Assembly (NCBI GenBank): GCA_023974075.1
Contig: CM043798.1
Coordinates: forward strand, 4,225,397-4,289,396
DNA length: 64,000 nucleotides
Source: Chaenocephalus aceratus
Taxonomy: Eukaryota; Chordata; Actinopteri; Perciformes; Channichthyidae
Reading direction: 5' to 3'
The translations under genes and the position numbers were made by a program. Of the stretch, positions 1-64,000 are shown piece after piece. Numbering within the stretch: the stretch's first letter is position 1; every line of letters starts with the position of its first letter. The notes beneath the pieces were generated by a model, which saw only the letters and a list, made by a program, of their open reading frames with translations, was not told the DNA's origin and searched no databases.

Positions 1-139
1 CTAACATGTATATGTTAACAGGTAAGATAGCTGTTCACACTATGTATATTTTCTACTTTTTGTAATGCTATGTTATTTCTATTTAAGACGTTTACATTTT
101 CGATTGTTTAATTCTAGTCTTTTAACTGTCTAACGTACA

Positions 140-215
140 AAGCCTTGTCTTTTGCTGCTGCAGCGTAAACATTTCCCCAATTGGTATCAATAAAGTACTT
201 CTTATTTGATCTTAA
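140..215 (+). repeat. LINE/SINE-like 3' tail remnant
   Basis: The stretch around 165-205 contains a 'ttcccc...atcaataaagtact' string of the kind that ends many dispersed fish retroposons. No coding sequence is attached. The family assignment is from general resemblance only. Confidence 0.35.
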
Positions 216-859
216 TCCTCAAATAGCACATTTTACTTTAAAGAAAAACAAAACACATTGATGTAACTACATACACATATCGATATGTTGTATACATATT
301 GCAAATCAAAACCTTTATTGACCCCTAATTACCAAAAATTGCATTTCTATCCTGTTATTAATGTATTTAAATCGTGATTCAAATGGCCCGCCACGAACTT
401 CCGGGAACTTTCTGAGTCTCTCTGAACCACGTGACGATCAAGCATTTTGGACTTCCGCTGTCGCAACTCTTCTCTCTGAGTCTATTTGTAACGCTGTGAC
501 AACTTGAGCGAGCGCAGGCAAAGCTGAGCGCGCACAGGCTGGAGAGGTCTAGCGAGCGAGGAAGAGAGAGCGCGTGCAGCGGTCTGCTTGCGCACGGAGC
601 AGGAGTTTTATGAGAGAAAATATATTTCTCTGTGCTCAAAAATGTTCAAGTGCTCGCTCAATAGCATTTTCTATGCTCAACATGTTTCGTTGCGTGTTCA
701 GGATAGAGGCACAAATATAACGCCATACTTCTCCACGGTCACAACCGAAGGAGAAGGAGTTGCGGTGTAGTGGCTGTTAACCAAAAGCCGGTCAGGGGCA
801 GTGTGATGGGCAGATGTTGTTGGACGACAGCGCGTTTATGCATCAGGGCTCCTGTGTAA
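216..859. other. intergenic stretch, no gene recognised
   Basis: AT-rich to about 370, then a more GC-rich part with purine-rich strings. The short open frames on both strands resemble no protein I recognise and lack splice or codon support. It may be the edge of an upstream repeat. Confidence 0.4.
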
Positions 860-1467
860 CGGCCCGTCTACACTACAGCGTCGACAGCGTCGAAAGCTCC
901 AAGCTGCTCCAAGCTGCCCATTCACTTTCAATGGGGTGACGTCACGTAGCCGCGCTTTTTCGCCGAACTGAATTGTGGGTAGCAGAGCGAGGCGTCTCAG
1001 GCGTCCCAGGCGCCTGGACGCCGGAGTAGCCAGCGCCAGCCAATCAAATCCCGTTTCCCAAAATCTGACAGCTGAAGCTGTAGCCAATCAAACCGCGTCT
1101 AAGCTGGGAGAGATATCCCGCCGTTCATTTCTATATTTCAAAAAAAGTCGGAGGAGAAACTAACTATCGCCGTAGCAAATCACCCGGTTTTGTATGACCA
1201 GACCCTCTTCACCTACCGGGACACAAACCGGAGGAACCAGGCATGGAGGGAGGTGGCAGAGACAGTGGGGGAAACTGGTAGGTTTTCGCCTGTTTGGGGA
1301 GTTTATATATATATTGCTCGCATAAAATCCCCGGGGGTTTTTGCTTTGTATGTCGGGGGCGGGAGATTCATGTGATTGGTTGTTGGTCGTGTTGCTTGAA
1401 TAAAATCCCCAAGCTCCAGACACGCCCAGCTCCAAGCTATTTTTGGAGCTGTAGTGTGGACGCTCCG
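860..1467. mobile_element. PIF/Harbinger-type DNA transposon remnant
   Basis: The ends are inverted repeats. The left end reads CGGCCCGTCTACACTACAGC, and the complement of the right end reads CGGAGCGTCCACACTACAGC. The element is bracketed by the trinucleotide TAA on both sides (857-859 and 1468-1470), the target duplication type (TWA) known for Harbinger elements. Inside, 1142-1277 encodes a MADF-domain fragment, the usual accessory DNA-binding protein of Harbinger transposons. There is no transposase ORF, so this is a deleted, non-autonomous copy. The segment near 915-985 is closely shared with the element at 15428-15655. Confidence 0.75.
1142..1277 (+). pseudogene. MADF (Myb/SANT-like) domain exon of the Harbinger accessory protein, fragment
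   Basis: The frame starting at 1142 reads through a MADF-like stretch: HPVLYDQTLFTYRDTNRRN, then QAWREVAETVG. This matches the domain pattern of an initial L-I-x-x-V, then H/YPxLYDxxxxxYxDxxxRxxAWxEIA. It ends at a good splice donor (G|gtaggt at 1278), so it is probably the first coding exon of the transposon's second gene. The downstream exons are missing. In live elements such proteins bind the transposon ends and recruit the transposase. Here it is a relic. Confidence 0.65.
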
Positions 1468-1577
1468 TAAGATATAACGAGGGGTTACGTATTGTAACCC
1501 TAGTTGTATAAACACAGGCGGAGCCCTCTACTCGGGGCCCTGTCTGTCCTATGCCAATCGCTGAAGAGGGTGTAGGA

Positions 1578-2547
1578 CAGTGACCACCAACTGGCGGCCC
1601 GCGGGCCACATCCGGCCCGCCAGACATTCTCATCCGGCCCGCACGACGGGGGTGACTGTGGCGTTAGCTGAGTGGTTACTGCGTTTTTTTTTTACAACGT
1701 CGTGAGTAAGGTGCAGTACCGGAGTCCAACAGAGAGGCAGCAGCTGCGGGACAGTAGACTGCGTACTGCGAAACCTTCCCTGCCTTCAAGAAGAAGTGAC
1801 ACTTCGTTGTGAAGAGTCTGCTTTGTGCACTCCGCGCAGCAGTAGCCCCGCTGCGACGGAGTCCAACAGAGAGGCAGGAGCTGCGGGACAGTAGCCTAGA
1901 AGCAGGGTTGGGTTGTAACCTAGACTGGTTGTAACGGAATACATGTAACGGCGTTACGCAGAATATAAAAATCAAGTAGGCTAACTGTATTCAGCTGGCG
2001 TTACATTTCAAAAACGAGTAATCTGATTACAGTTACTTTCCAGTTACACTAAACCTGAAGTGAATACATTTTGGAATACTTATTGGAGTTATTGGTGGAA
2101 AAGTTTCCTCACAAAATGTTATATTCATTACCGGCAGAACTGTGTGCACAGCATGTCTGTGAGCGAGAGAGAGATGCAGCGTGTCTGTGAGGCCCGCCCC
2201 CACACGCATATGAGAGAGAGATCTCTTTTAAAATATATTGAAAGTTAGAAACGGAGATGGTTGGATAAAATGTGCAAGATAACGTTTATGTAGCATTTCT
2301 TTATTGTCGAAATGATGACATTTCATAACGATCAAATCAAAGTGAATGGCCTGCTGCTGCTGAATGCATGGGGCAAGTGACTGGAACAAGTTTTAAAAGT
2401 TATTACATCGTTTCAGATAATAAATTAAAGGTCCGCAGTACCTGAGCGTGCTCCACTAGCATTGTGGACTATATAAAAATCACTGGCCCGCGATTGTGTC
2501 TATTGGATACATTTTGGCCCTTGGACAAATGTAGTTGGTGATCCCTG
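1578..2547. mobile_element. hAT-type non-autonomous element, nested
   Basis: The left terminus is CAGTGACCACCAAC and the complement of the right terminus is CAGGGATCACCAAC. A perfect 8-bp target duplication GTGTAGGA lies at 1570-1577 and 2548-2555. The CAG start and 8-bp duplication are hAT hallmarks. No transposase frame is visible. Internally a ~37-bp segment (1721 and 1858) is repeated 137 bp apart. Confidence 0.8.
1721..1894 (+). repeat. Internal direct duplication within the hAT element
   Basis: A segment beginning GGAGTCCAACAGAGAGGCAG at 1721 recurs at 1858 with one or two differences over about 37 bases. This indicates a local tandem duplication of a ~137-bp unit. Confidence 0.7.
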
Positions 2548-2561
2548 GTGTAGGATGACAG

Positions 2562-2645
2562 TCTTCTTCTTCTTCTTCTCTTGCTTTTGGCAGATTGCAA
2601 ACAACTTAAAAGGTGCATACCGCCACCTACTGTACATGAGTATGA
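2562..2645 (+). repeat. Dispersed fish repeat with CTT microsatellite head
   Basis: A (CTT)n start is followed by a 'ggcagattgcaaacaac...ggtgcataccgccacctactg' type sequence. A similar head and body occur inside the MITE at about 46522-46590. The exact family is not named. Confidence 0.4.
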
Positions 2646-2782
2646 AGCAGGATGACAGTCAGGAGGCGAGGCCGCCTTTTATACGGTGAGCTTGCGCGCG
2701 CATTCAGGTAGGCCCGCCCCGGGGGCCGGCTACGTTTATAGATATCTCAGTAGGTGAATGCTTGCATAGTATGGTTGAGAGG

Positions 2783-3155
2783 CATACTTGCCAACCTTGA
2801 GACCTCAGTTCAAAATCACCGCGGGGGGGGCTCCATCAAGGTGGTAGCCTTGATGGAGCATATGTGTGGGCTGGACCTGGACAGGAAAGGAGTGAGCAGA
2901 GGGTAGAGTTGTAAATGTGACTATCTGCCTCACCCTCTCAGACTTTCAGTTGCGCACGCTACTAAAGAGACGCGCTACCATGGAAACCAAACAATGGTGT
3001 AGCTGTATTAAAGTCTGAGTGGAAACAGTCCTGAGTAAATCTGATTTTGTCAGAAATCGGGAGAAATGCGGGAGAAATATGACCCTGGGAGGAAACCGGG
3101 AGAGGGCAGTGAAATCGGGAGTCTCCCGCGAAAATCGGGAGGGTTGGCAAGTATG
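2783..3155. mobile_element. hAT-type MITE, nested
   Basis: It has perfect 14-bp terminal inverted repeats, CATACTTGCCAACC at the left and its complement at the right. It is flanked by a perfect 8-bp target duplication TTGAGAGG (2775-2782 and 3156-3163). At 373 bp it is non-coding. It is inserted into the element spanning 1475-3238. Confidence 0.85.
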
Positions 3156-3439
3156 TTGAGAGGTAGTACCCATATAGTCCAGTAGAGGGCTCCGCCTGTG
3201 CTTATATGACTAGGGTTACAATACATAACCCCTCGTTAGATAGCTGGGTTGTGTTAGCTAACTATAAAGTAGGCTACATCATAATAACATACTCTGCAGA
3301 CAAGAGTCATGAATGACACGCAAACACATGAATGTGCAAGTATGTTGTTAAAATATATCAATTTGATGACATCAAATATTTTCTTAGGTAAAGACTTAGA
3401 CCAATTGGACCGATAAGACCGATCCCACTTCATCTCCCT

Positions 3440-3845
3440 CCACAAACTGCCACACCCTCAGTCACCCAAGGCGTTCCCCAGGTATCAGAACTCGGCCCCA
3501 TCCTCTTCATCATCTACATCCTCCCCTCGGTCCCTCAGAACCACCTCAGCCGGTCCCCCGAGTCCAAACTACGCAGCTTCGGGGACAGAGTCTTTTCTGT
3601 GGCTGCTCCCAGGCACTGGAATTCCCTCCCCCAATATCTCCACTATTCCAGTCCCTTCTCAAAACTCATCTATTCTCCTCTGTCTACTCATAGCCCCCCT
3701 CATAACCCCCCCATCAATCCATGCCCGTTGATCATGTTTGTTAGTCTTACTTCCCCCACCCTAACCCTCCCTTATATTTTAAAGCGACTTTGAGTCCTTG
3801 AAAAGCCCTATGTAAATATAATGTTTTATTATTATTATTATAATA
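3440..3845 (+). mobile_element. L2-like LINE 3' remnant
   Basis: Translated pieces resemble the end of an L2/CR1 reverse transcriptase ORF, for example the block around 3600-3650 reading APRHWNSLPQYL. They are followed by the typical L2 tail: 'gactttgagtccttgaaaag', then 'ctatgtaaatata', then an ATT microsatellite. It is heavily truncated and frame-broken. Confidence 0.65.
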
Positions 3846-4439
3846 CTGACAGATATCAGATCTTGCTGTCTAAAATAATCTTCCTGAGAGGTGTCACTTC
3901 TGATGTAGTCTGTGTGGTCTACAGTGAATATATTCCTGACAGCCACAGTTGATAAAGTTCCATAGGATTCCATAAAAAATGCATAATGGGTCATGTTTGA
4001 CCCACTTATGGAAGCTTTGGGGTAGTAATACAAAAACTTAAATTTCTTAAAATGTAAGTTAAACATTTGAATAGCATGATATCAAAAACATGTTTTTTTG
4101 AGGAATAGCTGGAATGTGGAATATATAATTCAAGAAAACCACCTCACTGGGTAATTTTTTACCCATTTATGCATTTAATGGTTAAGATAAAGCTGGCACT
4201 GCATTGTTACTGAGTAAAGATATCTGATCACGACTGAAAATAGACATCCAGATCATTTATGTTGTGCTTTTTAACTAATGTTTAATTATATATTGTCATA
4301 ATGGTTGTCAATTTACTGTAATGAGTTTTGTTGCACCACTGAAATTATATTGTCCTGACTCCTGTTCGTCTTTTAACCAATAGGGGGCGACACGTTGCCT
4401 CCTAACTAAGGACACGTCACTGCACTACAGCGGCAAGGT
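3846..4439. other. intergenic, AT-rich, nothing recognised
   Basis: No supported ORF, RNA gene or clear repeat. Short self-complementary 'gggtaa...ttaccc' strings occur near 4150. Confidence 0.4.
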
Positions 4440-4604
4440 AGGAAACCAAATTTGAATGACAGTCAAATATCCAATCAGAATTATGTGTGGTTTCTGTGGA
4501 CCGATGCTCGACCAATAAACGCGCAGCAACGCGTGGTTTGGGGCGGGATTATTTCTCGATTAAGGTTGTGTGTGAATAGTGTATGAGAAACAGGAACAGA
4601 GCGG
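4440..4604 (+). promoter_or_regulatory. stt3a: Probable stt3a promoter and first non-coding exon
   Basis: CCAAT boxes lie at about 4471 (CCAATCAG) and 4512 (CCAATAA), within a locally GC-richer stretch. A strong splice donor follows (GCGG|gtgagt, exon end 4604). The next good acceptor before the stt3a start codon is at 5896. This is an inference; transcription start data would be needed to fix the 5' end. Confidence 0.5.
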
Positions 4605-5929
4605 GTGAGTCTTACTGAAGATTACATATTACATTTGGGAGCTTTAACAGGAAAACTAAATGTGTATTGTAAACTGTTGTCCTGCTGTCATTTGTGAAGG
4701 TGTCGCTGATATTTTCAAAATAAGTCTGTCAGGAGGCGCGGGGCAGAGGTGTTCATTATACAGACGCTAGCAGGTTAGCCTCGCTAGCCACACTTTTAAC
4801 TGGCTGAAATGGAAGCAGCATCAGCACTAGCCGGCCTGATGCTGACTTGCTGTAAGATGCAGTCCATGCTATAACGATGCTTGCATTGTTTCTAAATGTA
4901 CATATTGTGCGTGTTAATAGGTAACGTAGTGCACAAACACTAGCTAATGTTGATTTCCTTGCTCTGTGATGTTAGGAGTGCCGGTTGAGTCTCAGTACTT
5001 TTAGGGCTAGCTCTAATTAGCATTAATAAGAGCTCTTTTTAGCTTGCTGGTTTGTGTTTTTGCTTTGAAAAAATCTACAAAATGTGCAGAATACAGGCAT
5101 AAATCCCTGCAGAGGTTTTCCAGAGTGAGTGCTTCCTGGTTCCTGTTGCCACATCTGAGAACGTGGCCTTATCTGGTTGGTCTGGACATGGAAGTTCACT
5201 CTTTACAGTTTCAAGACTTTGATTACTGTATATGATGATCTGGCTTATTTAAAACCTGACATTACAAATAAGTTATTTGCAGGATCTATTTCTGAAATAG
5301 AAATGTATATTAGGCAATGTTTTTTTCCTTACATCGTATCAATAGATGGTTAGATTTTTTACATTGATCCCAATTTGGGAAATTGTCACAGCAGCATGTA
5401 AAAGAGGGATTCATATGTAAATATGTAAAGTGCATAAACGGTCAATATAAACATATTAACAGTAGAAATAGAACGTGCACAAAAACAGTAAATGTATACA
5501 CATATCAACAGTGACATATGTGTCTTTAGTGTATCTCTATGGCACACTACAAATATACAAAATAGGTTAGTATACAAAATAGACCAACCTACTACAAATT
5601 GTAAACGGAACATTATATATGATATATCTTCAAAGTGATTGAAGTTAAATGAAATGTAAATGAAGTACAGTGTGAGAACACTATATACAAATCAATTAAT
5701 TAGGTTTATGCAAAGGAAATAAAAAGCCGGTGTAAAAACGTAATCAACTATGATGCTGGGAGTTCTCTGCTAGCCAGAGGTAAAGTGTTGTACGGAGTTC
5801 TAGCTGTTGGCAGTACGATGTTCTTCCTTGAGACAGTGGACCTGAATCAGAAGAACGTGTACCTCAGTCTTACAGTGTCTGTCTTCCTCCCGTTAGGTTG
5901 TATGGTGAGCTGTTCCTAAACTCGCCAAA

Positions 5930-14834
<8,905 letters not shown>

Positions 14835-15125
14835 AACGTTGAGACGCAGAAAAGCCTTTTAGCACTGAACACCTTCCCCTGTGGTCTGCAGATGAGTGGA
14901 GAGAACGAATACTTTTTATACTTATTGTTTGGGGAAAGAAAACTGCATCAGAGATTTTTGATTTTTTTGTGGATGATTTTCTTTTCTTTTGTTATAATGA
15001 AATGTCTCATCTGGGATCAGAGGGATCTGGTGTCAAAACGTCCAGGAAGTACTTTGCAATGAAGTGTTCAAAAGAAAGCAGTGTTCATTTAAGAACGCTT
15101 GAAATGGGTTTTTACAATGTGGTCA

Positions 15126-15131
15126 ATTAAA
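15126..15131 (+). terminator. stt3a: stt3a polyadenylation signal (ATTAAA)
   Basis: ATTAAA lies about 290 bases after the stop, followed by a GT-rich stretch. This is the common variant hexamer. Confidence 0.55.
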
Positions 15132-15427
15132 GTGGGGTTAAACGTGATGGCTGGTGTTCATTTGTTCTCCCACACTTCTGCACAAAGTACAGACTGATTG
15201 ATTTTGGAAATCTGTTTTAACTACCGGTAGTAAGAACACTTTATAAATCCAGGTTAACCTGACGACAACTGTGCTGAAAGGATAAATGACATTATAGAAG
15301 TTACTATTTAAAAACTACTCGGCATTATTTTATTACTGATTTACGTGCATCTCCTTTAACTCACTTTCCTGAATTACTCAAATACTGTAGTTCGAAGCTC
15401 ACTGCACTCAAATGAGATTAACAGTCA

Positions 15428-15655
15428 GGTCCCATCCACACAGCGGCGTGCGTTGAAAGCTTCACCATTCACTTTGAATGGGGTGACGTCACTTTTCGCC
15501 GAACTGCATTGTGGAAAGCGGAGCTTTGCTGGCATGGCTCGCTGCAAAAGTTGAGCAATGTTCAACTTTTGAAGCCTCTGCAGAAGCGTCAGCCAATCGA
15601 ATCATATTCCAGTACAAGCTCTAGCCAATCACACCGCCGCTGTGTGGACGGGCCG
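15428..15655. mobile_element. Harbinger-family MITE, sibling of the element at 860-1467
   Basis: 228 bp with inverted ends: CCATCCACACAGCGGCG at the left, and the complement of the right end reads CGTCCACACAGCGGCG. The interior shares 'TTCACTTTGAATGGGGTGAC' and 'TTCGCCGAACTGCATTGTGG' with the MADF-bearing element near the window start, allowing single-base changes. There is no coding capacity. It lies between the tail-to-tail 3' ends of stt3a and the CKAP2-family gene. Confidence 0.75.
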
Positions 15656-15767
15656 TTAATAAGATGTCCTTTTGATCAGTGACACTGAATGATAACGATT
15701 CATTCGAGACTTTGACGATGCTTTTATAGAGTAAACAATACAGCTGAACTTTAAGATAAAGCATTCT

Positions 15768-15773
15768 TTTATT
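15768..15773 (-). terminator. CKAP2-family gene polyadenylation signal (AATAAA)
   Basis: AATAAA on the minus strand, 185 bases after the stop codon at 15958. Confidence 0.55.
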
Positions 15774-15957
15774 GCACTGCGTTTGGCAATTTGTCACATT
15801 TATTTAAAAAAAGATGAGCAAAGTGTTAGGATAGTAAATACATTCAGAATACAATTTAAAAAGAACAATGTTTTCTTCAAAACAATAAAACAGCATAAAA
15901 ACGTTTTTTTTAGTGATCGATCCAGAATGAGTGTAAAGTGTCCATCAGCAGCGCTCC

Positions 15958-18236
15958 TCACAGTCTGGGCTGGTCTGGCAGGTCTTCCAGCAGAGCGTGG
16001 TTCTTCCTGTAGATGTAGGCGTTGGAATCGCCGTCCAGCATCACCAGCTCCGCCAGCGAGGACACGCAGGGATCAGGATCCATCAGCATCGCCGGCAGCC
16101 GGGACGATTTGCGCTCGATGCGGCAGGAGCGGCGCACTGGTGTCAGGAACTTCAGATCTTTGATGTTGTTCTTTTTCTTGGATCTGCTTGTGCTGGCCTC
16201 CTCTTGGATTGTCTTCTTGACACTGAACATTGGGATTTGAAGAATACATTTGTTTCACAAATGTAATAAGGGAAAACAAATTACTTGGACTCAAGGTTAA
16301 CAAAAAAATAGTTGTTTGAAAGGATCGGGCAAAAGAGATGGCTAGTATTGCAAATGAAACTTGATAGACTCACCTTTGCAGATATGGTGTGGTCTTCACA
16401 CTGTACTTTATCATTGAAGCCCCCTCCCTCTGCGGTGTATTCTCTGTCACACGTACATCATCATCATCATCATCATCATCATCATTTTCTACTTCTTCCT
16501 CCGTCTCCACGCCATCACTTTCTTCTACTTGGTGCTTCACTTGCTCAACCTTTGGCTGCTTGCCAGCATCCTCAGGCGTTCCCTTGCTCAGCTCCTCCTC
16601 TGGTTGGCTGTCCTCCATTTCAGAACCAGAGGACACATCTGTCACCAGTGAGGGCTCTAAACACAGAAATAACAAATGTTTGTTAAGGAAGTGGATAAAT
16701 GATTTCCATTTTTAAAACGGACCATATCCCACTAATAATGTAACAGACTGTTGGTAAGCTGACCATGGCATTTAGAGGCAGTCTCCATGGCATCCAAAGC
16801 ATCACACAGGTTCAGGACGATCTGTCAAACATGAATCAAAGAAGTTAACATTGATGACAGTGAAACATATTTTCAGTAACAACCACGCTGCCGGTTTTCT
16901 TACATCATCCACACTGCCCTGTGGGTCACCAGGCAGACCTGCATCAGAGTCCTCCAGCAGGTCCAGAGTGGTGTTCATGACGAGTGGAGTTCTGTCGTGT
17001 GTTGGCGCTGCTCCCGGTGTGTCCGCACGGTGAGCCGCGGCAGCAGAGTCCGGCTTGTGTTCCAGTCTGGCTTCAGGTTTGCTGTGTGCAGCTGGCTGAG
17101 ACTTTGGTTTGAGATCAGCTGCAGGTTTTGCAGAGACGTTGGTTTTAGAGAGTTCTGCTGTCGCCCTGGCTGGTCTCTTGAAAGTCTTCCCCTTGGAGGC
17201 CATCCACTCGGCAAGTTTAGCTCTGCAGAGGGAACACAAAAACATTTGAGCATGCACAGTAGCACTAAGGCAAGCATAACATGCGTATGTGGGAAATATG
17301 TTACCTTCTTTCCTCTGCAGTCTCCATGTTGAATCTGTACTGACTGAGGGCACTTGAGACAGGAGGTTTGTTGACCTTCTTGTCTGTCAATGAAATCTTT
17401 GAGTTCTGAGTGCTGGTCCCCTTTGTGGGAGCCACTTTAGTGTTTCTGGAGCTGGTGCTGGCTAGTGTTGCTGGGGCGGTCCTGGCAGGGGGACGAGCAG
17501 AGCGGAATCCTGCGGGGGGGCGGCTGAAGAGGGCAGGCTTGGAGACCTGAGCATGTCTATCCAACGCTGACTTGGAACTGGTCGGCACAGGTTTCTGCAT
17601 GCTATACCCAGGCAGGTCAGCAACAGATTTGGATCTGCATTTCGTGACATTTCCGACCCTCTGGCCTTGTGTTTTGGGTGCTGATGGTTTAGTATCCAGC
17701 TCGCTAATGCTGGTAGTTGATTTCCAAATGGATCCAATTTTAGACTGGACGATTTTGCCTTTGTACATGCCGGGAGCAGACTTTGATGATGGCACAGCAG
17801 CTGGTGGCTTTGGAGCTTCTGCAACTATTTTCTTGTGTCTCACAGCCTGCTGGCTGAGGTAGGCCCGGCTGTGTGTTTGTCGTGGTTTGACATCAGCAGC
17901 AGCTTTACCAGTTTTCTGCAGAGGCTTTACTTTCTGCGGGGCCTCACCAGATGTTGACTTTGTGTCCACCTTGGATTTATGAGGACCATGTTCTTCCAAG
18001 GTGTCATCTCTTTTGTTGCTTGTCAGTTGGAAGGGAGTAACAGACGGTTTGTCGTTTCTGATGAAGGACTTGGATCCATAGGCAGGCTGAGCATTCTCCT
18101 TGTTTCCCTAATACAATTAAAAGCAAAGGAACATTAAGTAGGCTGATTTAATGTAACATTTATATTCATTAGCATTACAAAAACAGCTTACCTTCTTATT
18201 GGTGTGGTTTCGTGTAGAAACGGCAACGTTTTCCAT
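15958..18236 (-). CDS. CKAP2/CKAP2L-family mitotic spindle protein (6 coding exons)
   Basis: CKAP2 and CKAP2L are basic, mostly disordered microtubule-associated proteins of the mitotic spindle, degraded at mitotic exit. Exons, 5' to 3' on the minus strand: 18236-18192, 18107-17305, 17222-16904, 16821-16764, 16656-16374, 16222-15958. Phases agree throughout and give 590 residues. The N-terminal ~280 residues are Lys/Ser/Pro-rich. Then comes the family signature: ERRAKLAEWMASKGKTFKRP (about 280-300), and near the C-terminus KFLTPVRRSCRIERKSSRLP (527-546), followed by CVSSLAEL. An acidic exon-5 region contains nine consecutive Asp encoded by a GAT/GAC array (near 16456-16484). A KEN box (residues 17-19, start of exon 2) fits APC/C targeting. 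CKAP2 and CKAP2L share this C-terminal domain and I cannot separate them with certainty. 'SKGKTxKRP' and 'RRSxRIER' lean towards CKAP2L. A non-coding first exon probably ends at 18621, with an acceptor at 18273. Confidence 0.85.
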
Positions 18237-18621
18237 CGTGAAGCCTCGATGTGGTCAATTCAATGGCGATTTCTGAAGGACGAACAAAGCAGTTAACGTT
18301 ACCTGCACAAGCAGCAAGGTAACACCATCTAACGTGTTTCCCCTCAAAACTCTAAACAGTCAAAGCTTTAGGACACATTTCACAGCATACATTACCTTAT
18401 CCGTTTTTGGAAAATAATATATACCGCTTATCTAGATTTGAAAACATTAGCTACTAGTTGGGCGTTTCGCTAAACTGAACTAACGTTAGTTAGTTAGTTT
18501 ACATTATGCACTGCACTTTCTGGAATACACGACGTTAATGTCAACGGTAGTTCGCTCGTTGTAACGTTGTCTATAACATTACCTATATTTAAGTACAGTT
18601 AGAAAGAACCGTTGACTTACC

Positions 18622-18850
18622 CTGTTCCGGCTTGTTGTTGTATTTGTTAATATACGAGGAGAAAGCCTATCCAAAACAGCACACCGAAAGATTCCCTACA
18701 GTGTAACTTCAAAACAGGCTCGGGCACAAGCACAACTGGCTCAATCTGACTGCCTAAAAATATTGGATTTGATTTGGTGTTGCTGCGATGCAATTGGCCA
18801 TACAAGTATCGCGAGACGAGGGGATTAACCAATAGGATGTCTCAAAACTA
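18622..18850 (-). promoter_or_regulatory. Probable promoter of the CKAP2-family gene
   Basis: It lies just upstream of the inferred non-coding first exon (donor CAGG|gtaagt, exon end 18621). It contains the palindrome TCGCGAGA at 18809-18816, a known TATA-less promoter motif, CCAAT boxes in both orientations (18793-18797 and 18829-18833), and a CHR-like TTTGAA on the minus strand near 18708. CHR and CCAAT motifs suit a mitotically expressed gene. The transcription start is not visible from sequence. Confidence 0.45.
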
Positions 18851-19139
18851 AGAACGAGAATTGAAGAATACTACATTCTTTCATCCCACTTCAAGTTTCC
18901 AACCCGTCGGTAACGGTTTGAATGTTTGAAACTTTGAACGGTTTGAACACAAATAGAATTCCTCTCATACCGGTCCATGCAGATAGCTAGTTTCAGCGAC
19001 ACGCCCAATGCCCTAACAGTTTGGTGAAAAACAAAGAGCTATGGCCTCCAGTAGGTATTGTTCATCATTAGAGAAATAATGTAAACAAAAGCAATTCTTT
19101 TCAGTAAACATTACACATTTACGTTCAGCGGTGATGCGG

Positions 19140-19556
19140 TATGCATACACTGTTACAGGTAAAAGTCCTACCTACTATCAAGATGTTATTCAAGTGAAAG
19201 TACAAAAGTATTAGCATCAAAATATACTTAAAATACCAAAGGTAAAATAGTCATTGTGCAGATTGGTCCATTTCAGAATAATATATGTGATATGTTTTAT
19301 AATTATTGATCGTTATTAAAGCTGGTAAAGGTGCAGCTGGTTTTAATGACTTTGTATACGGCAGGGCTTGTGAATTTACTCCAGGTGGAACTAAAGTCTG
19401 ATTTAAGAATTATATTTCACATCATTAATACAAATCTGCAAAGTAACTAAATATTAAATAAATGTAGTGGAGTAAAAGTACACAATTTACTCAAGTAGGT
19501 GCTGTACTGAAGTACAGTACTTGAGTAAATCTACTAAATTACTTTACACCACTGTT
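19140..19556 (-). repeat. Dispersed fish DNA-transposon-like repeat
   Basis: Read on the minus strand it begins CAGTGGTGTAAAGTAATTTA, followed by 'tttactcaagtactgtac'. This start is very common among dispersed repeats in fish genomes and is probably hAT-like. The other end is less clear, near 19140-19200 (AAAAGTCCTACC, then 'caagtgaaagtacaaaagta'). Confidence 0.5.
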
Positions 19557-19981
19557 TACATTGCTATGATTTATTCACAAGTTATGTACCTTTTTTTTTA
19601 AATAGCTGCACCTTCACTGTTTTAAGGAGATGAGGTATATAGAAGATAGGGAATAACCACAATTAAATTATATCATTATTTTCTGCAGTCTCCTAGAAAA
19701 ATGCTCATGATTGTGTGGTAATGATGATGACAGTAATATCATATTAATAATAACTTTGATAATCAAAAACATGAGTGTGTTATTAGTTACTAATTGAACT
19801 GTACTTCACAAATATAAATACTTTTGAAATATGGATGTAATGTAACCATAGGATGTTACCCATAGCATGTATGAACCATAATTTATAAACAGTCCATGGT
19901 GTGTAAACAAGAACATGTCATGGCATGTCTCAAATTTTGAAAGACTGCTGGCCGGGGATTATGGGAAAAAAGTGCGACCCT

Positions 19982-20160
19982 ACGCAGGCTGCAGTCGAAT
20001 TGTCCAAAAATCAGCTCCTAAATTCTAACCGGTCTATTCCCTCAGAGTGAAACGTCACGGGGTTACATTTAAGGGATAGTGGATAGGAGAATTCAAAAGG
20101 ATTTAGGAGAAGAGACTGCGCTACTTTAGAGAATCCGACTGCACTTTCACTATCCGACGT
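19982..20160. repeat. Imperfect inverted-repeat element
   Basis: TGCAGTCGAATTGTCC... near 19990 faces a diverged reverse complement ending '...GAATCCGACTGCAC' near 20145, with CTCCTAAAT-type sequence inside both arms. It is probably a decayed MITE. Confidence 0.45.
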
Positions 20161-20860
20161 GTTTATGATGCGCCAGCGGACGTCATTTTGTGCGTCTGCT
20201 GGGGAAACTATGGAAACTACAGTTTTCTATTCAGCGGACTACAACATGGATGTTTAAAAAGAACCACGGACTACTGTAAACTCATCTAGAGACTCTGCAC
20301 CGTGCTCTGATGCTGTTGTTTTGCTTTATGAACGTGGACAACAGAGAAATATATTCTTCATGACCAAAGTTGGAATTGAAATAAAAAAGGAAAGTGAAAC
20401 TTATGCTGTATGATTGTATGAAAAGATCTTAAAATAAATACAAATGTATTTATTATAAACGTTAGTCCTTAACATCTATCACTGTGTATATCACCATTCA
20501 AACATCTTTTAAAAGTTTAACAAACCCCACACAGCTCAGTGAAATGTTGACTTTATTTGATAATTTCAGTAAAAACTAACGTTCATATTTCTCTTTTTGA
20601 TTATAATACTGATGAACGTTCAAAACAAAGCACTTTGGCAAGTTATCACATACGTTTTAAAATGCTTAATAAGCACCGTAACGTTCATGATATCATTTCT
20701 CGGTCATAATCGGTTGTTTCCGTGAACGGCCGACTGTTGAGTGACGGCAAATGCTGCGGCTGTGGGGCAGCATTTTCTCCTCTCCTTTCGTCAAGGGAGG
20801 TCCAGTGGTTCCTAAACTAAAGGAGATTATAAAGGAAGTTTGAAACCTCCTTTCCTAGAG

Positions 20861-20925
20861 CAGTGGTTCGCGGACCCCTAGACGTACTTTGGTGTACTGC
20901 AGGGGGTACGTGAGATTTATTTAAT
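20861..20925 (+). repeat. hAT-type terminus fragment
   Basis: CAGTGGTTCGCGGACCCCTA, followed by 'gtgtactgcagggggtacgtgag', resembles the 'cagtggttct...' termini of hAT elements. The opposite end was not identified. Confidence 0.4.
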
Positions 20926-21196
20926 GTTAATGAAAAAAACAACATAAGTAATGCATTTAAATAATAGTTATAGCTAATAGCTAATAGTAGATTCACTACT
21001 TTATTCAAAGGTTTACAGTAATTCGGGATAATAAAATGGGAACAATAAACGGGGCGCTCTCTTTTCCTCTCCCTCTCCTGAAAGCCCGTCAGTCTCGTGC
21101 AGCTCGCTGAACCTGTAATAAGTGACGCGACAGTAAAGAATAAATATATTTCTTATAACTAGTTTAGCTAGTGCCAGAGTAGATAAACTAGCTAAT

Positions 21197-21982
21197 GCTA
21201 CGTTCACACCGGGCGCGATGCGACGTTTGGGGGCGGCGCGATTACATGTAAAGTCAATGCAGAGACACGATCAGATGCGAATTCGCTCCGACGGCGCGCA
21301 TGCGGTGGACGCGGCGCGAATCATGTGATTGAGGCGATTGAAGGGGGCCGAGTCAAACGCGAGAGTTCAATTTTTTCAACTCGGGCGTCAAATTCACGTG
21401 ACGCATTCTCGCAGAAGCCAATCAGCGGTGAGGATCTCAGCCTGCCGTCACTGACGTTCAACCAGAAAACATCAGCCGTAACAGTTAGCACACAGAGATC
21501 ACAGCTCCTCATATCTGTTCAGAAACTGTACAAAAGTTAAACAAGAACAAACCACAGACTGTCTGTGTCATGGCGAATACAGTCGCTGGTTTATTTATGT
21601 CTGTAGGCCGTTGTTATGAGTGTGGAGTGAGCATATACAACGTTAGCTTAGCCTGGTCGACCCAATCTCCATTCAGAAAACAAGCATTTTAAAAGGTTTT
21701 TCGCCTGCCGACTTGTCTGCAGACTTGTCAAGCATTAATGGTTTTTACTAACCGGTATCAGTATGTGGTTACGTCGGCATAATTTAGAAACGTGTATTAC
21801 AATTTAATCACGGTAAAATATGTTCATTTTGTTGTAGTTGTAGCTCCCGAGCCAGCGCGTCTTGTTTGAATTATGTGAGTAAACACAGCTGGCAGCCACG
21901 GTGAAACTCGAGCGACTAGAGCGATGCGATAGGAGCGTTTAGAGCGAAGCGAATATTCGCATCGCGTCCGGTGTGAACGTAG
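21197..21982. mobile_element. Harbinger-like MITE with CG-rich inverted ends
   Basis: The left end CTACGTTCACACCGGGCGCG matches the complement of the right end CTACGTTCACACCGGACGCG. Five bases on each side (TAATG and TTATG) could be a diverged target duplication. The 0.8 kb interior has no intact ORF. A third copy of the terminus follows at 21988-22014. Confidence 0.6.
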
Positions 21983-21987
21983 TTATG

Positions 21988-22014
21988 CTACGTTCACACC
22001 GGACGCGATGCGAA
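21988..22014 (+). repeat. Solo terminal inverted repeat of the same MITE family
   Basis: CTACGTTCACACCGGACGCG in direct orientation, six bases after the end of the 21197-21982 element. It suggests a second, truncated copy inserted at or next to the first. Confidence 0.6.
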
Positions 22015-22971
22015 TATTGACTGAAAGGGCAAAAGGCTAGACCTACTTTGGTTGAACTATGTGGCTGCGTCCCTGCTTTTGACAAATAGGTGTGCGATTT
22101 GACATGCCAGATTGACTGAAAACTCTAAATATTGGTCATGTTAGTAGGATTGGGTAGGCGTGGTGTTACTTGTTGATACGTGGGTTGGGGGGGGGCATGA
22201 GTGCTCAGTGCTCAGGGGCCCCTGGAGGTACTAATCCGGCCTTGCTGATCATACCTGTGTTTAGTCTAGAAAAAGGTAAATGTGTGCATTTTATTATAAA
22301 GTTGTGTATATTTACAGACTGTTGCAAAAACTAAGAAGCTTATAAACATCAAGTTTAAAACTAAAAGAGCTTTACAAAAACACAATTAAAGATGTTTGGA
22401 GTTTTATTTTAGTTATTAATTTTTTGTCCTAGAGATGCTGATTTGAAACCGTTGTGACATACAGTTACGGCATTTCCTGTTTCTGCCGGAGAGAGGGGAG
22501 TTTGTTCCAAAGCTTGCCGCTGTGTTGCATTGACAGGAGGGAGTCTCGTTTAGCTGCGAGTGTCACTCCGCCACCGAGTTCATTCCGTCACGGAGTGGGA
22601 GTGGGTAGGGTGTGCTTTGGAATTGGGCCTACATCACGCTTCACAAAAAAATGTTTCACTTGCAAGAATGTGCCTACAAAATAAAATCAAAATTCCAACC
22701 AAAATCAAAAAGAATACACTAGTTGATTTAGACTTGACAAGCCTAGTTCTCGTACGCATTTTCTCATAGGGCTTATGACAATAACTTGTGATACATTAGA
22801 ACATTTTGTAAAAAGCAAAGTGCATTTGTTTTATTTTGAAAGAAAAAGACGGAAATGAATTTACTATAGGCCTACAACAAAGCTTGAAAGCTAATTTAGC
22901 GTGAGCGACCTAGTTCGCTTATCTGAAAAGGATTTCATAGTGAAAAAACTAGTATATGATACAAAAACAGA

Positions 22972-25900
22972 ATGCAGGTTCAATGCGCTGTGCCGGGCTG
23001 TCCTGGGGGGCAATCCGACCCCCAGCCCCTCTTCAGGTTCCCTTGTGACCCAGAAAGGTAACTATTGCTAATGTTGCTAAAGCAAACGGGGAGCTCTCAA
23101 GCTACCCACAACAACGTGTTACTTTGTACGTCAAAAAGAGAACGGCATTATACAACGAGGGTAACTTTGCCGAGTGTCGAGGCATATTTCAGCAAGATGT
23201 CCTGCCTGTGTTTCGCTCTGTAGTGCATTCTTTATTAAACCCATACAATATCAAGTTACCTCAACTTGCAAAACCAATTCAGAAGGTTGACAGTTGCACG
23301 TGGCGTTGCTTTTTGCAAACATGAGACACCTGACATAATGATTCCTTTTGGAGGATGTGAACATGTTATGCAAACGCCGATTTACAAAATACAACACATA
23401 CCAAAGTATACAATACTACAGTTGTGGTAAATGATATCTGTAGACGACATACTTAGTTTATTTGTCATGTAAGGGCATGTCTACAACCTTTTGTTATAGC
23501 AGAAGAGGCCCAGGTGGGATTGATAACAGAGTGTTCCATCAGGAGATCTTCTTCATGGTCGTTTTATTATGCATCATACATTATCATTCATTAATACAGT
23601 ACACAGGAGGTTTGGCTCATGTTAGCCTCCCATATTAATCTACAAAATAAATAAATGTCACTAGTTATAGAATTGTTATATCCATGATATGCTTTTGTTG
23701 TTTTATGTTTTGTTTAGCTTTATAATCTTAGTCATTGTTACTTGTTTTTAGTAAAATAAAGCATGCCTTGGCTGATTGATGTATAACTGAAACCAAAATT
23801 GTATGGACAATTAATAGTATCTTTGGATGTATGTATCCCCTCCGTTCAGATCCAAGAAGTGGGTTGAAAAGTGTCAGAGGCAAGATCTCAGCGACAAATC
23901 AGCAGAGCAGTTGTTTGAGTGCTACAGACTGTGTGGGAAACATTTTGAAGCATCCTTGGTTGAAAGTGTAAGTTGTGTTTACAAGATGTGCACGAGTTTT
24001 GGATCAAATTGCCCGGCCTTCAATTAAAATGTCAAATAATGGCTTTGTCCTGCCCTGTATATTGTTTCACGACAACCTCAATCAATACAGAATAAAATGT
24101 AGTTATTTTATAGGTTACAGGAATAACAGTTAGTTAATATGACTTTGCAATATGCCGATAATGTGATATTAGACTATATCGTGTTTGATTGTAGATATCA
24201 TAAAATAGCATAAAGGTTAATATTTTTCTGGTTTTGAAGGCTGAAATACAATAATGATGTTAATGTCAAACTTTTAATATTTGTCATGACCCAATAAGTC
24301 ATTATATACGCATTGCTCATAATCATTTATCAACAAATCTTATTGTGTTAGTATTTATCAAAGCAAATCAAAGGCCATTTTCAAAAAGAAAATGTTCAAA
24401 AAGAGGTAACCACAAAGCGATATTTAACTGAAAATACTAGGGAAATGTTTACTCAGAATTTTTCTTCCACACTTGCCCCTGCTAACATCTCAGTAAATGA
24501 GCTAGTAGATCATTTTAATTCAAAAATTAAAAATGTTATAGATGCCATTGCTCCAACTAAGGTAAAGGAAGTGTCTGGCAAGAACATATCTCCATGGAGA
24601 AAGGCCATGACCGTGAAAACAGAAAAAAGAGAATGTCGAAAAGCTGAACGCACGTGGCGAAAAACAAATCTCCAGGTTCACTTTGAAATCTATAAAGAGA
24701 GACTTGGCCTTTATAATTTGGAATTGAAAAACGCACGACAATCGTTCTTCTCTGACATCATTACCAAAAACAAAAACAACGCACGTGCCTTGTTTGCTAC
24801 CATCAACTGTCAAAGATGTTTTGCCTTGCATGGCCTCAGATCTACTTCATATAGTAAACAAATCTCTTCACTCAGGTATTTTTCCACAGGCCCTGAAAAC
24901 TGCAGTCATTAAACCGCTCTTAAAAAAGAATAATCTAGATGCTTCAATAACGAACAATTACAGGCCCATATCAAACCTGCCATTTCTAGGTAAAATCATT
25001 GAAAATGTTGTTTTTCAACAGTTGAGTAATTTCTTGCATTTAAATAACTGTTTTGATGTGTTCCAGTCAGGCTTTCGTCCAAACCACAGCACTGAGACTG
25101 CTCTTGTAAAGGTCTTTAATGACATCCACTTAAACACAGACAGTGGCAGAACTTCAGTGTTAGTATTATTAGATCTCAGTGCTGCGTTTGACACTGTTGA
25201 CCACAACATATTACTAGACCGACTGGAAAACTGGGTGGGACTTTCGGAATCAGTTCTAAATTGGTTTCAATCCTACTTAAAGGACAGAAACAACTTTGTT
25301 TCTATCGGTAAATACACATCTGAGTTGACAAATATGGCATGTGGGGTTCCTCAAGGCTCCATCTTGGGGCCTCTTCTCTTTAACGTCTACATGCTACCAC
25401 TGGCTCAGATAATGAAGAACAACAAAATAAGTTACCATAGCTATGCGGATGACACACAAATGTACGTAACAATTTCACCAGGAGACTATGCTCCAATTCA
25501 AACACTGAGTAAGTGCATTGAACAAATCAATGACTGGATGTGTCAGAACTTTCTCCAATTAAACAAAGATAAAACTGAGGTAATGGTGTTTGAAGCCAAG
25601 GCAGAACGTAGTTAGCGCTGAGCTTCAGTCTGCAGTGTGCAAAACAACAGATAAAGCCAGAAATCTAGGTGTAGTCATGGACTCTGACCTGAGTTTCAAC
25701 AGTCACATTAAAACAGTTACTAAATCAGCCTACTATCACCTAAAGAATATATCTAGGATTAAAAGACTAATGTCACAGCAGGATTTGGAAAAACTTGTCC
25801 ATGCCTTTATCTTCAGTAGACTCGACTACTGTAATGGTGTCTTCACAGGTCTCACTAAAAAATCTATTAGAAAGCTGCAGCTGATTCAGAACGCCGCTGC

Positions 25901-28815
25901 TCGAGTCGAGTCCTCACTGACACTAAGAAAGTGGATCACATCACTCCTGTTCTGAAGTCTTTACACTGGCTTCCTGTGTGTCAAAGAATATATTTCAAAA
26001 TACTGCTGCTGGTTTATAAAGCACTGAATGGTTTAGGCCCAAAATACATTTCTGACCTCCTGCTAAATGATGAACCATCCAGGTCTCTCAGGTCTTCAGG
26101 GACTGGTCAGCTTTCTGTCCCCAGAGTCAGAACTAAACATGGAGAAGCAGCGTTCAGTTATTATGCTCCAAATATCTGGAACAAACTCCCAGAAACCTGC
26201 AGGTCCGCTGCAACTCTTACTACTTTTAAATCCAGACTGAAGACTTTTATTTTTGTCGCTGCTCTTAATTGAATTATTCATATCTTAAACGGCACTGTAA
26301 CTTTTATCCATGTATTTTTTCTTTTAATGTTTATTTTATTAGCTTTTCTTTTTAATGACTGATTTTAAATGCCATTTTCTTAATGTCTTTCATTTTTTGT
26401 AAAGCACTTTGAATTGCCTTGTGTTGAAAGGTGCTATATAAATAAACTTGCCTTGCCTTTACAATAAAAAAAAGCCCCTACAATATTGTTGCAATATCAA
26501 TCTTAAAAGAATATTTTGATGTTTTATATTCTCAAAAGATCACATTCCTAGTTAGTCCATTAGTCCTATTTGTATGTTCAGTCTAAATATGGTTTGTATA
26601 ATGGACTTCTCTGCCTTGACTCTGTTTACAGGACGCTCAGGGTACAGTGTTGAAGGATGGTGCCATACCAACTATCTTTGAAGGACAGAGCAAACCTCAA
26701 AATGGACAGGGGAAGCGCAGTAATGCAATGGTGGGTAGAATACATCTTAATTTATCAATGGGAGATAATCATTTGTATAAGTAGATTATCATTTTTTTAA
26801 ATCACGTTTTAATTTGCCTTTTATTATTGTAGACCAAGGATGATGAAACAGACAGTAAGGGGAGAAAAAGTAAGTCGAAATATCAACACAAACACACATG
26901 TATTACTTGCAATGAAACAAATGACTCCCACATTAGACACATAGTGAATGATTGACTCATTTTATCTTGCCTGTTTTTTTATATTCTTTTTTTAGAACTC
27001 AAGAAGTCGCAAGCAGAGACAGCTAAAAAAGATGTCCAGACTCCCCCAGAAGAAGAGGAACACAAAGAGTATCTTAAGTCCTTATTTAAAGTTCTTGTGC
27101 TATTGGGAGAGCAAAGCATTCCTCCGACAGGGCCCGGCGATAATAAACAGGATGGCCTTGGGTCAAGTAACTTTCAAGCATTGTTAGAATATAGCATGAA
27201 CTGTGGAGATGAGGTCCTTAAGAAGAGGTACGACGCCAATACAGAGAGCTGCTCCTCAGCTCAGCTCAGTCCGCTGGTTGAGGTTTGTGAGAAATACATC
27301 CGCAGTAAGCTTGTGGAGGAAGTTCAACAAAATGGCTTTTTCTCCTTACTTACTGATGACTTGGTGAAGATCTCAGGAGAATGGTTCCTCCCCGTCTTTC
27401 TCCGTTTTGTGGACCAGTCTAACTGCCAGCAGGAGAGGTTTGTTGGATTTTTGTCCTTCGAAGGACACGGAGAGGCCTTAGCAGAGAAACTTCTCTCTGA
27501 AATGACAGACAATTGGGGTTTGGATATGGAGCAGTGTAGAGGTCAAGCCCACTCCTGCTCTGGGACACATTTAGGTAAACTAAAAGCATTTTCTGCCAAA
27601 TTGTTAGAAAGGTATCCAATGGCAATGCTTACACCCAGATCTACTCGTACATTGAACCTGGTACTGGCAAATGGAATGGCTTTGTCAGGGGTTCAGCTTG
27701 TTTTGTCGACCTTGAAGAAGATTGAGTCATTCTTTAGTGAGTCCACTCTACTGCAGTTGGAGTTGGAGCATGCCATTTCGATTTTCTACCCGGACAAAGA
27801 AGAGAGAGCCAAGGAGCTGAAGGAGATCTGTGGAACCAGCTGGACCAGACGACATGATGCGTTTGAGGTGGCCTTGGAAATCCTAGAGGCATTGTTACTC
27901 TGTGTGGACAGTGTTCATGACAACGAGGACATGAGGTGGAACGATCAAGTCACACACAACGCTTTAGAGATCTCAAAAGCACTAGTTGATTTTGAATTCG
28001 TAATGGCTCTGGTTGTGATGAAAAACACTCTGACACTGACACAAGCTTTCGGGAGGAACCTGCAAGGCAAAGCATCAGATATCCACTTTGCCGCAGCGAG
28101 TTTAAAAGCTGTATTGCACTCCCTGAAGGAAGTGTCTGACAATATTGATGTTTATCACGAGTTCTGGAACGACGAGGCCACTAACCTAGCCACTGCGATG
28201 GAGATCCCAATTAAGGTTCCTCGGTCTTACTTGAGAAAGCACCAGTCAGAATCTGGAGCTGTTCGGCCGGAGAGTTACTACAAGGAGCACCTGTCTGTTC
28301 CCATAGTGGAGCATGTCATCAGAGAAATTGATACTCTCTTCTGTGAGGACCACCTGAAGGCTATGAGATGTCTGTCCCTGGTCCCTGCCGTCATAGAGCA
28401 GCACAAGTCTACTGAACCTGAGGAAGAGAGTCTGCAAGTGTTTAAGAACTCCATCCCTAATGTAGGAACCCTCTCCGCCGAGATGCACTGTTGGTGGGTT
28501 AAATGGAGCAAAAGGGGCAAAGGCGAGACTTTTCCCACCAATCTCCAGGAAACGCTGCAGCTGGCCGATGTGAAGTTCTTCCCGAACATGCTCGCAGTTC
28601 TGAGGCTGATCGCCATCATCCCTACCTTGACTCTGGAGGACAGCTGTGATGTGGCGTACAAGCGCTTCCAGATGTACATGGAGAACACGCCTGACCAATT
28701 CAAATCACAAAGTGTCGCTCTTTTGAACATAAACTGTGATGTAGCATATGATCTGGACTCAATGGTTGAGGTCTATATGAAGACATACCCTGACAGGGAG
28801 GATGTGTCTCTGTGA
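22972..28815 (+). CDS. thap12: THAP12-type protein: THAP zinc finger plus hAT-transposase-derived body (5 coding exons)
   Basis: Mammalian THAP12 (DAP4, 52-kDa repressor of the inhibitor of PKR) is a domesticated hAT-transposase-like protein linked to the P58IPK/PKR stress pathway. Exons: 22972-23057, 23850-23967, 26632-26730, 26833-26869, 26996-28815. All phases agree and give 719 residues, against about 760 in human. THAP domain: C5 and C10, W33, C57 and H60, then AIPTIF (79-84), completing the C2CH signature. The last exon carries the whole hAT-like body: [68 protein letters not shown] and a C-terminal [12 protein letters not shown] dimerisation-like segment. The classic hAT acidic catalytic set is not conserved, so transposase activity is unlikely. 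Intron 2 carries an L2 LINE. It lies head to tail with the modular paralogue at 31206. Confidence 0.93.
24390..26460 (+). mobile_element. L2-type LINE, 5'-truncated and frame-broken, in intron 2 of the THAP12-type gene
   Basis: Same orientation as the host gene. Reverse transcriptase motifs are clear: [43 protein letters not shown] and YADDTQMYV (frame 24785-25615). The RT C-terminal part lies in another frame (to 25955), and a final block ending KSRLKTFIF lies in a third (to 26272). The upstream piece at 24445-24830 is joined by an internal deletion. There is no endonuclease region. The 3' end has the typical L2 tail ('aaagcactttgaattgcctt', then 'gtgctatataaataaa') and a short CCTTG repeat. 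It is a dead copy. Confidence 0.9.
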
Positions 28816-31205
28816 TTTGGTAGTGAAGCCTCCGGGCAGATTACGCACAGCTTTGTTAATGAGTCATACCACTTTATTTGTGTTATTACTTACATAGTTG
28901 TACTACTTGAGCCATTATACTGAAGTAGCATCTTTTATAGCTTGTTTTTATATTATTTTAGAATGTAAATGAATGAGAGACTGGCTCGCAAAGTGTCATG
29001 AATTTAGTAATAAACACCAACATCTGTGATTTTCTTCACGATGCGAGTCCTTGCTATACTCTTTTCTTGTTATGTTTCCAGTATTAGCCACTCTGTTCAC
29101 ATCCTCTAGACCTGCCAGGGTTCAAATGAGTCATGATACCAGCTATCCAAGTCCATTCCTCAACTCTTAAAATAATTGTAATAGTTTGTTACCTTAGGTA
29201 GGGGTGTATACTTGTCTTGGCTTTGTCAACGTGTTTTTGCTCTGTCACCAAGTGAACTGCAGAATTGGATAAGGGGGGTCAGCTTTACATCCTTCTGTAA
29301 ACCTGTTAATAAAGAGCTTGTTTATAACCTTTTGTAGTCTTCATTCTCAGTGTGAGTATTTTGTCTCTGTTTATCTTACTTTTTTTGTTGAAAAAGGGTA
29401 TGTTTTCAAACAAAAACGTACAATACCTATATAGAAACTAAACTTGGTAGAACATTCCTTCCAATGAATAGGAACACATTTAAATTACGTTTTTTGCTCA
29501 GGACTTAAACTGATTTTCCCTCTTGTGAAACACACCAACTAGCACAGCCAGGGCAGTGCCTATAATGAACTAGTAAGGATGTTTCATGAGAATGATTCAC
29601 CTAAGTGTGGGGTCCATGGTTAGTTAGTAGTGTGATGCTTGAAGGCTCCTTAATAAGACCCACAGCTCTTAGCTCACCCCTGTCAGTATCCGTCACTATC
29701 CATTTTGCTCGTGGGTCTGAAGAGCTGAGTCACTGTCTGCGCTGAGACTCAAATGTAGTGTAAGGTGTAAAATACATATTTTATGATTAAGGACCACAAC
29801 CATTTGGAATGCCTACACTTTTTATATTCATATTTTGCAGTGGTTGCCCTCCATTTTTTTTAGAAGGGTGATCTTCAATTTAAATGTAAATACAAGTGAA
29901 TTGTTTTAAAAGTGCAACTCTTAATGTTATCACATCTGTAGATTTAAATGAAAGTAATGATAGCTGCATGTCATTTTGTATTCCAGTGCTGGGCTGTGTT
30001 CTGTTGTGTACTCTTTTTGTAATAAACTGGCAAGTCAAACAGCACAATGTATCCCTAAATGTCGCTAAGAGAAAACAATAGACCATAGCCAGTGAATGTT
30101 TTTAGTATAACTGAAAGTTGTATTCAGAGAAACACATATTTAACAACAAACTCTGTACTCATTACACAGTAGATTCCAGTCAGTGTACTCTGTTATTTTC
30201 TGCCAAGAAACATGAAAACAAAAATACTTTAATGTATGATCAAACCTACATGTACACAGTTAAATTCATTTGAATTTACAGATGGTCGAAAAGTGTGCTA
30301 AATGGGATTTAGGACACATGGTCCGAGATTGAAATGATCTACCGAATAATAGGTAAGGTGCGTATCCAGGATCTGTGGTGGAAAACAGTAAGAGGGAAAT
30401 GAACCAAATCTTACTTTACAAAATATGTGCAGAGGAAGCTGCACATCGAAATCAAAGAGTATGAAATCAATTCAAGAGTACGGCTGCACTACAAGATATC
30501 AACGTAACAGTGAGAGCTATGTTTATAATAAATTCAATTAACACAGACCAAGATTGAAACACAAACAAAGTTGATGCTGTTTCTTCAGCGAAAAAGCAAT
30601 ATCCTTTATAAACTACACAAAGCAAAGAGCGTATACCTGCCATTTTATATAATCCTTGAGTTGTGTTGATATGTACAAACCCACATTAACACAACATAGA
30701 TACACGTATAGAAAATTATACATTTTGCGAATATACTATGGAATATGCATGCACGTTCCGCAATATATTGCTTTGGTGCTGCATACTATAACATTTAAAA
30801 ACACACCCTTGCACTTATCTCTCGGTTGGAATAGAACCAGAACAGGATATTAACTATCTTGGCGAGTAAACTCTTTGACACAGTGTGAGGGTGCGATTCT
30901 GCCCTCTGCTGGTGAACATTTTGTACTACACGGACCAGTTCCTGGTTGATAGGATAACACGCTTTCGGTGACTCTTGGCTCAACACGCAACATCAACTTT
31001 TTTAAAGCATGGAATCAGTGGTTTATTAATTTACCAAAGAGACATTAAGCGAAAAAATACGTTGAAATACAAGTGCGTTGGTTGCAGCTTTTGCCCAAGG
31101 CATGGCTCTGTAGACTCTCCAGCAGGTTTGCTCACAGTAGGCTTGCCAGCTTGCAACCGCCAGCTAAGCTAGCTAACTTGCTAGCTAGCAACATTGCAGT
31201 TCAAA
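28816..31205 (+). other. 3' flank of the THAP12-type gene, intergenic spacer, and 5' flank of the modular paralogue
   Basis: AATAAA signals at 29009-29014 and 29308-29313 probably end the upstream transcript. No coding sequence is supported between about 29350 and 31150. Immediately upstream of the next start codon is a 'gctagctaacttgctagcta' rich stretch. Confidence 0.5.
29009..29014 (+). terminator. thap12: THAP12-type gene polyadenylation signal
   Basis: AATAAA 194 bases after the stop. A second AATAAA at 29308 could give a longer 3' end. Confidence 0.5.
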
Positions 31206-34200
31206 ATGACTGACTGCTGCGCCGCAGCCAACTGTGATTACCAGCGAGGGGATTCCGAAAACTCCCCTCCACTTTTCAGCTTTCCTTTGGATCTGGATCG
31301 GTAAGAGTTGTGCTTATTTCATTGGGATGTGGGTGAAAAACGAGCCACTGAGCATGCAAAATGAATGTGTTAGCTAGCCACTGTTAGCATTGGCGTTAGC
31401 CTAACATCATGGCTAACAGTGACACAACTCTGTCGAAAATGGCGCAGACTAGCGTTACTCTAGAAAGAAAAGTCCGTGTGAAATACACTCCGTTCTTTCA
31501 TTCAGTCTCGGTCAACCGACGCTAACGTTGGATATTAGCTGATATTCACTTCATATATGTGTTTGGTTAGGTCGCAAACAAAGATAAACCATAGTTTAAA
31601 ACTTTTTGTGCTGTAATTTAAATCGCCATCGGTACACGACACCTACCGTCTCCATAGTGCGGTAACATTAGCAACACTGACAATTCAGCTCAATTCAAAT
31701 ACAACGCATTGAAAGTGCTAATTTACGCTATTGCTTTCTAAACTGCACACAGTCTATAGTCATTTTGCAACACACCTCATTGTAAACAATATCAGGTGAA
31801 ACTTTATTTACGTACTTTTATCAGGTGAATAAACAGCAGTCTAGCGCCCCCTTCCTTTCTATCCTGTTTTTTTTTGTTTAACTTTGAGATTTAAATTGTC
31901 TAGTACAAATGAATGTGTTTATGTTGCATAAAATGTAATAAATGGAAGGACTATGATTCGGCATGACAGCTGCAGATTAGCATTTTGACAGTATCGGAGC
32001 AACGGGTGTGAACCTTTTTTTACATCCATTCCTGCAAGAGTTAGTATTTGTTCCCCTCCTTTGCTCTGTTGGCTCTTTTTTAATCTGGCATCCACTTTGT
32101 ATTGTGTTACATATAGTTAAGTTACCTTATTTGCTTTAATCCACCCTTTTCTGAGCATGCTTCCATACAAATAATTTGAGAGAGATTACTTTTAAATTAA
32201 ACTCAGCGTTGAAAATGCTAGTGTATTGTACAACATTTAACGAAAGAACTGCATCAGTGGGGATATATTACTTGCATATGTGACAGCTTTACATTTCATA
32301 TTTGAATATGTTGTAAAATGCTTGGGCAACAACATGACTTGTTCATTCCAATAAAGTTATTTGAATTGAGAATAGTCCAATTATTAGAATGAATGCAAAG
32401 GACTTGTGTGGAATGAAGAAGACGTTTGAGCAGTCACTCCCAACTCAGTTCTTCCCTTTATTTTGCAACACAGGCAGAGTTGTTGCAAGTGCAGCTGACC
32501 AAAGCAGAATCCCTGGGTGTATCAGATCGGTTGTGTACGCATGTTATGTTTGACTATAAATGTTTGGAAATAGTCATTAAAGAAGGGTTTTGAGCAGCAG
32601 TGGTTTGGACCAAGGGCATCATATAGTGTCTGTTTTCAATCAACCTCATTGTTTTTGCTCAGTAAGCATATTTTATGCTCTGAAATAAGACAATTATGGC
32701 TTTTTAATGTATTATAAGTCTACTGCTTTGGGTGAATTTCTCTTGCCTTTTAATTTGTCATAACCATACATCTATAGTTACATACGATAGATGTTTCATA
32801 ACCAAACAATCTAATAAGTGGCCTGTAAGTCCCGTTGTCTTTGGGTTAGAAAGAATATTAGAGTTAAGATTTAGTCATGTAAAGCTTCACCAATGTTAAA
32901 CTGGTGAATCACGATGAACAGTTGACCTTAAAGCAAACACTTTGACCAACCTTCGAGCTTGGTCCCATTGAGATCATAGATCTCTTTTTCAAGGGAGTCT
33001 GTTTGTCACGTCATCATTTCAGATATTTAGAGTAGAGATGTAATGCATGTTGAATTAGTTTGAAATGATTAAGTCTGTGGTTGTGACACATGAAAGTTAT
33101 GCACGTTCGCTCTGTATTTTTCAGATGCAAACAATGGTTGCACAACTGTCATCGCCCAGACCTGGTATCAGAGCCTCCGGAGCAGCTGAACAGGCAGTAC
33201 AAACTGTGTGCAAAGCACTTTGAGCCCGCTGTCATCTCTTATCAGGTAAGAAGAAGATACATTGTCCTTTTTGTGTTCATCATAATAATAATAATATGTA
33301 TTTATATCTTAAAGTTGTTGTGAAAATGCCACCACTAGTGCTTATTTTAGTAAGCAAACAGGACAGGCTCACTCTTGATACACACACAACCTAGGAACTA
33401 AGTTATTCCTAAATAGAGTTAGCTGTAATACACTTTAGTTAAAAGAAGAACATCTAAAAAAGACATCCCTGATGCTGGAGCTTGGGTTTTATTCCGTCCC
33501 AGCAGGCGTACAGGTCACTGTGCAAAACCCTGGTTCAGCTATTTTGATAAAGATGGTGTCTTTGTTTCCTTGGGTGATAAACATACCACATTAGGGCTGA
33601 ACGATATACCGTGTCATGGCGATAACCGCGGTATGCGCGGTATTCACACCGCAGGGACGTGCGGTTTTATTCATTTTTAAAAAAAATGCTAACGCACTTT
33701 AGCACAGAATTCAAAATAAAGATACCCTTATTACTTATCGAAACTGCACATACAATATATCCGATTTAAAGCTGAGACTCCACAGATTATTTAAGTATAG
33801 TATCTAAGCGATCCGATCTCGCAACAGGGGAAGCAAACACAGACATCACAACACGTACCTTTTACAGAGCTTTAACGGGAGATCGTCTCACCGTAGCTGT
33901 CAATCTGATTAAAAGACGTGTTCAATGGCATTAAAACGCGGCTGAACCGTTTGATCCATAGGTTGATAATGTTCTGTGGCTTTGAAGCAATTGTTCATAA
34001 TCCATAATTCCATTTTTATGTAAAAATCGGAGCACAAAAGTTAGCTGCTAATGGTAGCCACCAGAGTGTATGCAGCTTCCGGTTTTGGCTACGCGTCACT
34101 CTCACTCCTTATTTGGTAATGTGTGTATTAGACTGCCACATAGACAAGACCGGAAGCAGCAGCCACTCTGGTGGCTACCATTAGCAGCTAACTTTTGCTC

Positions 34201-37200
34201 TGTGATATTTACATAAAAATGGAATTATGGATTATAAATTAAATCATTTTTAAGGTTAAAAAACTATGGATTAACCGATTCACCCGCGTTTTTTCTTTCT
34301 CGTTTTAATGCCATTGAACACGTCTTTTGATCAGATTGACAGCTACGGTGAGACGATCTCCCCTGGAAGCTACGTAAAGGTACGTGTTGTGATGTCTATG
34401 TTTGCTTCCCCTGTCGCGAGTCCGGATCACTCAGTGATGATACTATATACCTAAATAATCTGTGGAACCTCAGCTTTAAACAGATATATTGTAAATGCAG
34501 CTACGATAAGTAATAAGGGTACTTTTATCTTGAGTTCTGTGCCAAAGTGCGTTCGCATTTTTCGCTCAGGGGTCATTTAGATGCTTCTTATGAGACTTGT
34601 GTTTTGTTTTGGTAAAAATGGTTTGTATCGTCAGTTAGCTGAGATTATTACCGTTAATCTGGTATAACACATTAATAGCTTCTTAAATATTATGATCCCC
34701 TGGGACACAGTCGTGAAAAAAAAAAAGTAAAGTACCCGCCGGGACTTTGGGGTTTAACAGGTTAAAAAAAACGCAATATATACCGCAGGGGGGGGGGGGG
34801 GGATCGCGATGTCAGTTTTTTTCAATACCGTGCAGCCCTATACCACATTGTTTATTAGCAACACCTTGGAAATCTAATGCACTTTAATACAACAGCTAAG
34901 ACATATCTCCTATCTTTGGGAAGCTTGTGATGTTGAACCAGTGTTTTCTAATGTGTCTTTTGTTCTTACACAAGGGGGAAATAATAATAATAATACATTA
35001 TAATATATACCGGTAATGGGTATTATTTTAGGGATTTTCAATTATCTATTCAACTTCCTTTCAAACAGTATAAAAACGATTTGGTTAGTTAGTTTGTTAA
35101 TGTAAACATGTTGTAGTCATTTTCTTATTTGATACCCAGTGAGGCCCAGGCCCAATGTATCTTTAGTTATCTTCCTCATATGAATCTCCCCATTTCACTT
35201 AGAATATTGGGATAAAAGTGTGATCTTCTGCTTTTTGTTTACCAGAGCGCCTCCAGTTGTGTCTTAAGGGACGATGCTGTTCCAACAATATTTGACTCAC
35301 CTGTGAATAATCAATCAACCTGCAACAGGAAACGAGCAAGAGATCCTGTAAGTGTTTTTGTTCAATCTTTCAAAAATCTTTTACACATTTTAGACACTAA
35401 GAGACTAAATATTAAAATCGCTAATTTGCTTCCTTCTAGTCTGAAGAGGAAACTGGCTATGTGAAGAAATCAAAAGGTACAGTAACTTGTTATTCAAGAG
35501 TTTTGGTTTATGTATGTTAGAATGAAACAGACCCTGTTGTGAATATGTATTCACTTATATGGTTAGCATTTAAAATCACCTCAGCTTTTTATATATATAT
35601 TTTTCCATCAGAAAACACGGCCGCAACAGAGGTGTCTGAGGAGAGGCTAGACGATCCTGAAGACAACACTGAATTGCATGAACTGCAAACGGAGAACCAA
35701 ACACCCGAGGATGTAGCTAGCTCTAAAGCAAAAGAGACTCTAAAAGTCTATTTCAAAGAAATCCTGGCACTGACTGGATTCAGCATAAATGGTTCAAACA
35801 TCACCAATGAGCCAATCAGCGGTTCCAGAGGGCAGCAGGCTCTCAATCGTATTTGTGTGGAGAAAATTGAAAAGAAAGAAATTCTCCAGTTCAGTGAAGA
35901 CCTCATGCGGGAGGAGATCCAGAACAGCCTCCGACAGGCACGATTCTTTTCCATCCTGCTTCAGGATGTGACAAGTATAGAGGGGAAGGATCAGATCCCA
36001 GTGTTCGTCAGGTCCGTCACAGTAGATGGGTTCCCGCAAAAGCACCTCATTGGGTTCTTACCATGTGACATGGATTCAGATAACCTGTTTTACGTGCTTC
36101 TCGCAGAGTTGCGAAACAAGTGGGGGCTGAGGATGGAGCACTGCAGAGGACTGTCCTATCTGGTGACGGGCAACATGTGTCAGAAAATGCGAGACCTGAC
36201 CTCAAAGATTCTGCAGGAGTTCCCACAAGTAGTTCTGTCACCAAGTGACCCATATGCCTTCAACATATGGATCATTCGCTGCATGCCTGTTCCCTCGATT
36301 CAAAATGTTGCCAACACTGTAGAGGAGGTGGCCTCGTTACTCAGGAGAACCCCAGAGCTGTGGAAAAGATTGGAGGGAAAGATCCAGATGACATATGGGC
36401 ATATAAAAGGGGAAGTAGACCGGATCAAGGCAGCTGTCAGTGAGAATTGGGAATATGGCACGGATGCCTTCCAGACCATGTTGGACATCCTGGAGCCATT
36501 CCTGAACTGCATCAACGAGATGATTTCAAAGGTAGATGAAGATACTGCTGAACAGATGGCCAAGCTCAAACCCGTTTTGAAGAATTTCAATTTTATCATC
36601 ACACTTATTGCTCTCAAGAACACCCTCTGTTGTGTGAGCATACTCAACTCCAGTCTCAGGGGAATAATAAGCATCAGCAGTACGTTGCAGTACACCATTT
36701 CCAATGCCTTAAAGCTGGTAAGCAAATACCAGCAGGAGCTTGCAATATTCCACAGGAAGTGGTTTTCCGATGCCGTTGGCAGAGCCAAGAAGCTTGGAGT
36801 GGAGGTCACCAAACCAGAGGTGGACCAAGGAAACGCCACTGAGACGCCACTGGAGGACTTTTACAGGGAGACCCTAAGCCGGCCCATCTTGCAGTATCTT
36901 GTTGCAGAAGTGAAGAGAGTGTTTAGCACAGAGATGGTGAGGATTCTCCGATGGCTTTCGTTAGTCCCGTCTTACATGGCTGACCACAATTTCAGCATTC
37001 GCAGGGATAAAGTAGCAGACGCCAACTTGAACAACCTTGCAAGGCCTGACACATTCTACGAAGAGCTCGGTTGTTGGGAAGTGAAGTGGAAGCATGCGAG
37101 CAAGCGCAGGATCTTACCAACCACAGTGTTCGCTACGCTCAAGATTCCAGACATCGGCTTCTACCCGAATGTGCAGAGCCTGCTGCGCGTGCTGGGCACG

Positions 37201-40200
37201 GTTCCATGTGTGAATGCAGAGGCAGATGTGTACGGGCAGTACCACATGGTTCTGGAGAGGTGTCACTCCTACCTCAAAGACACACCGGAAGACCAAAGAA
37301 AATGCAGCATGGCATATGTCTACGTGAACCAAGATGTGCATTTCAATGTTGAACAAATCGTGGATTCATATGTCCAGAAGCACCCGGACATTCTGAAACT
37401 GCTGCAGACGGTTAGTGGATTTTGAAAAGCAGGAATTTTATTGCTCTAAAATAAATGTTCTACCTGAAATGACAATGTACTTTGTGTGTCTTGTTCCAGG
37501 ATGATGACACAAAGGAAAAGCAATCCAGAGGTGAGATGACTTTAAAGTTACGTTAACCGTGCAACCATTCTATCACATAATGTAAACATTTCAGGGAAGG
37601 TTATTTTAAGCTTAAAACAGGACAATATATTTTAAAATGTCTTGGAAGTAAATGCTTTTCGTATTGAAGCATTTAGCTGTAAGACCTATTTACCTCTCAT
37701 TTCAGGTGCGTCCCATGGGAACCACGCTGAAAAGGACACGGAAGAAGAGTTACAGTTCATAAACCTAGAGATGGATGCTGAAAGGCTTGTGGAGCTGAAG
37801 TGTGCAGAGACTGATAGAGATGCTCTTAAATCTGCTTTGCAGACTGCAGTGACGTCTGCATACAGCAGTCACAGCAGGCCACAGGGCGATGCTTCTGCTC
37901 AGGAAGGAGAGGTCGAGTATGTGACCAAGTCTGAAATGAAAGAAGTTCTCACTGTGTGCGAGAAGGCTGTCAGGGAGGGAATCCTCTTGGAAGTGGGCAC
38001 TTCATTATTTTCCTTGTTCATCGATCGCGTTGTGAAGTTTGGAGAGAAAGACTTCCTTCCACTGTTCCTGAGGTTCGTGGACAGCTTTGATGTGATGCGA
38101 TTAGAGCTGATGGGATTCCTCGAGGCAGATCTTGATTGTGATGACATGGGACAGCGTCTTCTGGAAATAGTAACCGTTGAGTGGAATCTTGATTTGAATA
38201 ACTGCAGAGGCCAGGCATACCTAGGCTCTGGGGATGTTTCTTACAAGCTGAAAGCATTTGCCTGCAAAGTCCAGGAGACTCATCCTCTTGCTATAAGCAC
38301 GCACTGCTCTTGCTACTCTTTCAACACATGGTGGTCAAAATCCATCCCAGTGCCTGCTATCAAGAGAGCCCTGGATACCTTTGAAGAGGTGTTGATGTTT
38401 TTTGGAAGCAGTGCTACTCTCCAGAAACAGCTGGACCATGTGATCGCCTTTGGTCTCAGAGAGAGCTATGAGAAGGTCCAAGAGTTACAGGGGAAGTTCT
38501 GTGCTCTCTGGCAGGAGAACCACGATTCTTATGAGGTGTTTGTGCAGATGCTAGAGCCGATGGTCGAATGTCTGGAGAAAATCAAAAATAACCCCCAGAG
38601 ATGGAAAGCCTTTGTGTCCGACCAGGCTGGGGCCCTCCTCCGCAAAGTGATGGAATTTGATTTCATCATTGCCATGGTGGTCTTGAAGAATGCCTCCTCC
38701 TTCACCAAAGAGCTGAGTGCAGGTCTCCAGAAGGACCACTTCAGCGCCGCATCCCAACTTTGCCAAATCGCTGGTATCGTGGCCACGCTGAACCGAGTAA
38801 AAACCAACATGAAGGTGTTTCATCAGAACTGGTTTGACGAGGCCTGTGCAATGGCACAGAGTCTCAGAGTGCAGATCGAAGTGCCTGATGCTTGCCAAAA
38901 CGCAATGCCAAGAGACGGGATGATGAAGCCAGTTGGTTTTTACAAAGATGGCTTGAGTGTGCCCCTGGTGGATAACCTTATCAATGCAGTGAAGGATCAT
39001 TTTTCAGAGGACCACAAAGAAGCTCTTAACTTCCTCTCCCTGGTTCCGTGCTCGGTCACCGTGAGTTACATGTTTGAGAGCTTGAAGTCAAAGCCCCCTC
39101 TCTACAGCCGAGATCTCCCTGATGCTGACAACTTCTTCACAGAGCTCTGCTGCTGGAGGGTAACATGGAAGACCAAAGTTGCATCTGTGACCGTACCAGG
39201 CTCAATATTCCACACATTGCGTCTCCCACTCATGCAGTACTTTGGCAACATCAACGCCCTGCTGAGGATCATGTCGGTGCTTCCCAGCACAGCACTGGAG
39301 GACTGCGGTGTCATAATGCGCCACAAGAGGTTCCAAGAGTACCTGAGAAATACAAACCCCAAGGTCAGGTCCCAGTGCCTGGCTATGCTGCAGGTGGGCA
39401 CGGACTTCAGCAGAGACCTGGACCGCATGGTGACCCAGTGTCTGAAGGTTACTCCGCAAGCCTTGGAGGGCATTTGTCTGGTACATACCTTTTGTTATTT
39501 CATAAAAATGGCAGCAAGTATTTATTCGTTGTTTTTTTTATCCCCAATTTCTATATTGTTTGAACATCAGACTAATGTTTATTTTTCTTGGTATGTATTC
39601 ACAGGACAAGGAATCCAAGAATCTCATCAGGAACTCCGAAAATAACATGGAAGGTACGGCTATTTAGAGATCCTACTCTTATTGCATGCATTAACGACAA
39701 CATAGATATACCATGTCCATACTAAGTTATAGAAAGTAACTTGTAGTAATAACCATTTCCTGTTTTCTTTTCTGCTTTATTTTGAAATATCTAGTTGACT
39801 GTGTCAAGGAGGAAACTGAAGAGCCTATAATTGAGCAATCTCTTGACAAGATTGAGGACCACGAGATGAAAACCGCAGATGAGAACGGCCACTCAGGAGA
39901 TAATCGTCAAAGTTTGGCGACAGTATTCAAACTGGCCACACTACTGGGGAAAAAGAATGTCAGTCTCTCTGACCTCTCAGAAGAGGACGGAGAGCATTTC
40001 ATCCAGGAGCTCAGCCTGTGCCACTGGTTTGGAAACGAGAGCAAATGCACACCATCGATAGGGGATGATGAAATGGTGAACCTCCTCATAAATGGAATCA
40101 GAGATGTCATACTCAAGGAAATACAGGAATCGCCGTTCTTCTCACTTATCACAGACAAACCTGTGAGAATTGCTGACAAGACGCACCTGCCTGTTTTTAT

Positions 40201-43200
40201 CCGGTATGTGGGAGAATCTGCTCCCAAAGTGGAGTTGATGGGTTTCTTACCATTTGATGAAAACCGCCATGTTGAGACACAAGCGAATAACCTCGCAAAG
40301 ATTCTCACTGAAGACTGGGGCGTGCCCATGTCTCAATGTCGGGGACAAGCATTCATGCACCTGGGCTCCGGTTATCAAAGCCTGAAGAAAATGTCTTTGG
40401 ATTTCCTCCAGAGCTATCCGCTCTCTGTTGTGACACCCAGCGAGTCATGCGGCCTTGCCCATTGGCTGGCAGGGAGTGTGCCTTGCCATTCAGTAGCAAG
40501 AATGCTGGATATCACAGAAGACCTGCTGCTGTTCTTCGATGAGTCTCCTCTACTGGAGGAACAGCTGGCGCAGGCTGTTGACGGCCTTTTGAATATGCCA
40601 AGAGAGGCTCTCGATGAGTTCCCAGAAACATGCTGCTCGAGGTGGAAAAAGAGAGAGGACTTCTTTGACCTGCTTGCTGACACATTGGAGGGCGTCCTCA
40701 CCTGCCTCGATGCCGTAAGCTGTAGTGCCACGGGAGCAAAGTCCATGCATGCTCAAGTGCTCTCCACTGCCCTGAGGAACATGGACTTCATCGTCACCCT
40801 TGTGATTTTAAAGAATGCTTGTGCTCCTCTTCGTAACTGTAGCACTGTCTTCCGCTGTGGAAACCCTGCTGACATTCTCTGTGAAGTGGAGAAAATCCCC
40901 TCGATCATTGACACTCTTGACAAAATGTTAGTAAATGTGAGCACTCTGCACTCCACTTGGTTTGAGCAGGCATTCCAGCTAGCAATCAGGGTAGCTCCTG
41001 AACACGTGTACTTCTCCGAGGAAGCCAACAGCTATGAATCTCCTGAGATCTATTACAGGGAGAATCTGAGCGTCCCTCTCCTCGGGAGTCTCATCCACGA
41101 CATGAAGTACAGCTTCTCTGACAGCCACTTAAAGGCCCTGTCGGTCCTGTCGTTACTGCCCTCCTGCAACCCCCAGACCATTCCCCCCGAGGCCACAGAC
41201 AAGCCGTTCAGCCTCTACCTGGCAGATGTTTCTGACCCCGAGGCAGCTGAGCAGGAAATCAACGCATGGGCCGCCGTCTGGAGTGAGAAGTACCAGGATG
41301 CTGCTCCGCCATCGTCCATCGCTGAAACACTGGTGCATCCTGAGTCAAAGAGCCACCCAACGGTGACCTCACTGCTAAGGCTAGTAGCTGTGCTGCCGAG
41401 TGTCAGTATGGAGTGGGACCTGATGAAGACCACTTTGAATTCCATGCGGGATCTGTTAAAAAGCACTGTATGCAAAGGCAGCAGAGTGGATCATGTGGTG
41501 CTGCTCTCTCACTGCACCACTCTGCAGAGACTGCCCGAGGTCATTGAGAAGTGCATTGAGGTCGACCCAGAGAGCAGTCCATGTCTCTCCCAGGTACCTT
41601 TCTAATGGTTTTAAGATTGTTATGTGTTGATTCATCATGTTGTTTAAGTTAACATAGTTAATAGCATTCTTTTCAGCCATTCTAATAAGACTACATATTT
41701 TGTAGGTGATGGGAACTTTGCAAAGACTGAAGTTGGACAATGGTAAGTCCATTTATGGCGACTTGATTATCAAGAATTACAATGGATTTGATTGTAATCA
41801 TAAGATGATCACTAATAATTAACTTTGTGGCATTAACATTATTTTTATTTTAAAATCAGGAGGCATTAAAGCGGCAGCACCAACAGACGCCTCCATTCTA
41901 CTGCCGGAGCCTGCTGATGGGGAGGTGACATCGGCTGATGGGCACATCGTATTGGAGGTCGCACAAGGACCAAGAGAAGCAGTGTCTTTCTACGACCCAC
42001 AAACGCGGGAACAAATCCTGAAGGAACTCTGGGACTCGCAGTTCTTTACATTTATTACTGAGCAGGCTGTTGACATCGATGGTGAGATCTATGTCCCGTT
42101 GTGCATCAGGTACTTAAACAAAGAAGACATCCAGTGTGAGGAAACGCTAGCTTTCATCCCTTTCGGTGAAGACCCAGTTGTTGTTGCAGATTCGATTGAG
42201 GCGGCCCTTTCAGAGAAGTGGGGTCTCAACATGGAGTACTGTAGAGGCCAGGCCTTGCTGAGTGTTGGGGAAGTCGGAGCTCAAATGAGGGCTGTGAGTT
42301 TAGCTATAGCTAAGAAATACCCCAGGCTGTCAGAACGGTCAGCTCGGCTTTGTCTCTTAATGTATGGCTGGCTAGATCGTCTCCCCCTGAGGAAGCAGCA
42401 GACGGGGCAGTTCTCATAAGTAAAATATTGTACTGGCTCACTGAGGATGTGGAACGCCAGAACAAACTGGAAGACGTGATCCTTCACGTGTTCCAGCAGG
42501 ATGAGGTAAAGGGCAACGAGCTGAGGGACAAACTCATCAAGAATTGGGACAAGAGCCATGTGATGCACGAGGTGATGGTAGATATCTTAGAAGCTGTCAT
42601 GCTCTGTCTGAATGAGCTGAAAGGAGAGGGAAGTGCTTCAGACCAGCAGCAAGCCTCACAGTTTTTCGATGCGGTCAGAAACTTTGAGTTCATCCTATCG
42701 ACAGTGGTGCAGAAGAACATCTTGAGAGTAACGACAAAGCTTAGTCAGTCTCTTCAGGGCAAACCTTTAGATATGTTACATGCTGTGAATAATTTGTCTG
42801 ATCTGAAAGCGTCCCTCGGTCAACTGAAGAGTGATATTGCCACCCATCACAAGGCCTGGTTTGAGGAAGCCACCGCGCTGGCTTCTAAACTCCATGTAGC
42901 GATGTTGCATTCAGTGCTTCTCGAGCCTTTGAGTGAGTTTTACAAAGAATCAATAAGCATGAAGCTTGTCGAGCACTCGGTTGCCGAAATGGACGACCTC
43001 TTCACGGAAAAGGTATTGGATACCTTGAAGTGTCTGGAGATTGTGCCTTACGCAATGTCCAAAGTAGAAACCAACATTCTGAGTGGTCTTGTGTTCCGCC
43101 TGTACAAGGAGGACTTGCCAGATCAAGTCTCTCTTCAGTCTGAGATGAAGTTGTGGAGGGAGAAATGGTTGGATCCCCTGGCAGGCTACCTCCCAACCAC

Positions 43201-43381
43201 TGTGCTCGATACGCTCAAGACGTCACAGATTAGAGGTTTCAGTAACATTGAAACTCTCCTCAGACTCCAGGTCATTCTGCCGTTTTCAAGGAAGGAGAGC
43301 AACTTCAGGCAGGGAAAGAGAAGCTTACCGGAGTTCATACTGCAGGAGAAGCGCTCTCTCACTGAGCTACACCCTCTGTAA
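31206..43381 (+). CDS. THAP12-like giant protein: one THAP finger plus four tandem hAT-derived modules (11 coding exons)
   Basis: Exons: 31206-31300, 33125-33245, 35246-35347, 35440-35476, 35612-37410 (module 1), 37500-37530, 37706-39480 (module 2), 39605-39653, 39795-41593 (module 3), 41706-41742, 41860-43381 (module 4). THAP domain: C5 and C10, W36, C60 and H63, AVPTIF (83-88). Linker exons 35440, 37500, 39605 and 41706 are all phase 0 to 1. Module exons 1-3 are phase 1 to 0. All 10 junctions agree in phase and every intron has GT-AG ends. The predicted length is about 2,450 residues, more than three times an ordinary THAP12. The role is unknown. The single finger suggests one DNA-binding head on an extended scaffold of transposase-like folds. 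Module 4 has a one-base frame break near 42350 and a shortened end. Separate genes are less likely, because modules 2-4 have no THAP exon and no start in context. Confidence 0.85.
33595..34846. mobile_element. Fold-back element with ~400-bp inverted arms in intron 2 of the modular gene
   Basis: The arms 33691-34084 and 34149-34553 are near-complementary. Matches include TTAGCTGCTAATGGTAGCCA facing TGGCTACCATTAGCAGCTAA, and 'gagatcgtctcaccgtagct' facing its complement. The loop is about 65 bases. The outer ends share a 'tagggctg(a/c)acg(a/g)tat' terminal sequence (33594, and the complement at 34846). A G tract lies at 34789-34801. Non-coding; the superfamily was not determined. Confidence 0.8.
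35612..37410 (+). other. Module 1 exon of the THAP12-like modular protein
   Basis: 1,799 nt, phase 1 to 0, about 600 residues (119-718). THAP12-body landmarks in order: ETLKVYFKEILALTGFS, FFSILLQDVTSIEGKDQIPVF, KWGLRMEHCRGLSY, AFNIWIIRCMPVPS, AFQTMLDILEPFLNCIN, NFIITLIALKNTLC, FYRETLSRPILQYL, ELGCWEVKWKH and GFYPNVQSLLRVLGTVP. The hAT 'TDD' position reads LQD and 'CRGQA' reads CRGLS, so a catalytic role is unlikely. It ends at a gttagt donor. Without splicing, translation would stop five codons on. Confidence 0.88.
37706..39480 (+). other. Module 2 exon of the THAP12-like modular protein
   Basis: 1,775 nt, phase 1 to 0, about 592 residues. Landmarks: LFSLFIDRVVKFGEKDFLPLF, EWNLDLNNCRGQAYLGSG, SFNTWWSKSIPVPA, FVQMLEPMVECLEKI, FIIAMVVLKNASSF, FYKDGLSVPLVDNLI, ELCCWRVTWKTK and YFGNINALLRIMSVLPS. 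It keeps CRGQAY and has a single acidic residue at the 'TDD' site (IDR). It is preceded by a 31-nt acidic/basic linker exon (37500-37530, DDDTKEKQSR) and ends at the gtacat donor. Confidence 0.88.
39795..41593 (+). other. Module 3 exon of the THAP12-like modular protein
   Basis: 1,799 nt, exactly the length of module 1, phase 1 to 0. Landmarks: FFSLITDKPVRIADKTHLPVF, DWGVPMSQCRGQAFMHLGSG, LAHWLAGSVPCHS, FFDLLADTLEGVLTCLD, FIVTLVILKNACA, YYRENLSVPLLGSLI, EINAWAAVWSEKY and HPTVTSLLRLVAVLPS. It keeps TD and CRGQAF. The preceding linker exon is 49 nt (39605-39653). The donor is CAG|gtacct. Confidence 0.88.
41860..43381 (+). other. Module 4 exon of the THAP12-like modular protein, frame-disrupted and short
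   Basis: 1,522 nt including the stop. It lacks the first ~90 residues seen in the other modules. It has FFTFITEQAVDIDGEIYVPL, KWGLNMEYCRGQALLSVG, then loses frame near 42350. The homology resumes one frame away: LNVWLARSS, VMVDILEAVMLCLNEL, FILSTVVQKN, FYKESISMKLVEHS, EMKLWREKWLDPL and FSNIETLLRLQVILP. It ends early at 43381, about 35 residues short of where modules 1-3 end. Either the last module is decaying or one base is missing from this assembly. Confidence 0.82.
42340..42360 (+). other. Frame disruption in module 4
   Basis: Up to codon 42348 the module reads in the frame set by the exon's acceptor, which then runs to a stop at 42419. Homology continues in the frame starting at 42350. 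The spacing from the YP doublet to the N-x-W motif fits the other modules if one base is missing here. There is no homopolymer longer than three bases at the site, which makes a simple homopolymer sequencing slip less obvious. Confidence 0.75.
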
Positions 43382-43944
43382 GAGTTGCAGGTCTTCCGTG
43401 GCGGGCAGCAGATTTGAGCAATTTGTTTTAAATATCACCGTCACCACACTTAAGAACTAATCTGTCTCGAGACTTGTTGAGGGTCCCGAGTTCTAAACTC
43501 AATATTGCTGTGTACATTACTGATTTAAAGTTCTTTGAGATTTCTTTTTGTTGTTATACTGCAACCAAGCCCTGTTATGTTTTGTTTTTTATTCTGTAGT
43601 CTGTACAGTTGTACTGCCCAATGGGACCAATGTCTTGGCAAAAAAAAAAGCATTGCTTGTGTGCCTTGATGCGAAACGATAAATTCACCCCATGTATCAT
43701 GACAATTCTGATGTTGAAAATGTCCCATTGGAGTTAACTGACTTCTATATCGCTCTCATGAAATCATTATAATTAAATTGCACCCTTACCTTTCCTGGGC
43801 ACAAATAGAAATGTTAGCCCCATCATGTCTCCTGCTGATTTATCATGTTTCCTGTCTCTTTGCAGGATTGAATTTGCTGTAAACGTATCTTTTGAAAGAA
43901 TGTTTCCCTAATAGGAAACCTTCATATATATTTGTCAAAAAAGT

Positions 43945-43950
43945 AATAAA
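43945..43950 (+). terminator. Polyadenylation signal of the modular THAP12-like gene
   Basis: AATAAA 564 bases after the final stop, with a T-rich stretch about 40 bases downstream. Confidence 0.55.
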
Positions 43951-44019
43951 ATGCTCCAAAAAAGACGTTTTGAATTCTGCGTTTTTGTTCTTTTTTTCAA
44001 AGCTAGATGCACAGTCGAC

Positions 44020-45280
44020 TTTTACACCTTTTAGTCTGCAGTCATGTCTGTAAATGAACACAAGATGGCGCCGGTGGCTGTTATTTGTCTTCGGAGGAAA
44101 TTACATTACATCACATGTTACTTGTTAGACGCTTTTTTTTTTTTTATCCAAAGCGGCTCACACACTCAATACTGTGGACATTCCCCACAGGAGCAATTTG
44201 GGGTGAAGTGTCTCAGGGACACAACGACATGCTGACGCCTCCAGGAAATGACTGTTTTGGTCAGATGTGCCACTAAAAATACATGAACCCATTTGATAAT
44301 TAAATGTAAATGTTGAATCTTAATCGTTGCAGGGATATATTCTAGTAATGATGCCAAGTTTTTACTAGCTGATAATATTCACTTGCTGTTATTATTTTTT
44401 CAGGATTTCTATTTGGATAAATACAAACACACAACTACAAAAAATAAATTGCTTTATTTTTGAGAAGTTACAGAAAAGTTGAAAACAGGCTGCCAGTGTT
44501 CACGCTTGCTGGCTGAATGTTGGCAGTTCCCTCTAGCTTAGGTCATTATGTGTTGAATAAATTATCCCATGATTCATTACTGCTTAACATCAGCTGTGTG
44601 TTCAGAGGCGGGTTTGTTAAGGTCATACAACTGCTACTTCATCTCAGGATACCTGTTAAATATTTATTTAAATCACCTTTTGTCCTCAAAGTGTAAACTT
44701 TCTGTTATGCTGGGTATGTGAGAGAGGACCGGTTTAACTTGTATTCACCAGTAATGCAAATCATGGCTTTCAGGCTCCATTGATACCATTGTGCTTTGGT
44801 TAATGTGTAATTGTTTAAAGAACAAGTGTATTCTGTTGGTTAATAATTTGCTATAAATTCCAAAGTGGTGCATAGGCCTTTTATAAGAGGAATTCCAATA
44901 ACTGCTACTGTGCTGAAAATGAGAAAAGGGTAGCTTTTATTTTCTATGGCTTCATTAAGGTGTATAATAGTTAACATACAACAGTTAGCTAATGGCAATG
45001 TAGCATCAAATGTTAGACTGAATATATAACTTACCAACATTTAAAAAAATGTTTATCATAATACAAAAGGGCTACATTTGAGTTAATAAATCCACTTTGT
45101 GTTTGTTGACATGAAGCCACCTTATCTTTAACACTGATGCCCACTGAGTGAACTTTTAAAGACCCATGTATTCTTCCTGTGAGCTGTAACAGCAGATGCC
45201 TCCCTGACAAAGGCCTGATTGTCGGTGCTCAGCTCAGTGTGAAAGGAGCATCTCCGTGTCCCCGCTCAGCTGCTGAGCCG
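44020..45280. other. intergenic, no gene recognised
   Basis: AT-rich. It contains one dispersed repeat (44095-44255). No ORF has family resemblance or splice support. Confidence 0.45.
44095..44255 (+). repeat. Dispersed fish repeat ('ttatccaaagcgrctcac' type)
   Basis: 'acgctttttttttttttatc', then CCAAAGCGGCTCACACACTC and a 'ggtgaagtgtctcagggacac' part, match the layout of a very common fish short repeat. A related 5' piece lies at 52209-52285. Confidence 0.5.
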
Positions 45281-45295
45281 ACGGATCTGTCTCCG

Positions 45296-45676
45296 CTGTG
45301 GCCCCAGCAGTAGCAGCAGGGCCCGACTGCGGCCCGCAGCAGCAGCAGGGCCCGTCTGCGGCCCCCAGCAGCAGCAGCAGCAGCAGCAGGGCCCGACTGC
45401 GGCCCCCAGCAGCAGCATCAGGGCCCGTCTGCGGCCCCCAGCAGCAGCAGCAGCAGGACCCGGCTGCGGCCCCCAGCAGCAGCAATCAGGGCCCGTCTGC
45501 GGCCCCCAGCAGCAGCAGCAGGGCCCGTCTGCGGCCCCCAGCAGCAGCAGCATCAGGACCCGTCTGCGGCCCCCAGCAGCAGCAGCAGCAGGACCCTGGC
45601 TGCGGCCCGCCCCCAGCAGCAGCAGGGGCCTGGCTGCGGCCCGGCCCCCAGCAGCAGCAGGGCCTGGCTGCGGCCA
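45296..45676 (+). repeat. CAG-rich GC minisatellite
   Basis: About 11-12 variant units, each a run of 3-8 CAG triplets followed by a 'ggcccgtctgcggccccc' type spacer. Unit length varies with the number of CAGs, roughly 27-45 bp. It is open on both strands in several frames, which is expected for a triplet-based repeat and is not evidence of a gene. Confidence 0.85.
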
Positions 45677-46385
45677 TGTGCAGCCCCGGAGCATCAGCTC
45701 ATAACCCCGTCTCTACTCTCTTCCTAAGAGCAGGAAACCTCCTTCAAGCTGTGTTTTATTTATTTACACTGTGGATGTAGACTATTTCACAGTTTAAATG
45801 TCAGGTGCAGCATGAGTGTTTGAGCATGAAGAACACATCCTCCATCTTTAAGCAAAACAAGGTATTGCCATAATTGACCCGTGCACCAGGTTTCCTGCTG
45901 GAAGTCAAGGTTCCGCGCTGATGTAAGACCCGTGGCACTCTGTAATCATGTCCATACACAGCCAGGATTTAACTACACTCTGGAGGGGAAGACACAGGGC
46001 TTAAGTGGATTTTATTTCAAGGTTCCCTTTCAGGGAAAATTGGCAGCACAGGCTAGAATTCAGATCCCCCTTGAATTACGAGCAAAAACTTTTGGTTTGA
46101 ATTATTCTGATGTCCACTTGTTGATTGTACTCTTAAGGAACACTACATTTTTACATGCCATTCTTAAGCTAATGGATTTCAAACTGAGAGTGAAATGTGA
46201 AGGATTGTCCTTGGTGTGTGTGTTTAATAAATGCTAAGGTGTAGGCTATAAATGATTATCCGATCATGAAGTAGTGAAAACTATTTATTTTATAACAATG
46301 ACAAGCTTTACTGGATTGTCTGAGAGAAACAGTCCTCAGCACTCTTTTTGCTAAAGCATTTATTTTGCAGTTTTTCACAGAACAT

Positions 46386-46920
46386 TAGCCGCTTTCACAC
46401 CAAGTACTTTGCCGTACTTAGTTCCCAGCACTTAGTGCCCCATGGAGCTAAGAGCAGATCGCGTTCACACCGGAATAAATCCCTGAGCGAGGATTACACA
46501 AATGAAGCCGCTGACGTCACTTCTTCTTCTTCTGCTTAGGGTTTACTGGCAGGCCGCAAACCACTTCACGGCGTATACTGCCACCCGAAGTCCCCGGCCG
46601 GAAGTCCCCGGAGTTGTGTTTTGTTGTGTTGCCATAAGTTTAGTCTCTCTCCGTTGGTGCGCTGGGCGACTGCTAATAATCCTAATGCCAGCAAATACAA
46701 TGGCTGCTTCACAAAACCTTTCCGAGTTTTACGGGGCGTGGTTTGCAGAAATTGGAACTTTTTCTCCCCAGGAAAGTATGCTCTCCAGCAGGGACTGAAA
46801 AGGGGGGGAAAGTTCTCATGAAACTAAGTTCTTTTTTTGGTGTGAACGCAAAATCCCAGGAAGTATCGGAACTAAAAGGTTGAAAGTACGGGGAAAAGTA
46901 CTCCGGTGTGAAAGCGCCTA
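46386..46920. mobile_element. MITE with CGCTTTCACACC termini
   Basis: The left end (TAGCCGCTTTCACACCAAGT, then 'actttgccgtactt') is matched by the complement of the right end (TAGGCGCTTTCACACCGGAG, then 'tacttttccccgtactt'). The 535-bp interior has no intact ORF and contains a CTT-headed dispersed repeat near 46522. Confidence 0.7.
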
Positions 46921-47901
46921 TGGGCATGCGGCTTGGGCTCCAATGCTTTTGTAATCCTAAAGAAGCTCGCTTTCATCATGTATAAGATCCCCGGGTACCC
47001 TCAGTCCTCTGCCAACCGCAATCTAAAGAGCTACATTTATAAAAAAACACATGTATGTGCTATCACTCTTCACCTTAACCACGAGGACCAGACAATCTTG
47101 AAGTCCTCACCCCACCCCCACTCAACACCTTTCGCTCCCCTTCAGCAACACCTCTCCAGACACACTGATACTGCTCCACACAGTGTGATAAAGGGCCTGC
47201 GTGGGCCAGGGCTGCCACCCTGGCGCTGGAAGCAATGTCTCCTCCTATAGGGGAAATACACCCCAAAATATCATTCACATTCATTTTGTAGTAATGTGTA
47301 ACTATAATTCATGACATGACAGTCTGCAGAGATGATGTCATGAGCTATAAATCACGCAGCTGCTATAGACAGTAAATAAAAGAAACCCTGAGATGTTTTA
47401 ATGGATTATAGACGTGTTCTGTTGCAGCTGGTGCTGTCCATTACAGCTCAATGGATGACATCATCAATACTTTCACTGGTTCCGTGTCTATGGAACCATT
47501 TCACGTGATGACATCATGAAACTAATTTAACTTTAGTGATTAAATGATATTTATTTACCCACAAAAGGACTATTTGTATATCAATAAGTCCCTGTGTTAA
47601 CTTGAAGTCCTGATGAGAAAGTGTGTCTTGAACGCCTGAAGCACTTTAATATGTTAACTTGCTTTTCACAATGTTGCTACCCTTTTGTTTTAACCGTTGT
47701 ATTCTTATTTGATTCTATTTTATACTCATTTGGCCTTTTCTCGGCACTGTCCATGTTTTTGTAAATAATAAAGGATTTCTGAATGTCCATGGTGAACGAA
47801 GAATAAAAACAGAGACAAATGTTCATTCATCATGAATGGAGTGAGGTCATAGCTCAGACGTATGACCGTAAGCTGCTATGACAGCAGAGTTCTATGACTT
47901 A

Positions 47902-48914
47902 TGCGGCTTTCACACCAGCGCTTTTCAGTTTCTAGCTCCGAGCGGGAGCTTTTCTGGTTCAGCTCCGGTTTCCCTTTTCAGCTCCCGCTCTGTTCACACC
48001 GCCCACTGGCGCCCCAGAGCTGCCCCTGCTGCGTCATGACGTCACCGTTTACATCGCTGATTTGCCCCCCAACGGCAGCTCACAACAACAACAACAAACC
48101 AACTGCGTCGGGTCGATGATCGTGTTGCTTTAATCACACGAAGCCAGAATAAATTGAATAACGACTTCTCCAACCTTATACTTTGCTCCAGAGTGCGTGG
48201 TTCATTGTTTATTATGTGTTTCTGCAGCATTTACCGACCGCTGCAGTGCTGGCTGCTCTTCCACGGGAGGTTATTCTCCCGTTAGCTCCCGGTTAGCTCA
48301 CACTGCAGCGGCCGCTCTAAAGTATTCACTGTCCGACTCACACAAGCAGCTGATGCATATCCCCAGTTCCCCTTAGCCTAAGTGAATGTGTGTCAGTCTG
48401 AATTGACACTGTTTGGTATCACAACGCTGTTATGAAAGTTTCTCTGGTATAAAACGGGTGATGTTGGCATAGCAACCGAAGCTAAACTGACTACTTGCAT
48501 CCGATAGCTGCAATAATACAAAACAACACGTCTGCCTCTCTCCACATGATCGATAACAGTGAACGGATGGTCAAAGTAAGGTACAAATAAACAGAATCAC
48601 ACGAAGCCTGGTTAGTGCTGCCTGACTTTATAAAGTGTGTTTATAGGCACTACTGCTTGTAGGCAGGCTGACAGTCGACCATGTTCAGGGGAGGTGGCTT
48701 TAGTTTCCTGCACGCCTCGACGTAAGAGAGACGTAAGCGACGTCGCCTCTTAGCTCCAAAGCTCTTGCCTCCAGACCGACAATTTTTTGGAGCTGGAAAT
48801 GAAGCGGATTCCGGAGCTAAGAGCCGGCGCCGCTCCGGTGTGAACAGGAAAACCCGGCGCTTTTCAGCTCCAGCTCCGAGCCGGAGCTGAAAAGGCGCTG
48901 GTGTGAAAGGGGCA
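47902..48914. mobile_element. MITE-like element with GCTTTCACACCAGCGC termini
   Basis: Ends: TGCGGCTTTCACACCAGCGC at the left, and TGCCCCTTTCACACCAGCGC as the complement of the right. Both continue into 'cttttcag' and repeated 'agctccg' motifs. About 1.0 kb and non-coding. The CG-rich sub-terminal sequence and 'gcgtcatgacgtcacc' inside resemble Harbinger-type MITEs. Confidence 0.7.
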
Positions 48915-49885
48915 TCAGTGATCTTATTGATGGAACCCTCGTTCTGTTGGCTGCTAACCCAGAGCGGAGCCAGCTTGTACACCCTCAGCTCCGAGAGCCA
49001 GGTGATGGTGTTTCTGGGTGAAGGATCCTCCACACAGCTGACGGTCTCCTGCAGGACCACATGACGTGTTCAAAGTGCCCCCATCTGTCACTTGAAAGGG
49101 CTCTGTCCTCAAAGCAAAAGAGACAGAGGTTATAAACAAATGGTTCTCAAAAGAGTCCGGTGGGACAGATTGGACGGAGCTTGTTGTTCCGCAGCCGCTC
49201 CACAGGAGGGGACGCAGTGATTGGATTGTCACATGGCTCATCTGAAGCATCCCTGTCCTCTGAGGTCTGATCTGACAGACTAAGAGCGCTGCTGGAAACC
49301 CATCATGTTCCTATTATTTGTCAATAACGACCTGGCAGTTGTTGCTCACTGTTGGGTTGGAGATGAGAGGCTGGATGAAGAGCAAGCGTCACGGATACGG
49401 TTCCCTGATTGCTTCCATTTGAGAATCCCCTTCCAAGTTCTCTCTTTATGACAGCTGTTAATCAAACCCCTGTCTTTCATTTGGACGGTGAGGTTATCTA
49501 CGGTCAGATGGGTTGAGCTGGAAATAGAGAGCAGGCAGGAATGAGAATAACCTTTATTAGTTTATCATTGTGGTCGGCGTATTCCAGTCCTTTCATCAGG
49601 AGGACCAAAGGAAATGATTTCAAAATAAAACATGGAAAACGTTTTTATTGATTGTGTAATAAAGGTTTGGCATTGAACTAGAGACATACTGTCCTGTCTT
49701 TTTTTATCTCCTTTTAAATCATCTTGAAATATTTATAGCAGCATATATTTTAAATACATTTGATTTGGATACACTTGCAGTGTTCGTTGGGGCCGGTATC
49801 CTGATGGGAGTATTTTCCAGCGGCACAATAGTAACTCTGCACCCTTTCAGGCGCTGATCCTCCTGGGTGAAAGTTGAGTGTCCTG

Positions 49886-49910
49886 CCCCCCCCACCCCCC
49901 CCCCCCCCCC
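49886..49910 (+). repeat. Poly-C tract
   Basis: 25 bases, all C except one A. Confidence 0.9.
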
Positions 49911-50468
49911 TCGTTGAGCCTCAGATTTGTGATGTTGCCTCGACCCTCTTGAGATTTGAAGGACAAAAGCTCAGTCCTGAGCCCTCCTCCCAGACATCAC
50001 ACTGTACTCACTCCATTCTTCACGGGCAGCGAGAAGTTGAATATTTTCAAAAATCATTTAAACTGGCAGTATTTTCCCAACAGAAGAATTGTGTTTTACA
50101 AAAGCAATTAAGTATGTTTTTTCTATGTATTTGTATTTACATTTCAGGCTCTTGAAATATGTCCTTGGAGTTATGACATGAGTAATCTAGAATGCATCTA
50201 ATTTAAATTGAATTCATTTGAAAATAACCGTCGCGCTCAGGCTCAAAGCACATCTGGATTAAACAAGAGTGTTGTTAAAAAAAAAGAATGTGAACGCGTG
50301 TTTTCAACATTTAAACATCTTTGTGAAATGTGCCCGTGGTCACGGCTAAAGGGAACATTGTAACATTATCCCCGGAAAGATAGTTTCGACCCTAAACACG
50401 GAGTACGGATCATAACTCGGCTGATTCAGCTGTTATGTGACATGAGTTCTTTCACTATCCTGTCTCGT

Positions 50469-50498
50469 CCCCCCCCCCCCCCCCCGTCTCCCCCCCCC
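50469..50498 (+). repeat. Interrupted poly-C tract
   Basis: A 17-base C run, GTCT, then C again for eight bases. Confidence 0.85.
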
Positions 50499-50973
50499 GT
50501 GTGTTGCCTGGACGGTGAGAAGTGAAGATGAAGGAGCCGTGTGTTGATCCAAGGTCAGGAGAATGGAGAGCCTGAGTGTTTAAAAACTCTTTTGTAGACG
50601 GGCCCGCACACCCCGACCCGTCACATCACACTGAGTGTAGCCCCACAGAGTCAAGAGAGGACATCTCTCAGTGAGACATGTCTTCGTCCAGCAGCACAGA
50701 TAAGACATTGCACATGAATTAGAGGTAAATACAAAACAATACGTAGACCATGTATAAGATATACATAGCAGTAGAAGACAAACAAAATACGCAAAACTGT
50801 GAATATATATATATATATATATAAATATATCAATAATGAAGGATATCTCTAGAGTATATTGAATACACAATATAAATATACAAATATACAGAATAAAAGG
50901 CAGCATACATTATGCTTGTCCAGCCTATCAACCTCACAGAATGTAAACATTGAATACAATACACTGAAAACAT

Positions 50974-51117
50974 TTTAATTAAATGTATCGTGTCGTCAGA
51001 TTTCCCATAACTGTATTAGGATAGTTGCAATAATAAAGTTTAATTAATTAATATTATTGCTTTAACTAACCTAATAGAGTTATGTGAAATCTGTTGACAC
51101 GATGCATTTAATTAAAG
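50974..51117. mobile_element. Palindromic MITE, copy A
   Basis: The whole ~144 bp is one imperfect palindrome: TTAATTAAATGTATCGTGTC at the left faces a complement reading TTAATTAAATGCATCGTGTC at the right. 'cataact(g/c)tattagg' occurs in both arms. A second copy of the family lies at 63664-63846. Confidence 0.75.
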
Positions 51118-51542
51118 GCAACTTGTATACTGTATATACTGTATACACTTTACAATGAACATTTGAGTTAGCGGAATAAAGGACCAGACTCCCGTGTCCC
51201 CAGAGGAAGAGGTGTGTTGTGGTCTGTCAGCGTGTCCGGAGACGGCAGGACAAACACCTAACCGGCCGGGACCCCCGACCCAGAAGCAGGGTCAGGGTCG
51301 GGACCGCAGCTCAGTGTGAGCGCTGAGCTGCGGACTCTCAGGGAACCAAACGCCCCCCCCCACAGCTGGCCCTGGGAAAAGCCAGTGCAGGACAACGATG
51401 TCACTTTGAGACGGTTCTATATTAAACAAATGGAAAAGCACATTTCGGGCGAGACACTTCACTGAACTTGCTCCTGTGGGTATTGTCCAGTTTCTGACCA
51501 TTGCATGTATGATATATGTGTCATGTGTGTAATGTGTGTATA

Positions 51543-51608
51543 TGTAAAGCGCTTTGAGTCATTGAAAAAGCGCTATAATAAATGTAAGGAATTATTATTA
51601 TTATTATT
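51543..51608 (+). repeat. L2-type LINE 3' tail
   Basis: 'gtaaagcgctttgagtcatt', then 'gaaaaagcgctataataaat' and an ATT microsatellite. This is the characteristic L2 3' end, without coding sequence. Confidence 0.65.
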
Positions 51609-52208
51609 AAAATATCCCGTCCCGTGTGTTACAGCACATTGTGACTTCTCATGGTATTCAAATACATAATGAGACAAAGCCGTAGTGAGTTTAGGGCATG
51701 TGCACTCCTCCACATAGAACGGATTCATCTTTATTAAATACTATTTTATTTGAATGAAGATAAAAGTGTGTGATTATGACCTTTGCTTGAAAGTTTCCTT
51801 TGATAAAGCTGTGTGGAACAAGGCTGTGCTTTACTGACCTTCCCCACAGCAGTCTCTCGTTGGTCCGATGAACAAAAAGAGGCCCGGATGCAGCAGCCTC
51901 TGAAGGTTACACATTGTTTCTGGGCTTGGATGAAAAGCACGAGGCGCGGATCGTCTCAGTAATTGTAATAGAATGATTCAATGTCTTGTTCAGTGTTTTC
52001 ACAATAGTGGTAATATTGTGTGTACGTGTTTTAAGAATTGGATTACATTACATGAGTGCCTCGTTGTGTTGTGTGACTGTGACTTCCTTGTTTCATACAC
52101 TTCATATAATTAGGGCCGAATGTTTTTCATGTAAAAAGACAGTAACTATTTCTAAGGAAGATTGTAAAACTATAATAACAGTGGCATTTTCTTTTTTAAA
52201 TATTAGTC

Positions 52209-52285
52209 TAATCAAGTCCATTACATTTATTTTCATGACATAACATTTAGCTTTCATCCAAAGTGGCTTCCAATGAACCATAAAG
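52209..52285 (+). repeat. Dispersed fish repeat fragment
   Basis: 'ttacatttattttcatgaca', then 'catttagctttcatccaaag' and 'tggcttccaatgaacc' match the head of the same family as 44095-44255. Confidence 0.45.
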
Positions 52286-52699
52286 GTCCAAGCTCAGAAC
52301 AACAAAAGAAGTCCAGACACTTATCAGGGTTTTATATTTTGAACCTATCACTGATATTTCCAGACGTGACTTAATAGGTGACATGAGATATGTGCTTCTC
52401 CTTAAGTGATACGGTCTCTTTAGTGTCCTTGGAGAACTTCAGGAATCTTTAATGGTATTTTATGAGAGAAAAATAGCATTAAAGTCAGGTCAGCGTGTGG
52501 ACCATACGTCACCACAGGCACACAATAACTCACGTCCTCTGGGGACATTATTATTCTGTTCCAGAGTCATTTCTCTAGGATTTCAATCCAACTGCATACT
52601 TGAAGTATTTCCGAGTAGTGGGTCCGGGTGCTTTCTTATGCTAATGCGGGTCTGACATCAGCAGTGAGATCAAAGCAGGGCAGGGGGGGCTTCTTTAAA

Positions 52700-52910
52700 G
52701 CTGAGTCTGCCCCCACCCAGCCTCACTCTGTCCGCACGCACACACTCCGCGGCACCACTCCCGACACACACCATGCGTACCTGTCCGGACATATGCTACC
52801 CCCCTACACTGGATTGTACTCATGCATCAGACTGAAACTGTCCAAAGGATATTCCGAGCGGCTGAGACTTTGTTCCGGACTGCTTTTGTTCCTCGCTGAG
52901 CGGCAGAAGG
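52700..52910 (+). promoter_or_regulatory. wnt11: Candidate wnt11 non-coding first exon
   Basis: A GC-richer stretch ending in a strong donor, GCAGAAG|gtgagc (exon end 52910). The next acceptor on this strand with a good context, ttcttcacag at 54702, leads directly into the 5' leader of the wnt11 start exon. Wnt genes often have a separate 5' exon. This is inferred from splice signals only. Confidence 0.35.
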
Positions 52911-53924
52911 TGAGCTGAAACGGTTGGCTGAAGTCCGTGTCTTTGCGCACGAGAGAGAGTTAGTTTCCTCCCATGGAGCGATCACAAAGCTGATTGTTTG
53001 GCTGTGTGTGAGTTATTTGTTGGGGGAAGATTTGTACATCGGAACAAAATTGTATCAAATCAAACTTTATTGTTTTTAAAATCATAAAAGTGTTCAGATT
53101 TCCCAACCTTTGCGCAGGCTGCTCCCTAAGGCTGAGGTCTAAAGGTAACATGTATTTCTTCTTAAGCGGATTTGCAGGCAGCTTTGTTACAGGTTATGAT
53201 AGAAACATCACCTTGTTAGTGAATCTGCACGGATGAGATCCTGCTCGGTGTACCGGGAGTCCTCCGCGCGCCCTGCGCTGCTTATCTCGGCTCCGTGTGG
53301 CACACACATCGCAGGGTGTGTGTGAGTGTGTGAGTGTGAGTGTGAGGCTATCAGCCTTTATCTCTCAGGGGAAACAGGAGCTGCCATGTCGCCCTCTTCG
53401 GCCAGATGCATATTAAACAGTGAATCCACTTGAGGCCGTGATTTCTGAGCAGATGACGCAAAGCGGAGGAACACTGTGAATACGCAGGAACGACTGTAAT
53501 CCAAGGTGTATGATAGGCCGCATTATTGTATCATTGTAGTTTACAGCTCAGAATCCCGTTGCTTGGAAAGGTGTTGGTCGAGTTTGAATAATTATTATCA
53601 CAGTTTCGAACGCGTCTCCGCCAATCAGCGGACTGGATCTCTGAAAGCTCGCTATCACTATCAGCAGTTTTAATGCGCTCAGCTTAAGCTCTCTTCAAAG
53701 ACATTTCTTATCAGCAGCTCGCTCCCTCATCAGATCATGCCTCTGACGCGCTGACTGAAGATTAGCGCGCGGATCACACTCCAGCTACACTTCTTTAAAC
53801 GTGTCCGTGTGAAACAGGCTCGATGTAATTACTCTGACCAACGAGCCTATTTAGAGGAACACACGCTGCAGTGTTTCAGCCTCAACGTAAAGCACAAGTA
53901 CTGGAGATTGTATCAAACAGGGCT

Positions 53925-53990
53925 GCCCAAAGTAGGGCCCGGGGGCCAAAGATGGCCCGCCAAATGTACTTCTCAAAAACATTTTCAATT
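53925..53990 (+). repeat. hAT-type terminus fragment
   Basis: CAGGGCTGCCCAAAGTAGGG, followed by 'gggggccaaagatggcccgcc', resembles hAT/Charlie-like ends and the 'ggcccgc' end of the element at 1578. The other terminus was not located. Confidence 0.45.
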
Positions 53991-54725
53991 TAAAAAATAT
54001 ATAGGCTAATATAAATCAGTGTACGTGTTTTGTGATGTAAAGTGTTCTTTAAATATGTTGGAACCCTATTAAAATGGATTTCTCACTAGTTGAGTGATAC
54101 CGAAAGTTTGACGCCAGTGGTGTATGTTGGGTAATAAGTTACCCCTTGGTATGGAATATTCATTTAAACCTCATGCCCCAACAACGGGATATTACATTCA
54201 ACAATCACCTATGACTTTATTGCTGTATGATATAATTATGTGGCTACAAAACAACAGACTCAATCACTTCCAACTCGCTGAGGAAAGTCAGCGCTGACTT
54301 GCACAATCTGCAGAAACATTTCCTACAGACTCGTTCACATTTCTTTGTCCTGAAAGTCCTCGTGTAAAAGGAGCTGCAATACCACGGATGTTGTTAAAAT
54401 TGTGTTTGCATGCTTACAAAAGTATTTCTTGCAAAACACGACTATTCGACTTATTTCAATTGTTTCCCTTTAGTTATCCCTTACTCATTGTGTGCGTAAT
54501 GTTTAGCATTCCTTCATTCGATCTTTCTGCCACCGGACTTGATTTGGTAATAAATAAGCAAGTATGTCAGAGCTCACACACAGGCTCCCACAACGATTCT
54601 TTGATTTTATTCTGCTCAGCAAATCTAGAAAGTATACTGGAAAAGTTAGAACTGGCATGTTGTGGCATTGCAAAGTCGTAATTAATGTTTTATTCTTCAC
54701 AGGGTTTAGAGGAGGAGGTCGTGCC

Positions 54726-54743
54726 ATGAGAGCTGACTTTTGA
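54726..54743 (+). promoter_or_regulatory. wnt11: Short upstream ORF in the wnt11 leader
   Basis: ATG followed by four codons and TGA, 76 bases before the wnt11 ATG, in a GCCATGA context. It could lower or gate wnt11 translation if it lies in the mRNA. Confidence 0.4.
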
Positions 54744-54819
54744 GTCTGAGTCGAGAAGCCCAGCAGCCTTTGTGTGTCCTGTGTGTGTCCTGTGTGTGTC
54801 CCGTGTGAAGCGTCCCACC

Positions 54820-57800
54820 ATGAGGAGCAGCTCTCATGTCCTGCCTCTCGGTGTGCTCACGGCTCTGCTGCTGTCTCAGGTCTGCTCGGGCATCAAATGG
54901 CTGTAAGTATTCCGAGGAGTGGCGCCGTCTCATTCGGCTTTTACATTCAAACAATCTCCAAACAGATGACGTAAGGTAGATACGCGATATATGCTCTTTT
55001 CTGCATGTTTTATGGAAGGGAGGGCCCGTGGCAGCTTTAAAATGGGCCCCAACATTCCTCAGGTTGCTCCTGATGGAGGGAGAGGATAGCGCTGGACATG
55101 TGTCTGAGAAAGGGGACATTAGATTGACAGTTCCTCACATTATGAAGGGAAACCTTTTTGTTTTATTAACTCTATTCAGTAAAAGGAGCAGCATGTCGGA
55201 TCACTTGTACCCCTGCTGTAGAGTAATAATGAGATGAGTGGAATAAGAGGGCGACGACAGACAGCCCAGTGTGTGTAGTCCTAGTTAGGCCTCAATCTGT
55301 GTAAAAATAGTGCGCTGCCGAGCCTACGTGTTGACACAAATGTTGATTTCTCCACGCTGTCTTTATGGTTAAAGTAAACAATAATTTCACCATATTTCTG
55401 GAAAGTCCGTCAAGTTACCAAGTTGCTATTTTTGTGTTGAAGTTATGTTATTGTTTGGTATTCCTGTAAACCCTTTCGTTGTCTGCGTGTTCTGCTGCGT
55501 GTCTCTTCATCAGAGTTTCTTTGTCTGAGCAGCTGTGAAAACACAATATCCACGGCCTCTTGTCAGAGGGAGCTGTGATGCTCCCGGTGCGAAGGCTTAA
55601 GCAGATGTACCCATGAGAGCAGGGATGGCATGTGCTAAACCTAAGCTCTTACAGTCCTGATCATGCACGGCGGTGCAACGCAAAACAGATGCGGCTGTAA
55701 ACACCTGTGAGTGCCGGGTTACCCCCGGTCCACTGGAGTCACAGCTTATCATTGGGCACAGAGTGGCGGCCCCTTGGCCCCTAATGCAAAACAGGCCAAG
55801 GTGCAGGCGGCGCTGCCTGGTTCTCACAAACAGTTCAGAAATGAGAGATCAGAGCGGAGCTGCGGTCTCTCTGTTAAGTTAATACTTTATCAGTTTTAAA
55901 TGTTTAACTCCAATGTGTGCACCCTTTAATAGTCTGTAACCATGATTCGTGTCAAGCTGAGGCCACCGAGGGCCGTGCTTACTGTGGTGGACAAAGCAAA
56001 TATAGAAGGATCACAGTTTCTCATCAGACTCTGATCTGATTTTCTGGTTTTTATATTTTGGGAATATCCATAGACATCTTCTGTGCTTCAGCAAGAAGAG
56101 AAGCCCTGCGCCAAGAACGTGTCACTTATACTTTCTTTTGGGATTTACCCCGTGATAAGATGGTTCTCTGCCAAAATATTTCCCCTCCTGAAATATTATC
56201 TGTTTCAAGTGTTTGATCCGATGTTTCTCATAGGCTTGAAATGTGTGTGAAATTGCTATCACACACATTTAACTGAAACGTACAGCTTCCCACAATCGTG
56301 GTTATTCCATCGTCATGAAACAAAAGAAGTCAGCTCCCCGTCATGTATTGTGCAGACTGACCCCAGCTCCTCTTTGTGCCCAGGTCGATATCACACGCCC
56401 CGGCGTCTCTCCACATCAACCAGACCCAGCACTGTAAGCTGCTGCCGGGCATGGTGTCCTCCCAGGCCCAGCTGTGTCGCAGCAACCTGGAGCTCATGCA
56501 GACCATCGTCACCGCCGCACGGGAGGTCAAGAAGACGTGCCAGAAGACGTTTTCTGACATGCGCTGGAACTGCTCCTCCATTGACATCCCAAACGATGTC
56601 CAGAAGTATCGGCCAGACCTCGAACGAGGTATGACCATTCACCGTTTGGAATGACAGCGCAGACATTGTTGTTTCCAGAGAAGTTACCCACAGGACTGAA
56701 TAACCGATCTGAGGTCATGAAGCATTGACTTCTGTTTACAGTAACTTGTGAAATGACCCTCGGCCTCGAGTGGTGTCTGCGCTCAGACGCTGAGCTAGAT
56801 GTATCTGTATGCTAATGCTTGTTAATACATGCTTTTTTAATGAAGAATGATGTCCTTCGCAAAGAGGATCTCAGGTTTAAGATGACATGTGGCCTCGTCT
56901 TTCAACTTTTAGACTGCCGGATGAATTATTCCATTTCCTGGCGGGCCTTTACGAGAGACATGGACTCGACTGTTATTTGAGAAGACATACAACACGTGTA
57001 TATTCTGCATGATATAAAATCGGCTTATGTCTGTAATCTGAAGCATAATCCGACTGCACGCCTGGTTAAAAAAAGGACTTTAAGTCAGCCGGAGACAGTT
57101 TCTGGGTTAGGGTTAGTGGGGGGGGGGGGGGGGGGGGGGGGTGTGCAGCGCTCTCAGAAGGGACATGGCTGCCATTTGCCAAATGAAAAGTCTGAACAGG
57201 AAATGGCTCATCTCTGTGTAGCGGGGGCTTTGATCTAACCAGCCCGTCTCGGTCACACGTGACTTCCCCCTTACCTCCAGTTGCTCCTCGGCCGTTAACA
57301 TGTGCTTTCTGCGCACGCACATCACCTCCAGTCCACCAGGCTCAGGCTGGTTACAGCGGACAGTGATGGACTGCGTGTGATCGTTACAATTTGTTTTGTT
57401 TTTCACCGAGACAGTAGAACACTAAGAAATAAGGAAATAGCAGATCAATTCATTTCAAAGAAGTGGTTTAACAATTGTCTATAAATGTTTTTATTAGCTT
57501 GGTTTGAATGGTAACCAACATCTGTCAAAGCTGACCATGATACACTTAAAGTATTTTAACAATCGATACATTGTTAAAAGAAATGTTGTAAAGCAATAAC
57601 GACAAATATTAATAGCTCAGTAAATGATAAGAATGTGCTCTTTCTTTTTGGTACCTAACTAAATAACTGCTGGTGACCTCTGACTGTAATGTGTGTGTGA
57701 GCATTCAACAAAGACAGACCTATGAGTAACTGCATGTCACTTTGCAGGATGGGGCTGACGGGGCGTACAGATATCAAATGTGTGTTTCTGTCCTGCCCCC

Positions 57801-60800
57801 AGGAACCAGAGAGGCTGCGTTTGTGTACGCGCTGTCCGCAGCCACCATCAGCCACACCATAGCGCGGGCCTGCACCACTGGAGATCTGCGGCAGTGCACG
57901 TGTGGGCCCATCCCCGCACAGATCCCAGAGCCCGGCTACCGCTGGGGGGGGTGCGCTGACAACCTGCAATACGGTCTGATCATGGGCTCCAAGTTCTCTG
58001 ACGCGCCCATGAAGATGAAGCGTGCCGGCTCCCACGCCAACAAACTGATGCACCTCCACAACAGCGAAGTCGGGAGACAGGTCAGCAATGTGGCGAAACG
58101 TGTAACCCTCAAATGTCTTTTAACAAAACGCATAATTCTCATGAAATCTAAAATTAGAAAGACAAACCGTTTGAAAGGCAATCAATGAATAGAGGACTTT
58201 CTGAACCTTGTAAGCGAGGAAGGAGCGGCCCCCTTTATGAGGAGGGGATTCCTGGACTCTTATGCTAATGAGAGTCCGGCCGCTTTGTAATAAAGGCAAT
58301 ATTCACTCTGGGATTCAATATGGACACCAGGACTGGGCATTGTGACTTTAATATAGAACATTAAATAAATTAATAACAATATAATAATATTTATGTTTTG
58401 TTAAATGATATGTTTTTGAGTTCTTGGGCCCATGGACGGATGCAAGACCATGTGCATGCATGTGTTCCTAACACTTCCATAGCCACCCTACTTCTATACG
58501 TCTTCCTGATTTGATTTGTGTGAGTGTGGATCCCCAGATGAAGCTCCGTCTCACCTCTCTGTCCTCAGGCCCTGCGGGACGCGCTGGTGATGAAGTGTAA
58601 ATGTCACGGGGTGTCCGGCTCCTGCTCCATCAGGACCTGCTGGAGGGGCCTGCAGGACCTGAGGGAGATCGCCATGGACCTGAAGATCAAGTACTTGTCT
58701 GCCACCAAAGTGGTTCACCGGCCCCTGGGAACCCGCAAGCAGCTGGTCCCCAAAGACATCGACATCCGGCCGGTGAGGGACAACGAGCTGGTGTACCTGC
58801 AGAGCTCCTCAGACTTCTGCACTCAGAGCGAGAAACTGGGCTCGATCGGCACGCAGGACAGGTGAGACATCGGCGTGCGGAGCGTCGGGAGGCTTTGAAA
58901 CCATTACGGTTCAAATGACTAATAACCTGTAAACAAGTGTAATCAGTACACACGATGCAGAAGCAATGTAACCTGTTCCCCTAACATCAATATCAAATTA
59001 AATGCAATCAACGCAATAGAAAATAAATATCAAGCAGACATTTTACGACTGGCTCCAAAGCCACAACATAATGACAATGAAAACAATTTGAATTCAAAGT
59101 AAACTCAGGCAGTATGCCTACCTATACCGAGTCGTGGACAACAGAATAGCTTACATAAAACAGAGATGTTGGTTTCCTTTTCTCCATCGAAAAATGATTG
59201 TGAAATCTCCAGCTACTAAAAGCATTGTTTAACTAAAAGTTTAACTCCGGACTTGTTTCACTCGGTGTGAGAAAAGTTGCGAGCATGTGCTTTGTAATGT
59301 ATTGTTAGTTTAAAACGAATTGCAACACTGTAGTCCGGCCAGGATTCCCCATGTTTACATGTTTGTTATAACAGTCAGACTTTTTGGTTTCATGTAACTC
59401 TAAGGAAATAAAGTTAGTTGGATTCTTGCATCCTGATTATGCAACATGTAATCCCCGGCCCGACTGGTGTGACTGTGAGAGAAAGAGAGTATAGTTCTCT
59501 GGTGTTGGGTTCATCAGCATGACTTGTCTCAGCCACCCATAAGGCCGACTATAGGACACTACGGATGCTGAATGTCCTCCAGCATGTTGACTCTGTGACG
59601 TGGCGTCCTGCCTGGTGGCCCGCAGAGTTCCAGGCGGGCTGATAAAGCCAGTGGCCCTGAGAGCGCTCTGTCTGCAGCCTGTCTGAGCATGTGTCAGGGA
59701 AAAGGCACTGAGAGTGACTGGAGGCGCTATCTAATGACTAATGGCGTTATTCTTAGGACTGAGTGCACTCGAGCTGATATCCATTGGAGAGGGCCACACA
59801 AAAGGGGAAATGGCCGGCTGCAGATAAAGGTTTATTTACACCGTTCAGCTCTGGTGTTTGAGTTGGGACAGTGCTGCGTACAGCTGGTTGGCGCTCTGTG
59901 AGAGTGCAGAGGGGAGCCCACGTGTCTGAGGCTCTGACTCGGGCGCAGATCTGGATATGGCACCATTTTCCATAACTATGTTGCGAGGAACGACAGGTCG
60001 TGTCCCTGGCTGCCCGCTCGGATCCTCTGCTTGTTCAACCGGCATCTCTCAGAACAAAGTGTCGCACACGCACATGTATTTTAGTATGCCACCTACTAGT
60101 GGAGTAAGAAAGCTCCACTAAATGATGTATATATTGTAAAAGTCATGAATCATATGACTGTCATATCAACTGTCCCTCAGCCATAGGCCACACTACAGAT
60201 AAGCAGAAGACATGCACCATGTCCAGAACACTCACAGTGTGTGCAGCCTGATAACGCAGCAGCCACGCAGACATTGTGCTCCTGCCAAATCACGAGGCGC
60301 CCGCTTTGCGGCTGTGATCACGTGAACGTGTGACACTGAGTGAGTGTACGTGCCTCCACACCAGTTATTACTGCTGCCAACAAGGTGGTGTTTTCAGTTT
60401 GGTGTGTTGCTGTTTGTCAGCAGGAGAAACGCACAGGCCCAACGTTCATGCAACCTGGTAGGTGGTCCGTGGACCCAGGCAGAACGCAGTCAATGTGGCA
60501 TGGTTCTGAACAGCCTTCTCGGGAAGGTCCGCGCTCTCTGGCCCTTATACGTACATGTCTAGACCAATCGTATCAAGGGATTCTTAAACTTCCCCTCGAG
60601 GAGAGGTTCATCACTTTTCAACTTGAATTGACCTCGCTGCTATACGTCGTTAGCTGTGACGCATGCACAGGACCGAGAGCGGGAGATACAAGAGGCTTCG
60701 GGGACAGCCAGAGTCCATCTGAGCAGCCGTCCTAATAGATATAACGTGATCACTGGTAGGAAAAGTGTCACGGCCCTGGGAAGAGACCTGCTTCGAAGCC

Positions 60801-61963
60801 TGTGCTGTGGTCTTGAAGTACATGACCTAAAGCAGCATATGGGAGCTGCGGAGTGAACAGTCCTCCTCCTCCTCCTCCTCCTCCTCCTCCTCCTCCTCCT
60901 CCTCCTCCTCCTCCTCCTCCTCCTCCTCCTCCTCCTCCTCCTCCTCCTCCTCCTCATTAACACTCTGCCATCATAAAACAATGCAATGATGTGGAGCAGA
61001 CAGGCTAGAGAAAGGGAGGGCAGCGCCGTGTATTCAGTGTGATTTATGGCGGGGCTATTCTCCGCTCATTCAGAACGCTTTAGGCTTCTGAAATGGGACG
61101 CTCCCAAGAGCCCACTGCCCCAAAGGGTCGGGGCGCACGGGACGGTCACACACTTTTAAAGGACTATTGTGCGCTCTGTGCAAACCATTCAGAAAGGAGC
61201 TGTAAACGTATTGTCTTAGGTCTGAACCAAACTGGAAATAGGTGGTTCGGTGCAACATGTAACCTCCTTGTCCTCCTCCTGCTGAAGCTAAAGCACTATA
61301 TAAGAGAAGATTATACTTTAGGATCCCAACATGGGAAAGGTGTTCGTCACAGCAGCATGTTTTACAAAGACATTGCACATCATTTGAAAAATAAAAAGGA
61401 AAGGAAATAAACAAACATCAAATAGAAACATCTCAAAAAAGAAAATGAAACAGAAAACATATATATAAAAAAGTAAGCTATATACCAGTTGACCCTGAAA
61501 GATATACATCTGTAGACTGTCAGACAAATAAACCCTGAAGCGCCAAATTACAGCCAACACAATTTAAAAGTAAGATATTATTTACATTAATGTGTGCAAG
61601 GTATGGCATATAATGAAGTATACATGTAAAGTGTGAAGAAAAGTCCAGGTATCAAAAGAGGAGCAGGGAGTTCTCGGCCAGCTGATTGGTTAAACAGCTA
61701 TCGCAGCAGGAATGACTTCCTGTCCCGCTCTGTGTAGCAGCGCAGCTATCATTCTAACATGGCCCCTCTTCGTCTATGCTCCTTTCAGACAGTGCAACAA
61801 GACGTCCCTGGGCAGTGACAGCTGTGACCTGATGTGCTGCGGCCGTGGCTACAACCCGTACACGGAGAAGCTGGTGGAGCGCTGCCACTGCAAGTACCAC
61901 TGGTGCTGCTACGTCACCTGCAAGAAGTGCGAGCGCATCGTGGAGAGATACGTCTGCAAATGA
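54820..61963 (+). CDS. wnt11: Wnt11 secreted signalling protein (5 coding exons)
   Basis: Wnt11 signals mainly through the planar cell polarity/Ca2+ branch and drives convergent extension and heart development in vertebrates. Exons: 54820-54902, 56384-56628, 57803-58080, 58569-58861, 61789-61963. They sum to 358 codons with the stop, giving 357 residues (human 354). Residues 1-24 form a signal peptide with a hydrophobic core. Then come GIKWL, the sequon N40-Q-T, and DMRWNCSS. The lipidation loop [14 protein letters not shown] carries the acylated Ser at about 218. The C-terminal cysteine-rich hat ends [16 protein letters not shown]...[21 protein letters not shown] and NSEVGRQ match tetrapod Wnt11 closely. 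This copy looks like the fish gene formerly called wnt11r rather than silberblick (wnt11f2), judged from memory of those proteins. It is intact. A THAP12-type neighbour also exists in human. Confidence 0.95.
54903..56383 (+). other. wnt11 intron 1
   Basis: No embedded gene or clear repeat is recognised. Short ORFs on both strands have no family resemblance. Confidence 0.5.
57118..57141 (+). repeat. Poly-G tract (24 G) in wnt11 intron 2
   Basis: Uninterrupted run of 24 G. Its length is prone to sequencing error. Confidence 0.9.
58862..61788 (+). other. wnt11 intron 4, non-coding
   Basis: The largest wnt11 intron, about 2.9 kb. The only clear feature is the CCT microsatellite at 60861-60955. 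No gene on either strand is supported. Confidence 0.5.
60861..60955 (+). repeat. (TCC)n microsatellite, 95 bp, in wnt11 intron 4
   Basis: About 31 perfect TCC units, giving a polypurine strand on the reverse. The antisense poly-Arg frame is an artefact of the repeat. Confidence 0.95.
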
Positions 61964-62710
61964 GTCCCGGCAGCACCGAGGCGCAAGATGAACCAAAGCA
62001 CTACCATACCAAGAAGCTTACTTTTGCCTTAAGCTTTAGCATGTGCATCTCAACAGGAAGTGGTCTCTTCTTGTGTCAGTATCCTTTTTCTATCCAATCT
62101 CCAAACTGCCACCTGGGCTTCTCAGCTTTCTGCTTCACTGACCTGGACGTGGCTGCAGTGCCAGTTTACGTGAAGACCGCCGTCCTCCTGGGTATTTCCT
62201 TTTTCTTGTTAATGATTATGAGTCCCCCTGAGAGGGATGTTGAAAGTCTCTATTTTATTATATATCTAATAAAAAGAAATAATATTGGATTTTATGCTGG
62301 AGGAGAGGCCTTTTCTTCTCCCTTCACTCGACACAATTGCTTGGCTTCACTCCACGGAAAGGGTCTACACTCTAAAGGATCCGCGGGGTACTTTTCTTTA
62401 GGTACTATTACAGCTTTGTTCCTCTGCAGCAATGGACAACAGGGGGAAGAGGAGCACAAAGGGAACTTCAAGTACTTTCAATCATGGAACATTTTTGTGG
62501 TTGTTGTTTTGGACTCTCACCATGCGTCCTGAGTGGATCTTCACGTGGATTGAGAGAAGAGCATTACGGACTTTGTGGAATGGTGCCTTATCTCTTTAAG
62601 TCTCACATGCAGTTCAAAATATATTCTATTTTTCAGAGCATATGAGCTGAACTCATGGATTTTGTAAACCACTTTTGTGTGGATGTACATACTGTTATTT
62701 TGTATACTGA

Positions 62711-62716
62711 AATAAA
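62711..62716 (+). terminator. wnt11: wnt11 polyadenylation signal
   Basis: AATAAA 748 bases after the stop. The stretch between is a 3'UTR without supported coding. Confidence 0.65.
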
Positions 62717-62739
62717 GAAAGAAGTATTTATAAAATAAT

Positions 62740-63481
62740 GAAATGCTCTTTACTATCGTCACACGTTACTGGAATGTTTTTATTTGTTATCTTTAATGAT
62801 GTACTGTGTTCTGTGAGATCCATAGTTACCAAGGCTAATTATTCTAAGCTAAGCAACATTTCCTGTAATTCCTTGAAAATGCAAGGATGATAGAATAAGA
62901 CTTTAGCAGAGATGATAGCAGTGTGATTGTGATTCAGCTCAGCAGTGAGCAGTGCGTGGCAGGCAGCATTCAGTCTGTTGGGGTCTGAATCACACACACC
63001 CTGGGAAAGGGTTTGTGTGGACATTCCACCTCCTCACAAAAGGCCATTGCAGAGGGGTTTTGTCACTCCTATCACGGCTTTACCAGTCAAACACTCATCT
63101 GTCTGAGAGCCAATGGACAAACAGCAAATTAAAAAACAAATAACCTCATTTATTGTGAACATAAAGCCAGACTGCAGGCGGAGGGCGCAGCCTTGGGGCT
63201 GCTCGGCTGAGATACGGCCCTCTACTCAGCCGTGGGTTGGTTAAAGATCGGTGGCTGCTGTTGTATAGCTGCAGTCTGAAAGCACAAGCGGGCTTGTGAG
63301 GACGGACAGAGTGCACGGACAGAGTGCACGTGGTCTCTCTGTTTGGGGGGCAGGGAGGGTCTGTGTGCCGAGAGCAGACCCCCGCTCACCTGCACACAGG
63401 CCTGTCCGTCGACAGCCTCAAGGACTCTTCAGTCACTGGCATTCCTCAGCATGTCAGTTGGATAGAATAGTGTGTGTGTGT

Positions 63482-63523
<42 letters not shown>

Positions 63524-63660
63524 GCTACAGAAATGTGAAGCTTCACATGCTGATTGAGGACTTGCACGCTGTCCTCAAACACAGGTGGCTCAGAGTCAAA
63601 GGACTACAAGTGTGTACGTGCACGGTGCTGTTGGTGTGCATGTACACTGGAAACACTAAA
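62740..63660. other. intergenic downstream of wnt11
   Basis: No gene recognised. It includes a (TG)n microsatellite and a short direct duplication of 'ggacagagtgcac' near 63303-63329. Confidence 0.45.
63471..63520 (+). repeat. (TG)n microsatellite
   Basis: 50 bp of TG with one TA interruption. Confidence 0.95.
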
Positions 63661-63663
63661 ACG

Positions 63664-63846
63664 TTAACTTTAATTAAATGTATCATGTCAACAGATTTCA
63701 CCTAACTGTATTAGGTTAGATGAAAGCAATAATTGTAAGTTTAAATACAAAATATTAGGTTTGACTTCATATGATTGCTTTAACTAACCTAATACAGTTA
63801 TGTGACATGTGTGGATATAATACGTGTAATTAAAGTCAATGTTGAC
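63664..63846. mobile_element. Palindromic MITE, copy B
   Basis: The ends GTTAACTTTAATTAAATGTA and (complement of right) GTCAACATTGACTTTAATTA are related with small gaps. 'ctaacctaatacagttatgtgaca' in the right arm faces its complement in the left. Same family as 50974-51117. Confidence 0.75.
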
Positions 63847-64000
63847 ATGCTTCAGCGTCTGGAAGTGAGCATGTATGCAAGATGTTACGCATTTGAAACA
63901 AAGGTTTATTTGAAGCATGGCAAATACTCAGGATGTTTAAAGGGTTAGGGAACTAGATAAACTCCTAACCCTCTGACGTTATAAGAACCGTGATCAGTCC

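Follow-up and report, generated by a model that had tools for sequence, protein, structure and literature searches.

The window, a 64,000-nucleotide stretch of contig CM043798.1 from the icefish Chaenocephalus aceratus, carries two neighbouring forward-strand genes, here called gene A and gene B. Gene A (22972–28815) has an open spliced frame of 719 aa, with exons at 22972–23057, 23850–23967, 26632–26730, 26833–26869 and 26996–28815, and matches the Pfam THAP (E = 7.6e-17) and DUF4371 (E = 2.8e-08; 34.1 bits against a cut-off of 32.1) profiles. Its layout of a THAP finger, a 37-nt linker mini-exon and one large DUF4371 body exon follows what we take to be the plan of THAP12. A Wnt gene lies downstream, in agreement with the human THAP12–WNT11 neighbourhood; tetrapod THAP12 was absent from the matches listed in three homologue searches.

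Spliced at GT-AG sites, the interval 31206–43381 forms one gene of 11 forward-strand exons, gene B, which follows the same THAP12-type plan with the linker-plus-body unit present four times and with bodies homologous to that of gene A. The THAP zinc-finger head is encoded by exons 1 (31206–31300) and 2 (33125–33245), the Pfam domain extending slightly into exon 3 (35246–35347), which holds the end of the THAP region and a basic linker. Four linker and body exon pairs follow, with identical phases across pairs. Module 1 (M1) comprises a 37-nt linker mini-exon (35440–35476), equal in size and phase to that of gene A at 26833–26869, and a body exon at 35612–37410 (1,799 nt, 599 aa; 25.7% identity to the gene A body, E = 8e-68). 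Module 2 (M2) has a 31-nt linker (37500–37530) and a body at 37706–39480 (1,775 nt, 591 aa; 31.7% identity, E = 7e-93), and module 3 (M3) a 49-nt linker (39605–39653) and a body at 39795–41593 (1,799 nt, 599 aa; 27.1% identity, E = 3e-61). Module 4 (M4) has a 37-nt linker (41706–41742) and a body exon at 41860–43381 (1,522 nt) with a shorter C terminus and the gene B stop codon; its two pieces, on either side of a frameshift described below, are each 29% identical to gene A (E = 3e-18 and 2e-38, BLASTP with gene A as query). By BLASTP, the gene B body nearest to gene A is M2.

The four large exons have exactly the lengths given in the original prediction, which had proposed that a two-exon cassette of linker and body was duplicated within the gene. 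The repeated exon pair, its constant phases and the short introns of the array bear this out: the linker exons (37, 31, 49 and 37 nt) each have a length of 1 mod 3, and the internal body exons, three in number, one of 2 mod 3, so that those cassettes run from phase 0 to phase 0, and the introns within the array span just 89–175 nt, leaving no room for THAP exons between modules. Gene B is best read as a tandem paralogue of a THAP12-type gene in which the linker and body pair was copied to four inside the gene.

The predicted product, one chain of about 2,450 residues with a single head, agrees end to end, with 14 differences, with a single 2,455-residue protein of a close icefish relative (P0001), except for a frameshift in M4 that had previously been overlooked. 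The shift lies at 42318–42324 on the forward strand (near 42320–42323), at a short C run where P0001 is intact, and the M4 exon is consequently not open in a single frame. The presence of the shift in the window would fit a recent, species-level loss, with M4 genuinely disrupted in this species and a protein of only 2,134 residues; we regard this as doubtful, since another frame is open past the shift to the normal stop at 43381 and this remainder carries only 4 changes in 352 residues relative to P0001, while length differences in C runs are a common sequencing error.

The same arrangement is widespread among fish. We searched for homologues and considered the best 120 of 163 matches, the best 120 of 165 and all 32 of a third search; every listed match with a legible organism name belongs, as we read the names, to a ray-finned fish. 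The layout M1-M2-M3-M4 was found in 130 of 137 homologues among the matches listed in two of the searches, from eels to percomorphs. Of the seven exceptions, six (P0006, P0048, P0112, P0119, P0120 and P0121) have a split or cut module, and P0108 (Eucyclogobius, 1,943 aa) is without M4, by model error or real loss. Additionally, all 18 array sequences of the 'lgn' type, on contigs of 7,662–9,973 nt, encode the four modules without introns, which indicates that one spliced mRNA carries the modules in those fish, all of them other than the species of the window; seven of these 18 transcript-like sequences begin late in or past the THAP finger. It is very improbable, then, that a cluster of separate single-body genes has been mistaken for one gene: the donors after modules 1–3 (GTTAGT, GTACAT and GTACCT) do differ from the common GTAAGT, but no THAP exons lie between modules, no stop precedes the donor sites, and both the intronless 7.7–10 kb contigs and the layout shared by the listed homologues speak for a single gene. 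Two candidates for a different arrangement were discarded: P0151 and P0152, considered as a separate two-body gene, are C-terminal parts of the array, and the apparent fifth module of P0139 (a Carassius gibelio model) is 52% identical to the body of gene A and is therefore read as a B-to-A fusion model.

The gene B bodies are only 24–34% identical to one another. Body-against-body BLASTP gave E values from 2e-95 (gene A against M2) to 7e-13 (the first piece of M4 against M2), and in HMM-HMM comparison all ten pairs among gene A and M1–M4 aligned at a probability of 100. The N-terminal THAP zinc finger exceeded the Pfam cut-off in P0001 (E = 9.9e-15, residues 5–88, where gene B of the window differs at one residue), in gene A and in the spotted gar homologue (E = 9.9e-17). 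The suggested THAP12/hAT homology of the bodies is directly supported for gene A and for M2 of P0001, which match DUF4371 above the cut-off (M2: E = 3e-11, 44.1 bits in P0001; E = 6.5e-05, 23.4 bits and below the cut-off in the window), and the other modules are tied in through these two, M1 falling below the cut-off (E = 0.019) and M3 and M4 giving no match in the Pfam profile search. The hAT C-terminal dimerisation domain (PF05699) gave no match up to E = 1 in the gene A body, M1, M2, M3 or the second piece of M4, a search in which the HMMER filters may hide distant members. Sequence searches of the PDB returned a single chance match (E = 0.93), and none with a profile query. Six of eight previously listed landmark motifs were coded; five of the six, with patterns loosened to accommodate all five bodies, kept the same order throughout and did so in none of 5,000 shuffles of each body. 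The shared order of landmarks stands, and some are looser than first described (FFSILLQ and ALKN in M1, TVTSLLR in M3, FFTFITE and FYKESISMK in M4).

In a tree of modules, each module class, M1 included, formed one clade with support 100/100, and gar branched first within M1, M2 and M3 (supports 91/84, 94/96 and 98/99). The spotted gar has at least M1–M3, its gene model ending in the M4 linker exon, so that at least three of the four modules predate the gar–teleost split, more than 300 million years ago. These clades, together with the low identity between bodies, uphold the view that the expansion is old and the copies diverged. Between icefish and the eel Conger, M1 is 71%, M2 74%, M3 57% and M4 53% identical, far more than the bodies of one chain are to each other, which points to constraint. 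As for the order of duplication, the tree tests allowed gene A to join any of the modules (AU p = 0.17–0.45).

We inspected the alignment columns that we take to be catalytic. None of the 52 rows has the second aspartate: gene A carries S in its column, and all 51 module rows carry L, M, I or A. The first aspartate is present in gene A and in all rows of M2 (13/13) and M3 (13/13); in M1 its column holds Q (12 rows) or E (one row), with an adjacent D in 12 of 13, and in M4 it holds E in 11 of 12. The catalytic-column glutamate is conserved in 45 of 51 module rows. No row carries the complete DDE triad of an active hAT transposase and, with the second aspartate missing throughout, the four gene B bodies are, as judged from these residues, catalytically dead as transposases. 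Although DUF4371 marks the bodies as descendants of a hAT-type transposase, it is exceedingly unlikely, given this loss, the low identity between modules and the layout shared from eels to percomorphs, that the array consists of transposons active now or until recently, or that it arose in the assembly.

The bodies evolve as two pairs, M1 with M2 and M3 with M4, a feature absent from the original prediction. Across 140 branches and 83 proteins, partial correlations of branch lengths were 0.60 for M1-M2 and 0.56 for M3-M4, and 0.13–0.24 for the other combinations; none of 40 simulated sets reached this contrast, which was spotted in the data first and tested afterwards. Internal branches alone (57) gave 0.55 for both pairs, and 15 otophysan-plus-Chanos proteins gave 0.68 (M1-M2) and 0.71 (M3-M4). 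An 18-protein non-percomorph set agrees only partly, with M1-M2 at just 0.26, under M1-M4 at 0.40. Between half-modules the signal is weak: residual correlations lie close to zero for members of one pair and even for the two parts of one module (−0.24 to 0.09), though the 16 that link one pair with the other are all negative. The rate of the THAP finger tracks both halves about equally, and M4 has a total branch length of 16.0 against 8.2–10.5 for the other modules. A long inserted spacer occurs only before M4, with 706–1,330 residues in 15 otophysan and 84–333 in 13 salmonid proteins, and is missing from all 91 proteins of ordinary length; the insert appeared low-complexity by eye in the otophysan proteins inspected. 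The otophysan proteins of 3.2–3.8 kaa, which looked as if they had five or six modules, resolved in the profile layout into four modules and the M3/M4 insert.

Taken together, we favour, with a probability of roughly 0.55, a single old functional gene encoding a THAP finger and four dead bodies arranged as two internal pairs, acting as a DNA-bound scaffold. The single-body relative THAP0/PRKRIR is reported to homodimerise through residues 1–488 (PMC6402169), and it is this, together with the paired body rates, that leads us to propose two internal body pairs, M1+M2 and M3+M4, in each chain. The THAP finger would place the protein at DNA, as reported for THAP12, and the bodies would serve as protein-binding and pairing domains, M1+M2 as a conserved pair beside the finger and M3+M4 as a faster pair on an extensible tether; such a monomer would bear the surfaces of two dimers and may have a transcriptional role. 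More tentatively, and at somewhat less than even odds, the protein may be a 'pre-dimerised' single-chain regulator whose one THAP finger carries four dead bodies folded as two internal pseudo-dimers, M1-M2 and M3-M4, and whose lineage predates the gar–teleost split. Two structure predictions came out poorly (mean pLDDT 56.5 and 53.8; pTM 0.42 and 0.34) and so demonstrate no contact between modules, and neither a fold search with the M2 model nor Foldseek with the P0145 model gave a match at E ≤ 0.001.

The rate data could also be explained by a protein of two functional halves that do not pair physically: THAP-M1-M2 would do the DNA-linked work, M3-M4 would form a separate, faster-evolving interaction arm, and the bodies would bind partners independently. 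The long, variable M3-M4 spacer of otophysans and salmonids and the faster evolution of M4 would suit such a division, but alone it leaves unexplained the M3-M4 coupling in the otophysan-plus-Chanos set, which persists even where as many as about 1,330 residues separate the two modules, and we consider this reading somewhat unlikely.

Like gene A, THAP12 (PRKRIR, p52rIPK, DAP4, THAP0) has one N-terminal THAP finger, which a linker joins to a hAT-derived body. Gene B differs in having four mutually diverged bodies instead of one and in its length of about 2,455 residues, against about 720–760. Compared with the Hermes hAT transposase (PDB 2bw3 and 6dww), the bodies of genes A and B are without the second catalytic aspartate, and the structural match is weak, given an rmsd of 12–13 and a low-confidence model. 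In the ZBED family, where we know of no tandem bodies, the finger is of the BED type, whereas that of gene B is a THAP finger; members such as ZBED6 are domesticated hAT transposases serving as transcription factors (PMC10027918; see also PMC2780926). Gene B itself corresponds to si:dkey-250d21.1, an uncharacterized teleost entry whose name many orthologues bear in databases. In the literature searched, a protein under the name of the zebrafish gene stands in a row of a mass-spectrometry table for larval eyes (PMC5595969), the gene is named in one sentence on altered transcripts (PMC8063052), and it appears nowhere else. The expectation that no such protein had been described fits the literature searched, which mostly excludes subscription papers and yielded no description of a tandem-body THAP protein, though databases already hold the gene under this name.

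Gene B thus encodes a conserved fish protein with repeated, diverged, domesticated transposase bodies in one chain, an architecture for which we found no description. If the proposed pairing is true, internal duplication would have converted a homodimer into a monomer with four surfaces that could from then on specialise. The rate pairing directly predicts which bodies touch. Lying side by side, genes A (one body) and B (four bodies) form a natural series for the role of dead transposase folds. According to a preprint (PMC13404843), THAP12 sits at promoters in the nucleus, activates complex I assembly genes and is linked to complex I assembly and a neurodevelopmental disease, so that a fish carrying genes A and B could serve to tell the effects of DNA targeting apart from those of the bodies.

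Splicing of the window at GT-AG sites gave gene B (31206–43381, forward strand) 11 exons. Two THAP exons and one linker exon precede four pairs, each made up of a linker mini-exon (37, 31, 49 and 37 nt for modules M1 to M4) and a large body exon (1,799, 1,775, 1,799 and 1,522 nt), exactly the four tandem modules behind one THAP finger that had been proposed. The same exon pair recurs throughout, with every cassette starting in phase 0 and the three internal ones also ending in it, in agreement with in-gene repetition of a two-exon cassette of linker and body; the array introns measure only 89–175 nt, leaving no space for lost THAP heads between modules. The neighbouring gene A (22972–28815) carries this plan once, with a 37-nt linker exon and one 1,820-nt body exon, and its 719-residue product matched both THAP and DUF4371 domains. 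The observation is real, and its interpretation correct in outline. Intron 2 of gene A holds a remnant of a LINE-type reverse transcriptase (24728–25615; RVT_1, E 8.7e-35), and intron 2 of gene B a foldback element (33682–34562) with nested inverted arms of 35–109 nt that are 81–92% complementary.

A search with the spliced protein retrieved a 2,455-residue homologue from the icefish Pseudochaenichthys georgianus (P0001), which shows 14 differences relative to the window, and further homologues throughout the teleosts, many of which carry the name ‘uncharacterized protein si:dkey-250d21.1’. Module profiles found the exact M1-M2-M3-M4 layout in 130 of the 137 listed homologues; in six others a module was split or cut, and the remaining one lacked M4. 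Sixteen additional proteins from a further search were mostly partial. Eighteen sequences encode all four modules without introns, and, since their contigs measure 7,662–9,973 nt against a genomic span of 12.2 kb for gene B, we infer that they are spliced transcripts. Together with the single chain of P0001, this supports, from other fish, the original prediction of one transcript and one protein. A larval-eye mass-spectrometry table in PMC5595969 lists a protein by the name of the zebrafish gene.

In this assembly, a frame shift in M4 at a C run near 42320–42323 ends the reading frame after 2,134 residues, with most of M4 lost. From there on, the other frame reads through to the normal stop codon and differs from P0001 at four of 352 residues, so the shift either arose recently or reflects a sequencing error.

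Seven of the 18 transcript-like sequences (P0025, P0054, P0056, P0059, P0086, P0088 and P0090) have a first methionine that falls either towards the end of the THAP finger or beyond it (e.g. MISHQ..., MHRSYKLC...), a hint of an isoform that lacks the finger and uses an alternative 5′ end. In two predicted Syngnathus X2 isoforms (P0147, P0148), M1, M3 and M4 are retained but M2 is mostly missing; compared with the sister isoform P0074, P0147 lacks 528 residues, from within the M2 exon to near the exon's end. The gene model P0139 (Carassius gibelio; residues ~1560–2164) couples an initial portion of gene B with a body 52% identical to that of gene A, perhaps reflecting adjacency of the two genes in carps too, read-through or a model error. 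P0153 (849 aa; longest source contig 4.7 kb) fuses an OTU protease domain to DUF4371.

Downstream of gene B lie a GC-rich minisatellite (45305–45675, unit ~32–35 bp) and a Wnt gene exon (57730–58188; PF00110, E 1.4e-27); as human THAP12 is located near WNT11, this neighbourhood may be conserved. Upstream, a CKAP2-like exon (16370–16711, reverse strand) matched CKAP2_C under the family cut-off (E 1.6e-05).

By BLASTP, M1, M2 and M3 are 25–28% identical to one another, a range that widens to 24–34% once both M4 pieces are included, and gene B bodies are 26–32% identical to that of gene A; HMM-HMM alignment gave a probability of 100 in all ten body pairs. The proposed hAT relationship had direct profile support for some of the bodies: the hAT-type DUF4371 profile matched gene A (E 3e-08) and M2 (over cut-off in P0001, under it in the window), matched M1 weakly, and had no match in M3 or M4, so that a hAT ancestry for M1, M3 and M4 rests on resemblance to gene A and M2.

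A tree built from gene A and the 51 module rows of 13 fish placed each module class in one fully supported clade that roughly follows the fish tree. Spotted gar (P0138), whose protein stops in the M4 linker exon, has M1, M2 and M3 and is the first branch within each of these three classes, so an array of at least three bodies predates the gar-teleost split. Module stems (1.0–1.5 changes per column) are several-fold longer than branches near that fork; with the low identities, this fits the old expansion and strong divergence that had been suggested.

The modules evolve as two pairs, M1+M2 and M3+M4, a pattern absent from the original prediction. Branch lengths were fitted per module on a single fixed tree with 140 branches for 83 fish proteins, and their partial correlations came to 0.60 for M1-M2 and 0.56 for M3-M4, against 0.24, 0.20, 0.13 and 0.17 across pairs, the lowest being that of the adjacent M2-M3. 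The pairing persisted by ranks, on short and on long branches, and on the 57 internal branches, a check that should be little affected by single gene-model errors. The within-minus-cross contrast, which was first spotted in the data and then tested, was 0.39, compared to −0.005 (sd 0.11, maximum 0.158) in 40 simulations with module-specific rates on a shared tree. Among 14 otophysan proteins plus Chanos the values were 0.68 (M1-M2) and 0.71 (M3-M4); among 18 non-percomorph proteins, M1-M2 reached only 0.26, M3-M4 0.48 and M1-M4 0.40. Between half-modules, residual correlations were weak: each of the 16 that span the two pairs was negative (−0.10 to −0.39), and those within a pair or module ranged from −0.24 to 0.09. 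M1 and M2 are also the best conserved (71% and 74% identity between icefish and Conger eel; 57 and 53% for the other two).

Between M3 and M4, 15 otophysan proteins carry an extra 706–1,330 residues and 13 salmonid proteins an extra 84–333, an expansion absent from all 91 ordinary-length proteins, and M4 accordingly looks like a tethered unit. In the printed proteins the spacer is low-complexity by eye, with short tandem repeats in a salmon and more degenerate ones in otophysans (P0101, P0127, P0128, P0129); its growth in the two groups was apparently independent.

At the columns taken as catalytic from known hAT motifs, the first aspartate is retained in gene A, M2 and M3, replaced by Q or E in M1 (with an adjacent D in most rows) and mostly by E in M4, and the glutamate is retained in most rows. 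The second aspartate is absent from every row (L, M, I or A in the modules, S in gene A), and the gene B bodies should, judging from these residues, be dead as transposases. The gene is already in databases as an uncharacterized protein, and a description of the four-body architecture of this THAP12-type domesticated transposase was not found in the literature searched.
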